Source: Strobilurus pachycystidiatus
Taxonomy: Eukaryota; Basidiomycota; Agaricomycetes; Agaricales; Physalacriaceae
Assembly: GCA_019915135.1 (NCBI GenBank)
Contig: JAHLMK010000006.1
Location: 1,364,001-1,428,000 of the forward strand
Length of the DNA: 64,000 nucleotides
Direction of reading: 5' to 3'
Part shown: in pieces, positions 1 to 64,000 of the stretch
Layout of the letters: the number at the start of each line of letters is the position of its first letter
Position numbering within the stretch: the stretch's first letter is position 1
Notes under the pieces: generated by a model
Database searches by the model: none
Seen by the model: only the letters and a program-made list of their open reading frames with translations
What the model was told of the DNA's origin: nothing
Position numbers and translations under genes: made by a program

Positions 1-561
1 GTGGAAATCGACATTCCCTCGAATGATGACAGCAGGAGGGAGTTCCTCGGCCACTGATTCCATTGCGTCAGGCGAACGTGAAAAGAAATAAAAGGGATGG
101 GCGCACCAGGAGGCAACAGGAGTGCCCAGGCACATACGGCCAACGCGCAGGAAGTTTCACTGCCCTGGGACGGAACGAGCGAAAGACGTCGCCACGCCGG
201 CGGAGGAAGGAACTCGACGTCCTTCACAAGAACGAGTGCGGCGCGCAGAAGAGTAAACTAAAAAGGAAAACGCACCCACGACCCCAGACGTCCAGTCAAA
301 CAATCCCGGCGCGGAATAAATCAACAAACTTACCAAGGCCAGCCACTCCGACGACGACAAGGACTCTAGTCCGAACGAATTATTATTCGTCAATCCATCG
401 TCGACGGCGACGATACATCGTATCCACTCCTCCAGAACGAGGCCCGGGATTCGCGCAGGGCGCGCGTTGATGCGAAAGCCGCGATGATTGACAACCAGGA
501 CGGCGTCAGACGGCGCGGCTGTCGAACGACGCGTGATCAGAGCAAGCAGGGAGGTGGGCAT
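1..561 (-). CDS. Antisense spliced gene inside L element, partial copy
   Basis: Second copy of the predicted three-exon gene at 26375-27133. By alignment the exons lie at 334-561, 138-257 and 1-45, on the strand opposite to L transcription; the rest of exon 3 is beyond the window. The exon 1 reading frame is identical in translation to the other copy, and the gtaagt and gtatgt splice donors are preserved. I do not recognise the protein. See the complete copy for the splice model and doubts. Confidence 0.45.
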
Positions 562-723
562 CGTTGCGGGGCGTAGGAGAGTGGTTCTGGGGACCTTCTC
601 CAGGGTGGCGCCATTATAACTGCGCGCGCAAGCGCTCGTTCCCGCACCCAATCTCTGGGACTTCTGGGATATCAGCAATAGGCTTTCAAGAAGCGCACCT
701 GGGTCCAGAGAATAGACTCACTT

Positions 724-793
724 GAATGATTCTGCAGATCATTCCGCGAGACCCTGGGATCTGTACCTCAGATGGATATCTGAGGGTACAGAT
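724..793 (+). repeat. Twin hairpins in L interior
   Basis: Two adjacent inverted repeats: 724-730 pairs with 738-744 (7 bp), and 759-773 pairs with 778-793 (15 bp with one bulged G and a GGAT loop). The same sequence occurs in the second L copy just right of N1. A packaging or dimerisation signal is possible but is inference only. Confidence 0.6.
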
Positions 794-1285
794 ATGGGGT
801 CTTGAGCACTCAGATGGGGGTTTTGACTCGCAGGGAGTCCTGATTGCCCGGAGAGGACACAACTACGGTACCGAGCGCGTGGCGCGGGTACTGTTCTGAG
901 CTCGGGGAGCTCGAACGACGAAATCATGACCGATGCCGGCGGCAATGAAAAAATCGATTTCTGTACGATCAAAGGCGCATTCTCGAGGACATCTCAGGAC
1001 GAGTATCGAAAATATACGCCACACAAAATCGATCACGTGACCCGGACAACAAAAACATCGTCTTTACGATACAAACACTTCTGTCTACTCAGAATTTCCT
1101 CCGAACGCGTCTTCATCGAGGAAAACGCGTCTCGGCCCTCCCGTAGCAGGTTCCGAGCCATCACGCCCTCCGCCGCGACTACACTTTTGCTCTAACAAGG
1201 CTCAGGGAGCCTTGTAGAAAGCATCGACGCGACCGTAGGAGCCCATAAAGAAGATCACTCATTCGTTTCTCGGGACGAGAAACTT

Positions 1286-1298
1286 AAAAAGGGGATAT
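1286..1298 (+). promoter_or_regulatory. Polypurine tract of L element
   Basis: A-rich then G-rich run (aaaaaggggata) directly before the LTR start tgtcatga. This is the usual place for plus-strand priming. The chromovirus has a matching tract (agaggggata) before its own 3' LTR, which begins with the same eight bases. Confidence 0.75.
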
Positions 1299-2148
1299 TG
1301 TCATGATGTGGCCTCACCGTAGATCAAGACCCTCCACTTTGGTCACACTTTGGCGTCCTGACACTACGGCTACACGAACCAGCACCACACCGGAAGATGC
1401 CGAGAGATATGTCAAGGGGTTGAGAGTTCGATCCCTTATGGCGACAGAACCGGGATCCTGAAGTTCCGCCCTTGTCGGGCTTCCCGCCCTCCCGGATACA
1501 CTTTGGAGCGAGCACACATGGTGTAAGACACCCCGGGAATATACTTAGGCCGCGTGAGTCAGGCGGGAGTCGGTACCCGACCAAACCCGCCTTCCCGACC
1601 AATGGGCGGTCATCGATCTGTCGGGCGGTCATCGGGATGACGGGATCTCCGTCATCCGCAGCGTCGGACCACTCCCGACGCATCGGGAGTATGTGGTAGA
1701 AGCTTCGAGAAGAGGAACAATGAGCAAGCATGGGATTAGTATAAATACAGAGACAACGCTGTACTAGCTACTCAGACTTCGTCCTTAACCAGTTTTCCCC
1801 CATACAACTCCGTTGGGCACTCTGAGCTCTCCGTGGTAGGACTCACCCACATGTCTCCCTTCGATACCTCCGTCAACGTCGTTGACTCCGACGAGAGAAG
1901 GCTCCCCGACGCCACACCTGGGACTAGGTCCGACGGCGAGCCTTGTACCTTGGGATTAGGTTCCTACGGTATCTCGGTCTCTGACCAGATGGATGTGCGA
2001 CCATCGAGGGACCCTACGACTGGTACAGCACGACCAGTCGAGCACAATACGAGGATGTACGTGGTACGCTCGCAGGAAAGCTATGGGTTGACTACAGGGG
2101 TAGTCTCTCATGAGCGAGTCCATGTCACGGCGGGACCAGGTCGTAACA
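1299..2148 (+). repeat. 3' LTR of L element (850 bp)
   Basis: Begins TG and ends CA; same length (850 bp) as the LTRs at 18114-18963 and 35013-35862, which lie in opposite orientation. It contains a TATA box (1740-1747) and, about 34 nt downstream, the 12-base self-primer complement agacttcgtcct (1774-1785). An open frame starts in the R-U5 part at about 1833 and stays open to the LTR end. A CCCGACCAAT block near 1590 is shared with the chromovirus LTR. Confidence 0.9.
1740..1747 (+). promoter_or_regulatory. TATA box of L LTR
   Basis: tataaata, in the orientation that gives L sense transcripts. The expected start is near 1774, where the self-primer sequence begins. Confidence 0.6.
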
Positions 2149-2170
2149 CACGCTGACCTCGTGATGGTGG

Positions 2171-2602
2171 TTACCGTGGATGATTGTGAAGCGTTGATGA
2201 GCGGTGAGCGGGAGGAGACAAGGCAGACCGTCTTTGTGTCCGACTCGGTAGCGCAAACTGAGAGTCTTCAGCGGCGCCTTGACAAAATTTGTACCGTTCC
2301 AACGCTTGGGAGAAGTGAGCGGATGGGCAAGCAAATATAGGAGAGCAATGTACCTTCATGTCGTGGCATGGTAGTGATTCGTGTCGACGAACAGTACATT
2401 CTGCGCACTTCATTTGCGTGGGATGGCATTTGCTGCAACAATAGAGAGCAGCGATATCTTGGAGAGAGGACATTTGGGTGTCGTCTCCGTCGGTTGTCAA
2501 AGCGGTAGGTGTTGAAATGCCCTGGCACCTGCAAGTGGCAATGGGACATCCTCCTCGACCCTGGCCCCGGATAGACTCATTCAGATATTCCCCGCGGTAC
2601 AC
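2171..2602 (-). pseudogene. Cysteine-cluster fragment, possibly N-terminus of a KDZ-type transposase gene
   Basis: The 143-aa minus-strand frame has a CxxC pair, then CAEC, then a His and a PCH motif spaced like the CxC2-like cysteine cluster found at the N-terminus of fungal KDZ (Kyakuja-Dileera-Zisupton) transposase genes. Nothing of the transposase core follows; the L LTR begins 22 bp beyond the end of the frame, so the gene would be truncated there. A further minus frame at 2621-2989 could be an upstream exon, but no splice junction joining them is convincing. A random frame or an unrelated zinc-binding protein are real alternatives. Confidence 0.3.
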
Positions 2603-2989
2603 GGGGAATTGTAGCTTGTGTTAACTCCCACCCATTGATGCAGTTTGTGTATCTATTATTGATGAGCTCAATAACACGACACAAACAGTTGAAATCACAC
2701 TTTGGGGCGCTTGTGGGTAGGCGCATTGGAACTTTCGCGCGTTCAAAATCTCGTACACTCGCGTCACCATTGGAGGAGTGGAGAAGGAATCTCGCAAATC
2801 GCTGTCATTGTCAAACATGTCATGTGGCGTAAAGGGAGAAGATATCGCAACCCGACCAATCCCAATAATCAAACCAGAACGTGGAATAAGGACGCCATCG
2901 ACATTCAGGCAATATGTCCGCGTAGGAACAACAATGCGCGCGACAGGTTTGTGGCGGTGTATCTTAAGAGGTTTGCTCTTGTCTCGCAT

Positions 2990-4200
2990 GACGGATGGTG
3001 GGCGGAAGGGACCTGCACAAGTCTGACTAGATTCCCAAGGGTATTACCGAGTAGATGCCAAAGGGTACCCCCTTTGACGTTTGGCAATTCTCTGGCGTCT
3101 GAGGCAAAGCAGGACCCCAGACTCCAATTATGTCTTGACCTGCCTCAATTATAAAAGACGTTGTATTGACTTGTAGGGACCAGTCACTTTTTGCCACCAT
3201 GCCCAGTTGTATTTCTCAGTATATTCTTGACGCAACCAGCGGCGAGTCGGTTGTTTCTCCAGCTCCAGACATAGGAGGAATCCAGCCAGTATTGTGAGTG
3301 GATCAAATGCAAATGTCATTGTCGTCATGCTATTAGACTAACTCCGATTCAGCAACCAGGTAGTGCGGTTGAGTCATGGACAGTACCAAGATATTCTTGA
3401 CAAAGTGGAATCCCTCACCCGCGTCATTGCCAATGCGCCAACTTGGAGTTGCAAGGACTATCTCTTTGCTTGGTTCAAGCACTGGTTTCTGATGTATCCG
3501 CACGACCGCAAACAGCGAGAGACGGTAGACCCGTTGCAAAGTAACCGCCATCCTTGAATTGCCTGTCAATTTCTCATTGTTCCCAAGGAAATCACCCTTG
3601 TTTTGACACGTTTGGTGCGTCAGACGTGCGATAGTTGCCGCAAGGAGAGGAACATGTGTCAGAAGTTGGGACTGGGATTCGCAAGGGCTGGGGTTCCGAT
3701 GGTGGAGCGAGTGGATATCTTCAAGAAGTGGGTTAGAGAGGATTTTAAACACCCAGATGGGTATCCACTGTATCTCTGTTGAATAACCAGGCGCAATGAG
3801 CGCCTCGGATTGTGTCCTCAAAGATTAAATTTGTTTGCTCTTCCAAAAAGGAAAGTTCTGCACTATGGCTACAACAGCTCGATGTGAGGGTGCCTGACAG
3901 CGAGGGGATTCGCGTGCAGGGCGTCGTGAGGAGCAAATGGCAAAGCTGTGTGGGCGCTGCTCTCTGATCTAGTGGTAGAAAGAAAGAGGAGGGGCAAATG
4001 ATGAAACACAAAGAAGGAACCACGTGGAGAGGTCTAGGCCTTGAGTTGTTTGAATCAAAGGATCACGCCAAGCTAGCAACCATGTCGGAACAGGAAACAC
4101 CAGTCGGATATATTTTTGACGTTGTACCTACTGGGCTGAGCTGAATACACTAAACACCATACACTTACTACAGAACCGGAACATACAGACAAAGAAAGTA
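2990..4200. other. No gene supported
   Basis: Several open frames of 60-160 codons exist on both strands (for example 3333-3821 minus), but none has recognisable motifs or a convincing exon structure. I see no LTR ends, TIRs or tandem repeats here. Confidence 0.4.
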
Positions 4201-4237
4201 AACCGACAAAACACCGTACACGAAGAAGGAAAGAAAG

Positions 4238-4770
4238 CTAAACATGGTCCTCGAACTCCTTCAACATTCTATTGGCCCGCTCCAGGAAATCAGCTGAGAT
4301 GGAGGAGTGCCTGCGCTTCTTGACAGGAGATGAGCTTCCGTCCGAGGGAGAGCAGTTGCAGCGTTTGAAACTCTTAGCGCCGCAACCTTTGGGCGGGTTG
4401 AGATTGGACATGTCAACAGTATCTTCATTGAAAGTAAGCAATAATGATGATGTGAGTTAGCATATAACGCACCTGCAGCCCGCCCTTCTCAATGCACTCA
4501 CACAAGTCCTTCTCCATTTCTTGGTGCTGCACCTTCGAACGCCCTTTGCCCTCTGATGGGTGAAGCTCAATGCTCAGAATCTACCTTCATGCATTGCCAT
4601 TTAGAGGCTCAAAAATATCTGACTGCAACCAATAGTGGAGAATTTGTCGGAGATGGACGTAGGCGGTGAACATATACCCATGTGTGTGGTCCTTGTTGAC
4701 GCCGGCAATAATATCGGGGTCAGGGAGAGCATAGCCAGATTTGACACTCGAGACTTGAACGGTGTCAGCA
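4238..4770 (-). CDS. Hypothetical spliced gene, C-terminal exons
   Basis: Three minus-strand coding blocks look like real protein. The first starts at 4770 after a ttag acceptor and runs to about 4625 (contains SGYALPDPDIIAGV). The second, 4473-4580, is 36 codons, ends at a gtgcgt donor and is rich in charged residues. The third, 4238-4422, is Ser- and Lys-rich, contains KKRRHSS and ends in a stop at 4238-4240. The phases of the second and third blocks do not join cleanly with the GT-AG sites I found, so either a junction is wrong or the gene has decayed. I do not recognise the family. The chromovirus inserted about 120 bp further right, upstream of this gene. Confidence 0.4.
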
Positions 4771-4901
4771 CTAACTTAACCACAGGGCTAAACCAGGCAC
4801 TATACAGTCAATCTAACTAAAGAGAAGAGCGAGTATCAAGTCAAGAAGATCTGGCTAGGCCAGGTGTATAGACAAAATTGAAGCTACAGACTACACAGTA
4901 A

Positions 4902-4906
4902 CCTAC
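4902..4906 (+). repeat. Target site duplication, left (cctac)
   Basis: cctac here and at 10891-10895 flank the two ends of the chromovirus exactly. This is a 5-bp duplication typical of Ty3/Gypsy integrases. Confidence 0.95.
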
Positions 4907-5183
4907 TGTCATGACTTGACTGCGCCACCGACGCCTAGCCGATCGAAGGCGACGCCTGCGCGGGCGGGAGCAACGGTATCGCGCCCATCGTCGGGATCTA
5001 TCCGACGGCCGTCCGACGGTAGCACATGGTGGCGGAGCTCGGCCGACGGGAAAGCGGGATCGGGCGGGATAGGGCGCGCTCCCGACCAATCACGGGCGGG
5101 ATGGCGCGATGACTCGTGCGATGACTCGGGAATGAGTCAGAGGGGCGCACCCGCGCCCATCGGGCGTCGGGCGTCGGGAACTG

Positions 5184-5190
5184 TATAAAA
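5184..5190 (+). promoter_or_regulatory. TATA box of chromovirus LTR
   Basis: tataaaa, 35 nt upstream of the self-primer sequence at 5219-5228. In the 3' LTR the equivalent taa is the stop codon of the pol frame. Confidence 0.65.
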
Positions 5191-5218
5191 GAGTCAGTAG
5201 TCAGTAGAGTAGTTCTTC

Positions 5219-5228
5219 AGAGAACCGT
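5219..5228 (+). promoter_or_regulatory. Self-primer at predicted 5' end of transcript
   Basis: agagaaccgt is perfectly complementary to acggttctct at 5328-5337. In Tf1-like elements the 5' end of the mRNA folds back onto the primer binding site and primes first-strand synthesis instead of a tRNA. Position after the TATA box and position of the partner 2 nt after the LTR both fit. Confidence 0.65.
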
Positions 5229-5327
5229 TGTCTTTCCCCCGGGATTCAATACACCACCCTTTACACCGCTCTCCAGTCGTTGCCTCGTGCGCCCTCGCTA
5301 TAGACGAATAGGCCCGACGCTGACAAT

Positions 5328-5337
5328 ACGGTTCTCT
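5328..5337 (+). promoter_or_regulatory. Primer binding site (self-priming type)
   Basis: acggttctct lies 2 nt after the 5' LTR and pairs over 10 bp with 5219-5228. The usual tRNA-type TGG start is absent at the LTR edge. Confidence 0.65.
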
Positions 5338-5360
5338 CCCCTTTCGACGACCCAACGACT

Positions 5361-6461
5361 ATGAGCACCAAAGACGCCCCCATGGCCCCGGCCACCGAGC
5401 CCACCAACGAGCAGAGAGAGCTGCATAGCATGTTCAGTGGCATAGGGACGGCCCTCGACAATCTGAACCAGCGCATCACTACCATCGCGCAGGACGAAAT
5501 CAACAGGAGCCACGAGGTGGCGAACCTCCACGCTCAACTTCTTCAGCGTATCAGCGAGCTCAGCGGCGTCCAGCTGGCCGCGTCCCAAGCACAGGCGCAA
5601 GCCGCGCAACATCGCGCATCCAAGGCGCGCTTCGGGACCCCGGCCAAGTTTAGCGGGAAGTCGGACGGCATCGAGCCGTTCTTCTCCCAACTCCACATCC
5701 TCTTCGCCTCCGAACCTCGAGCCTACGAGACCGCGCGCAACAGAGTGTTCGCCGCGCTATCGTACATGACCGAGGGGCCCGCTGTTATCAAATGGGCCAG
5801 CACGCAGACCGCCCTCTACGAGAAAGGAGAGGAGCCATACCTGACTTATACGGACTTCAAGGACGCCTTGAAAAGAGCCTTCAGAGGGACCAACTCGAAG
5901 ACGATCGCCCAGGAGGAGATCAAGAAATTGAAACAGAAGAAAGGACAGGACGCCCAGTCCTTCTTCATCGACTTCGAAGAGTACAAAGCCGACACAGGTT
6001 TCAACGACGATGCCCTCATCTCCCTCCTACGCCACCAGCTGGACTCCTCTCTGGTTGAACGCATCACCGAAATGGAGAATATCCCCGAGACCTACGATGC
6101 GTACAAGAAGTTCGCCACTCGATTCGACGCTAATCGAGGCACGGCCCCCACCCAGGGATACAAGAACCCTGCCCCCTTCGTTTCCAAAAACTTCCCGCGT
6201 CCTAGTACTACGACAGTAATCAACAATCCCCCAGCCACCGGAATCACCTACGGAGGAAAAGGCGAACCCATGAGCATTGACAGAACGCGAGGCGCGGCCT
6301 CGTTAAAATGCTACAACTGCGGGAAATCCGGGCACTTCGCGAGGAATTGCACGGAGAGACGCGAATCCGTCAAGGGACTCGTAGAAGGTCTTAGCAACGA
6401 AGAACGAGAGGATCTCGCTCAGACGCTGCAGGAGCAGGGTTTTGGCGCGGGACTGGAGTGA
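5361..6461 (+). CDS. gag: Chromovirus Gag polyprotein
   Basis: 366-aa nucleocapsid and capsid precursor that packages the element RNA into virus-like particles in the cytoplasm. The N-terminus is Gln- and Ala-rich with coiled-coil character (about residues 20-95). The middle (about 95-250) resembles the retrotransposon Gag domain (GIEPFFSQLHILFAS onward). A CCHC zinc knuckle, CYNCGKSGHFARNC, lies near residues 317-330 and binds RNA. The ATG at 5361 is the first good start after the primer binding site. The frame ends at TGA 6459-6461, 16 nt after a GGGTTTT slippery site that shifts some ribosomes into the protease frame. Gag itself appears intact. Confidence 0.9.
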   Translation: MSTKDAPMAPATEPTNEQRELHSMFSGIGTALDNLNQRITTIAQDEINRSHEVANLHAQLLQRISELSGVQLAASQAQAQAAQHRASKARFGTPAKFSGKSDGIEPFFSQLHILFASEPRAYETARNRVFAALSYMTEGPAVIKWASTQTALYEKGEEPYLTYTDFKDALKRAFRGTNSKTIAQEEIKKLKQKKGQDAQSFFIDFEEYKADTGFNDDALISLLRHQLDSSLVERITEMENIPETYDAYKKFATRFDANRGTAPTQGYKNPAPFVSKNFPRPSTTTVINNPPATGITYGGKGEPMSIDRTRGAASLKCYNCGKSGHFARNCTERRESVKGLVEGLSNEEREDLAQTLQEQGFGAGLE

Positions 6462-6481
6462 AGAGCGAGTCTTCCAGTCCC
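6437..6481 (+). promoter_or_regulatory. Programmed -1 frameshift signal between gag and pol
   Basis: The heptamer G GGT TTT at 6437-6443 sits in the correct phase (X XXY YYZ) of the gag frame. After a 5-nt spacer, a 9-bp perfect stem follows: 6449-6457 pairs with 6473-6481, with a 15-nt loop. The protease frame is exactly -1 to gag and is open across the site. All three elements match the known architecture of retroviral and retrotransposon -1 frameshifting. Confidence 0.8.
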
Positions 6482-7249
6482 CCTTCCTCGGGTCCATGGA
6501 CCAATCGATTCAGTAGTCTACTTGTTGAAGCCAGTGACAGTAGTAACGAACAATCCGATCCCATGGACTTCGACGAACCAAAACCCTCGCGTGAAAGAAA
6601 GAACAAAATAGCCAAAAAGGGAAGTTCGCGGATCAAACCCATCAAGCACGTCCGCGGGACCCTCCCTTTCATCTGGCACAAAATGCAGGTTAACCCCCGC
6701 CAAGCTCTCAAAGTACTCCGGAAATACGCTCGGACTGATAGGGAGTCCGAGGTCACCCAGGAGGCGGTCCAGGACATCTTGGGCCTGGACTCCCGCCACG
6801 CCCAAGCAGCTATCCAGGAATTCCGACAACCTCGTCGTTGGATTCGATCTACACGCCCGGGGCGCTGTATGAAAATCCCCATCACCCTCAAATTCCTGAA
6901 TAGTGGCAAGGCCCTCACTGTGGTCGCCCTCATCGACTCCGGAGCTACCGGAGCCTATGTCAATCGAGACTTCGCCGAAAACAAAGGAATGGACACCCAA
7001 CGACTGCCACGCCCCATCGCTGTGTCCAACGTCGACGGAACCCCCAACAATAACGGGCCAATAGAGCAGATCGTGGATCTGCGGGTCGTAACCGACAACG
7101 AACACGAAGATGTTTTCACGTTCGCAGTGACTAACACCGGCGACGTCGACATTATCCTGGGATACGAATGGCTGAAAAAGCATAATCCCGAGGTCGACTG
7201 GGTCAAGGGAACCCTGGCGTTCACGAGGTGTCCGCCAGAGTGTCAATGA
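6440..7249 (+). CDS. pol: Chromovirus pol, protease portion
   Basis: Aspartic protease region entered by -1 frameshift. It matures the Gag-Pol polyprotein. The catalytic motif DSGA (in VVALIDSGATGAY) lies near 6934-6945, and the flap-distal ILG motif in DIILGYEWL is near 7150. A long low-complexity linker precedes it. The first in-frame ATG is about 6563, but translation is more likely by frameshift. The frame stops at TGA 7247-7249 in caa-tga-cgc. Downstream codons in the same frame continue coherently into RT, so this is a nonsense mutation (most simply CGA to TGA), not the natural end of an ORF. Confidence 0.8.
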   Translation, partial: FWRGTGVKSESSSPPSSGPWTNRFSSLLVEASDSSNEQSDPMDFDEPKPSRERKNKIAKKGSSRIKPIKHVRGTLPFIWHKMQVNPRQALKVLRKYARTDRESEVTQEAVQDILGLDSRHAQAAIQEFRQPRRWIRSTRPGRCMKIPITLKFLNSGKALTVVALIDSGATGAYVNRDFAENKGMDTQRLPRPIAVSNVDGTPNNNGPIEQIVDLRVVTDNEHEDVFTFAVTNTGDVDIILGYEWLKKHNPEVDWVKGTLAFTRCPPECQ

Positions 7250-8080
7250 CGCCAGGCTCGCCGCGTATGGCGAGAAGAAGATGAAGAAGATCTCGAGGAG
7301 GGAGATCAAATTCTAGTCGTGAAGATGTGGGACGTCCCGCAGAATCGGTACGGGCAAAGAAAGCTCGACGCGGAACGAATCCGCGCTTTCGCCACTAAAT
7401 CGACCCAGTTAGCGGGGGACCAAGCAAAAGCTAAGGGCGAGGCGCCCTTAGAAGAACTCGTTCCCCCGCAATATTTAGAGGAATTCCGACGGGTGTTCGA
7501 GAAAACCGAGTTCGATCGGTTGCCGGAGCGTAGGAAGTGGGACCACGCTATCGAACTTAAACCCGACGCAACGGAGTTCAAGGGGAAGATATACCCCCTC
7601 GCCCCCTCCGAACAGGTGGAACTCGACAAGTTCATCGAAGAACACCTCCAGTCAGGGAGAATCCGCGTCTCCAAATCCCCCTACGCCTCTCCATTCTTCT
7701 TCGTCAAGAAGAAAGACGGGCGCCTCCGCCCCATCCAAGACTATCGCCAGCTCAACACCATGACGGTGAAGAACTCGTACCCCCTTCCCCTCCTCTCCGA
7801 CGTCCTTCACAAACTACGAAACGCGAAGCTGTTTTCTAAACTGGACGTTCGGTGGGGATACAACAATGTCCGCATCGTCGAAGGCGACGAACATAAAGCC
7901 GCCTTCATCACCAACCAAGGACTCTTTGAGCCTCTAGTCATGTTCTTTGGACTAACGAATAGTCCGGCGACATTCCAGACCATGATGAACGACCTGTTCC
8001 ACGATTTGATCTTGCGCGGCAAGGTGATCGTATACATGGACGACATCCTGGTGTTCACCGAGGGCATCGATGAACATTGA
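7250..8080 (+). pseudogene. pol: Chromovirus pol, reverse transcriptase portion (bounded by two TGA codons)
   Basis: Reverse transcriptase palm and fingers: the conserved KKKDGRLRPIQDYRQLN, SKLDVRWGYNNVRI and FGLTNSPATFQ segments, and the catalytic YMDD near 8034. It copies the element RNA into cDNA in the particle. The frame is the same as the protease upstream and the RNase H-integrase downstream, but is closed off by TGA at 7247-7249 and at 8078-8080 (cat-tga-cag). Both are followed by C and both could come from CGA by a single C-to-T change, consistent with deamination at CpG. Without read-through or repair, no full Pol can be made. Confidence 0.85.
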
Positions 8081-10753
8081 CAGGTTATGAAGGAGGTCCT
8101 ACGCATCCTTCAAGACAACAATCTCAGCGTACAAGGATCCAAATGCGATTTCGAGAAATCAGAAGTGGAGTACTTGGGACTGATTGTGGGGAACGGACAG
8201 TTCCGTATGGATCCTGTCAAAGTCGAGGGTGTTAGGGCGTGGCCCACACCCAGAACCGTCAAAGAGGTCCAATCCTTCCTCGGATTCGCCAACTTCTACC
8301 GGCGGTTCATCGAGGGGTTTGCACAGGTAGCAAAGCCCCTCCACTCCCTCTCGAAGAAGGATATCCCCTGGAGATGGGGAGACGCGGAGGAGGAAGCCTT
8401 CGCGGATCTGAAGGAACGAATCACTTCGGAACCCATCCTGCACTTCCCAACACAAACGGGTCGCTACCGCATCGAGGTGGACGCATCGGAATTCGCAACG
8501 GGCGGCGTCTTAAGCCAGGAGCAAGACGGCAAGACGGTCCCCATCGCATTCATGTCCAAATCACTGAGTCCCGCGGAGCGAAACTACGACATACACGACA
8601 AGGAGATGTTGGCCATCATGAGAGCCCTGGCCGACTGGAGGCATTACGTTCTCGGAGCACCGGAACCAACCCTCATCCTGACGGATCACAAGAACCTCGA
8701 AGTTTTCATGCAGGCCAAGAAGCTTAATCGCCGCCAGGCACGGTGGTCACTCGATCTGGCGGAATACAACTTCACGCTGGTTCACCGCCCGGGGGCGCAG
8801 AACAAAAAGGCCGATCTCTTGTCGAGACGACAAGGACATGAGAGGGGGGCGGACGACAACCGCGACACCGTATTACTCAAAAAGGAATATCTCAGCCGCA
8901 TCTTCGCCACGCCGATCTCGATCGACGATTATAACCATATTCGGGCAATGGATGAAGTCACGATCGCCACCGAAGGGAACGACTTTATGGACCAAATAAT
9001 CGCCGCGAAGGACGAGTGGGAGGAGAAAGTGAAGAAGATGGTCGGGAAGACCGTAGAAGATAAGGGAGGATACCTTACCAAAGAAGGACTACTCTATGTC
9101 CCGGCCAACCGCACACTACGCCAACGAATCATGCGGCAACATCACGACACCGCAATAGCGGGCCACCCTGGACGATTCCGAACCACGGAGTTAGTGCTAC
9201 GGAACTATTGGTGGCCCGGACTATACGCAGACGTGGCGCGTTATTGTAACGGATGCCTCGACTGTCAGAGGACCAAATCGTCCCGACAACTCAAAGTCGG
9301 ACAACTGCAACCTAACGAGATCCCCTCGGCGCCCTGGCAGCATATCAGCGTCGACCTAATCGTCGAACTCCCCGAGTCCCTCGGATACGACTCCATCATG
9401 GTAGTGGTCGACCGATTTACGAAGATGGCAAGGTTCATGCCCACCACCACTCACATTACGGGAGAAGGAGCAGCGAGGCTGTTCCAGGATCACGTCTGGA
9501 AGGACTTCGGATTCCCGATAAGTGTCATCAGTGATCGAGGAGGCCAATTCGTGGGCCAGTTCACCACGGCACTATACCAAGGACTTGGCGTCAAACAGCG
9601 AGCATCCACCGCGTACCATCCACAGACAGACGGACAGACGGAACGTATCAATCAGGAACTGGAACAGTACCTCCGCGTCTTCACCAATCACCAACAAAAC
9701 GACTGGGCATCCTGGCTGTCCCAAGCGGAATTCTCTTATAACGACAAAGCCAGCTCGTCTACGAAGAAATCCCCCTTCCAACTGATGTATGGCATCAACC
9801 CGCTTCGAGGCACGGAACCCCGCACCGCCACCCGGAACGAGAGTGCGGACGAGTTCGTCACTCGCCTGGACAGGGCTCGGGAGGAAGCTCGCGCCGCCCT
9901 GACGGCCGCCGCCGCCACTATGAAGAGGTTTTACGACGAGAAACGACGACCGGATCCGGACTACAAAGTCGGGGACAAAGTACTTCTCGAGACCACCAAT
10001 CTCAAGATCGATCGTCCCTCTATGAAACTCGCCGATAAACGATACGGGCCTTTCAAAGTCCTGAAGAAGATCGGTAAGGCATCGTATCGCATTCAACTCC
10101 CTGCCTCGTTCAAGATACACAATGTCTTCAACACGGTTTACCTCCGACCCTACATCGAAGGATTCCCTCACCAGACCTATACGCGACCCGATCCCGTCAT
10201 CGTGGATGACGAGGAACAATGGGAAGTCGAGAAAATCGTGGGGCACAAGAAGTTCCGTGGACGGACCCAATACCTCCTCAAATGGAAAGGATACCCCCTA
10301 GAGGAGAACACTTGGACGTACGAAGCGGATATTCAAGCACCGGCCCTTCTCCGGGCTTATAAGAAGAGCGAAGGGATCGTAGCCGATGTTCTACCAGCAG
10401 GGAGTCAGTCCCGATCGCAGCGTTGCGCTAAGATTCGCGCCATGGGGACATGCGCCTTGAAGAGGGGATATTGTCATGACTTGACTGCGCCACCGACGCC
10501 TAGCCGATCGAAGGCGACGCCTGCGCGGGCGGGAGCAACGGTATCGCGCCCATCGTCGGGATCTATCCGACGGCCGTCCGACGGTAGCACATGGTGGCGG
10601 AGCTCGGCCGACGGGAAAGCGGGATCGGGCGGGATAGGGCGCGCTCCCGACCAATCACGGGCGGGATGGCGCGATGACTCGTGCGATGACTCGGGAATGA
10701 GTCAGAGGGGCGCACCCGCGCCCATCGGGCGTCGGGCGTCGGGAACTGTATAA
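8081..10753 (+). CDS. pol: Chromovirus pol: RT thumb, RNase H, integrase, chromodomain
   Basis: Continuous frame after the second TGA. RNase H (about 8470-8840) shows the acidic residues in EVDASEFATGG, DKEMLAI, LTDHKN and KADLLSRR. Integrase follows: an HHCC zinc finger (HH near 9140, GCLDCQ near 9252), the DDE core (VDLI, SDRGGQF, TERINQELE), and a GPY/F module near 10047. The chromodomain (WEVEKIVGHKKFRG to YLLKWKGYPLEENTW, about 10219-10330) normally guides integration to heterochromatic marks. The frame does not stop at the end of the interior: it reads through the polypurine tract and about 93 codons of the 3' LTR, ending at a TAA that is part of the LTR TATA box (10751-10753). Confidence 0.9.
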   Translation, partial: QVMKEVLRILQDNNLSVQGSKCDFEKSEVEYLGLIVGNGQFRMDPVKVEGVRAWPTPRTVKEVQSFLGFANFYRRFIEGFAQVAKPLHSLSKKDIPWRWGDAEEEAFADLKERITSEPILHFPTQTGRYRIEVDASEFATGGVLSQEQDGKTVPIAFMSKSLSPAERNYDIHDKEMLAIMRALADWRHYVLGAPEPTLILTDHKNLEVFMQAKKLNRRQARWSLDLAEYNFTLVHRPGAQNKKADLLSRRQGHERGADDNRDTVLLKKEYLSRIFATPISIDDYNHIRAMDEVTIATEGNDFMDQIIAAKDEWEEKVKKMVGKTVEDKGGYLTKEGLLYVPANRTLRQRIMRQHHDTAIAGHPGRFRTTELVLRNYWWPGLYADVARYCNGCLDCQRTKSSRQLKVGQLQPNEIPSAPWQHISVDLIVELPESLGYDSIMVVVDRFTKMARFMPTTTHITGEGAARLFQDHVWKDFGFPISVISDRGGQFVGQFTTALYQGLGVKQRASTAYHPQTDGQTERINQELEQYLRVFTNHQQNDWASWLSQAEFSYNDKASSSTKKSPFQLMYGINPLRGTEPRTATRNESADEFVTRLDRAREEARAALTAAAATMKRFYDEKRRPDPDYKVGDKVLLETTNLKIDRPSMKLADKRYGPFKVLKKIGKASYRIQLPASFKIHNVFNTVYLRPYIEGFPHQTYTRPDPVIVDDEEQWEVEKIVGHKKFRGRTQYLLKWKGYPLEENTWTYEADIQAPALLRAYKKSEGIVADVLPAGSQSRSQRCAKIRAMGTCALKRGYCHDLTAPPTPSRSKATPARAGATVSRPSSGSIRRPSDGSTWWRSSADGKAGSGGIGRAPDQSRAGWRDDSCDDSGMSQRGAPAPIGRRASGTV
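10461..10471 (+). promoter_or_regulatory. Polypurine tract of chromovirus
   Basis: agaggggata plus one T immediately before the 3' LTR. Nearly the same G-run and boundary as in the L element. Confidence 0.75.
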
Positions 10754-10890
10754 AAGAGTCAGTAGTCAGTAGAGTAGTTCTTCAGAGAACCGTTGTCTTT
10801 CCCCCGGGATTCAATACACCACCCTTTACACCGCTCTCCAGTCGTTGCCTCGTGCGCCCTCGCTATAGACGAATAGGCCCGACGCTGACA
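10472..10890 (+). repeat. 3' LTR of chromovirus (419 bp)
   Basis: Same length and, as read, same sequence as 4907-5325. Followed by the right TSD cctac at 10891-10895. Confidence 0.95.
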
Positions 10891-10895
10891 CCTAC

Positions 10896-11414
10896 TTGCT
10901 TATATACTTGTCCACTACTGACTACCCTTTGCCCTAGCCCCTTGTCCAAACCTGTTTCCTCCAGGGATATTAAACACTGCCTTAGTTCTGTGATGCTCCA
11001 GATTCCCTCCATGTGTCCTCTGTACGACAATAGCCTGCTAGCCATGAGGTATGATGTCAGACCATGCTGCCAACATGTTGCGTGTCAAGGAGTATGAATA
11101 ATGTCACTAGGGGACGTCTTTGAAACACGAATAAGGAATAAAATATGATGAAAAGATATGATAGGTGATAAGATGTGAAGGATGAGATGAAAAGATAGTC
11201 CATTTGTAACAAATGGGCCACGACAGTTTGACAATGTCCGATTTGACACGTGCAAGAGCTGTCTTCCAACATGCCCCCAACTAAGGCATGAGAGGAGAGT
11301 CAACATTGACAAATTTATCATGTTGAACAATGGGCAGACCCTTGGACTTATGGTTGGCTAGGTGCGGAGGCAGTGAATTTGGAAGGTGCGAGTTAGTTAA
11401 AGTCCAATGATGTC
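10896..11414. other. No gene supported
   Basis: AT-richer sequence after the chromovirus TSD. No reading frame or repeat with convincing identity; it is probably the 3' flank of the gene that ends at 11415. Confidence 0.4.
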
Positions 11415-12563
11415 CTAGAAAGACAATGATATCTTATATGGTGAGCGGCTCTGAGCCGTGGAGGTCTGACGCAATGATCCTGAAGCAAACGGAATAGAAT
11501 GAGTCACGGCAGGAGACAACAAAGATGTCAAAGACAAATAAGGCTGCTTTTTAAAAGTAGTAGTGGAGGAAGGTATGATCGCGACACCTTTCTTATTGGA
11601 GAAGAAGTCGGGTGAGGAGGCAAGTTTCTTGATGTAGTGGGCCATGCCGCAATAACGTTCAAGAGACGCAACACTTCCTTCGAAAATAATAGGATGGGGA
11701 GAACTTGCATGAGCGTATGAGACAACGAAGGACTTTGGACGCATCTCCGGCGGATAAGTGACCCAGCTGTCGACTCTGACGCCCTCCTCCGCACCAATAG
11801 AGCGACAAAGCCAGACAGGAACTCCAGACTAGCAAATATATGAATATACACTTGAGAAATACGCAAACAAAGACATACACAATATAGGCTCCCAGCAACA
11901 TTTTTCTGGTTGGTCACCGCATCAATTGACAATGACATTCCTCACAGCAACATGTTTTGCCGTCACGTCGCAGAAAATGGCTCGTACTTTAAGCAGCCAG
12001 GTCATGCGGGCCTCGACCTTGAGAATCAGCCGCTGGAGCATACCCCAGACCATTACTGCCTCGTCGTAACTGGAGGGAATGTTGAGGCGGCCCGCCAGAT
12101 ACTTCATACGAGGGAAGATGTCATGCAAGTACGGATCGCTCTTGAGTTTGCCCGCCTCTTCCGTCCCTGACTGTTTTGTGTTCTTATCAGCCAGGCGCTT
12201 CTTCACTCGCCGCCAGTGATCCCTCAAAACCTCACAGAACAAGTCGTCAATGGTGCCAAGACCGGACGACGCATCTCCCAGCTTGACAGCGTCAAAATGC
12301 AACTTAGTGGGGAGGAACCACAGGAGTTCATCAGTGTGTTGGAGCTGTGAGGAATGGCATATGAGAGCAAGATGGGCGACGGAGTAGTCACACGGTTGCG
12401 GGTGGTACAGAGGGTTGTTGGCGCAAAAATGTCTGTCTCGGAGCATCATTGTGGTATGTTTCTCACAAGGATATGGCGGCAGTTCAATATAATTGCTGTT
12501 GGGCAAGATGACGAACATCCGCTCACCCTTGTTGAAGTAGCCGACCTTGCTCTGACTCCACAC
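11415..12563 (-). CDS. Hypothetical two-exon fungal gene
   Basis: Exon 12563-11988 (192 codons) ends at a gtacga donor after LLK. A 159-bp intron ends at ctag, and exon 11828-11415 continues in phase (SGVPVWLC onward) to a stop. The joined protein is about 329 aa if the ATG at 12563 is the start, but that Met may be internal. Features include a charged central part (VLRDHWRRVKKRLADK), PYLHDIFPRMKYLAGRL, and a Ser/Thr-rich C-terminus. From memory, similar proteins recur in mushroom genomes without assigned function; I cannot name the family and give no role. No signal peptide or membrane segment is obvious. Confidence 0.6.
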
Positions 12564-12771
12564 TGAGTCAGAATGGTCTTGTTCTGATAAGAATGCAGCA
12601 GATGAGATAGAGGAGGTGGAGGAGAAGGAGGAGGAGATAGGGTCTGATGTGGACTCAGGCTCTGATTTGATGGATTCTTCAGAGGGTTCCGTTATTCAGG
12701 TGGGATCCGCCTCTGAGGCCAGGTTGGACGCTTCTGACAATGATGATGCTATTGACGTAGACTCTTCTTAA
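12556..12771 (+). CDS. Acidic C-terminal tail of an unidentified protein
   Basis: Open frame of about 70 codons with no ATG, ending at TAA. It is rich in Asp, Glu and Ser (EIEEVEEKEEEIGSDVDSG, later NDDAIDVDSS), typical of a disordered acidic C-terminus. Upstream coding sequence is not evident, and its start overlaps the minus-strand gene at 11415-12563, so it may be a relic exon or chance. Confidence 0.25.
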   Translation, partial: LHTESEWSCSDKNAADEIEEVEEKEEEIGSDVDSGSDLMDSSEGSVIQVGSASEARLDASDNDDAIDVDSS

Positions 12772-13300
12772 TATGCATATATATAGTGATGGATATAATA
12801 TCTACTACATTTTACTGATTAACATTATAGTATTTACATAATGTCTTGTTTTCTCGTCTAATATAAGTAACTTGTAGTGAAAAGGTGAGTTGTATTCGAC
12901 TATACTTGCAACTATCCGAGTATATCTGAATACTAGCACACTTGACATCTGACGCCATTCAACTGTATGTAAATTGTGTCAGATAGAATATAAAGTAAAC
13001 ATCCAAGTATGAATATTAACCTTAAAAGGGTGAATATTTGACGCTTAGATATTGGATATATTTGATTGCACACTCGTGATCATGTCTACCCCACAAATTA
13101 CCCCAACTATCTTGAGGAGACGTGACCCAACCGCCATCACTTATGGCTCCTCACGACTCACCAGCCGGCCACTCAAAGTGCGAGCCATCTCACCCATTGC
13201 TGGTATTCCATCCATTGTCAATCGATGCAGAATTCTGAGTCTACGTTCAGCCAATTTCCCATCACTACTTTCATCACCAAATTGGTGGTAATTCTATATG
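12772..13300. other. AT-rich intergenic, no gene supported
   Basis: AT-rich with short frames only; the 79-codon plus frame at 13052-13291 has no recognisable feature. Confidence 0.4.
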
Positions 13301-13570
13301 GCGGCTGATGACAATGGACATATTTAAAGAAGCGCTGGTGATCACCTTGGATGAAGTAGAAAATGATGTAGTTCACCATGGGAAGGCTGCAAATGGTTTG
13401 ACACCACTCAATAAAGATTTCGAGATATTTGGCGCTGACCTCTTTGATTCATGTGCAAACCAGTCGCTGATTGAGGTGGTTGTTGGCGTCGATTGAATAG
13501 TCCGCCATAGCGGACACAAGGGAGTTGACATCGTTGTCTTTAGATGGCGGCGTCCAAAAAGCGTCAAAAG
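13300..13570 (-). pseudogene. Degenerate protein-coding relic
   Basis: On the minus strand one frame reads protein-like sequence (AFDAFWTPPSKDNDVNSLVS, then after one TGA, YLEIFIEWCQTICSL). No start, no splice sites and no family recognised. It may be an exon pair with a missed intron. Confidence 0.25.
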
Positions 13571-13878
13571 CTACAAAAAAAAACCTGATTTAGTTAGTTT
13601 TGAGATCATCTAACTGAAAAAAAGGTTATGGAACGCATCTTTTTGAGCTTGCCCAAAACGCTCTCATCATTCAAGGGTCAGATACCGTCGGTGTCAAAAA
13701 AACAAAAATGAAGGATAATACAAAAAACTGCTCAACCCAATTCTGTCCTGCGCGAAACTTGTGCCACTCAGAATGTAGGAATATGTCGCCATGCCTCTGG
13801 ACAAACATAAGCTGCTTTGTATTGAGGCCGGTGGTGTTAATGGTTTAGATCCCATTAAATGTCTTCTAGATGAAATGG

Positions 13879-14232
13879 TGTCATATGCATGTGTCATGAC
13901 ACAGAATCGGACCAGATCTCCGACTTACCCAGCCAGTCTCCTCGTGACCCCATTAATCATCCATCCTCGCCAAGTCTTGTCAAATCCAGCCGGGCTGTTC
14001 TGACCTCCGCATGTGATCCTTTACTCAGCATCTCTACCGCCAAATTTGCCATACTCTTGACTCAGATCATGCTGTCCTTTGCCCAATACATGTGGACCTC
14101 CACTTGTGATCTTACTTATCTCCTTATGCATTTACCTACTCAGTCCAGTATTTAAGCACTTGTACTTTACCTATGTTTTCTCAGTTTGAATATCAACTTA
14201 GACGCTCCAGTCTAGTCTTCATCTCTTCTTCT
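13879..14232 (+). repeat. LTR-like fragment, family L2 (copy a)
   Basis: Matches 16129-16265 plus 17139-17358 with moderate divergence. Starts tgtcatatgc, has a TATA-like tatttaag near 14152, and diverges from the other copy after about 14232. No interior or second LTR found, so this is a fragment of an old LTR. Confidence 0.55.
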
Positions 14233-14641
14233 TTGGTACGTGTGGAAACATCTGGAATCCAAAATGAAACCTTACTATTTTTACAGTGGTTAAGGAGAGA
14301 AACCTTCAAGACGTTAAAAGTGACAAGGAAAAGAAGCCTTTGACAGATTAAGTAATTGCAAGCTCACTTGTTGGAAGAAGAACACAGGACTGCGCGAGCA
14401 CGTTATTGCCAATATTATAGCCATGAAATTCATTTGACAAAGAATTTACTATAAAAACATGAAATCTTGACCCTCAACGGTGGGGACAATGGATGCATCT
14501 CAAGTAACACTGTACCGCCAAGAACGCCACATTGCGTGATTAGCAATCTCCCCTTCAGAAACTGTTGTCCGCATCAATCTCTCAAATAACAATGTGAGCT
14601 GCAACATTGGCACGCGCAGACACAGACCATAGCAGTGACAT

Positions 14642-15206
14642 TCACCAAGTATTGGTGCCATAGGGTGGCTTGTCTCGCCAAATAGAACATATGTTGTCCT
14701 CCACAATGGCGTAAAAGAGAGTGCCTGAAATCATAGGCAGAGCGCTGAGTGTATAACGGTGGAAGCCAGGGACCTGCCAGTAGTCAGGCCCGGCTTCCGC
14801 CTTCCACTGCTCAAGAAAATGTTCATTTAGGAAAGCGTTCTCATCAACTACGGTGTCCGTAGCGATATCGTCCGGTTGGTCCTGCATTGTCTCAAATGCT
14901 GCATGAATTGCCTAATTATCAGTCAACTATGAATTTTTTGGAAACGAGAAATATCAACTCAGTTGTTTGACAGCGTCTTCTCCCTCCCAGTGCCACAAAC
15001 TGTCATCACCGGATTTCAGGAAAACAAACCAAAATGACGAAAAGAAGTTCTCGTCCAGCCAATCTCCCTCTGCGGCATAGTCGGCTACATGCAGGAATGC
15101 GTTGTGAATGAATGAGAGCTGATCGGTCGGCAGTTGCATCATTTCGGTGCGTAGATTTGGATTTAGAACGGAATATATGTGAGCTGTGTGTGGGCCAGGC
15201 AATCAA
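14642..15206 (-). CDS. Hypothetical spliced gene, two exons
   Basis: Minus-strand blocks 15202-14954 (contains LPTDQLSFIHNAFLHVADY) and about 14911-14642 (contains ENAFLNEHFLEQWKAEAG) read like one acidic, aromatic-rich protein separated by a short intron. A ttag acceptor precedes the second block, but the donor phase does not fit cleanly. Start unknown, family not recognised; it could be decayed. Confidence 0.4.
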
Positions 15207-15387
15207 TTATATAACACTCACAATATTGCAGTAATCCTAATCTGAGCTGCAATGGCAGTTGATGAAGACGTCAAGTTTGTTGACCAAGGAGCGGCTAGTA
15301 AAGGGGGGGACTCTTGACACCCAATTTTGTTTTTTTTTGGTGAAAGATGTTGGAGAGTCTTCCTGGGGCTCTAAAAGACATAAGAAC

Positions 15388-15475
15388 CACGTCTGTTTGG
15401 CGCAGTGGTTAAGTTCCTTGCTACATGTCTTATGGAAATGACTCAGAATGGCCTGGGTTCAATTTCTGAGCGATT
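15388..15475 (+). repeat. tRNA-like SINE head with Pol III A and B boxes
   Basis: An A-box-like tggcgcagtggttaag (15398-15413) and a B-box-like gggttcaattt (15455-15465) stand about 40 nt apart, as in tRNA genes and tRNA-derived SINEs. The middle does not fold as a good tRNA, so a SINE or tRNA relic is more likely than a functional tRNA. Confidence 0.45.
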
Positions 15476-15489
15476 CATTTTGCAGCTGA

Positions 15490-15600
15490 GTGGTGATAAA
15501 ACCGGTCTTAAATCGGTTCAAATCGGTTAAACCGCCCAGACAGTTAAACCGGTTTAACTGGTTGCTTGAACCGTCTCAAAACCGGTCTCTTGTGCAACTG
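15490..15600. repeat. AACCGGTT-rich block
   Basis: Repeated near-palindromic units (aaccggt, aatcggtt, aaccggtttaactggtt) right after the SINE-like head. Possibly the SINE body or an independent simple repeat. Confidence 0.45.
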
Positions 15601-15760
15601 CAGTTCAGTTGTGAGTTGCAGGAAAAACTGTAAGGTCAGATCACAGTTCAGTTATAATTCTTTGAAAATCTTGGAAAAAAACCCAACTGAACTGAACTTT
15701 CAAACCCTAGGGGGGAGTGGGAGTTTTAGGTTCAACGTCAACGTGCGGGTGTGACATGTG

Positions 15761-15778
15761 CTGCTGCTGCTGCTGCTG
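15761..15778 (+). repeat. (CTG)6 microsatellite
   Basis: Six perfect CTG units, followed by imperfect ones. Confidence 0.9.
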
Positions 15779-16128
15779 AGGCTGCGGCTGCTCGTTGCTC
15801 TGGTGAGACATGGCAAATTGGTGCCGTAAGGATATGGGAGTAGATGGGGTAGTGAGTGTAGAGGGTGTGGTTGGTGTGATAGGTGATGAGATGGAGGTGA
15901 CGGTGAAGAGGTGGTCTAGATTGGTAAAAAAATCTAGAATCTGATGGTGTGGGAAAGTAGTATTGTAAGGTAGATAAAGGTGAAGTAAAGGTAAGTATGA
16001 GTAGGTAAGATATCTATCTACGCTAGTCTACATAACAGGTATTGGGTACGTAGTTCTACGGAGCCCAAGTACTTGCCGTACATTTGCAGTTGCCTACTCT
16101 CGTTTATGAGCGAGAGTTGTCATATCCA

Positions 16129-17358
16129 TGTGTCATGACACAGGATCGGACCGGATCTCCAAATACTCAGCCAGTCACGCGCTTACTCGTGACCCCATTA
16201 ATCATCCATCCTTGCCAAGCCTTGCCAAGTTCAGCTAGGCCGCTCGGACCTCCGCACGTGATCCTTGTCATGACTCGGTTGCGGATCCGTCACGAGGTCG
16301 CGCACAAACTACAGATTGGGTGCGCCACATAAGAGAGGACTTGTTCTGAAGGACATGTCGCGCCATTACGGGGTTTGCCGATGAAACTCGATCAGATTGC
16401 TACGCGCCCCGCCACGTCTCAGATAACTAGGCCAACGTCACTTCTGTCGGCCGTCCTCCCCGATCCCCGCCACTCCATACAACGACGCCCCATTTAGTTG
16501 AGAGATGACTCGACAAACCGCTATCTTCTAATCAGTCCCGCATGGCATGGGTGATGGCCCGCCTCATCCCGCCTTATCCCGCCCATTGACCAATTAGCGG
16601 CGCCCGATCCGGTGCGCATTTCCTGCTTTGTCAAAGGTACCATGCACGACCGCAGTATATCGCTCCCGACGCATCGGGAGCGCTCCCGACAGAATCTTTG
16701 AGAAGGGGATTACCTGTTATGAGGTTGGCGTATAAATACAAGCGCTCTTTATAGTAGATAGGCAGACTTCGTCCTTATCAAGTTTCCATCCGCATTCTCT
16801 TGCTGGATACTCTGACTCCCTCTGAGCAAGGGCTCCCCTCATGCCTTCCCTCGGCAACTCCAATATTGTCCCCCACTCCTCAAAGAGAGGATACAAGTGC
16901 GCCACACCTTGAACCGGGTCTGATATGCAGCGCAACGCCAGGAGACGGGTTCTCCAAGGTGTTTATTCTCCCGGCAATACGGAAGAGCAACCGTCAAGGA
17001 CCTCCACAGCTCCCTCCAAGCAGCCGGACGGATACGTTCCCAAGATGTGCGTGTTGTGCCCGCAGGAAAGCCACGGTTGAAGTGTAGAGACGCACCACCG
17101 TGAGCGAGTCCGTGCTACGGCGGGATCAGGTCGTAACAATCCTTTCCTTAGCTTCTCTACTGCCAGACTTGCTATACCCTTGACCCAGACCATGCTGCCC
17201 TTTGTCTAATACATGTGAACCTCCGCTTGTGATCTTACTTATCTTCTTATGCATTTACCTACTCAGTCCAGTATTAAAGCGCTTGTACTTTACCTATGTT
17301 TCCTCAGTTCAAATATCAACTTAGACGCTTCAGTCTAGTCTTCATCTCTTCTTCTTGT
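16129..17358 (+). repeat. LTR-like fragment, family L2 (copy b), split by a solo LTR
   Basis: 16129-16265 and 17139-17358 align in order with 13879-14232. The intervening 873 bp is a later solo LTR. Removing it and one TSD copy restores the colinear match, which independently confirms the solo LTR borders. Confidence 0.6.
16266..17138 (+). repeat. Solo LTR related to L family (873 bp)
   Basis: TG...CA ends with a perfect 5-bp TSD atcct at 16261-16265 and 17139-17143. It shares with the L LTR the TATA box (16731), the self-primer agacttcgtcct (16764-16775), the ctcccgacgcatcgggag inverted repeat and the gtcgtaaca end. It is diverged, however, and the R-U5 frame has a stop. It is a relative left by LTR-LTR recombination. 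Confidence 0.85.
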
Positions 17359-17627
17359 CTGAACTTAACTTGCAGAACTCCGCTCGTTGGCCAAGACTTA
17401 CATTCTCCAACTTGTCTTGTCCTTACCGACCTCCGAGCTCATCACTTATCTCTTTCCTCCAGGTTTGCTCTTTTCTGCGGACCCCCGGATTCAAGGCTCG
17501 ACTCAAGGAACCAACCTGCTGAACGCAGGCAGCCCTGGTTCCGGACCACCAACAATCCTCAAGACCGGGCCCCCTGCAACTCTTACTACAACCGAGGGAT
17601 AGCCGGACTACTGCTTGACGGGGATCC
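17359..17627. other. No gene supported
   Basis: Possibly continues the L2 LTR or its interior, but there is no second copy in the window to compare. Confidence 0.4.
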
Positions 17628-18004
17628 TCAAAGTAAAAGCGGATTCTAAGGGTAGGGAGCATTTTCAGAGGCCTCTGCACGTCTCACACACTCTCTCATA
17701 CTGTCTGAGCTCACTCAGTACAGTCTGGCAATGAGCAGCAGTGTTCTCATTGTGGTATCTCAACTTTCTCCAAATGAGCTCAAAATCATTTGGCAGTAAA
17801 TTGCAAATCACAAGACATTGGTCATAGCTACCATGTTGCTGATTGCGCTCTCATGTCCCTCATGATGTCCCGGACCCATCCTATGAGTTTGGACATATCA
17901 CACCATCATGCCCATGTGTGGTATCAACTTTTCTCCAAATGAGCTCAAACACATTTGCGAGTAATTTGGATTTTTGGAGATGTAGCCTCATGCTACTGAC
18001 TTCT
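17628..18004 (+). repeat. S4: truncated left A segment of an N element
   Basis: Begins tcaaagtaaaagcgg, the N left end, and matches A for about 377 bp before breaking off after tgctactgacttc. No B segment follows. It is an old fragment: more mismatches than other copies. Confidence 0.8.
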
Positions 18005-18113
18005 CTCGACAAAGTTACGAATCCTACTCTGGGTCCCGTCGCGGCCGGTGCCTCCGGGGCTTGGATTCATGAGGTTGGCAAATTTGATTCCTCAGGTCCA
18101 GATTCCAGATCTT

Positions 18114-18963
18114 TGTTACGACCTGGTCCCGCCGTGACATGGACTCGCTCATGAGAGACTACCCCTGTAGTCAACCCATAGCTTTCCTGCGAGCGTACCA
18201 CGTACATCCTCGTATTGTGCTCGACTGGTCGTGCTGTACCAGTCGTAGGGTCCCTCGATGGTCGCACATCCATCTGGTCAGAGACCGAGATACCGTAGGA
18301 ACCTAATCCCAAGGTACAAGGCTCGCCGTCGGACCTAGTCCCAGGTGTGGCGTCGGGGAGCCTTCTCTCGTCGGAGTCAACGACGTTGACGGAGGTATCG
18401 AAGGGAGACATGTGGGTGAGTCCTACCACGGAGAGCTCAGAGTGCCCAACGGAGTTGTATGGGGGAAAACTGGTTAAGGACGAAGTCTGAGTAGCTAGTA
18501 CAGCGTTGTCTCTGTATTTATACTAATCCCATGCTTGCTCATTGTTCCTCTTCTCGAAGCTTCTACCACATACTCCCGATGCGTCGGGAGTGGTCCGACG
18601 CTGCGGATGACGGAGATCCCGTCATCCCGATGACCGCCCGACAGATCGATGACCGCCCATTGGTCGGGAAGGCGGGTTTGGTCGGGTACCGACTCCCGCC
18701 TGACTCACGCGGCCTAAGTATATTCCCGGGGTGTCTTACACCATGTGTGCTCGCTCCAAAGTGTATCCGGGAGGGCGGGAAGCCCGACAAGGGCGGAACT
18801 TCAGGATCCCGGTTCTGTCGCCATAAGGGATCGAACTCTCAACCCCTTGACATATCTCTCGGCATCTTCCGGTGTGGCGCTGGTTCGTGTAGCCGTAGTG
18901 TCAGGACGCCAAAGTGTGACCAAAGTGGAGGGTCTTGATCTACGGTGAGGCCACATCATGACA
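18114..18963 (-). repeat. 3' LTR of complete L element
   Basis: 850 bp. Polypurine tract (aaaaaggggata on the minus strand) lies at about 18964-18976. Left TSD atctt at 18109-18113. Confidence 0.95.
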
Positions 18964-19273
18964 ATATCCCCTTTTTAAGTTTCTCGTCCCGAGAAACGAA
19001 AGAGTGATCTTCTTTATGGGCTCCTACGGTCGCGTCGATGCTTTCTACAAGGCTCCCCGAGCCTTGTTAGAGCAAAAGTGTAGTCGCGGCGGAGGGCGTG
19101 ATGGCTCGGAACCTGCTACGGGAGGGCCGAGACGCGTTTTCCTCGATGAAGACGCGTTCGGAGGAAATTCTGAGTAGACAGAAGTGTTTGTATCGTAAAG
19201 ACGATGTTTTTGTTGTCCGGGTCACGTGATCGATTTTGTGTGGCGTATATTTTCGATACTCGTCCTGAGATGT

Positions 19274-20311
19274 TCGAAGTAAAAGCGGATTCCAAGGGTA
19301 GGGAGCGTTTTCAGAGGCCTCTGCACCTCTCACACTCTCCCTCATACTGTCTGAGCTCACTCAGTACAGTCTGGCAGTGAGCAGCAGTGTTTTCATTGTG
19401 GTATCTCAACTTTCTCCAAATGAGCTCAAAATCATTTGGCAGTAAATCGCAAATCACACAACATCGGTCATAGCTACCATGTTGCTGTTTGCACTCTCAT
19501 GTCTCTCATGATGTCCTCAACTCATCCTATGAGTCTGGTCATGTCACACCATCATGTCCTTGTGTGGTATCAACTTTTCTCCAAATGAGCTCAAATGCAT
19601 TTGCGAGTAATTTCCATTTTTGGAGATGTAGCCTCATGCTACTGACTTCCTTTCTTGACCCACTAGCCTCAAGGCTATCTCCCCTACTTAGGGATGCTAT
19701 CTCCGATCACAGGAGCTGTCAATCATGACAGCATCTGTCAATCATTTCCAGAAGATCACTTCTGATGCCATGTGTTCAGTTACCCATATCTCAGCCATGT
19801 GACATGGAATAACTTCGCACTTTCCCAGGATCAATCTGTCATCATCTGGCCTAGGCCCAGTGCTGTCTGTCAGCTGATGCTGGGTCTAGGGCGCCCCAGA
19901 GTTGCGAGTTTGATCCCCACTGTGTTGCAGCTTGCTTCCTGCCTTCATCTTCGCATTTTGGCTCTGCAAGGTTTGCACACAGTGTCCCTCCAGTTCTGCT
20001 CACAGGAACTGATGCTCCTTTCACCAGTGTACGCTTTGGACAGTCTCTAGCCCTCCCTGCTGTCTGCTACAGCTAGATCTAACTCGATCTTTCACTGCTG
20101 TCCATTGTCACTGGTATGCTTATCCAACTTGATTTCGAGTTGATGCCTTATCTTGTGCACAGTGTCCAATCCCTGCCTGCTCCCACGCTTCCTGATAGCG
20201 TTGCACTTGGGATTCTGTGCACAGGTGTGTCCCCAGTCCACTCTCCATAGGCTACAAGCTCAATTTCGCTTCTGTGCTCAGTTTAGCTTGCTCTGCCTTT
20301 GTTTCTGCTTC
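19274..20311 (+). repeat. N1 A1 segment (about 1.04 kb)
   Basis: Long left repeat, shared with A2. It contains two copies of a 50-bp motif (about 19398-19447 and 19563-19612) and a run of short perfect hairpins (19628-19807). A longer imperfect stem pairs 19850-19860 with 19880-19890. It probably holds the promoter and cis signals. Confidence 0.85.
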
Positions 20312-20357
20312 ATCACCCTTGCTCCTACCTCGCACATCGCTCTGCTCATCCATCTCT

Positions 20358-21770
20358 ATGCCCCTCATCGCTGTCTCTGAGTCCTCCCACGATGATCTCG
20401 ACGTCATTGCCTCTCCTCAGGCCTCCCCTGATCCTGAGGCCTCTCCTGCGCCCCATACCATCATTCCTGACTCTGAGATCGACCGCTCTCGCATCAAGAA
20501 GCTCAGTGAGAAGCTGCAGCTCCTTGTCACTCAGTTCTCTGATGGCACCATCCCTAACCACGCTGAGTTCATGCGTCAAGCACGGCTCACTGGTGCCAGC
20601 GCTCACGAGATGGCCGACTACATTGACCAAGTCACCCAGGTCATCGCTGCTCGACGCGCTGCCCGGGTCGACTCTGCACCTGCTGAGCCCACTGCCGACC
20701 CAGCCACTGTTGCTGCTCGTCAGGTTCAGGAGGAGCAGCAGCGCCAGCACAAGCAGGCTGTCGAGGACGCCGCTTGGGCCGCTCTTGCTGCCAACTTGGA
20801 TGCCCTCGATGCTGAGGGCAACAGAGCAGCACCCGTTGTTCCTAGTCCAAACACCGGTCCTCTCTCTGCTGCCTTGTTTGCCAAGCTCCTTAATCCCACC
20901 TCCACTTCGGAGTCAGGGATTCCTTCCTCCATTCTTGCTGCAGCTCCTCATCTTGCGCAGCTCTCCTCCTTGTCTGATCTCTCTCCACATCTACAAGAGA
21001 CAGACCGCCTCCGCAGACTCTTTAGAGCGGACAAGGATGCAGATGCTGTTGCAGACCTTCTCCGTTCTCTCTCTCATCCTGATCCATTTGCCCATTCCTT
21101 GTGGCGTCTCATTGTCCAAGATCTTTATGTTGACTTTGAGAAACTCCTTGCTTCCTTTGGGTCTCACCCATCTCATCATGATGATGAACCCAAGGACTTT
21201 GGAGGTGGTTATGCTCTTGTGTGCAAGGACCACGTCTCTGCACGTCGGTCTCTTTCCACAGAGTCAGACTGGACCCGCTGCTTTGATGCATGGTCTCGAG
21301 GGGTTCTCCTTGTCTACCCTCACCGGAACAAGGAGTTGGAGAAGTACAGAGCCATTGTGGTGGAGATGTTCCGTGCTTCTGAACCAGATCTTTCATTTCC
21401 TATCCGCTTTGATTGTCAGACTCGTGAACGTTATGCCAAGTCTCCTTTTGAGCTGCATGACCGGTCTCAACTTCATTTCCCTATGCTCTCTGAAATGCTT
21501 CGCTCTCGAGGCAGCCCATCTGCGCTTAAGCGTCCTGCAGCTACTTCAGCTCAGGAGCCGTCTCCAAAGCGTCAGAGGGTTATTTGTCAGAACTGGAATC
21601 TGGGGAATTGTCCCAAGACTCCTTGTGCTTTCAAGAGGATTCATGGCACCTGTTCTGAGTGCGGCGGCAAGCATCCCGCTCGTGACAAAGAACAGTGTCT
21701 TGTCCTCCTCAATGCCCGACGAGCAGTTGCTCATAGCAAGTCGGGTGCTGGAAGCGCAGGCTCAGCCTAG
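20358..21770 (+). CDS. gag: N1 Gag-like protein with CCCH zinc finger
   Basis: 470 aa from the first ATG (20358), just beyond A1; the open frame extends further upstream only through non-ATG codons. The N-terminus is acidic and Ser-rich. The middle has a Gln/Ala-rich stretch (about residues 110-145), then a folded-looking part (about 190-340). The C-terminus has a basic KRQR segment followed by a CX7CX4CX5H finger (from residue 410) and a variant knuckle (CSEC, His, Cys at 447). CCCH fingers usually bind RNA, so a nucleocapsid role is likely by inference. It overlaps pol by 59 nt in the +1 frame. Copies in N2 and N3 are nearly identical. Confidence 0.8.
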   Translation: MPLIAVSESSHDDLDVIASPQASPDPEASPAPHTIIPDSEIDRSRIKKLSEKLQLLVTQFSDGTIPNHAEFMRQARLTGASAHEMADYIDQVTQVIAARRAARVDSAPAEPTADPATVAARQVQEEQQRQHKQAVEDAAWAALAANLDALDAEGNRAAPVVPSPNTGPLSAALFAKLLNPTSTSESGIPSSILAAAPHLAQLSSLSDLSPHLQETDRLRRLFRADKDADAVADLLRSLSHPDPFAHSLWRLIVQDLYVDFEKLLASFGSHPSHHDDEPKDFGGGYALVCKDHVSARRSLSTESDWTRCFDAWSRGVLLVYPHRNKELEKYRAIVVEMFRASEPDLSFPIRFDCQTRERYAKSPFELHDRSQLHFPMLSEMLRSRGSPSALKRPAATSAQEPSPKRQRVICQNWNLGNCPKTPCAFKRIHGTCSECGGKHPARDKEQCLVLLNARRAVAHSKSGAGSAGSA

Positions 21771-23600
21771 AAGCTTATCTGGCTCAAAGCGGAAGGCAGA
21801 AGATGAGCAGTCTGCACCGCGTTTCAAAAGAGGCTATGTTTTTACTTCCAATGTATCATCAGAATCCAAAGCTCCTCCGAGCATTTCTTCCACTTATACT
21901 GCTCCTCCTCTACCTAGACCACCTCAGCAGATCTTAGATGATCCACAGATCCAAGCCTCGCTTGCAGCTGTTGCGGATTACATCCGTGTTGATACTCCTT
22001 TCAATGTTGACCGCATTGAGCACTTGTTGACCAAACATCCCAACCGTCCATTTGTTGATTCTGTCATTTGCTCTCTCCGTCAAGGTTTCTGGCCTTTCCA
22101 TGATGGAGAATGGGAAGCTCATCTCAAAGAGCGCTATGATAACTATGCCACAGAGGCTCAAGATCTTGCAGAACTTCGAGTTTATAGAGATCAAGAGATT
22201 GCAGCTGGTCGCTGGTCTCCAGCTCTTCCAGAGAACTTTGTACTTCTTCCTGGCATGCGCATTTCTCCCATGTTTGTTGGCAGAAAGGCAAACCTCGTGT
22301 TGTCATGGATCATACTGGCAATGGTCTCAATGATGGCATATCCAGAGAAGATGCCAAAGTGCGCTATGATGATGTGCATTCATTTGGTCAACTTCTCAAT
22401 GATGTGCTCAAAGCACATCCAAATGAGGAACTGTTGCTCTTCAAGAGTGATGTATCCAAAGCATTCCTCAACCTTCCTGCCCATCCCATTTGGCAACTTC
22501 ATCAAGTGGTCACTGTGGATGGCAGATACCACATTGTGCGCCGTCTCATTCTGGGCACTCGTGCTTCTCCTCGCTGTTGGTGTTCATTCTCTGGACTTCT
22601 CAACTGGATAGCCTGGGAACTTGGAGTCATTGGTCTTCATGACTATATGGATGACTTCTTTGGCTGGGATTTCAAGCGCAATCTTGTTATGTTTCATGGC
22701 AAACTGCGTCCCCACCGTCAAGTTCAACTTCTTGTCTTTTGGGATCTCATTGGTTGTCCATATGATGACAAGAAGCAGGAGCATGGAGTCACGCTCAAAA
22801 TCATTGGCTTCTGGGTTGATATCCATTCTGGTTCTATCTCCCTCTCTCCAGATTCTCTTGACTCTATGATTACTTCAATCAATGAGTTCTTGGGACAACC
22901 CAAGCCCCCTCTTCAGCAATGGCAGCAACTTGCTGGTTATCTGAATTGGACTCTCAATGTCTTGCCCTGGGCACGCCCAGCTCTCACAGAGCTCTATCGC
23001 AAGATGAGCGGCAAGACCATCCGCTTCAAAGGCATTCCACTCAATGCTGAGGTTAAGCAGGACCTCAGTTGGTTTGTCAAAGTTGCAAAGGATTGCATTG
23101 GCATTCGCTTTGTTGATGCTCAATCTTGGAGTGATGATGAGGCAGATTTCATTGGGTGGACAGATGCTAGCAATTCTGGTCTTGCATTTGTATATGCAGG
23201 CAATGGCTTTGCTTATCAGCTTAAGACTATCACGGGAGTGGACACATTCTTCCGTGAACTTCTTGCCATTTTCTGTCTCATCCACCATGTTGCCTCATTC
23301 AAGATTCCTCCTCGTCGCATTCTGATCCATTCAGACAGCATGGATTCAGTTGCAGTTTTCAACTTCTTGTCTGCATCTCAATCATCACACAATGCCATTC
23401 TGTTGGCAATTGCTGATATTGTGCTGCGCACAGGCATTGATGTGCGAGTTAGACACATCCCTGGAGTTGACAACATCATGGCAGACTTGTTGTCTCGCCT
23501 TCTGTTTGATGATTTTTCCAAACAGTTTCCCTCCTACCGCGTCTGCACATTCCAGCCCCCAAGAGAGCTGGTTCCGGCGCGATGGAGAGAGTGCTTTTAG
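21712..23600 (+). pseudogene. pol: N1 pol (RT-RNase H), broken by 4-bp deletion
   Basis: Starts at an ATG inside the end of gag (MPDEQLLIAS). Reverse transcriptase motifs include DVSKAFLNLPAHP, LILGTRASPRC and the catalytic YMDD (near 22644); RNase H follows with GWTDASNSG, an ELLAI Glu, HSDSMDS and NIMADLLSR. Compared with N2, tctg is missing at about 22279/22280, just before the VMDHTGNG motif, which shifts the frame: the second half is open from 22305. N3 has the same deletion. No methyltransferase domain is present, which favours the Ngaro over the DIRS1 branch. It ends 19 nt inside the recombinase gene. Confidence 0.85.
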
Positions 23601-24595
23601 AGGCCTTGGGCGAGAGGAGAAAGACTGATCCCTCTCGCCCACCTATGGACTTGAAGAAACTAGATGACTTAGTCTTGTATCTACAAGTCCATGCAATTGA
23701 GAAGTCCACTCGTAAGAACTATGCTACTGGTGCCAGAGATTATGCTAGATTCTGTCACAACCACAGCCTTCCTCTGGATCCCACTCCAGAAACTCTATCT
23801 CGCTATATTGCTTATACTTCTCAATTCATTGCCTCTGGCTCCAAATATCTTTCTGGAGCACGTCACTTTCTCAAGGAGTTCTATCCCTCATTCACTGAAG
23901 CTCGAGCTTCTGCTCTAGTGCAAGCTACTATCAGAGGAGCCAAAAAGATCAGAGCCGATCCTGTGAAGCGCAAACCACCTCTGCGCACTTCTCATCTGCA
24001 ACTCTTTGTTGATACTGCAAATGCAACTCTGAGCTATGATGATCTTCTCTTTGCCACTCTTATGGCTTGTGCATTCTATGGCTGTCATCGCATGGGAGAG
24101 CTGTTACAGCCTAATTCCAAAGCACTCAAAGATTGGCGTAAGATCATCAAGAGAGCTTCTCTGCATTTTGAGCCTGGCTATGCAGGTTACAAGCTGCCTT
24201 ATCACAAGGGTGATCAGTTCTATCAAGGAACAGACATGCTCTTCACTCCTCAGAAGATTGCAAACCCGGTTGAGCTTCTCAAGCAATATACCAAACTCCG
24301 AGACAAGCTCCATGGAGCTCGGTCTGCTCTTTTCATTTGTGAGAATGGGACTATTCCCACTCGCAGTTGGTTTGAAAGAAAGTTCTTTGCTCTGGTGGGA
24401 AGAGAGTTTGGAGGTCACTCTGCCCGTTCTGGTGGTGCCACCTACTATGCTGGCCTAGGTCTCTCCGATGCTATCATTCAGGCTTTGGGTCGTTGGTCTT
24501 CAGAGGCCTTCAAGATCTATATCCGTGATAATCCAGCAGTACGTGCTGCACAACAGCTTGCAGCACAGAAGCAAGCCTCCACTTCCAATTCCTAA
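23582..24595 (+). CDS. N1 tyrosine recombinase
   Basis: 337 aa, beginning MERVLLEAL within the end of pol. It is the integrase of this retrotransposon order and acts on circular double-stranded cDNA by Tyr-mediated strand exchange, leaving no target duplication. The N-terminal SAM-like core-binding part covers about residues 20-120. The catalytic set is visible: Arg in CHRMGELL, His and Arg in GGHSARSGG, Trp in LGRWSSEAF and the nucleophile Tyr in KIYIRDNP. Length and motif order are normal for the family. Identical reading in N2 and N3 suggests recent constraint or common origin. Confidence 0.9.
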   Translation: MERVLLEALGERRKTDPSRPPMDLKKLDDLVLYLQVHAIEKSTRKNYATGARDYARFCHNHSLPLDPTPETLSRYIAYTSQFIASGSKYLSGARHFLKEFYPSFTEARASALVQATIRGAKKIRADPVKRKPPLRTSHLQLFVDTANATLSYDDLLFATLMACAFYGCHRMGELLQPNSKALKDWRKIIKRASLHFEPGYAGYKLPYHKGDQFYQGTDMLFTPQKIANPVELLKQYTKLRDKLHGARSALFICENGTIPTRSWFERKFFALVGREFGGHSARSGGATYYAGLGLSDAIIQALGRWSSEAFKIYIRDNPAVRAAQQLAAQKQASTSNS

Positions 24596-24676
24596 CACAA
24601 ATCTCTACTCTCATCTCGCGTCTCGTTCACATCTTTCTCACCACCACCATCCCCCACACACAACATTCATAGCTCT

Positions 24677-24760
24677 CATAGCCAGTCACGATCCGCGTAA
24701 TTTATAGGCCCTTGGGCCCGTTTTAGCCTAACTTCATCTGTGTGAACCTTGAAGCATTGG
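24677..24760 (+). repeat. N1 B1 segment (84 bp)
   Basis: Runs from catagccagtcacg to gaagcattgg and is followed without a gap by A2 (tcgaag...). Contains the perfect hairpin ggcccttgggcc. The B1-A2 junction equals the joined outer ends of the element. Confidence 0.85.
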
Positions 24761-25947
24761 TCGAAGTAAAAGCGGATTCCAAGGGTAGGGAGCGTTTTCA
24801 GAGGCCTCTGCACCTCTCACACTCTCCCTCATACTGTCTGAGCTCACTCAGTACAGTCTGGCAGTGAGCAGCAGTGTTTTCATTGTGGTATCTCAACTTT
24901 CTCCAAATGAGCTCAAAATCATTTGGCAGTAAATCGCAAATCACACAACATCGGTCATAGCTACCATGTTGCTGTTTGCACTCTCATGTCTCTCATGATG
25001 TCCTCAACTCATCCTATGAGTCTGGTCATGTCACACCATCATGTCCTTGTGTGGTATCAACTTTTCTCCAAATGAGCTCAAATGCATTTGCGAGTAATTT
25101 CCATTTTTGGAGATGTAGCCTCATGCTACTGACTTCCTTTCTTGACCCACTAGCCTCAAGGCTATCTCCCCTACTTAGGGATGCTATCTCCGATCACAGG
25201 AGCTGTCAATCATGACAGCATCTGTCAATCATTTCCAGAAGATCACTTCTGATGCCATGTGTTCAGTTACCCATATCTCAGCCATGTGACATGGAATAAC
25301 TTCGCACTTTCCCAGGATCAATCTGTCATCATCTGGCCTAGGCCAGTGCTGTCTGTCAGCTGATGCTGGGTCTAGGGCGCCCCAGAGTTGCGAGTTTGAT
25401 CCCCACTGTGTTGCAGCTTGCTTCCTGCCTTCATCTTCGCATTTTGGCTCTGCAAGGTTTGCACACAGTGTCCCTCCAGTTCTGCTCACAGGAACTGATG
25501 CTCCTTTCACCAGTGTACGCTTTGGACAGTCTCTAGCCCTCCCTGCTGTCTGCTACAGCTAGATCTAACTCGATCTTTCACTGCTGTCCATTGTCACTGG
25601 TATGCTTATCCAACTTGATTTCGAGTTGATGCCTTATCTTGTGCACAGTGTCCAATCCCTGCCTGCTCCCACGCTTCCTGATAGCGTCGCACTTGGGATT
25701 CTGTGCACAGGTGTGTCCCCAGTCCACTCTTCATAGGCTACAAGCTCAATTTCGCTTCTGTGCACAGTTTAGCTTGCTCTGCCTTTGTTTCTGCTTCCCC
25801 ACCCTCCACTCCCTGTAACTGTATCTAGTTTCTTGTATGTACTTGTATTAGTTCGATGTAGTACATAGCCAGTCACGATCCGCGTAATTTATAGGCCCTT
25901 GGGCCCGTTTTAGCCTAACTTCATCTGTGTGAACCTTGAAGCATTGG
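24761..25947 (+). repeat. N1 A2-spacer-B2 segment
   Basis: A2 (24761-25797), 66-bp spacer (25798-25863) and B2 (25864-25947). The same 1.19-kb unit occurs alone as S1, S2 and S3. Confidence 0.85.
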
Positions 25948-26374
25948 CCTCGAGAATGCGCCTTTGATCGTACAGAAATCGATTTTTTCATTGCCGCCGG
26001 CATCGGTCATGATTTCGTCGTTCGAGCTCCCCGAGCTCAGAACAGTACCCGCGCCACGCGCTCGGTACCGTAGTTGTATCCTCTCCGGGCAATCAGGACT
26101 CCCTGCGAGTCAAAACCCCCATCTGAGTGCTCAAGACCCCATATCTGTACCCTCAGATATCCATCTGAGGTACAGATCCCAGGGTCTCGCGGAATGATCT
26201 GCAGAATCATTCAAGTGAGTCTATTCTCTGGACCCAGGTGCGCTTCTTGAAAGCCTATTGCTGATATCCCAGAAGTCCCAGAGATTGGGTGCGGGAACGA
26301 GCGCTTGCGCGCGCAGTTATAATGGCGCCACCCTGGAGAAGGTCCCCAGAACCACTCTCCTACGCCCCGCAACG

Positions 26375-27133
26375 ATGCCCACCTCCCTGCTTGCTCTGAT
26401 CACGCGTCGTTCGACAGCCGCGCCGTCTGACGCCGTCCTGGTTGTCAATCATCGCGGCTTTCGCATCAACGCGCGCCCTGCGCGAATCCCGGGCCTCGTT
26501 CTGGAGGAGTGGATACGATGTATCGTCGCCGTTGACGATGGATTGACGAATAATAATTCGTTCGGACTAGAGTCCTTGTCGTCGTCGGAGTGGCTGGCCT
26601 TGGTAAGTTTGTTGATTTATTCCGCGCCGGGATTGTTTGACTGGACGTCTGGGGTCGTGGGTGCGTTTTCCTTTTTAGTTTACTCTTCTGCGCGCCGCAC
26701 TCGTTCTTGTGAAGGACGTCGAGTTCCTTCCTCCGCCGGCGTGGCGACGTCTTTCGCTCGTTCCGTCCCAGGGCAGTGAAACTTCCTGCGCGTTGGCCGT
26801 ATGTGCCTGGGCACTCCTGTTGCCTCCTGGTGCGCCCATCCCTTTTATTTCTTTTCACGTTCGCCTGACGCAATGGAATCAGTGGCCGAGGAACTCCCTC
26901 CTGCTGTCATCATTCGAGGGAATGTCGATTTCCACCTCCCACTTCAACATTTCTGGCGGTACTTGTCCCGTAGGGACATCGTGACGGCGTTCTGGGCGTC
27001 GACAGATGGGGAGGAAAGGGATCAGTGGGAGGAGAGGGCGAAGACGGAAGGTCTGTCCGAGGCGGGGATGGCGAGCGAGTGGGAGGAGGTGACCGAGGAG
27101 TGGTGGCTCGAGGTGATGGACTTCATTCGATAG
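26375..27133 (+). CDS. Spliced gene on the antisense strand of L element
   Basis: Three exons join in phase: 26375-26602, 26679-26798 and 26891-27133. The donors gtaagt (26603) and gtatgt (26799) are consensus; the acceptors are tttttag and ggccgag. Predicted protein about 196 aa, with a C-terminal half rich in Trp, Glu and Arg (HFWRYLSRRDIVTAFW, then an acidic WEEVTEEWWLEVMDF end). A TATA-like ttataat lies 51-57 bp upstream. It runs opposite to L transcription, so its introns would not be removed during retrotransposition. N1 lies about 430 bp upstream and N2 84 bp downstream, so both nested insertions flank it without touching the frame. I do not recognise the protein. The second acceptor is weak, so the model is tentative. 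Confidence 0.5.
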
Positions 27134-28570
27134 GGTGTTGCCGGATCCTTTCTTGGATTTTTTTATTTCCCGTAGTTCGTGTGGGGATGTATACCACTTT
27201 TGTTTTGTGATACCCCACCAATGCTTCAAGGTTCACACAGATGAAGTTAGGCTAAAACGGGCCCAAGGGCCTATAAATTACGCGGATCGTGACTGGCTAT
27301 GTACTACATCGAACTAATACAGGTACATACAAGAAACTAGATACAGTTACAGGGAGTGGAGGGTGGGGAAGCAGAAACAAAGGCAGAGCAAGCTAAACTG
27401 AGCACAGAAGCGAAATTGAGCTTGTAGCCTATGGAGAGTGGACTGGGGACACACCTGTGCACAGAATCCCAAGTGCGACGCTATCAGGAAGCGTGGGAGC
27501 AGGCAGGGATTGGACACTGTGCACAAGATAAGGCATCAACTCGAAATCAAGCTGGATAAGCATACCAGTGACAATGGACAGCAGTGAAAGATCGAGTTAG
27601 ATCTAGCTGTAGCAGACAGCAGGGAGGGCTAGAGACTGTCAAAAGCGTACACTGGTGAAAGGAGCATCAGTTCCTGTGAGCAGAACTGGAGGGACACTGT
27701 GTGCAAACCTTGCAGAGCCAAAATGCGAAGATGAAGGCAGGAAGCAAGCTGCAACACAGTGGGGATCAAACTCGCAACTCTGGGGCGCCCTAGACCCAGC
27801 ATCAGCTGACAGACAGCACTGGGCCTAGGCCAGATGATGACAGATTGATCCTGGGAAAGTGCGAAGTTATTCCATGTCACATGGCTGAGATATGGGTAAC
27901 TGAACACATGGCATCAGAAGTGATCTTCTGGAAATGATTGACAGATGCTGTCATGATTGACAGCTCCTGTGATCGGAGATAGCATCCCTAAGTAGGGGAG
28001 ATAGCCTTGAGGCTAGTGGGTCAAGAAAGGTAGTCAGTAGCATGAGGCTACATCTCCAAAAATGGAAATTACTCGCAAATGCATTTGAGCTCATTTGGAG
28101 AAAAGTTGATACCACACAAGGACATGATGGTGTGACATGACCAGACTCATAGGATGAGTTGGGGACATCATGAGAGACATGAGAGTGCAAACAGCAACAT
28201 GGTAGCTATGACCGATGTTGTGTGATTTGCGATTTACTGCCAAATGATTTTGAGCTCATTTGGAGAAAGTTGAGATACCACAATGAAAACACTGCTGCTC
28301 ACTGCCAGACTGTACTGAGTGAGCTCAGACAGTATGAGGGAGAGTGTGAGAGGTGCAGAGGCCTCTGAAAACGCTCCCTACCCTTGGAATCCGCTTTTAC
28401 TTCGACCAATGCTTCAAGGTTCACACAGATGAAGTTAGGCTAAAACGGGCCCAAGGGCCTATAAATTACGCGGATCGTGACTGGCTATGAGAGCTATGAA
28501 TGTTGTGTGTGGGGGATGGTGGTGGTGAGAAAGATGTGAACGAGACGCGAGATGAGAGTAGAGATTTGTG

Positions 28571-29584
28571 TTAGGAATTGGAAGTGGAGGCTTGCTTCTG
28601 TGCTGCAAGCTGTTGTGCAGCACGTACTGCTGGATTATCACGGATATAGATCTTGAAGGCCTCTGAAGACCAACGACCCAAAGCCTGAATGATAGCATCG
28701 GAGAGACCTAGGCCAGCATAGTAGGTGGCACCACCAGAACGGGCAGAGTGACCTCCAAACTCTCTTCCCACCAGAGCAAAGAACTTTCTTTCAAACCAAC
28801 TGCGAGTGGGAATAGTCCCATTCTCACAAATGAAAAGAGCAGACCGAGCTCCATGGAGCTTGTCTCGGAGTTTGGTATATTGCTTGAGAAGCTCAACCGG
28901 GTTTGCAATCTTCTGAGGAGTGAAGAGCATGTCTGTTCCTTGATAGAACTGATCACCCTTGTGATAAGGCAGCTTGTAACCTGCATAGCCAGGCTCAAAA
29001 TGCAGAGAAGCTCTCTTGATGATCTTACGCCAATCTTTGAGTGCTTTGGAATTAGGCTGTAACAGCTCTCCCATGCGATGACAGCCATAGAATGCACAAG
29101 CCATAAGAGTGGCAAAGAGAAGATCATCATAGCTCAGAGTTGCATTTGCAGTATCAACAAAGAGTTGCAGATGAGAAGTGCGCAGAGGTGGTTTGCGCTT
29201 CACAGGATCGGCTCTGATCTTTTTGGCTCCTCTGATAGTAGCTTGCACTAGAGCAGAAGCTCGAGCTTCAGTGAATGAGGGATAGAACTCCTTGAGAAAG
29301 TGACGTGCTCCAGAAAGATATTTGGAGCCAGAGGCAATGAATTGAGAAGTATAAGCAATATAGCGAGATAGAGTTTCTGGAGTGGGATCCAGAGGAAGGC
29401 TGTGGTTGTGACAGAATCTAGCATAATCTCTGGCACCAGTAGCATAGTTTTTACGAGTGGACTTCTCAATTGCATGGACTTGTAGATACAAGACTAAGTC
29501 ATCTAGTTTCTTCAAGTCCATAGGTGGGCGAGAGGGATCAGTCTTTCTCCTCTCGCCCAAGGCCTCTAAAAGCACTCTCTCCAT
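28571..29584 (-). CDS. N2 tyrosine recombinase
   Basis: 337 aa, same motifs as in N1: Arg in CHRMGELL, His/Arg in HSAR, Tyr in KIYIRDNP. It overlaps the end of pol by 19 nt. As the 3'-most gene before B1, it would integrate circular cDNA. No defect seen. Confidence 0.9.
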   Translation of the reverse strand: MERVLLEALGERRKTDPSRPPMDLKKLDDLVLYLQVHAIEKSTRKNYATGARDYARFCHNHSLPLDPTPETLSRYIAYTSQFIASGSKYLSGARHFLKEFYPSFTEARASALVQATIRGAKKIRADPVKRKPPLRTSHLQLFVDTANATLSYDDLLFATLMACAFYGCHRMGELLQPNSKALKDWRKIIKRASLHFEPGYAGYKLPYHKGDQFYQGTDMLFTPQKIANPVELLKQYTKLRDKLHGARSALFICENGTIPTRSWFERKFFALVGREFGGHSARSGGATYYAGLGLSDAIIQALGRWSSEAFKIYIRDNPAVRAAQQLAAQKQASTSNS

Positions 29585-31458
29585 CGCGCCGGAACCAGCT
29601 CTCTTGGGGGCTGGAATGTGCAGACGCGGTAGGAGGGAAACTGTTTGGAAAAATCATCAAACAGAAGGCGAGACAACAAGTCTGCCATGATGTTGTCAAC
29701 TCCAGGGATGTGTCTAACTCGCACATCAATGCCTGTGCGCAGCACAATATCAGCAATTGCCAACAGAATGGCATTGTGTGATGATTGAGATGCAGACAAG
29801 GAGTTGAAAACTGCAACTGAATCCATGCTGTCTGAATGGATCAGAATGCGACGAGGAGGAATCTTGAATGATGCAACATGGTGGATGAGACAGAGAATGG
29901 CAAGAAGTTCACGGAAGAATGTGTCCACTCCCGTGATAGTCTTAAGCTGATAAGCAAAGCCATTGCCTGCATATACAAATGCAAGACCAGAATTGCTAGC
30001 ATCTGTCCAGCCAATGAAATCTGCCTCATCATCACTCCAAGATTGAGCATCAACAAAGCGAATGCCAATGCAATCCTTCGCAACTTTGACAAACCAACTG
30101 AGGTCCTGCTTAACCTCAGCATTGAGTGGAATGCCTTTGAAGCGGATGGTCTTGCCGCTCATCTTGCGATAGAGCTCTGTGAGAGCTGGGCGTGCCCAGG
30201 GCAAGACATTGAGAGTCCAATTCAGATAACCAGCAAGTTGCTGCCATTGCTGAAGAGGGGGCTTGGGTTGTCCCAAGAACTCATTGATTGAAGTAATCAT
30301 AGAGTCAAGAGAATCTGGAGAGAGGGAGATAGAACCAGAATGGATATCAACCCAGAAGCCAATGATTTTGAGCGTGACTCCATGCTCCTGCTTCTTGTCA
30401 TCATATGGACAACCAATGAGATCCCAAAAGACAAGAAGTTGAACTTGACGGTGGGGACGCAGTTTGCCATGAAACATAACAAGATTGCGCTTGAAATCCC
30501 AGCCAAAGAAGTCATCCATATAGTCATGAAGACCAATGACTCCAAGTTCCCAAGCTATCCAGTTGAGAAGTCCAGAGAATGAACACCAACAGCGAGGAGA
30601 AGCACGAGTGCCCAGAATGAGACGGCGCACAATGTGGTATCTTCCATCCACAGTGACCACTTGATGAAGTTGCCAAATGGGATGGGCAGGAAGGTTGAGG
30701 AATGCTTTGGATACATCACTCTTGAAGAGCAACAGTTCCTCATTTGGATGTGCTTTGAGCACATCATTGAGAAGTTGACCAAATGAATGCATATCATCAT
30801 AGCGCACTTTGGCATCTTCTCTGGATATGCCATCATTGAGACCATTGCCAGTATGATCCATGACAACACGAGGTTTGCCTTTCTGCCAGACAACAAACAT
30901 GGGAGAAATGCGCATGCCAGGAAGAAGTACAAAGTTCTCTGGAAGAGCTGGAGACCAGCGACCAGCTGCAATCTCTTGATCTCTATAAACTCGAAGTTCT
31001 GCAAGATCTTGAGCCTCTGTGGCATAGTTATCATAGCGCTCTTTGAGATGAGCTTCCCATTCTCCATCATGGAAAGGCCAGAAGCCTTCACGAAGAGAGC
31101 AAATGACAGAATCAACAAATGGACGGTTGGGATGTTTGGTCAACAAGTGCTCAATGCGGTCAACATTGAAAGGAGTATCAACACGGATGTAATCCGCAAC
31201 AGCTGCAAGCGAGGCTTGAATCTGTGGATCATCTAAGATCTGCTGAGGTGGTCTAGGTAGAGGAGGAGCAGTATAAGTGGAAGAAATGCTCGGAGGAGCT
31301 TTGGATTCTGATGATACATTGGAAGTAAAAACATAGCCTCTTTTGAAACGCGGTGCAGACTGCTCATCTTCTGCCTTCCGCTTTGAGCCAGATAAGCTTC
31401 TAGGCTGAGCCTGCGCTTCCAGCACCCAACTTGCTATGAGCAACTGCTCGTCGGGCAT
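29566..31458 (-). CDS. pol: N2 Pol: reverse transcriptase-RNase H, intact
   Basis: 630 aa from the ATG at 31458, which lies inside the end of gag (59-nt overlap, +1 frame). The N-terminal linker is Lys- and Pro-rich. Reverse transcriptase spans about residues 180-400: KGKPRVVMDHTGNG, DVSKAFLNLPAH, LGTRASPRCW, YMDDFFGWD. RNase H (about 490-610) has DASNSG, the ELLAI Glu, HSDS and NIMADLLSR. Unlike N1 and N3 it keeps the four bases tctg before GKPRVVMD, so the domain is continuous. A longer open frame reaches upstream to 32871 but is out of frame with gag over the same DNA and is not the likely start. No aspartic protease motif is visible in gag or pol. Confidence 0.9.
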   Translation of the reverse strand: MPDEQLLIASWVLEAQAQPRSLSGSKRKAEDEQSAPRFKRGYVFTSNVSSESKAPPSISSTYTAPPLPRPPQQILDDPQIQASLAAVADYIRVDTPFNVDRIEHLLTKHPNRPFVDSVICSLREGFWPFHDGEWEAHLKERYDNYATEAQDLAELRVYRDQEIAAGRWSPALPENFVLLPGMRISPMFVVWQKGKPRVVMDHTGNGLNDGISREDAKVRYDDMHSFGQLLNDVLKAHPNEELLLFKSDVSKAFLNLPAHPIWQLHQVVTVDGRYHIVRRLILGTRASPRCWCSFSGLLNWIAWELGVIGLHDYMDDFFGWDFKRNLVMFHGKLRPHRQVQLLVFWDLIGCPYDDKKQEHGVTLKIIGFWVDIHSGSISLSPDSLDSMITSINEFLGQPKPPLQQWQQLAGYLNWTLNVLPWARPALTELYRKMSGKTIRFKGIPLNAEVKQDLSWFVKVAKDCIGIRFVDAQSWSDDEADFIGWTDASNSGLAFVYAGNGFAYQLKTITGVDTFFRELLAILCLIHHVASFKIPPRRILIHSDSMDSVAVFNSLSASQSSHNAILLAIADIVLRTGIDVRVRHIPGVDNIMADLLSRLLFDDFSKQFPSYRVCTFQPPRELVPARWRECF

Positions 31459-32812
31459 TGAGGAGGACAAGGCACTGTTCTTTGTCACGAGCGGGATGCT
31501 TGCCGCCGCACTCAGAACAGGTGCCATGAATCCTCTTGAAAGCACAAGGAGTCTTGGGACAATTCCCCAGATTCCAGTTCTGACAAATAACCCTCTGACG
31601 CTTTGGAGACGGCTCCTGAGCTGAAGTAGCTGCAGGACGCTTAAGCGCAGATGGGCTGCCTCGAGAGCGAAGCATTTCAGAAAGCATAGGGAAATGAAGT
31701 TGAGACCGGTCATGCAGCTCAAAAGGAGACTTGGCATAACGTTCACGAGTCTGACAATCAAAGCGGATAGGAAATGAAAGATCTGGTTCAGAAGCACGGA
31801 ACATCTCCACCACAATGGCTCTGTACTTCTCCAACTCCTTGTTCCGGTGAGGGTAGACAAGGAGAACCCCTCGAGACCATGCATCAAAGCAGCGGGTCCA
31901 GTCTGACTCTGTGGAAAGAGACCGACGTGCAGAGACGTGGTCCTTGCGCACAAGAGCATAACCACCTCCAAAGTCCTTGGGTTCATCATCATGATGAGAT
32001 GGGTGAGACCCAAAGGAAGCAAGGAGTTTCTCAAAGTCAACATAAAGATCTTGGACAATGAGACGCCACAAGGAATGGGCAAATGGATCAGGATGAGAGA
32101 GAGAACGGAGAAGGTCTGCAACAGCATCTGCATCCTTGTCCGCTCTAAAGAGTCTGCGGAGGCGGTCTGTCTCTTGTAGATGTGGAGAGAGATCAGACAA
32201 GGAGGAGAGCTGCGCAAGATGAGGAGCTGCAGCAAGAATGGAGGAAGGAATCCCTGACTCCGAAGTGGAGGTGGGATTAAGGAGCTTGGCAAACAAGGCA
32301 GCAGAGAGAGGACCGGTGTTTGGACTAGGAACAACGGGTGCTGCTCTGTTGCCCTCAGCATCGAGGGCATCCAAGTTGGCAGCAAGAGCGGCCCAAGCGG
32401 CGTCCTCGACAGCCTGCTTGTGCTGGCGCTGCTGCTCCTCCTGAACCTGACGAGCAGCAACAGTGGCTGGGTCGGCAGTGGGCTCAGCAGGTGCAGAGTT
32501 GACGCGGGCAGCGCGTCGAGCAGCGATGACCTGGGTGACTTGGTCAATGTAGTCGGCCATCTCGTGAGCGCTGGCACCAGTGAGCCGTGCTTGATGCATG
32601 AACTCAGCGTGGTTAGCGATGGTGCCATCAGAGAACTGAGTAACAAGGAGCTGCAGCTTCTCACTGAGCTTCTTGATGCGAGAGCGGTCGATCTCAGAGT
32701 CAGGAATGATGGTATGGGGCGCAGGAGAGGCCTCAGGATCAGGGGAGGCCTGAGGAGAGGCAATGACGTCAAGATCATCGTGGGAGGACTCAGAGACAGC
32801 GATGGGGGGCAT
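31400..32812 (-). CDS. gag: N2 Gag-like protein with CCCH zinc finger
   Basis: 470 aa from the ATG at 32812; only a few substitutions from N1 (for example Asn for Asp and Leu for Ser near the C-terminus). Same CX7CX4CX5H finger and variant knuckle. First ORF of the three-gene array, begun about 47 bp beyond A1. Confidence 0.8.
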   Translation of the reverse strand: MPPIAVSESSHDDLDVIASPQASPDPEASPAPHTIIPDSEIDRSRIKKLSEKLQLLVTQFSDGTIANHAEFMHQARLTGASAHEMADYIDQVTQVIAARRAARVNSAPAEPTADPATVAARQVQEEQQRQHKQAVEDAAWAALAANLDALDAEGNRAAPVVPSPNTGPLSAALFAKLLNPTSTSESGIPSSILAAAPHLAQLSSLSDLSPHLQETDRLRRLFRADKDADAVADLLRSLSHPDPFAHSLWRLIVQDLYVDFEKLLASFGSHPSHHDDEPKDFGGGYALVRKDHVSARRSLSTESDWTRCFDAWSRGVLLVYPHRNKELEKYRAIVVEMFRASEPDLSFPIRFDCQTRERYAKSPFELHDRSQLHFPMLSEMLRSRGSPSALKRPAATSAQEPSPKRQRVICQNWNLGNCPKTPCAFKRIHGTCSECGGKHPARDKEQCLVLLNARRAVAHSKLGAGSAGSA

Positions 32813-34305
32813 AGAGATGGATGAGCAGAGCGATGTGCGAGGTAGGAGCAAGGGTGATGAAGCAGAAACAAAGGCAGAGCAAGCTAAACTGAGCACAGAA
32901 GCGAAATTGAGCTTGTAGCCTATGGAGAGTGGACTGGGGACACACCTGTGCACAGAATCCCAAGTGCGACGCTATCAGGAAGCGTGGGAGCAGGCAGGGA
33001 TTGGACACTGTGCACAAGATAAGGCATCAACTCGAAATCAAGTTGGATAAGCATACCAGTGACAATGGACAGCAGTGAAAGATCGAGTTAGATCTAGCTG
33101 TAGCAGACAGCAGGGAGGGCTAGAGACTGTCAAAAGCGTACACTGGTGAAAGGAGCATCAGTTCCTGTGAGCAGAACTGGAGGGACACTGTGTGCAAACC
33201 TTGCAGAGCCAAAATGCGAAGATGAAGGCAGGAAGCAAGCTGCAACACAGTGGGGATCAAACTCGCAACTCTGGGGCGCCCTAGACCCAGCATCAGCTGA
33301 CAGACAGCACTGGGCCTAGGCCAGATGATGACAGATTGATCCTGGGAAAGTGCGAAGTTATTCCATGTCACATGGCTGAGATATGGGTAACTGAACACAT
33401 GGCATCAGAAGTGATCTTCTGGAAATGATTGACAGATGCTGTCATGATTGACAGCTCCTGTGATCGGAGATAGCATCCCTAAGTAGGGGAGATAGCCTTG
33501 AGGCTAGTGGGTCAAGAAAGGTAGTCAGTAGCATGAGGCTACATCTCCAAAAATGGAAATTACTCGCAAATGCATTTGAGCTCATTTGGAGAAAAGTTGA
33601 TACCACACAAGGACATGATGGTGTGACATGACCAGACTCATAGGATGAGTTGGGGACATCATGAGAGACATGAGAGTGCAAACAGCAACATGGTAGCTAT
33701 GACCGATGTTGTGTGATTTGCGATTTACTGCCAAATGATTTTGAGCTCATTTGGAGAAAGTTGAGATACCACAATGAAAACACTGCTGCTCACTGCCAGA
33801 CTGTACTGAGTGAGCTCAGACAGTATGAGGGAGAGTGTGAGAGGTGCAGAGGCCTCTGAAAACGCTCCCTACCCTTGGAATCCGCTTTTACTTCGAACTC
33901 TGATTTTTGGCCGCGTCGTTTTGCTATGATCGACGCGTCGCGTGTGTTTTAACAAACACGTACTAGTGGTGACGGATGATGTTCCTGATTTGCGTGATGG
34001 TCGATCGTTCCCGGAGATATTCTGTCGTCTGACTTATCCTTTAGGATCAGGCGTCCGGATGATGCGAGTGCTTGTTTCGGCGGTGTTCCTGCGGGCATGC
34101 TGATGGGTGATAGACGCTTGTCCTTTGTCGGAAGGTGACGCAGCGTTTCACGGTGCGGGGTTTGCTCATCGGCGAAGGGGGTCGTTCTTTCGACCGGTGG
34201 ATCTGGATTTTTATCACGACAGTCCTCGACTGTTTTTCTTTGCTAGTTTCCATTTCACGTCAGGACTCTCCTCCACGAGGAGATCCACTGTGTCGTCTGG
34301 GTATT

Positions 34306-35328
34306 TTATTCCTGGTTCGTACGGAAAGGCTTTCCGTTGTCGGAATAGAGTACGGAGTGTCGAAAGAGAATGAGTCCTCGACCCAAGGGTTGATCGGGGT
34401 TTGTGGGTTTCTCAGCTTCCGCTCCGTATAGGAGATGTAGGTGGTGCGGGGTGTTGCAAGTTTGTTTTGCACTGTGTAGGTGTACGACCCAGGGATCTAG
34501 GGTGAGGGAAGGGGGGTGATAGAACACCGTGGGATCTAGGCGTGGCTCGGTATAGAATGTCGGGGTTCGTATACGTCGTAGTGGCCCCCGTAGATATCTT
34601 GCCTGAAGAAGGCATAATCCTTCTTTCGTGTGTTGAGATAGATGTTGGGGGGTTCTCCACAGAACTTCCATACATCGTGCCATGATGGGGATATGTCCGT
34701 TTACCAGAGACCGAAGAAGAACCCAGTCTTCCTCTAGTCCCAGCAACCTATAGACCACGTCTATGACCCATGCAGCTCTGCCCAGAAGGCTCCGGTATTG
34801 AGTAGGACCTGATCGTACTGTTGGTTTGAATTCCGCGATGTGGATGGTCAACTCCCTAAGGAGGGAGAGTACTCGATGTTCGGTTCTGCGAGCTCGTACA
34901 AGGGGGGGGATAGTGTCGGAGGTTGTGGTGATTGGAGGCGTTACCCCAACGCCGGGGGAGGGGGGAGGTTCCGATGTAGTGGTACGTGGGCAGTATGGAG
35001 ACTTCGTCCTATTGTTACGACCTGGTCCCGCCGTGACATGGACTCGCTCATGAGAGACTACCCCTGTAGTCAACCCATAGCTTTCCTGCGAGCGTACCAC
35101 GTACATCCTCGTATTGTGCTCGACTGGTCGTGCTGTACCAGTCGTAGGGTCCCTCGATGGTCGCACATCCATCTGGTCAGAGACCGAGATACCGTAGGAA
35201 CCTAATCCCAAGGTACAAGGCTCGCCGTCGGACCTAGTCCCAGGTGTGGCGTCGGGGAGCCTTCTCTCGTCGGAGTCAACGACGTTGACGGAGGTATCGA
35301 AGGGAGACATGTGGGTGAGTCCTACCAC
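34306..35328 (-). CDS. L-element sense ORF that begins inside the LTR
   Basis: 340 aa. The ATG at 35328 (a second at 35310) lies in the R-U5 part of the 5' LTR, downstream of the predicted transcript start (about 35387). About 105 residues are LTR-encoded; the frame then crosses the primer binding site and continues for 235 residues of interior, ending 409 bp before the N2 insertion. The interior part is Arg-, Leu- and Pro-rich, with no zinc knuckle, protease or RT motif. As the only long sense frame of the element it may be a Gag-like protein, but I recognise no family. Other L LTR copies keep the LTR part open. Confidence 0.45.
   Translation of the reverse strand: MVGLTHMSPFDTSVNVVDSDERRLPDATPGTRSDGEPCTLGLGSYGISVSDQMDVRPSRDPTTGTARPVEHNTRMYVVRSQESYGLTTGVVSHERVHVTAGPGRNNRTKSPYCPRTTTSEPPPSPGVGVTPPITTTSDTIPPLVRARRTEHRVLSLLRELTIHIAEFKPTVRSGPTQYRSLLGRAAWVIDVVYRLLGLEEDWVLLRSLVNGHIPIMARCMEVLWRTPQHLSQHTKEGLCLLQARYLRGPLRRIRTPTFYTEPRLDPTVFYHPPSLTLDPWVVHLHSAKQTCNTPHHLHLLYGAEAEKPTNPDQPLGRGLILFRHSVLYSDNGKPFRTNQE
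34999..35010 (-). promoter_or_regulatory. Self-priming primer binding site of L element
   Basis: On the minus strand aggacgaagtct lies 2 nt after the 5' LTR and is perfectly complementary (12 bp) to agacttcgtcct at the predicted transcript 5' end (complement of 35376-35387). The 2-nt 'at' spacer is the same as in the chromovirus. Confidence 0.7.
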
Positions 35329-35862
35329 GGAGAGCTCAGAGTGCCCAACGGAGTTGTATGGGGGAAAACTGGTTAAGGACGAAGTCTGAGTAGCTAGTAC
35401 AGCGTTGTCTCTGTATTTATACTAATCCCATGCTTGCTCATTGTTCCTCTTCTCGAAGCTTCTACCACATACTCCCGATGCGTCGGGAGTGGTCCGACGC
35501 TGCGGATGACGGAGATCCCGTCATCCCGATGACCGCCCGACAGATCGATGACCGCCCATGGGTCGGGAAGGCGGGTTTGGTCGGGTACCGACTCCCGCCT
35601 GACTCACGCGGCCTAAGTATATTCCCGGGGTGTCTTACACCATGTGTGCTCGCTCCAAAGTGTATCCGGGAGGGCGGGAAGCCCGACAAGGGCGGAACTT
35701 CAGGATCCCGGTTCTGTCGCCATAAGGGATCGAACTCTCAACCCCTTGACATATCTCTCGGCATCTTCCGGTGTGGCGCTGGTTCGTGTAGCCGTAGTGT
35801 CAGGACGCCAAAGTGTGACCAAAGTGGAGGGTCTTGATCTACGGTGAGGCCACATCATGACA
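35013..35862 (-). repeat. 5' LTR of complete L element
   Basis: 850 bp, TATA box near 35415-35422 on the minus strand. One visible difference from the 3' LTR. Right TSD atctt at 35863-35867. Confidence 0.95.
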
Positions 35863-36100
35863 ATCTTGTTAGTTGCCGGCGTGGCTTGCAGCTTACTACA
35901 AGGGCTGACGCTCCCCGCCCTTTCCCTCCCTCCTCGTTGGCGGGCGCCTTGCTGGTCGTTGAGTGTGCTGCCTGCCTGCCGCCTGCCTTTCGTGAATGTT
36001 TCCTCCCTCTTCTCTGTGTTTCCTCTCCCTTTTGTGTCGGCTGTTGTGTCGTAATTGCGCGCCGCGCTGAAGCGCACTTAATTTGCTTAGCTTCGCGGCA

Positions 36101-36530
36101 ATGATGATTGGACCCCTATATTCACGCAATTCTTCTCGATCTCCGTGCTACGAGTCACTGACTATTCTCTTCCTATCTCCCGTGTTGTAGTTCGTTGGAC
36201 ACCGGCTCCTCCACCTCCTCATTGTCGCCAGAGGTTACGGCCGGCGTCATTGTTCTTTGTGTGGCGGGCGCTGTCGCAATCTTGGTTTGCATAGCAGCCG
36301 GATACGTCTCTAAGTGCTTCAGCTTTTCCAGTTGCCGCTGTCATCTACCATCAGCACGAGAACGCGAGGAAGCGCGGCGTCAACAGCACCGCCAATCCTT
36401 CCAGCTTCAGCCTCGTATATCCCGTGGCCAAGCCGACGACGACAAAGGCAAGGGCGACAATCACGGCGGTCCCTTTGCGCTGGGATCATCCACCTCATTC
36501 CACACACGCGATGAGGAAAGCAGGATCTAG
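36101..36530 (+). CDS. Small single-pass membrane protein (hypothetical)
   Basis: Two exons: 36101-36144 and 36191-36530, with an intron of 46 bp whose donor (gtgctac) is weak but whose branch (ctgac) and tgttgtag acceptor are good; phases agree. Predicted 127 aa: a short Ser/Thr-rich N-terminus, one strong hydrophobic segment (VIVLCVAGAVAILVCIAAGY, about residues 34-53), then a Cys-containing, basic and polar cytoplasmic-like tail. The layout recalls fungal single-pass proteins with an SKG6/MID2-like membrane helix, but the ectodomain is very short, so more 5' exons may be missing. The L element TSD lies about 230 bp upstream and may have disturbed the promoter. Confidence 0.4.
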
Positions 36531-36705
36531 CTTTGCCAAAATTTGAGAAGCACCGGCGCCCTATAATTCTCCTCATCCTCCTGCTACCATCTCCCTAGCT
36601 TTTCTGCCGCCTGTGCACCGAACAACCATCTTGGTGCCTAACGCTCTCTCCTTCACGTCTAACTCTCAAGTCAATTCTCTCACCAGTCGACAGCTCCGCT
36701 CCGCC

Positions 36706-37156
36706 ATGCCTGTACGTCTATCACTCTGTTTCCATCACTTTTTGCTTACTGGGCTTGAGCTCTCCTCCAGATAAACTTCACCAACAAGCAGAAAGATATC
36801 CAGTCTGCACCACAATCAGGAAGTCACCAGGTGGTACGTCTGTTCCTAATTGTGATGTTGCTTATTGCGTACCAACCCCGGTAGACCCAACTTATGAATG
36901 AACAAGACACTGCACAAACTACCGCGCCTCAACAGTACCCCCAAAACCATTCCCCATCAAAGTCATGGCGGCCTTCGTATGCTTTGCCAGCATCCTCTAC
37001 CTCCTTCCATGTAAGTTCTAGCAAAGTGGCACTGAATTCTTTGCCAATCTTTTCCTCCTCCAGAAGTTTGCAATATCCAATTCCCAGCTAAATCATCAGA
37101 ACAGCGGTGCCTCAGGTCGTTCAAGGCGGACTGGAAGCGGCCAAGCCACACCTTGA
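36706..37156 (+). CDS. Small four-exon hypothetical gene
   Basis: Exons 36706-36711, 36771-36833, 36885-37010 and 37064-37156 join in phase across three introns of 59, 51 and 53 bp. The donors are gtacgt, gtacgt and gtaagt, and all acceptors are good. The 95-aa product is polar, rich in Gln, Ser, Asn and Pro, with no recognised domain, signal peptide or membrane segment. The clean consensus introns are the main evidence that it is real; the first exon codes for only two residues. Confidence 0.5.
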
Positions 37157-37319
37157 GCATACCCCTACTTGCCATCGGGTCTTCATGATGTGACTCACAC
37201 GCGCACAACTATCAACGGCGTATCTGGGCATCAGAAGGAAACGCACTCGCCAGAAGCAGGTACCATCGCAACCTGCGCCCCTACAACGCAACCCTCGTCC
37301 CCCCATACTCCACAGAAAA

Positions 37320-39395
37320 TTGCATCCACTCCAGTATGGGGTTCCCCGTACAAGGCCCAGGATCCAACCTGCAATGACTTGGCTGCGGGCTTCATCCCAA
37401 ACATTCACAATGACTACGCCGTGGAGTTCTCCGAGCAAGACCCAGGATTTGACATTCTTGCCTCTTCGTTACACCTTAGAGCAGAGAAATCCGGAACAGC
37501 TCTTCCTCTCCACAGACGACAGTGCTCTCTACATCTCTTCACCCATGATACTCAATGCTCAAACAGTGGCCTCCGCTGAACCTCTGAGGGCAAGGGGATA
37601 TACGGTTCGAGTGGTGGACCAAATTTATCCTCCTTTGCCGGGTGCGCGTCTCCCCGAAGCCAATGCTTAAAGGTTCACACTGATGAAGTTAGGCTAAAAC
37701 GGGCCCAAGGGCCTATAAATTACGCGGATCGTGACTGGCTATGTACTACATTGAACTAATACAAGTACATACAAGAAACTAGATACAGTTACAGGGAGTG
37801 GAGGGTGGGGAAGCAGAAACAAAGGCAGAGCAAGCTAAACTGAACACAGAAGCGAAATTGAGCTTGTAGCCTATGAAGAGTGGACTGGGGACACACCTGT
37901 GCACAGAATCCCAAGTGCGACGCTATCAGGAAGCGTGGGAGCAGGCAGGGATTGGACACTGTGCACAAGATAGGGCATCAACTCGAAATCAAGTTGGATA
38001 AGCATACCAGTGACAATGGACAGCAGTGAAAGATCGAGTTAGATCTAGCTGTAGCAGACAGCAGGGAGGGCTAGAGACTGTCCAAAGCGTACACTGGTGA
38101 AAGGAGCATCAGTTCCTGTGAGCAGAACTGGAGGGACACTGTGTGCAAACCTTGCAGAGCCAAAATGCGAAGATGAAGGCAGGAAGCAAGCTGCAACACA
38201 GTGGGGATCAAACTCGCAACTCTGGGGCGCCCTAGACCCAGCATCAGCTGACAGACAGCACTGGGCCTAGGCCAGATGATGACAGATTGATCCTGGGAAA
38301 GTGCGAAGTTATTCCATGTCACATGGCTGAGATATGGGTAACTTAACACATGGCATCAGAAGTGATCTTCTGGAAATGATTGACAGATGCTGTCATGATT
38401 GACAGCTCCTGTGATCGGAGATAGCATCCCTAAGTAGGGGAGATAGCCTTGAGGCTAGTAGGTCAAGAAAGGAAGTCAGTAGCATGAGGCTACATCTCCA
38501 AAAATGGAAATTACTCGCAAATGCATTTGAGCTCATTTGGAGAAAAGTTGATACCACACATGGGCATGATGATGTGACATGTCCAAACTCATAGGATGGG
38601 TCCGGGACATCATGAGGGACATGAGAGTGCAATTAGCAACATGGTAGCTATGACCGATGTCTTGTGATTTGCGATTTACTGCCAAATGATTTTGAGCTCA
38701 TTTGGAGAAAGTTGAGATACCACAATGAGAACACTGCTGCTCAGTGCCAGACTGTACTGAGTGAGCTCAGACAGTATGAGAGAGTGTGTGAGAGGTGCAG
38801 AGGCCTCTGAAAACGCTCCCTACCCTTGGAATCCGCTTTTACTTCGAAGGATCAGCCCACCCACAATCTCGACCAGGACGTGGACATGTGCACGAGTCCA
38901 CGTAATGATAGAAGTATCCCCAGGGAAGAGCTGTCGGAGTTTGACGACGGTCCATCCTTTGCGTCACCCATGGACATGTCTACAGATGACCAGTGCTCGG
39001 AGGTGGATTATGGTCATTCCTTTGCGCTGCCCATGAACTTGACCATGGATGAGCAGTCGACCTCTCCCCAGAACTCCACGGGCCAGATCATAGGTGAACC
39101 TGCCTGCCTGGGCTCATCCAACCCAGATATCAGTACTGCGCACGCTCAGGAACTGACTCTAGATGATGAGAGTACACCTCCTTACTTGGTCGCCCAATGA
39201 GAGGCTCACCAGAAGATCCTTCTCAAAGAGCGACGGCGGCAAGCAGCAGATGCTCGGCGCAGGAAATATCTGCAGGCTGGACGAGTCTTGCTGCCGGATG
39301 AGGTAGTACTTCCCAACCTCGCTGGAGGTACAACCCCACTTGTTCCCGCACTCAATCTTGTTGTCTTCAAGTATACAATTATCTTAAACCTGTGA
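37320..39395 (+). pseudogene. Hypothetical gene interrupted by solo unit S1 and a stop codon
   Basis: The plus frame 37320-37659 runs into S1 at codon position GAA-G. Skipping 37660-38847, the frame resumes in phase at 38848 and stays open to TGA 39198-39200, about 230 codons in all. Beyond that TGA the same frame continues for another 64 codons of basic, protein-like sequence (KERRRQAADARRRKYLQAGR) to 39395, so the TGA is probably a mutation or the block has an unseen intron. The left start is uncertain and more exons may lie upstream. Family not recognised; the middle is acidic with repeated PMD/PMN segments. Confidence 0.5.
37660..38847 (-). repeat. S1: solo A-B unit of N family
   Basis: 1,188 bp with the A segment, 66-bp spacer and B, ends ccaatgctt and acttcga on the + strand. 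No ORFs of N between. Sits in a coding exon whose frame is restored by its exact removal. Confidence 0.9.
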
Positions 39396-40639
39396 GTATA
39401 CCCTGCCTTTGTGTAGTCCCACTGTTGCTCACTCATTACCCAACAACGGCAAAAGGCCATGAAGGAAACTACAACAACAAGACTGTCCTAGACCAAGACT
39501 ATATTTGCCCTCTTAAATTACCAAGACATCCAAATTGACCCAAAATGCTTCAAGAGTCGAAGTAAAAGCGGATTCCAAGGGTAGGGAGCGTTTTCAGAGG
39601 CCTCTGCACCTCTCACACTCTCCCTCATACTGTCTGAGCTCACTCAGTACAGTCTGGCAGTGAGCAGCAGTGTTTTCATTGTGGTATCTCAACTTTCTCC
39701 AAATGAGCTCAAAATCATTTGGCAGTAAATCGCAAATCACACAACATCGGTCATAGCTACCATGTTGCTGTTTGCACTCTCATGTCTCTCATGATGTCCT
39801 CAACTCATCCTATGAGTCTGGTCATGTCACACCATCATGTCCTTGTGTGGTATCAACTTTTCTCCAAATGAGCTCAAATGCATTTGCGAGTAATTTCCAT
39901 TTTGGAGATGTAGCCTCATCCTACTGACTTCCTTTCTTGACCCACTAGCCTCAAGGCTATCTCCCCTACTTAGGGATGCTATCTCCGATCACAGGAGCTG
40001 TCAATCATGACAGCATCTGTCAATCATTTCCAGAAGATCACTTCTGATGCCATGTGTTCAGTTACCCATATCTCAGCCATGTGACATGGAATAACTTCGC
40101 ACTTTCCCAGGATCAATCTGTCATCATCTGGCCTAGGCCCAGTGCTGTCTGTCAGCTGATGCTGGGTCTAGGGCGCCCCAGAGTTGCGAGTTTGATCCCC
40201 ACTGTGTTGCAGCTTGCTTCCTGCCTTCATCTTCGCATTTTGGCTCTGCAAGGTTTGCACACAGTGTCCCTCCAGTTCTGCTCACAGGAACTGATGCTCC
40301 TTTCACCAGTGTACGCTTTGGACAGTCTCTAGCCCTCCCTGCTGTCTGCTACAGCTAGATCTAACTCGATCTTTCACTGCTGTCCATTGTCACTGGTATG
40401 CTTATCCAACTTGATTTCGAGTTGATGCCTTATCTTGTGCACAGTGTCCAATCCCTGCCTGCTCCCACGCTTCCTGATAGCGTCGCACTTGGGATTCTGT
40501 GCACAGGTGTGTCCCCAGTCCACTCTTCATAGGCTACAAGCTCAATTTCGCTTCTGTGCACAGTTTAGCTTGCTCTGCCTTTGTTTCTGCTTCATCACCC
40601 TTGCTCCTACCTCGCACATCGCTCTGCTCATCCATCTCT

Positions 40640-42052
40640 ATGCCCCCCATTGCTGTCTCTGAGTCCTCCCACAATGATCTCGACGTCATTGCCTCTCCTC
40701 AGGCCTCCCCTGATCCTGAGGCCTCTCCTGCGCCCCATACCATCATTCCTGACTCTGAGATCGACCGCTCTCGCATCAAGAAGCTCAGTGAGAAGCTGCA
40801 GCTCCTTGTTACTCAGTTCTCTGATGGCACCATTGCTAACCACGCTGAGTTCATGCGTCAAGCACGGCTCACTGGTGCCAGCGCTCACGAGATGGCCGAC
40901 TACATTGACCAAGTCACCCAGGTCATCGCTGCTCGACGCGCTGCCCGGGTCGACTCTGCACCTGCTGAGCCCACTGCCGACCCAGCCACTGTTGCTGCTC
41001 GTCAGGTTCAGGAGGAGCAGCAGCGCCAGCACAAGCAGGCTGTCGAGGACGCCGCTTGGGCCGCTCTTGCTGCCAACTTGGATGCCCTCGATGCTGAGGG
41101 CAACAGAGCAGCACCCGTTGTTCCTAGTCCAAACACCGGTCCTCTCTCTGCTGCCTTGTTTGCCAAGCTCCTTAATCCCACCTCCACTTCGGAGTCAGGG
41201 ATTCCTTCCTCCATTCTTGCTGCAGCTCCTCATCTTGCGCAGCTCTCCTCCTTGTCTGATCTCTCTCCACATCTACAAGAGACAGACCGCCTCCGCAGAC
41301 TCTTTAGAGCGGACAAGGATGCAGATGCTGTTGCAGACCTTCTCCGTTCTCTCTCTCATCCTGATCCATTTGCCCATTCCTTGTGGCGTCTCATTGTCCA
41401 AGATCTTTATGTTGACTTTGAGAAACTCCTTGCTTCCTTTGGGTCTCACCCATCTCATCATGATGATGAACCCAAGGACTTTGGAGGTGGTTATGCTCTT
41501 GTGCGCAAGGACCACGTCTCTGCACGTCGGTCTCTTTCCACAGAGTCAGACTGGACCCGCTGCTTTGATGCATGGTCTCGAGGGGTTCTCCTTGTCTACC
41601 CTCACCGGAACAAGGAGTTGGAGAAGTACAGAGCCATTGTGGTGGAGATGTTCCGTGCTTCTGAACCAGATCTTTCATTTCCTATCCGCTTTGATTGTCA
41701 GACTCGTGAACGTTATGCCAGGGCTCCTTTTGAGCTGCATGACCGGTCTCAACTTCATTTCCCTATGCTCTCTGAAATGCTTCGCTCTCGAGGCAGCCCA
41801 TCTGCGCTTAAGCGTCCTGCAGCTACTTCAGCTCAGGAGCCGTCTCCAAAGCGTCAGAGGGTTATTTGTCAGAACTGGAATCTGGGGAATTGTCCCAAGA
41901 CTCCTTGTGCTTTCAAGAGGATTCATGGCACCTGTTCTGAGTGCGGCGGCAAGCATCCCGCTCGTGACAAAGAACAGTGTCTTGTCCTCCTCAATGCCCG
42001 ACGAGCAGTTGCTCATAGCAAGTCGGGTGCTGGAAGCGCAGGCTCAGCCTAG
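40640..42052 (+). CDS. gag: N3 Gag-like protein with CCCH zinc finger
   Basis: 470 aa, open throughout, nearly identical to N1 and N2. Keeps the CX7CX4CX5H finger. Minor changes include Arg-Ala for Lys-Ser in the CQTRERYA region. Confidence 0.8.
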   Translation: MPPIAVSESSHNDLDVIASPQASPDPEASPAPHTIIPDSEIDRSRIKKLSEKLQLLVTQFSDGTIANHAEFMRQARLTGASAHEMADYIDQVTQVIAARRAARVDSAPAEPTADPATVAARQVQEEQQRQHKQAVEDAAWAALAANLDALDAEGNRAAPVVPSPNTGPLSAALFAKLLNPTSTSESGIPSSILAAAPHLAQLSSLSDLSPHLQETDRLRRLFRADKDADAVADLLRSLSHPDPFAHSLWRLIVQDLYVDFEKLLASFGSHPSHHDDEPKDFGGGYALVRKDHVSARRSLSTESDWTRCFDAWSRGVLLVYPHRNKELEKYRAIVVEMFRASEPDLSFPIRFDCQTRERYARAPFELHDRSQLHFPMLSEMLRSRGSPSALKRPAATSAQEPSPKRQRVICQNWNLGNCPKTPCAFKRIHGTCSECGGKHPARDKEQCLVLLNARRAVAHSKSGAGSAGSA

Positions 42053-43882
42053 AAGCTTATCTGGCTCAAAGCGGAAGGCAGAAGATGAGCAGTCTGCACC
42101 GCGTTTCAAAAGAGGCTATGTTTTTACTTCCAATGTATCATCAGAATCCAAAGCTCCTCCGAGCATTTCTTCCACTTATACTGCTCCTCCTCTACCTAGA
42201 CCACCTCAGCAGATCTTAGATGATCCACAGATCCAAGCCTCGCTTGCAGCTGTTGCGGATTACATCCGTGTTGATACTCCTTTCAATGTTGACCGCATTG
42301 AGCACTTGTTGACCAAACATCCCAACCGTCCATTTGTTGATTCTGTCATTTGCTCTCTCCGTCAAGGTTTCTGGCCTTTCCATGATGGAGAATGGGAAGC
42401 TCATCTCAAAGAGCGCTATGATAACTATGCCACAGAGGCTCAAGATCTTGCAGAACTTCGAGTTTATAGAGATCAAGAGATTGCAGCTGGTCGCTGGTCT
42501 CCAGCTCTTCCAGAGAACTTTGTACTTCTTCCTGGCATGCGCATTTCTCCCATGTTTGTTGGCAGAAAGGCAAACCTCGTGTTGTCATGGATCATACTGG
42601 CAATGGTCTCAATGATGGCATATCCAGAGAAGATGCCAAAGTGCGCTATGATGATGTGCATTCATTTGGTCAACTTCTCAATGATGTGCTCAAAGCACAT
42701 CCAAATGAGGAACTGTTGCTCTTCAAGAGTGATGTATCCAAAGCATTCCTCAACCTTCCTGCCCATCCCATTTGGCAACTTCATCAAGTGGTCACTGTGG
42801 ATGGCAGATACCACATTGTGCGCCGTCTCATTCTGGGCACTCGTGCTTCTCCTCGCTGTTGGTGTTCATTCTCTGGACTTCTCAACTGGATAGCCTGGGA
42901 ACTTGGAGTCATTGGTCTTCATGACTATATGGATGACTTCTTTGGCTGGGATTTCAAGCGCAATCTTGTTATGTTTCATGGCAAACTGCGTCCCCACCGT
43001 CAAGTTCAACTTCTTGTCTTTTGGGATCTCATTGGTTGTCCATATGATGACAAGAAGCAGGAGCATGGAGTCACGCTCAAAATCATTGGCTTCTGGGTTG
43101 ATATCCATTCTGGTTCTATCTCCCTCTCTCCAGATTCTCTTGACTCTATGATTACTTCAATCAATGAGTTCTTGGGACAACCCAAGCCCCCTCTTCAGCA
43201 ATGGCAGCAACTTGCTGGTTATCTGAATTGGACTCTCAATGTCTTGCCCTGGGCACGCCCAGCTCTCACAGAGCTCTATCGCAAGATGAGCGGCAAGACC
43301 ATCCGCTTCAAAGGCATTCCACTCAATGCTGAGGTTAAGCAGGACCTCAGTTGGTTTGTCAAAGTTGCAAAGGATTGCATTGGCATTCGCTTTGTTGATG
43401 CTCAATCTTGGAGTGATGATGAGGCAGATTTCATTGGGTGGACAGATGCTAGCAATTCTGGTCTTGCATTTGTATATGCAGGCAATGGCTTTGCTTATCA
43501 GCTTAAGACTATCACGGGAGTGGACACATTCTTCCGTGAACTTCTTGCCATTTTCTGTCTCATCCACCATGTTGCCTCATTCAAGATTCCTCCTCGTCGC
43601 ATTCTGATCCATTCAGACAGCATGGATTCAGTTGCAGTTTTCAACTTCTTGTCTGCATCTCAATCATCACACAATGCCATTCTGTTGGCAATTGCTGATA
43701 TTGTGCTGCGCACAGGCATTGATGTGCGAGTTAGACACATCCCTGGAGTTGACAACATCATGGCAGACTTGTTGTCTCGCCTTCTGTTTGATGATTTTTC
43801 CAAACAGTTTCCCTCCTACCGCGTCTGCACATTCCAGCCCCCAAGAGAGCTGGTTCCGGCGCGATGGAGAGAGTGCTTTTAG
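41994..43882 (+). pseudogene. pol: N3 pol (RT-RNase H), broken by the same 4-bp deletion as N1
   Basis: Starts inside gag. The tctg deletion is at about 42561; the frame after it is open from 42587 to the end and carries YMDD and RNase H. No functional RT can be made without correction of the frame. Confidence 0.85.
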
Positions 43883-44877
43883 AGGCCTTGGGCGAGAGGA
43901 GAAAGACTGATCCCTCTCGCCCACCTATGGACTTGAAGAAACTAGATGACTTAGTCTTGTATCTACAAGTCCATGCAATTGAGAAGTCCACTCGTAAGAA
44001 CTATGCTACTGGTGCCAGAGATTATGCTAGATTCTGTCACAACCACAGCCTTCCTCTGGATCCCACTCCAGAAACTCTATCTCGCTATATTGCTTATACT
44101 TCTCAATTCATTGCCTCTGGCTCCAAATATCTTTCTGGAGCACGTCACTTTCTCAAGGAGTTCTATCCCTCATTCACTGAAGCTCGAGCTTCTGCTCTAG
44201 TGCAAGCTACTATCAGAGGAGCCAAAAAGATCAGAGCCGATCCTGTGAAGCGCAAACCACCTCTGCGCACTTCTCATCTGCAACTCTTTGTTGATACTGC
44301 AAATGCAACTCTGAGCTATGATGATCTTCTCTTTGCCACTCTTATGGCTTGTGCATTCTATGGCTGTCATCGCATGGGAGAGCTGCTACAGCCTAATTCC
44401 AAAGCACTCAAAGATTGGCGTAAGATCATCAAGAGAGCTTCTCTGCATTTTGAGCCTGGCTATGCAGGTTACAAGCTGCCTTATCACAAGGGTGATCAGT
44501 TCTATCAAGGAACAGACATGCTCTTCACTCCTCAGAAGATTGCAAACCCGGTTGAGCTTCTCAAGCAATATACCAAACTCCGAGACAAGCTCCATGGAGC
44601 TCGGTCTGCTCTTTTCATTTGTGAGAATGGGACTATTCCCACTCGCAGTTGGTTTGAAAGAAAGTTCTTTGCTCTGGTGGGAAGAGAGTTTGGAGGTCAC
44701 TCTGCCCGTTCTGGTGGTGCCACCTACTATGCTGGCCTAGGTCTCTCCGATGCTATCATTCAGGCTTTGGGTCGTTGGTCTTCAGAGGCCTTCAAGATCT
44801 ATATCCGTGATAATCCAGCAGTACGTGCTGCACAACAGCTTGCAGCACAGAAGCAAGCCTCCACTTCCAATTCCTAA
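43864..44877 (+). CDS. N3 tyrosine recombinase
   Basis: 337 aa, reads identical to the N1 and N2 enzymes, with the complete Arg, His-x-x-Arg, Tyr set. Open and preceded by the 19-nt overlap with pol. Confidence 0.9.
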   Translation: MERVLLEALGERRKTDPSRPPMDLKKLDDLVLYLQVHAIEKSTRKNYATGARDYARFCHNHSLPLDPTPETLSRYIAYTSQFIASGSKYLSGARHFLKEFYPSFTEARASALVQATIRGAKKIRADPVKRKPPLRTSHLQLFVDTANATLSYDDLLFATLMACAFYGCHRMGELLQPNSKALKDWRKIIKRASLHFEPGYAGYKLPYHKGDQFYQGTDMLFTPQKIANPVELLKQYTKLRDKLHGARSALFICENGTIPTRSWFERKFFALVGREFGGHSARSGGATYYAGLGLSDAIIQALGRWSSEAFKIYIRDNPAVRAAQQLAAQKQASTSNS

Positions 44878-46252
44878 CACAAATCTCTACTCTCATCTCG
44901 CGTCTCGTTCACATCTTTCTCACCACCACCATCCCCACACACAACATTCATAGCTCTCATAGCCAGTCACGATCCGCGTAATTTATAGGCCCTTGGGCCC
45001 GTTTTAGCCTAACTTCATCTGTGTGAACCTTGAAGCATTGGTCGAAGTAAAAGCGGATTCCAAGGGTAGGGAGCGTTTTCAGAGGCCTCTGCACCTCTCA
45101 CACTCTCCCTCATACTGTCTGAGCTCACTCAGTACAGTCTGGCAGTGAGCAGCAGTGTTTTCATTGTGGTATCTCAACTTTCTCCAAATGAGCTCAAAAT
45201 CATTTGGCAGTAAATCGCAAATCACACAACATCGGTCATAGCTACCATGTTGCTGTTTGCACTCTCATGTCTCTCATGATGTCCTCAACTCATCCTATGA
45301 GTCTGGTCATGTCACACCATCATGTCCTTGTGTGGTATCAACTTTTCTCCAAATGAGCTCAAATGCATTTGCGAGTAATTTCCATTTTTGGAGATGTAGC
45401 CTCATGCTACTGACTTCCTTTCTTGACCCACTAGCCTCAAGGCTATCTCCCCTACTTAGGGATGCTATCTCCGATCACAGGAGCTGTCAATCATGACAGC
45501 ATCTGTCAATCATTTCCAGAAGATCACTTCTGATGCCATGTGTTCAGTTACCCATATCTCAGCCATGTGACATGGAATAACTTCGCACTTTCCCAGGATC
45601 AATCTGTCATCATCTGGCCTAGGCCCAGTGCTGTCTGTCAGCTGATGCTGGGTCTAGGGCGCCCCAGAGTTGCGAGTTTGATCCCCACTGTGTTGCAGCT
45701 TGCTTCCTGCCTTCATCTTCGCATTTTGGCTCTGCAAGGTTTGCACACAGTGTCCCTCCAGTTCTGCTCACAGGAACTGATGCTCCTTTCACCAGTGTAC
45801 GCTTTGGACAGTCTCTAGCCCTCCCTGCTGTCTGCTACAGCTAGATCTAACTCGATCTTTCACTGCTGTCCATTGTCACTGGTATGCTTATCCAACTTGA
45901 TTTCGAGTTGATGCCTTATCTTGTGCACAGTGTCCAATCCCTGCCTGCTCCCACGCTTCCTGATAGCGTCGCACTTGGGATTCTGTGCACAGGTGTGTCC
46001 CCAGTCCACTCTTCATAGGCTACAAGCTCAATTTCGCTTCTGTGCACAGTTTAGCTTGCTCTGCCTTTGTTTCTGCTTCCCCACCCTCCACTCCCTGTAA
46101 CTGTATCTAGTTTCTTGTATGTACTTGTATTAGTTCGATGTAGTACATAGCCAGTCACGATCCGCGTAATTTATAGGCCCTTGGGCCCGTAATTTATAGG
46201 CCCTTGGGCCCGTTTTAGCCTAACTTCATCTGTGTGAACCTTGAAGCATTGG

Positions 46253-46441
46253 CTAAGGGATTTTAGCGCTTCGACCGACCATGAGTGGTTCACGCAGTAA
46301 GAACTCACCTACAATATCACCGTCTCCTCCTCACTAAGCTTTTGTCAGTGTTGACCACAAGGTCAAGCTCCACAAGTCAGGTCCTCCCAAGGGTAATTAT
46401 CCTTGGTGCTCTTGCCGTCGCGGGATAGTTCCTCATATTTT
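46253..46441. other. Short spacer between N3 and S2
   Basis: 189 bp without recognised features; two independent N-family insertions landed this close together. Confidence 0.5.
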
Positions 46442-47626
46442 TCAAAGTAAAAGCGGATTCCAAGGGTAGGGAGCGTTTTCAGAGGCCTCTGCACCTCTCA
46501 AACTCTCTCTCATATTGTCTGAACTCACTCAGTACAGTCTGGCACTGAGCAGCAGTGTTCTCATTATGGTATCTCAACTTTCTCCAAATGAGCTCAAAAT
46601 CATTTGGCAGTAAATCGCAAATCACAAGACATCGGTCATAGTTACCGTGTTGCCGATTGCACTCTCATGTCTCTCATGATGTCCCGGACCCATCCCATGA
46701 GTTTGGACATGTCACATCATCATGCCCATGTGTGATATCAACTTTTCTCCAAATGAGCTCAAATGCATTTGCGAGTAATTTCCATTTTTGGAGATGTAGC
46801 CTCATGCTACTGACTTCCTTTCTTGACCTACTAGCCTCAAGGCTATCTCCCCTACCTAGATGCTATCTCCGATCACAGGAGCTGTCAATCATGACAGCAT
46901 CTGTCAATCATTTCCAGAAGATCACTTCTGATGCCATGTGTTAAGTTACCCATATCTCAGCCATGTGACATGGAATAACTTCGCACTTTCCCAGGATCAA
47001 TCTGTCATCATCTGGCCTAGGCCCAGTGCTGTCTGTCAGCTGATGCTAGGTCTAGGGCGCCCCAGAGTTGCGAGTTTGATCCCCACTGTGTTGCAGCTTG
47101 CTTCCTGCCTTCATCTTCGCATTTTGGCTCTGCAAGGTTTTCACACAGTGTCCCTCCAGTTCTGCTCACAGGAACTGATGCTCCTTTCACCAGTGTACGC
47201 TTTGGACAGTCTCTAGCCCTCCCTGCTGTCTGCTACAACTAGATCTAACTTGATCTTTCACTGCTGTCCATTGTCACTGGTATGCTTATCCAACTTGATT
47301 TTGAGTTGATGCCTTATCTTGTGCACAGTGTCCAATCCCTGCCTGCTCCCACGCTTCCTGATAGCGTCACACTTGGGATTCTGTGCACAGGTGTGTCCCC
47401 AGTCCACTCTTCATAGGCTACAAGCTCAATTTTGCTTCTGTGCTCAGTTTAGCTTGCTCTGTCTTTGTTTCTGCTTCCCCACCCTCCACTCTCTGTAACT
47501 GTATCTAGTTTCTTGTATGTACATGTATTAGTTAGATATAGTACATAGCCAGTCACGATCCGCGTAATTTATAGGCTCTTGGGCCCTTTTAGCCTAACTT
47601 CATCAGTGTGAACCTTTAAGCATTGG
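46442..47626 (+). repeat. S2: solo A-B unit of N family
   Basis: 1,185 bp, starts tcaaagtaaaag (G-to-A variant of the left end), ends gcattgg. More diverged than S1, with a 4-bp loss near 46857. Confidence 0.9.
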
Positions 47627-47908
47627 CTTATAGACAAGCCCACACCCGTTAAGCCTACCGTAAAAGGGACAGGTTGCGCGACAGCAACATCGCCATCTGG
47701 CCCATTAGGACCTCAAGCCTTAAAGAATAGGCTAGTGCAGGCTAGTGTCCCAGCCCAAGATCCAAAAGCTCCCATCCAGCACGGCAGTCGGGACACGCGG
47801 ACGCCCGCACATATGGCTAACCAAGAAGCACTTGTAAGTGCATGACAATGTGCTGGTTTTCACCACTGAGGCGTTCTTTAGCTCGACTCTGCATTTAAGC
47901 ATTTTGGA

Positions 47909-49449
47909 ATGGTGGACCCGGACATGGATTTGAACAACACTTTCCTTCCCCAATCGCGCGCTGGAACGATACATCCGGCTCTCTTGACGGATGAGTGTTC
48001 TAAAATTCTGGAATCAAAAATGACAGGCGATTTGTGGGGCAAGCTCCATTCCTTACAAGACACCATTGCCGCCTTGGACAATAAGGTGGACTCTGGAGTA
48101 ACTAAGCTTCACTCGAGGGGATTCGCCTTCTCTTTCTATGTCCCAAGCCGCCTTACCCCTGAAAAGTCAATACGCCAACTCACTTCAACCACAGCCAATT
48201 GTGAGGACGTCTTCGGTCCCATTCTGGAAACCGGGACCACGCACCATGCCACCACCAGAAGGACAACTTTTGGTCTTCATCCCCCACTCTGCGCGATTCA
48301 TTCTCAGACGCCGAAGATCATTGTCTGCTTCTCAATCAAACATACCGGAGACGACACCCAATCATCCCACATCTGCCGGAGCAGTGCTTCGTCCAGTTGG
48401 ATTCCCCCCTCCGCAGCCTGCGGCTGGCACACGTTCTACAGCGTCGCAAGACCCAGTGCCCATGCCGCCGGACATACTATCTTTGATGAGCCAGGGTGCA
48501 TTCTCCCTCCCATCGCCCGCAACTTGCACGGCTGCTTCAGCATCAAAAGGCACAGTTGCAGCGCCATCTGGCGTATGTCAAAGCCCAGGCCGCCCAAGTC
48601 CCCGTGCGGATTTTCCGTCTAAGATGGGGGAAACTCTGAAGCGCGGTCTACAAGCTACAGAAACACACTCTTCAAGAGCTCATGGTCCTGGGAAACGAGC
48701 TAGGACCAAGAATCCCACTGGAGTCTCTTCTTCTATTTCCAGACCTGTGTTCAACCCAGATCGTGCGGCTTGGGGTGACAGGGCGCGACCAGCACCCGTT
48801 CCAGACGCATCAGTGCTGCAGAGAAACATTATTCAGATACCAACAGCCGACGGAGATATGGTGATAGCTCGAGACCGAGTCCCACTTGACATGATGGGTG
48901 GCCTTCGACTGGGAGATAACTGCGAAGACCTGGTTTGTGTCTGGGACCACAAAGATCCGTGGTATGATCCACCCGTAACCTATCCCATCTTCCTCTACCA
49001 GAATGATCGCAAATTCATAATACCGGTGCAAATCAGCCGCCTCTTCAGAGGAAATTCCTATGCAAGCAGAGTATGGAGGAAGATTGTCAAAACCTGGGGT
49101 GAATACAAAGTAGGTCTCATTGCTTTTACGAGTGTTTTCCGCTTATCTCAAGTTTGTTCAGAAATTTATGGAACACTATCAAGACCTTGGGCCCAATGAG
49201 TTCGTCCGCCAAAGGGGATCGCTGAAAGAACGTATATTCACAAAAACACTCCAGGCCCTTCAAAAGCAGCGAGTGGAAGAAACATCAGAGACCAATTTGC
49301 AGGCTATTCGTCAGCGCTACGGAACTAGCTACGATTCCCTATTTGCTCTTAAGGGAAAAGGGAAAGCACCAATAACAGATGCCGCCACCATCGTCAAACG
49401 CGACAAGGAGCTACAGGCCTTGCAAAGGGAGAATGGGTTTTGCGTCTAA
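47909..49449 (+). CDS. Three-exon hypothetical protein
   Basis: Exons 47909-48097, 48195-49109 and 49162-49449 join in phase. Donors are gtaact and gtaggt, acceptors aaccacag and ttgttcag; introns are 97 and 52 bp. The 463-aa protein has an acidic, possibly coiled N-terminus (ILESKMTGDLWGKL, LQDTIAALDNKV), a long Pro/Ser-rich disordered middle with a basic KRARTKN segment, and a folded-looking C-terminal domain (about 290-400) containing CVWDHKDPWYDPPVTYP and SYASRVWRKIVKTWGEYK. The end is helical and charged. No catalytic motif is recognised. It lies between S2 and N4 and appears undamaged; it may be a host gene or part of an unrecognised element. Confidence 0.55.
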
Positions 49450-51385
49450 TGTCAGATGTCTTGCTATCCTTCCAAAACAATTGATACCAATCTTTTGATC
49501 TGTCTATCTATATATCTTGCTGTAATGATTGGGCCAGTATGCTATGCGGTACAAACTTGTTCAATCATCTTGGTCTGTTCAACTGTACAGCACAGAGAGC
49601 TGGATGTTAGCGTGTTGCTTTCCGTTGACTCAAAGATTCTCAGACGTCTACCGGTCCAATACTGAGTGTAGAACAGATAGTATATATATGAAAATAATCT
49701 TACAGGTGACATACTGAGTGTTGACTTCTGGCACTCGAGTGACAATGGCTTTTACAGGCCAAGCCGGCACTGAATGTGGACACTTGAGTGAACATCGCAC
49801 TATAATGCCACACTCCCAACCGTGCACCTGTATGCCGCTCTGAAGTACAACATACGGAGAAGGACAATAAGTGTCACACACCTCAGTGGGCTGCGAGACC
49901 GCCATGAAAAGAGACTTCATTTATTGCAGGCGCGCAAAGACGGAACATGCGCTTTGGCGTCTGACCAATGGAATTGTAGGTTTCAAACTAAAACTACGCA
50001 ACGCAATGGCACGTAGCAGGGATCATCGCAGGAGCACTGGACGCGTAAGTGGATGATGGGGGCACGCCTAATGGGTGACGGTTCTTGCGCCACTTCTAAT
50101 TTTGGAACGAATGTAGGCGCCCAACAAACGCGGGCGAGCTAGGACCGAGCACCTTACGTGCTCAAGCAGGAAGAGTCGTGAGACGCTTCGGCATTGTTGC
50201 GGCGTTGTCACAGACGCGTCGTCTCGTGGACGCTGGGGGAGACAATGATGGCGAAAGAAAATCAACGTATGACGGCGTGACTGGGAAGAGCGATACGCAT
50301 GGACAATGGACACCGGCAAATGTTTGTTTGCTATGTAATCTCTCAACTCTGACTCTCTGAGACAGTGCTGAGCACAATGTTTTGTGGGACACACGGCCGC
50401 TTGCCGCGTAAACCGTGTTCTTGTGGACAAATTGTGCAGCGAGGAACACCACTACTGCACAAAGTTTGCAGTCCTTTGAAGCGGTGTTCAGACCCTGAGA
50501 CAAGATGAGCGCTAAGCTGTCCATAGTCGATGACAAATTAAGAAACTCAGAATACTCAGCGTCAAAAAGCGTTGTATTCAGATAGCCGCATGAGCTGTTT
50601 CGTCTCCTACATAGTACGGAAGGCTGTTTGCTCAAGGTATGCCGTACAACTGGTAAACAAAGCAAAGGCGTTCCTGCTGACAGCAGCCCTGTTCAACTTG
50701 ACGGTCGGAGGATGAAACTAGATAGACAGCTGTGCAATATGTAAGATGTAAATGTAACACAATGATAATTGAGTTGAACTTGGAAAGTGTGGAATGGAAA
50801 CTAGATAAGAAAATTGAAGCATACATGATTATGTCACTCAGGATCATTGCGCTACCTCGCAACTCAACTATAAAGGGGGCAAAATACGGGAACTTTGAAC
50901 GGTTGCGTTGGCTGAACGCTTCACGGAGGCTCGGGCGACGTAGCGTGAGGAAGCCGGAAAAGTTGTTGCTGCCGGATGGGCCCTGCGGGTCCTTGAAAGA
51001 CTCAACATCAATTGGTAGTCATCCTAAGAGCTCACAAGACTCATCTGTGAGCTCAGTGTGAGCTGGAGGCGAGCATGGGCAAATATGGGCGCCGAGTGAA
51101 TGCCGACGTCGGATGGCGAACTCCTCCGTCGCGTTTGTCAGCTTGTACATGTTGTTCCCAAGGGCGCTCAAGCGTGTCCCGTTATCAGTCTTGACGATAT
51201 TGGGCAACTGCACGACAGTCTACACGGACGAAGACACTTAGCAAGTGCGTAGGCATATGCAAAATCACTCCAATACCTTTAAGAACAAATGGGTATTTTC
51301 TGGCCAGGCGCTCTGGTCGTAGGTAGTGTCCCCTTCTTTCATGATAGAAACAAGACGGTCAGTCTCTTTTTGAGGCCAAGACTGT
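49450..51385. other. No gene supported
   Basis: Only short unsupported frames on both strands; no element ends recognised. The minus frame 50162-50665 has no domain and no clear splice structure. Confidence 0.4.
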
Positions 51386-52469
51386 TCAAAGTAAAAGCGG
51401 ATTCCAAGGGTAGGGAGCGTTTTCAGAGGCCTCTGCACCTCTCACACACTCTCTCATACTGTCTGAGCTCACTCAGTACAGTCTGGCACTGAGCAGCAGT
51501 GTTCTCATTGTGATATCTCAACTTTTTCCAAATGAGCTCAAAATCATTTGGCAGTAAATCGCAAATCACAAGACATCGGTCATAGCTACCATGTTGCTCA
51601 TTGCATCCTCATGTCTCTCATAATGTCCCGGACCCATCCTATGAGTTTGGACATGTCACACCATTATGCCCATGTGTGGTATCAACTTTTCTCCAAATGA
51701 GCTCAAATGCATTTGCGAGTAATTTCCATTTTAGGAGATGTAGCCTCATGCTACTGACTTCCTTTCTTGACCTACTAGCCTCAAGGCTATCTCCCCTACC
51801 TAGGGATGCTATCTCCGATCACAGAAGCTGTCAATCATGACAGCATCTGTCAATCATTTCCAGAAGATCACTTCTGATGCCATGTGTTAAGTTACCCATA
51901 TCTCAGCCATGTGACATGGAATAACTTCGCACTTTCCCAGGATCAATCTGTCATCATCTGGCCTAGGCCCAGTGCTGTCTGTCAGCTGATGCTGGGTCTA
52001 GGGCGCCCCAGAGTTGCGAGTTTGATCCCCACTGTGTTGCAGCTTGCTTCCTGCCTTCATCTTCGCATTTTGGCTCTGCAAGGTTTGCACACAGTGTCCC
52101 TCCAGTTCTGCTCACAGGAACTGATGCTCCTTTCACCAGTGTACGCTTTGGACAGTCTCTAGCCCTCCCTGCTGTCTGCTACAGCTAGATCTAACTCGAT
52201 CTTTCACTGCTGTCCATTGTCACTGGTATGCTTATCCAACTTGATTTCGAGTTGATGCCTTATCTTGTGCACAGTGTCCAATCCCTGCCTGCTCCCACGC
52301 TTCCTGATAGCGTTGCACTTGGGATTCTGTGCACAGGTGTGTCCCCAGTCCACTCTCCATAGGCTACAAGCTCAATTTCGCTTCTGTGCTCAGTTTAGCT
52401 TGCTCTGCCTTTGTTTCTGCTTCATCACCCTTGCTCCTACCTCGCACATCGCTCTGCTCATCCATCTCT

Positions 52470-53883
52470 ATGCCCCTCATCGCTGTCTCTGAGTCCTCCC
52501 ACGATGATCTCGACGTCATTGCCTCTCCTCAGGCCTCCCCTGATCCTGAGGCCTCTCCTGCGCCCCATACCATCATTCCTGACTCTGAGATCGACCGCTC
52601 TCGCATCAAGAAGCTCAGTGAGAAGCTGCAGCTCCTTGTCACTCAGTTCTCTGATGGCACCATCCCTAACCACGCTGAGTTCATGCGTCAAGCACGGCTC
52701 ACTGGTGCCAGCGCTCACGAGATGGCCGACTACATTGACCAAGTCACCCAGGTCATCGCTGCTCAACGCGCTGCCCGCGTCGACTCTGCACCTGCTGAGC
52801 CCACTGCCGACCCAGCCACTGTTGCTGCTCGGCAGGGTATAGGAGGAGCAGCAGCGCCAGCACAAGCAGGCTGTCAAGGACGCCGCTTGGGCCGCTCTTG
52901 CTGCCAACTTGGATGCCCTTGATGCTGAGGGCAACAGAGCAGCACCCGTTGTTCCTAGTCCGAACACCGGTCCTCTCTCTGCTGCCTTGTTTGCCAAGCT
53001 CCTTAATCCCACCTCCACTTTGGAGTCAGGGATTCCTTCCTTCATTCTTGCTGCAGCTCCTCATCTTGCGCAGCTCTCCTCCTTGTCTGATCTCTCTCCA
53101 CATCTACAAGAGACAGACCGCCTCCGCAGACTCTTTAGAGCGGACAAGGATGCAGATGCTGTTGCAGACCTTTTCCGTTCCCTCTCTCATCCTGATCCAT
53201 TTGCCCATTCCTTGTGGCGTCTCATTGTCCAAGATCTTTATATTGACTTTGAGAAACTCCTTGCTTCCTTTGGGTCTCACCCATCTCATCATGATGATGA
53301 ACCCAAGGACTTTGGAGGTGGTTATGTTCTTGTGCGCAAGGACCACGTCTCTGCACGTTGGTCTCTTTTCACAGAATCAGACTGGACCTGCTGCTTTGAT
53401 GCATGGTCTCGAGGGGTTCTCCTTGTCTACCCTCACCGGAACAAGGAGTTGGAGAAGTACAGAGCCATTGTGGTGGAGATGTTCCGTGCTTCTGAACCAG
53501 ATCTTTCATTTCCTATCCGCTTTGATTGTCAGACTCGTGAACGTTATGCCAGGGCTCCTTTTGAGCTGCATGACCGGTCTCAACTTCATTTCCCTATGCT
53601 CTCTGAAATGCTTCGCTCTCGAGGCAGCCCATCTGCGCTTAAGCGCCCTGCAGCTACTTCAGCTCAGGAGCCGTCTCCAAAGCGTCAGAGGGTTATTTGT
53701 CAGAACTGGAATCTGGGGAATTGTCCCAAGACTCCTTGTGCTTTCAAGAGGATTCATGACACCTGTTCTGAGTGCGGCAGCAAGCATCCCGCTTGTGATA
53801 AAGAACAGTGCCTTATTCTCCTCAATGCCCGACGAGCAGTTGCTCATAGCAAGTTGGGTGCTGGAAGCGCAGGCTCAGCCTAG
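52470..53883 (+). pseudogene. gag: N4 gag, frameshifted
   Basis: One extra base near 52836 shifts the frame after about 120 codons. The correct frame resumes from 52909 to 53883 and includes the zinc finger, in which one Gly codon has changed to Asp and an Arg to Cys. Confidence 0.85.
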
Positions 53884-55717
53884 AAGCTTATCTGGCTCAA
53901 AGCGGAAGGCAGAAGATGAGCAGTCTGCACCGCGTTTCAAAAGAGGCTTTGTTTTTACTTCCAATGTATTATCAGAATCCAAAGCTCCTCCGAGCATTTC
54001 TTCCACTTATACTGCTCCTCCTCTACCTAGACCACCTCAGCAGATCTTAGATGATCCACAGATCCAAGCCTCGCTTGCAGCTGTTGCGGATTACATCCGT
54101 GTTGATACTCCTTTCAATGTTGACCGCATTGAGCACTTGTTGACCAAACATTCCAACCGTCCATTTGTTGATTCTGTCATTTGCTCTCTTCGTGAAGGCT
54201 TCTGGCCTTTCCATGATGGAGAATGGGAAGCTCATCTCAAAGAGCGTCATGATAATTATGCCACAGAGGCTCAAGATCTTGCAGAACTTCGAGTTTATAG
54301 AGATCAAGAGATTGCAGCTGATCGCTGGTCTCCAGCTCTTCCAGAGAACTTTGTACTTCTTCCTGGAATGCGCATTTCTCCCATGTTTGTTGTCTGGCAG
54401 AAAGGCAAACCTCGTGTTGTCATGGATCATACTGGCAATGGTCTCAATGATGGCATATCCAGAGAGGATGCCAAAGTGCGCTATGATGATATGCATTCAT
54501 TTGGTCAACTTCTCAATGATGTGCTCAAAGCACATCCAAATGAGGAACTGTTGCTCTTCAAGAGTGATGTATCCAAAGCATTCCTCAACCTTCCTGCCCA
54601 TCCCATTTGGCAACTTCATCAAGTGGTCACTGTAGATGGCAGATACCACATTGTGCGCCGTCTCATTCTGGGCACTCGTGCTTCTCCTCGCTGTTGGTGT
54701 TCATTCTCTGGGCTTCTCAACTGGATAGTTTGAGAACTTGGAGTCATTGGTCTTCATGACTATATGGATGACTTCTTTGGCTGGGATTTCAAGCGCAATC
54801 TTGTTATGTTTCATGGCAAACTGCGTCCCCACCGTCAAGTTCAACTTCTTGTCTTTTGGGATCTCATTGGTTGTCCATATGATGACAAGAAGCAGGAGCA
54901 TGGAGTCACCCTCAAAATCATTGGTTTCTGGGTTGATATCCATTCTGGTTCTATCTCTCTCTCTCCAGATTCTCTTGACTCTATGATTACTTCAATCAAT
55001 GAGTTCTTGGGACAACCCAAGCCCCCTCTTCAGCAATGGCAGCAACTTGCTGGCTATCTGAATTGGACTCTCAATGTCTTGCCCTGGGCACGCCCAACTC
55101 TCACAGAGCTCTATCGCAAGATGAGCGGCAAGACCATCCGCTTTAAAGGCATTCCACTCAATGCTGAGGTTAAGCAGGACCTCAGTTGGTTTGTCAAAGT
55201 TGCGAAGGATTGCATTGGCATTCGCTTTGTTGATGCTCAATCTTGGAGTGATGATGAGGCAGATTTCATTGGCTGGACAGATGCTAGCAATTCTGGCCTT
55301 GCATTTGTATATGCAGGCAATGGCTTTGCTTATCAGCTTAAGACTATCACGGGAGTGGACACATTCTTCCGTAAACTTCTTGCTATTTTCTGTCTCATCC
55401 ACCATGTTGCCTCATTCAAGATTCCTCCTTGTCGCATTCTGATCCATTCAGACAGCATGGATTCAGTTGCAGTTTTCAACTCCTTGTCTGCATCTCAATC
55501 ATCACATAATGCTATTTTGTTAGCAATTGCTGATATTGTGCTGCGCACAGGCATTGATGTGCGAGTTAGACACATTCCTGGAGTTGACAACATCATGGCA
55601 GACTTGTTGTCTCGCCTTCTGTTTGATGATTTTTCCAAACAGTTTCCCTCCTACCGCGTGTGCACATGCCAGCCCCCAAGAGAGCTGGTTCCGGCGCGAT
55701 GGAGAGAGTGCTTTTAG
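53825..55717 (+). pseudogene. pol: N4 pol, nonsense mutation before YMDD
   Basis: Open from the overlap with gag to TGA at 54731-54733, where the other copies have TGG (Trp). The rest, with YMDD and RNase H, is open from 54764 to 55717. A catalytic-area Glu in the RNase H ELLAI motif has become Lys (KLLAI). Confidence 0.85.
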
Positions 55718-55719
55718 AG

Positions 55720-56948
55720 ACTGAGCACTTGGAGGACGACAGGCATGGGAGGCATGGCACAGACTTTAACAAGGACAAGCAGAGGATGCGGCAAAGCGGT
55801 GAATGGAGGTCGTCGGTAGTCAGCTCGGATGATTGTGGTAATTGGTCAAGTGGTCACACCCACGGGCCCGCATGGATCTGGACGCGATCAAAGTCATGAG
55901 GTAGCATCAATTTGCCTTGTTGTCTATGTGGCAGGGCTTCATCCCTGGTGGCTTGACTAGCTGCCCTCTTTCACGGGTGGACCAATCAACAGTTAGGCTG
56001 GATGCGACCGCCTTTGAAGTCATGCGGTATCCGTCGACGTCGCGGTCTGTTGGGACAGCACATCCCTGGTGGCTTAGTGAACGCGTTATCTGCTTGGATA
56101 CTGTGTCTCTTGATACCATTGATGACGCCAAACAATGGGTAGCCTGCTCAGCACTAGAAAGACAAGACTATGCTCTCTAACGACCTCCACATCCTACCGC
56201 ACCTTCCATGACTCTCTCAGAGGCCTACCATCCTCACGCTCAGGAAGACCCGCCGTGGCAGGCGTAGTGTAGCTTCGCTACACAGGAAGCTCACCGCCAC
56301 AAAGGCAAGGAATGTCTCGTATCTGTCCTTGACACTTATACTACAGGTATAAGGATTCTCCCTTTTTTTCATTCTCTCCTAACCAATGTCTACTGCCAGT
56401 CACGCTGCCCGCCCACAACCATCCCTTCACTTTCCTGAAGTTTACCAAGAACCAGGCAAAAGTCCGCGAGACCATCGGCACAAATTCTCTCAGAATCTCT
56501 GCTCCCACCACCGACTGTGACTCTACCTAATACAACAGACCACGGCGACACTGTATCATTATCTAAACCCTTTCCCTGAAAATGTTACTTGCTGACGTTG
56601 CTCAAAACTTGTCCATGCTGACGCCATTCTTGCCCGGCAATACAATTGCGTTCTCCCCCTCTGACTATCCTCGATTGCTTGAGGACAACGGAGCGGTACG
56701 CTTAGCTGCCACTGCTCATATTATCTGCCTAACTAGAAGGGTGTGTTGCCGTTGTTGTACGCCCATAAAGGCCTGAAGCATCTGTATCTTCTCAATCAAG
56801 CTTAGTCAATCTTTGACAACAGATTTGCAGGCGTCCAGGTCACCACTGTCTAAGATGATTCATCCAAGTTCTGTGGGCAATGGTATACCGTATTGATGTC
56901 AGCACAGAATGTAGAAATGTACAATGTAACAGCAACTGGCTAAAGTAT
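55720..56948. other. No gene supported
   Basis: Sequence beyond the N4 break. An 88-codon plus frame at 55917-56180 contains the phrase catccctggtggctt twice (about 55938 and 56062) but no domain. Nothing else recognised. Confidence 0.4.
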
Positions 56949-57749
56949 CTACAGTCCATAATAACGACACTGAGCTGGTGCTGTACAATCAAACAGGGTG
57001 AAGCTTCTTCGAGGCTTGAGCTCGTCGTCATTCCAAGTCACTAGGTAGCGATGAACAGTCTTGCTGGTGAAAGACTCCGACCAGCCACCCCATTGAACAA
57101 TATCTCGCACTGGCCAACCCATTTCAGCGTTTGCACATTGCACGTCCCCTCGTCTAGAAGAATGTCCACCAAAGGCCCAGACATTAGAGACTCCGATATC
57201 AACAAGAAGATTTTGAAAGTAAAGAATGAACCGAGCAGAGCACTAAGACGAGAGTCAGCTACGTCATAGCACAGGACCACTCTTCTCATAGTGGACTTGG
57301 GCTTGAAACCCATCAGCTCCTGCTTTGTATTCAGTCTGCGAAACAGATAGCCTGTCCTTATGCCGGATGCTTTAAGCCAAGCTACCATCCACCGGACTGG
57401 ACAAAGATGACTTTTGCTCCAAGGAAGTTCCCACAAAATCCAGGGCTGGGTGGTTAGAGTTTTATCAGAACGGGCCAACCAGAAAGAAATAAATCAAAAC
57501 CCCACCACCGAGAGAAGCATTCTTCCGGAAGTTAAGAGTGACAATAATGTACCAGAGACAGAACTCTTTGTCGTAGTGTATTTTTACTTCGTGAGCCTGA
57601 AGATTTAGAGCTTCCTCAATGCGTAAAAAACAGGAAAAGAATAGAGTGAGTACAGCTTGCAGTAAAATACGAAGCAAAGGTGTGGCCCAGTCCTTTCTAG
57701 AGTCGTTGATGCGACGGACTTGGTATTGGAATATACGCAGAAGATGAGC
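56949..57749 (-). CDS. Crypton-like tyrosine recombinase gene (C-terminal exons)
   Basis: Exons 57749-57501, 57445-57281 and 57242-56949 join in phase on the minus strand. Acceptors are good (ttttttcag, acccag, cgtcttag); donors are weak. The 235-aa product is the catalytic half of a tyrosine recombinase: Arg in CFLRIEEALNLQ, then HLCPVRWMVAWLKASGI and GYLFRRL, the His-x-x-Arg of GGHSSRRGD, WGGW, and the Tyr in VHRYLVTW. This matches the fungal proteins related to Cryptons that are widespread in mushrooms. It is unrelated in sequence to the N recombinase. N-terminal exons should lie upstream (higher coordinates) but were not found with confidence. No terminal repeats located. Confidence 0.6.
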
Positions 57750-58287
57750 CTGAAAAAATGATTAAGATTGTGAATGTCGTTTTGCTCAGAGTTACCAAAG
57801 TCAAGGCTCAAGAGCTCTGCAGCTTTTCTTCATACTGCTGTACCTAACACAGTTATTGAAGATAAGGTTTGTTGTCAATAACACATCAACTTACTTTCCG
57901 GCGAAGCAGACCTTTCATATATGCTGTGACCACAACTGATAAGGAGGGATTTCCTGTTCTTGTCTTTGGTTCTCAGCAAATTCTCTCACATTGAGCATCG
58001 AATGCAAAGAGTTTGGTAACAGCCGATCTTATTCTACACGCGGTGGAACCAGAGTGGAATTGGGTCTGGTGAACGCCAGACATGTTCACGTCGTCGCACT
58101 TAGAGATGGCTGTTAGTGCCCACCACGCTCAAATAATGGCAGGTACTTGCGAGTCCATTATCCAACATATAATCATCAAATTCATATTGAAGGGCAAGTT
58201 CAAACTTCAAAGAGATCTCCCACGGCAGGAAATTGTGCTTGAACCAACCTTGGCGCCAGCAGAATTGAGCAAATGATTTTCCTAGTC
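57750..58287. other. Probable 5' part of the Crypton-like gene
   Basis: Should contain upstream exons. A coding-like stretch precedes a gtaact site near 57797, but its phase does not match the next exon. Confidence 0.3.
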
Positions 58288-58760
58288 TAGACATGAGCAC
58301 GAATGTCGGATATTTTCGGATATTTCAATTATATTTGTATCCGACATCCGAAGTTATTCGGATGTCGGATGTCAGATATCCTTCGGATGTCGGATACCTC
58401 TCGGATGTCGGATGTTCACTTCCTGAGCAAACATCCGAACCATGATAGTTGTGACTATAATATGAGAGTGTTCTGTATTAGCTATGTGACTCTAATTGAC
58501 ATTCACACCCAGTTTACTATCATAACTTCACAGTATGTATAGTTTTAGACTGTGATTGATGCAATTATAATCCAATATTCATGGATATTCAAATATATTC
58601 GGATATATTTGAATGAATATCCGCAGATATTCGGATATTGGTCATTTAACTCGGATAGAATGTCGGATGTCCATCCGAATACAAATATCTGGGTTTGGGG
58701 TGCACATATTTGTCGTTCGGATGTCGGATATATCCGAATAGACACTCGTGATCATGTCTA
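58288..58760 (+). mobile_element. hAT-type MITE, copy 1 (473 bp)
   Basis: Terminal inverted repeats tagacatgagcacgaatgtc and tagacatgatcacgagtgtc (two mismatches) and an exact 8-bp TSD tcctagtc at 58280-58287 and 58761-58768. No coding capacity. The interior is filled with units related to cggatgtcggat and cggatat in both orientations. Confidence 0.9.
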
Positions 58761-58877
58761 TCCTAGTCTATGCAAACATGGGACTCTGCGCCCAACCAGA
58801 GACTCGTGTATCACTCACCGATTGTAGTCCTTCTGAATACGCTCCAATACCGATTGGCTACTCTTTGCTCGAGCAAA

Positions 58878-59072
58878 TCAAAATTTGTCGCGAGAGGTAT
58901 GGTCCTCCTCGTCCCCCTCGTCGTCCGAGTCCTCGTCAGCGTCGTCGTAGTCTACAAGGGCCCAAGATTCGGCATTCTCGGATTCTTCATCCAGATCGTC
59001 ATACCACGCCATCTGCATCTCATCCGTCATCTCATTCCACCTCACAATGCATGTTTTCTTGAGTCCAGGCAA
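58878..59072 (-). CDS. Acidic hypothetical exon
   Basis: 64-codon minus frame: VRWNEMTDEMQMAWYDDLDE followed by a run of Asp, Glu and Ser. Looks like a real acidic tail, but start, partners and function are unknown. Confidence 0.3.
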   Translation of the reverse strand: MPGLKKTCIVRWNEMTDEMQMAWYDDLDEESENAESWALVDYDDADEDSDDEGDEEDHTSRDKF

Positions 59073-60081
59073 GTCAGCGAGGGCTCAAGGCTTTTCAGGA
59101 GTACTTTTAGCGGCCATGTATCTGAACATGAGGCGACCGGCGATGCTGCAATCAACCAATATCCTACAGATAACAAGTTTGAGACAACTCACCGATCTAA
59201 AATGGTAAAAAGCCAGTGCAGACAGTTAAATAGCGCTAAATTTACCAGGGGAGGAACAATACGACAATCACAGTAAAAGCTAGGAGGGTATATGTTGACT
59301 GCAAGCTTCTTGAATGGGGATCAGTCGCCTGTGAAGAACCCAGGGAGTCAAAAATAGGATACAAAAGCTTCCATGTCACGCAAGTCTTATACGAGTAGAT
59401 GAATGATTGATGTGAATTGTAGTAGTCAAGTAATCACAAAGAGGGCGACGGCGCTTCCCTAGATCAGCGTGATTCTGGACTTCTAGTTGTAAGTCAATGT
59501 GGTGCGGACAAAAAACATGAAAGAGTCACTCAACGTAGGAGTGGCGACTTGAATTTGTGGTTCAATCGATTGAACAAGGTATAACGAAAGGCGCGACGTG
59601 GATTGGCTCTCTTCTTTCGCGACTCGGACTGGGTCTTTTGCGCAACGGCCTCCTTGGTACAAACACCGGTGTGACGACTTGCAGGTTGGAGCAAGTGAGT
59701 ATTCGCACCTATTTTGGCTAGACAAGTCAAGCGCGAACAATTTCTATGAGTATTTTTCTGTCGACGGGTGAAAATCGTGGACAATCCAGGGGTATCAGAG
59801 TTCCTAAAACAGGCAAACCCCTGGATAGGCACCATCACATGTCTCCATTAAATGCGACTAGCCGCACCGAGTAAACAATTTTAACAACCACAACGACGTC
59901 GAATGTAAGATCCACTGCAAATCTCCTTCAACCTGCTCACATATTCAAGACACTTGCTATTTCCCAATCCTTGTATTTGGTCACGCTGAAGACGGCGCAC
60001 AGAGAAGGGCCCCAATCCCAGACATAATCTGCCTTCAATGGTTATGTGTTTGTCTCCGGCAAACAAACCAACATTCATGGC
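59073..60081. other. Weakly coding region, no gene assigned
   Basis: A minus frame ending at 59881 (EGRLCLGLGPFSVRRLQRD, then GSYIRRRCGC) looks protein-like. If S3 is skipped, it is in phase with about 10 more codons beyond 61268. Family unknown. Confidence 0.3.
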
Positions 60082-61268
60082 CAATGCTTAAAGGTTCACA
60101 CAGATGAAGTTAGGCTAAAACGGGCCCAAGGGCCTATAAATTACGCGGATCGTGACTGGCTATGTACCACATCAAACTAATACAAGTACATACAAGAAAC
60201 TAGATACAGTTACAGGGAGTGGAGGGTGGGGAAGCAGAAACAAAGGCAGAGCAAGCTAAACTGAGCACAGAAGCGAAATTGAGCTTGTAGCCTATGAAGA
60301 GTGGACTGGGGACACACCTGTGCACAGAATCCCAAGTGCGACGCTATCAGGAAGCGTGGGAGCAGGCAGGGATTGGACACTGTGCACAAGATAAGGCATT
60401 AACTTGAAATCAAGTTGGATAAGCATACCAGTGACAATGGACAGCAGTGAAAGATCGAGTTAGATCTAGCTGTAGCAGACAGCAGGGAGGGCTAGAGACT
60501 GTCCAAAGCGTACACTGGTGAAAGGAGCATCAGTTCCTGTGAGCAGAACTGGAGGGACACTGTGTGCAAACCTTGCAGAGCCAAAATGCGAAGATGAAGG
60601 CAGGAAGCAAGCTGCAACACAGTGGGGATCAAACTCGCAACTCTGGGGCGCCCTAGACCCAGCATCAGCTGACAGACAGCACTGGGCCTAGGCCAGATGA
60701 TGACAGATTGATCCTGGGAAAGTGCAAAGTTATTCCATGTCACATGGCTGAGATATGGGTAACTTAACACATGGCATCAGAAGTGATCTTCTGGAAATGA
60801 TTGACAGATGCTGTCATGATTGACAGCTTCTGTGATCGGAGATAGCATCCCTAGATAGGGGAGATAGCCTTGAGGCTAGTAGGTCAAGAAAGGAAGTCAG
60901 TAGCATGAGGCTACATCTCCTAAAATGGAAATTACTCGCAAATGCATTTGAGCTCATTTGGAGAAAAGTTGATACCACACATGGGCATAATGGTGTGACA
61001 TGTCCAAACTCATAGGATGAGTCCGGGACATCATGAGAGACATGACGATGCAATCAGCAATAAGGTAGCTACGACTGATGTCTTGTGATTTGCGATTTAC
61101 TGCCAAATGATTTTGAGCTCATTTGGGGAAAGTTGAGATACCACAATGAGAACACTGCTGCTCAGTGCCAGACTGTACTGAGTGAGCTCAGACAGTATGA
61201 GAGAGTGTGTGAGAGGTGCAGAGGCCTCTGAAAACGCTCCCTACCCTTGGAATCCGCTTTTACTTCGA
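60082..61268 (-). repeat. S3: solo A-B unit of N family
   Basis: 1,187 bp, minus orientation, complete ends (ccaatgctt and acttcga on the + strand), with spacer. Moderately diverged. No duplication of flanking bases. Confidence 0.9.
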
Positions 61269-62784
61269 TCAACGACAGCCTCCAGCTCTTCATGGAATCC
61301 AGGGGCGCGTGAAGGCATACTCTTCAACTGTAAGATCTGCTCGTCCCAACTCAAACACGCACACTCCGTCACTCAGAATTGGGTCAATGCAGGCACGGCG
61401 TCAATTGGTCCACACAGCTTCCGCGCTTGTCCACAATGACCTGGTCACTCTCAATTGGGGAGCGGCGCCCTTTGCCCAGCTTTTATTGTCTTTTGTCGGT
61501 GATGGGACAGCGGGTCATGCGCTTACCAACACTGATACGCAGGGTACTATTCCAGTACTAGAAACGGGGAATTTTGCGATTCCTGAATAATCCAAAGACC
61601 TTAGGAACCTCCAGTCAAGTACTTAGGATAGAGCACGCAGGAGTTACTGTCTTGATGCGGGCAAGCCTCCAGAACAAGGTCCAGGCGCCTTAACAAGTCC
61701 ATTGGGACAGGCGCGATCGAAACCTTCGATCACCTTCATCCGAATATTCTTATCCGCGCGTTGGATCTCTTTCAAGATCCCCTACCTTTGCGTGTACCTT
61801 GTATTACAGACTATGTGCTATACCCATTCGCACTCAAGGAGGATCCAAAGGTCTCCAAGCGGTTCAGTTAGAGCAATCCAAGACCTGCGCACATCAACCC
61901 GAAGACCTGAAAGGTCTCAAAATAAATTCAAGGACGTCATAACCCTTCTGGGGAAATAATCTTCGGAGCTGTCAAGGACTCCAAACCGACGCCTTCCGCT
62001 ATGCCAATCGATCATGATCCACGATCAAGGACCACCCCGAAAGCAGGGTGTATTACCACTTTAAGAAAGCACTCCCCTGTAGTGTCTGCGCTCGAAAGGA
62101 CGTTCTTAACGGTCTCCATCCAACCTATTTACAAGAAAGCAAGTGTTCATAGGACCTTGCATCATAAAGATACCTAAGGATCAAAGTCCTTATCGAACCT
62201 CAATCTCCTGGGCCCAAGGATTATACCATACCGCCAAGGTGGCGTATATGGTTAAAGGACCAAGCGGCCTGTCCGCAGTTGTTTCGACCAGGGATAGCCA
62301 ATATGAATCTAGCATTTGTATGACTCGAATGCCCAATGTATCCAATCCTAGAATAGATGCTTACTCAGTAGGAGACCACCAGTAGTATAAAAGAGCCCAA
62401 AGGACCCATAATTTGGTAGCTTAGAGCCCCCTCCAGTAGTCGCTAGTCAGACGCAGCCATTGTAGTGAATCTATCTCGAGTTTTGACTCATTTCTGAAAA
62501 GTACCTAAAGACCCCAAAGACCTTTCCAAGATTTAGAGACATCAGGTGTTGCCAAACTCCTTGAAAGACTCAAAAGAACCTTATTCCGACGTACCAAGTC
62601 AAGTATCAACGAATCTACTTGGTGTTAGAACCTTGTATTCGCAAGAAGGCCGGTTTGTAAGTGGTTCTGCCCTGAACTCACGCTCCTTCGTGAAGTACTT
62701 CCCTTTGAGGAATAAGTTGAGTTTGAACGAGTGTTGTCAACGTCTGAGACACCTTTCGGAACCTTTGGTCCCGGTGCAAGACAC
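61269..62784. other. Possible LTR/promoter region of another retroelement
   Basis: No gene supported. A TATA box (tataaaag, 62386-62393) is followed by a non-coding leader-like stretch that the second MITE interrupts. With the open frame at the window end this resembles a 5' LTR or leader, but no second LTR is in view. Confidence 0.3.
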
Positions 62785-63257
62785 TAGACATGATCACGAG
62801 TGTCTATTCGGATATATCCGACATCCGAACGACGAATATGTGCACCCCAAACCCAGATATTCGTATTCGGATGGACATCCGACATTCTATCCGAGTTAAA
62901 TGACCAATATCCGAATATCTGCGGATATTCATTCAAATATATCCGAATATATTTGAATATCCATGAATATTGGATTATAATTGCATCAATCACAGTCTAA
63001 AACTATACATACTGTGAAGTTATGATAGTAAACTGGGTGTGAATGTCAATTAGAGTCACATAGCTAATACAGAACACTCTCATATTATAGTCACAACTAT
63101 CATGGTTCGGATGTTTGCTCAGGAAGTGAACATCCGACATCCGAGAGGTATCCGACATCCGAAGGATATCCGACATCCGACATCCGAATAACTTCGGATG
63201 TCGGATACGAATATAATTGAAATATCCGAAAATATCCGACATTCGTGCTCATGTCTA
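62785..63257 (-). mobile_element. hAT-type MITE, copy 2 (473 bp, inverted relative to copy 1)
   Basis: Same length and nearly the same sequence as 58288-58760 on the opposite strand. Its own exact 8-bp TSD caagacac lies at 62777-62784 and 63258-63265. Different TSDs prove two insertions. Confidence 0.9.
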
Positions 63258-63750
63258 CAAGACACTAGAAGTTTGGTTTAAGTGCAAGAAGGAGTCCTTA
63301 TCATTAGCAGTCCAGTGGCATAAAACCTGCGGTAGCGGCCTGACAATTCCAAGACAAAGTCCTTGTACACCAGAGCACTTGATAGGTAGAAGCTACATTG
63401 CCTCGCGCTGTTTAAGGTCTTCATACGTCAAGAGGTTTGGCCTACAACTTCGAGGTTTTCTTGTGTCATTTCGATCAGAATCCCTACACCCCCAAAAACA
63501 ATTCGTAGTTTAACTACAGCATTCGGAATACATCTCTATTTTTCCATTACCCAAAAGCACCTCGTTCTCTCGAACCTTTGTGCACCCCAGCTCCTTTATG
63601 AGGAGTACTAGTTGTGATAAGGATTGATAGTGTGGTTAGACGATAACTTTTTTTTCAGAGGTCTATTCCGAACTTGCACATCATATTTTAGAGCCCACCG
63701 TGAGGGGGTGTAAATTTTGATTTTGAAAGAGACTTCTAAGTTGATCTTGA

Positions 63751-64000
63751 GATCAGAATCTCCATAAACAAAAGACACTGGTTGCAAGGAACTCTGGTCG
63801 TTACACCAACAGCCAGAACCGCGCAGATCCACAACCACCAAAAAGAGACCCAGTTATTGCCGGATCTTCAAATCCAGCAACCTCTGGTATCACTAGTTGC
63901 CTAAGAAGCAATCGCCCAATTGCCGGCTCACTTTATAACGGTTTACCTAGTGAAGTAGCTCAAGCACAGCGACGCTTTGCAGACCCGACTACTCCCAAGA
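63751..64000 (+). CDS. 5' end of an ORF cut by the window edge, possibly Gag-like
   Basis: Frame open from just after TGA 63748-63750 to the end of the window, with no ATG so far. The product is polar (QNRADPQPPKRDP, later SEVAQAQRRFADP), like the disordered start of a Gag or a spliced host protein. Too short to identify. Confidence 0.3.

What the first reader, a model, noticed from the sequence alone, without database searches (positions are those of the whole stretch)
26375..27133. Predicted intron-containing gene on the antisense strand of an LTR retrotransposon
The L interior holds three exons in phase with consensus donors gtaagt and gtatgt, running against L transcription. Introns on that strand are not spliced out of the L RNA, so a spliced gene can travel intact. 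The exon 1 frame is identical in translation in both L copies. Both nested N insertions flank the gene and leave it uncut. A non-autonomous retroelement carrying a passenger gene in antisense would be a notable cargo system.
Basis: partly seen in the sequence, partly recalled or inferred. Interest (0 to 1): 0.75.

Follow-up and report, generated by a model that had tools for sequence, protein, structure and literature searches.

The report
Spliced antisense gene in fungal-type retroelements
A family of small jumping elements carries a working-looking, intron-containing gene written against the element's own reading direction, kept intact by selection, and a single-copy relative of that gene sits elsewhere in the same genome, so its origin and its role can be tested.

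Summary
The gene is real. At 26375-27133 (+) lies a three-exon, 209-aa gene, antisense to a non-autonomous LTR element ("L"). One correction: intron 2 starts at 26830, not at the gtatgt at 26799, which breaks the frame. It is not a chance passenger. The 49 PBS-PPT intervals of 2.69-2.75 kb found in the genome all carry it, always antisense. They form two subfamilies whose interiors share almost no DNA similarity, yet the gene (27-32% aa identity) has both introns at matching places and phases. dN/dS is about 0.15. 24 of 33 aligned L1 rows and 10 of 10 fetched L2 copies are open. 10 of 17 LTR pairs are identical, so the elements are young, but gene alleles differ by dS up to 0.9. Diversity peaks over the gene and the non-coding stretch beyond it, with strong signs of recombination. 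A single-copy locus, C1:1954400-1955300, holds a relative with the same exon structure; its flanks could not be read. Antisense accessory genes are known (Grande, Retand, Boty brtn), so this is a new variant. Function is inferred: an element-serving accessory protein.

The parts
18109..18113 (.). target site duplication ATCTT, left
   Evidence: direct reading; matches 35863-35867
18114..18963 (-). 3' LTR of L (850 bp)
   Evidence: 1 difference in 850 from the other LTR
18964..18979 (-). polypurine tract (sense CTTAAAAAGGGGATAT next to the 3' LTR)
   Evidence: reading; junction pattern recurs genome-wide
18964..19270 (.). L interior piece A, no gene recognised
19268..25947 (+). nested N insertion (interrupts L, not part of it)
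   Evidence: absent in L009 and other L copies
25948..26374 (+). upstream/promoter region of the antisense gene (TATA-like ttataatgg at 26317-26325 by eye); 92-100% identical in the full-length matches although the gene there differs by up to 26%
26375..26602 (+). antisense gene, exon 1 (76 codons, ends in phase 0)
26603..26678 (+). intron 1 (GTAAGT...TTAG)
26679..26829 (+). exon 2 (151 nt, ends in phase 1)
   Evidence: also exactly 151 nt in L055
26830..26882 (+). intron 2 (GTGCGC...TCAG; GTGAGT in most relatives)
26883..27133 (+). exon 3 with stop TAG
27218..33901 (-). nested N insertion (interrupts L, not part of it)
34306..35310 (-). sense ORF of L, 334 aa, starting inside the 5' LTR; homologous to the L2 sense ORF (33%, E 1e-16)
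   Evidence: no Pfam match
34999..35010 (-). primer binding site AGGACGAAGTCT, perfect complement of 12 nt at 35376-35387
35013..35862 (-). 5' LTR of L (850 bp)
35376..35387 (-). predicted 5' end of the L transcript (AGACTTCGTCCT), 34 nt after TATAAATA (35421-35414)
   Evidence: start site predicted, not mapped
35863..35867 (.). target site duplication ATCTT, right
1..561 (-). second L copy: part of the antisense gene (the rest lies left of the window; whole copy = L009)

Best explanation
L is a family of non-autonomous, probably self-primed LTR retroelements with two protein genes facing each other: a sense ORF (334 aa) starting inside the 5' LTR, and a spliced antisense gene (209-230 aa) with its own upstream promoter region, lying between the sense ORF and the 3' LTR. 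Shown by sequence: anatomy, presence in 49 of 49 complete intervals, shared introns, purifying selection, youth and recombination. Inferred: the LTR-driven minus-strand RNA is what is copied, so the antisense introns pass through unspliced; the gene is transcribed from its own promoter, spliced, and makes a protein that helps the element that carries it (regulation, nuclear transport, protection from silencing), with some cis-preference, because defective copies have not taken over. The mobilising enzymes come from another LTR element in the genome. The gene was probably taken from, or given to, the host once, before L1 and L2 split; a single-copy relative with the same introns survives.
For: Gene model and intactness. 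Frame-specific constraint: dN/dS median 0.15 over 98 of 105 pairs (dS>0.1); other frames 0.28-2.22; differences at codon positions 1,2,3 = 1137, 814, 2879. Constitutive: 49 of 49. L1-L2-L055 homology with matching introns: (E 6e-16 L1-L2, 6e-31 L1-L055, 8e-24 L2-L055). LTR element: TSD in 16 of 17, LTRs identical in 10 of 17; PBS-leader complementarity 12 nt; PPT. Non-autonomous: 49 of 63 PBS sites have an interior of only 2.7 kb. Selection acts through the replicating lineage more than on single insertions in L1: singletons N:S 29:16, not different from neutral (p 0.41), far from omega 0.15 (p 1e-7); 9 of 10 elements with identical LTRs have an open gene.
Against: No RNA or protein evidence. 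The host's name and relatives were not available, so phylogenetic spread is unknown. In L2 the singletons are 7N:9S, below neutral (p 0.026), which would fit selection on single copies too. Cis-preference is an inference from few broken copies. No autonomous partner was identified, and one is not excluded: of the 14 PBS sites without a 2.7-kb interval, 7 have a PPT 6.8-29 kb away and 7 have none within 40 kb, and I read only the window copy, L042 and L043 of these over any length. PPT group D sites look related but the one read in part (L054, 4.5 kb) showed no ORF above 125 codons and no gene. The sense ORF's identity as a Gag is not shown.
Confidence: 0.72

Rival explanations
1. Host-beneficial cargo: the element carries a gene that is useful to the host, and selection on the host keeps the copies.
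For: Strong long-term constraint; a single-copy relative outside L as far as seen; L2 singletons below neutral.
Against: Dozens of copies; L1 singletons indistinguishable from neutral; the L1/L2 form of the gene stays with the element: of 68 hit entries (40, 28 condensed by me) 49 lie in complete intervals, 14 beside other L pieces by the coordinates, and 5 (C6:2087090 and 2087749, C19:120097, C19:137669, C12:1517665) were not placed.
Confidence: 0.15
2. The antisense transcript, not the protein, matters (RNA-level control or siRNA source), and the reading frame is incidental.
For: Antisense RNA control is discussed in PMC7264820 (passages); the upstream region is among the best conserved parts.
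Against: dN/dS is lowest, 0.15, in the gene frame, introns are free to change in length and sequence (about 50% identity between distant alleles), introns match in L1, L2 and L055.
Confidence: 0.05
3. The single-copy locus L055 is not a host gene but a decayed or domesticated relic of a third element subfamily, so the gene's origin is inside retroelements.
For: L1 and L2 are less like each other than either is to L055, which also fits a slow relic.
Against: No PBS, PPT, L1 LTR, reverse transcriptase or integrase match near it (nearest listed RT about 86 kb away; searches scored only part of their candidates), single copy over 901 bp, frame and splice sites intact over the part read.
Confidence: 0.35
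4. The high diversity of the gene region needs no special selection: old L lineages exchanged their ends by template switching, leaving old centres.
For: PHI test 0 of 500 shuffles reach the observed value; diversity falls at both ends, and the peak includes non-coding DNA beyond the gene.
Against: Does not by itself explain why many old gene lineages persist in recently expanded backbones.
Confidence: 0.6

Closest known systems
Antisense additional ORFs of plant Gypsy elements (maize Grande gene23, rice RIRE2, Silene Retand TRP28)
   Same: Antisense gene between the sense coding part and the 3' LTR, in most or all copies, own promoter in Grande, no clear homologues for most, function unknown (passages and sections 5 and 6 of PMC7264820, passages of PMC11963269).
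   Different: Those elements mostly have gag-pol (some Retand are non-autonomous); the word 'intron' occurs 0 times in both main texts. TRP28 and other Pfam domains were not found here. PMC7264820 argues from a lack of similar genes outside the elements; here one candidate exists.
Boty/BcGypsy1 of Botrytis cinerea with antisense gene brtn
   Same: Fungal LTR element with an additional antisense gene (PMC8365987 and PMC4227169 passages; section 5 of PMC7264820).
   Different: Boty-like elements encode gag-pol with a chromodomain (PMC4227169 passage). The original paper (Zhao 2011) was seen only as a reference entry, so introns and sequence of brtn could not be compared.
Tf1-type self-primed LTR retrotransposons
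   Same: PBS complementary to the predicted start of the element's own transcript (12 nt).
   Different: Tf1 is autonomous; here start site and priming are predicted only (Tf1 features recalled).
HTLV-1 HBZ
   Same: Antisense gene of a retroelement with a role in the life cycle of its own element (PMC11963269 passage); that it is spliced is recalled.
   Different: Autonomous virus of people; no sequence relation tested.
Gene-transducing LTR elements such as maize Bs1
   Same: LTR element with a possibly host-derived gene.
   Different: Transduced pieces are usually in sense orientation and in one or a few copies (PMC7264820 abstract and section 6).

Membership tests
LTR retrotransposon | paired LTRs TG...CA and 5-bp target duplication | tested here: met
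   17 LTR pairs measured, 16 with perfect TSD (4 of the 20 fetched copies had no full pair)
LTR retrotransposon | PBS after the 5' LTR and PPT before the 3' LTR | tested here: met
   patterns read backwards as control gave 4 and 0 matches against 63 and 76
LTR retrotransposon | encodes gag-pol (autonomous) | tested here: not met
   49 of 63 PBS sites have a 2.7-kb interior. Three intervals of 6.8-7.3 kb hold L gene pieces and no RT or integrase match (both scored in part); four are 16-29 kb, two of which hold RT and integrase matches; seven sites have no PPT partner, two of them read without pol. So non-autonomous in all copies read; an autonomous copy is not excluded
Tf1-type self-priming | PBS complementary to 5' end of own RNA | tested here: inconclusive
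   12-nt complement 34 nt downstream of TATAAATA; start site not mapped; 4 of 1094 interior 20-mers match the LTR equally well
Elements with antisense additional ORF (Grande/Retand/Boty type) | antisense gene between sense coding part and 3' LTR in most copies | tested here: met
   49 of 49 intervals
Elements with antisense additional ORF (Grande/Retand/Boty type) | sequence relation to gene23, TRP28 or brtn | tested here: inconclusive
   no Pfam match, so none to TRP28 PF04195 if that model is in the copy used; gene23 and brtn sequences not held
TR-GAG / LARD non-autonomous elements | only gag, or no coding capacity | tested here: inconclusive
   sense ORF of 334 aa without Pfam match and with a useless fold prediction; the antisense gene is an extra that these classes lack (recalled)
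Host-gene transduction | homologous single-copy gene outside the element | tested here: inconclusive
   L055 found, single copy, same exon structure; flanks and direction unknown

The most novel reading that the evidence does not exclude
The antisense gene is a specificity cassette taken once from a host gene: its protein acts on the element that encodes it (for example self-recognition, copy-number control or escape from silencing), and old allelic lineages are kept by balancing selection and swapped by recombination between otherwise nearly identical elements, much as lambdoid phages swap immunity regions.
Probability: 0.15. Interest if true: 0.85.

Novelty: new variant of a known kind. Interest (0 to 1): 0.62.

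Why it matters
Antisense genes in LTR retrotransposons have been described since the 1990s (Grande, RIRE2) without a settled origin or function; the review PMC7264820 (section 6) says that the origin of most of them remains unknown and points to the lack of similar genes outside the elements. Here the gene keeps its introns, shows clear selection, exists in many young copies of very different alleles, and has a single-copy relative with the same exon structure in the same genome. That makes origin (synteny of L055), splicing (RNA-seq) and purpose (copies with and without an intact gene) directly testable. It also shows how an intron-bearing gene can ride a retroelement: on the strand whose introns are not seen in the copied RNA.

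Tried and rejected
Rejected: chance ORF. Tried without result: Pfam on the gene, L2, L055 and sense ORF (only DUF1488 at E 0.084, below cut-off); homologues among 5.8 billion proteins with L1, the L1/L2 profile and L055 (none), which is weak because the share of fungal proteins in that collection is unknown to me and only candidates sharing words are scored; PDB profile search (none); Rfam on the window at gathering scores (none); fold prediction of the sense ORF (pLDDT 39.8) and of exon 3 alone (66.3, four helices), too weak for a fold search, so none was run. Search for an autonomous partner: L042 and L043 are L stumps beside a satellite and other DNA; L054 of PPT group D showed no ORF above 125 codons; by eye the RT and integrase lists (both scored in part) show none within 5 kb upstream of a group D site, the nearest being 5.3 kb away on C18. 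Rows dropped: L041 (two blocks) from the gene alignment; five of the 40 gene matches were never fetched; L012, L015, L018 and L019 had no full LTR pair; 7 pairs with dS<=0.1 from the dN/dS median; one L2 copy (L050, in-frame deletion) from the singleton count. In one search the mean identity of the upstream region over all pairs is only 84%, because L012 and L032, whose upstream DNA is mostly not L, are among the 15 rows. The large self-comparison printed added nothing.

Full report
WHAT IS THERE. Window self-comparison shows an LTR element, L, spanning 18114-35862, interrupted by two copies of a 6.7-kb element N at 19268-25947 and 27218-33901; a second L copy starts left of the window and ends at about 2147. 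LTRs are 850 bp with one difference and the target duplication is ATCTT. On the minus strand the order is 5' LTR, PBS, sense ORF, gap, antisense gene, conserved upstream region, PPT, 3' LTR. The PBS AGGACGAAGTCT is a perfect 12-nt complement of AGACTTCGTCCT in the LTR, 34 nt after TATAAATA, as in self-primed elements of the Tf1 type (Tf1 recalled; as a control, 4 of 1094 interior 20-mers match the LTR as well, so this is good but not conclusive).

THE GENE. Exons 26375-26602, 26679-26829 and 26883-27133 give 209 aa. DNA of the gene has 40 matches in the 51.8-Mb, 61-contig genome (a lower bound). Besides the window copy I fetched 20 of them with flanks and 13 short pieces holding 14 more; five were not fetched. 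In the 33 aligned rows (window plus L009-L040; L041 left out) 24 are open from ATG to stop, and 9 are broken or cut: L010, L012, L017, L018, L031, L032, L038, L039, L040.

A SECOND SUBFAMILY. Patterns for the PBS junction (63 sites; 4 with the pattern reversed) and PPT junction (76 sites; 0 reversed) pair into 49 intervals of 2687-2754 bp: 27 of L1 type, 1 of a divergent L1 type, 21 of a type L2. All 49 contain a gene hit, all antisense. Of the other 14 PBS sites, 7 have a PPT 6.8-29 kb away (one is the window copy, stretched by N) and 7 none within 40 kb. Ten L2 interiors were fetched: blastn finds similarity to L1 only over about 48 bp at the PPT end and 25 bp at the PBS end, but they hold a homologous gene (230 aa; 10 of 10 open and with splice sites, one with a 12-nt in-frame deletion) and a homologous sense ORF (33% over 172 columns, E 1e-16). 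Of the 68 gene-hit entries given to, 19 lie outside the 49 intervals: by coordinates 14 of these, the window copy included, are beside other L pieces and 5 entries I did not place.

A SINGLE-COPY RELATIVE. Protein queries found one further locus, C1:1954687-1955136. The 901 bp fetched (L055) show the same three exons; intron 1 falls in the same alignment column, intron 2 within two columns beside a gap, phases 0 and 1 as in L1 and L2, exon 2 exactly 151 nt as in L1. Identity is 38% to L1 (E 6e-31) and 34% to L2 (E 8e-24), against 27% (E 6e-16) for L1-L2. The start of its exon 1 lies outside the piece. It is single-copy over 901 bp, and no PBS, PPT, L1 LTR, integrase or RT match lies near it. 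Searches scored only part of their candidates (40 of 189, 150 of 176, 150 of 234), so this absence is not complete.

SELECTION. Among 15 L1 alleles (three of them broken) 98 of 105 pairs have dS>0.1; dN/dS median 0.15, range 0.07-0.24; the highest dS of the 15 pairs printed is 0.91. With 11 alleles the gene frame gives 0.15 and the other five frames 0.28-2.22. The lowest of the others, 0.28, is a reverse frame, which I take to be the one whose wobble positions overlap best. Young changes look different: singletons within five L1 clusters are 29 N and 16 S, not distinguishable from neutral (p 0.41), while L2 has 7 N and 9 S (p 0.026). So in L1 the constraint seems to act on the lineages that go on replicating, not on each insertion; in L2 this is less clear. 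The sense ORF is 333-334 aa in 15 of 19 rows, with dS at most 0.12 and median dN/dS 0.51 over 117 pairs, a much weaker signal.

YOUTH AND MOSAICS. Of 17 measured elements 10 have identical LTRs and 16 a perfect duplication; 9 of the 10 have an open gene. Yet alleles of the gene are very old relative to the backbone: for W and L036 the 427 bp upstream are 99% identical while dS is 0.86 and introns are 49-55% identical. Mean pairwise diversity of 11 of the 15 complete interiors aligned is 0.01-0.065 in the first 700 bp; 0.18-0.26 in the four windows from 901 to 1300 (introns and exon 2), 0.135 and 0.085 over exon 3, 0.245 just beyond the gene, 0.13-0.15 to 1900; and 0.014-0.046 from 2101 to 2600. 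W and L013 are identical through intron 1 and then fall to 63% in intron 2, a clear breakpoint. PHI on 26 distinct rows and 320 informative sites: 0 of 500 shuffles reach the observed value. Recombination is thus well supported; balancing selection is only one possible reason for the old alleles, and since the peak includes non-coding DNA, end-exchange alone may do.

MECHANISM. Established knowledge: LTR elements copy an RNA made from the 5' LTR, and introns on the other strand are not recognised in it. All 33 L1 rows and 10 L2 copies read keep both introns, so the spliced antisense mRNA is not the template. Inference: the gene has its own promoter (the region upstream is among the best conserved parts of the interior and has a TATA-like word about 50 bp before the ATG, by eye), its product serves the element, and cis-preference keeps it intact. 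The mobilising partner is unknown; the genome holds many RT (150 matches listed) and integrase (136) matches.

COMPARISON. Seen: passages and sections 5 and 6 of PMC7264820, passages of PMC11963269, PMC8365987 and PMC4227169; the original brtn paper only as a reference entry. The arrangement antisense gene between sense coding part and 3' LTR is the known one. New here, as far as my eight searches of the open library show: a family seen only in non-autonomous form, two conserved introns, deep allelic diversity, and a relative outside the elements.

Noticed in passing
window 19268-25947, 27218-33901, 39556-46190, 51383-55719: N is a 6.7-kb element (the last copy partial) with RT-like and tyrosine-recombinase-like reading frames (by eye DIRS-like; the only Pfam hint is Phage_int_SAM_4, E 0.013, below cut-off). 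Parts of about 1.19 kb occur alone at 37657-38848, 46441-47629 and 60079-61272, like solo terminal repeats.
   Followed up: partly
window 4904-10890: Direct repeats of 422 bp (99.8%) at 4904-5325 and 10469-10890 enclose RT (7703-8188) and integrase (9326-9622) matches: a Gypsy-type LTR element, with one TGA in the RT match.
   Followed up: no
G000 C1:390437 and 12 other places (group D): PPT-LTR junction TTGAGGAGGGGATATTGTCATGATG, like L's, without a pairing L PBS; one (L054) has about 125 bp at 80% to part of L's sense ORF region and no ORF above 125 codons in the 4.5 kb read.
   Followed up: partly
L042, L043: L stumps with 330 and 582 bp of interior next to a long tandem satellite (L042) and next to DNA with KDZ-transposase-like words (L043, by eye).
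   Followed up: no
window 58288-58760 and 62785-63257: Inverted repeat of 473 bp, 99% identical.
   Followed up: no
G000 C1:4033110-4033869 and C20:66793-67524: Divergent L1 genes (48-60% aa identity to the query) in elements whose upstream region is 93-94% identical over 377 bp: further alleles of the same cassette.
   Followed up: no
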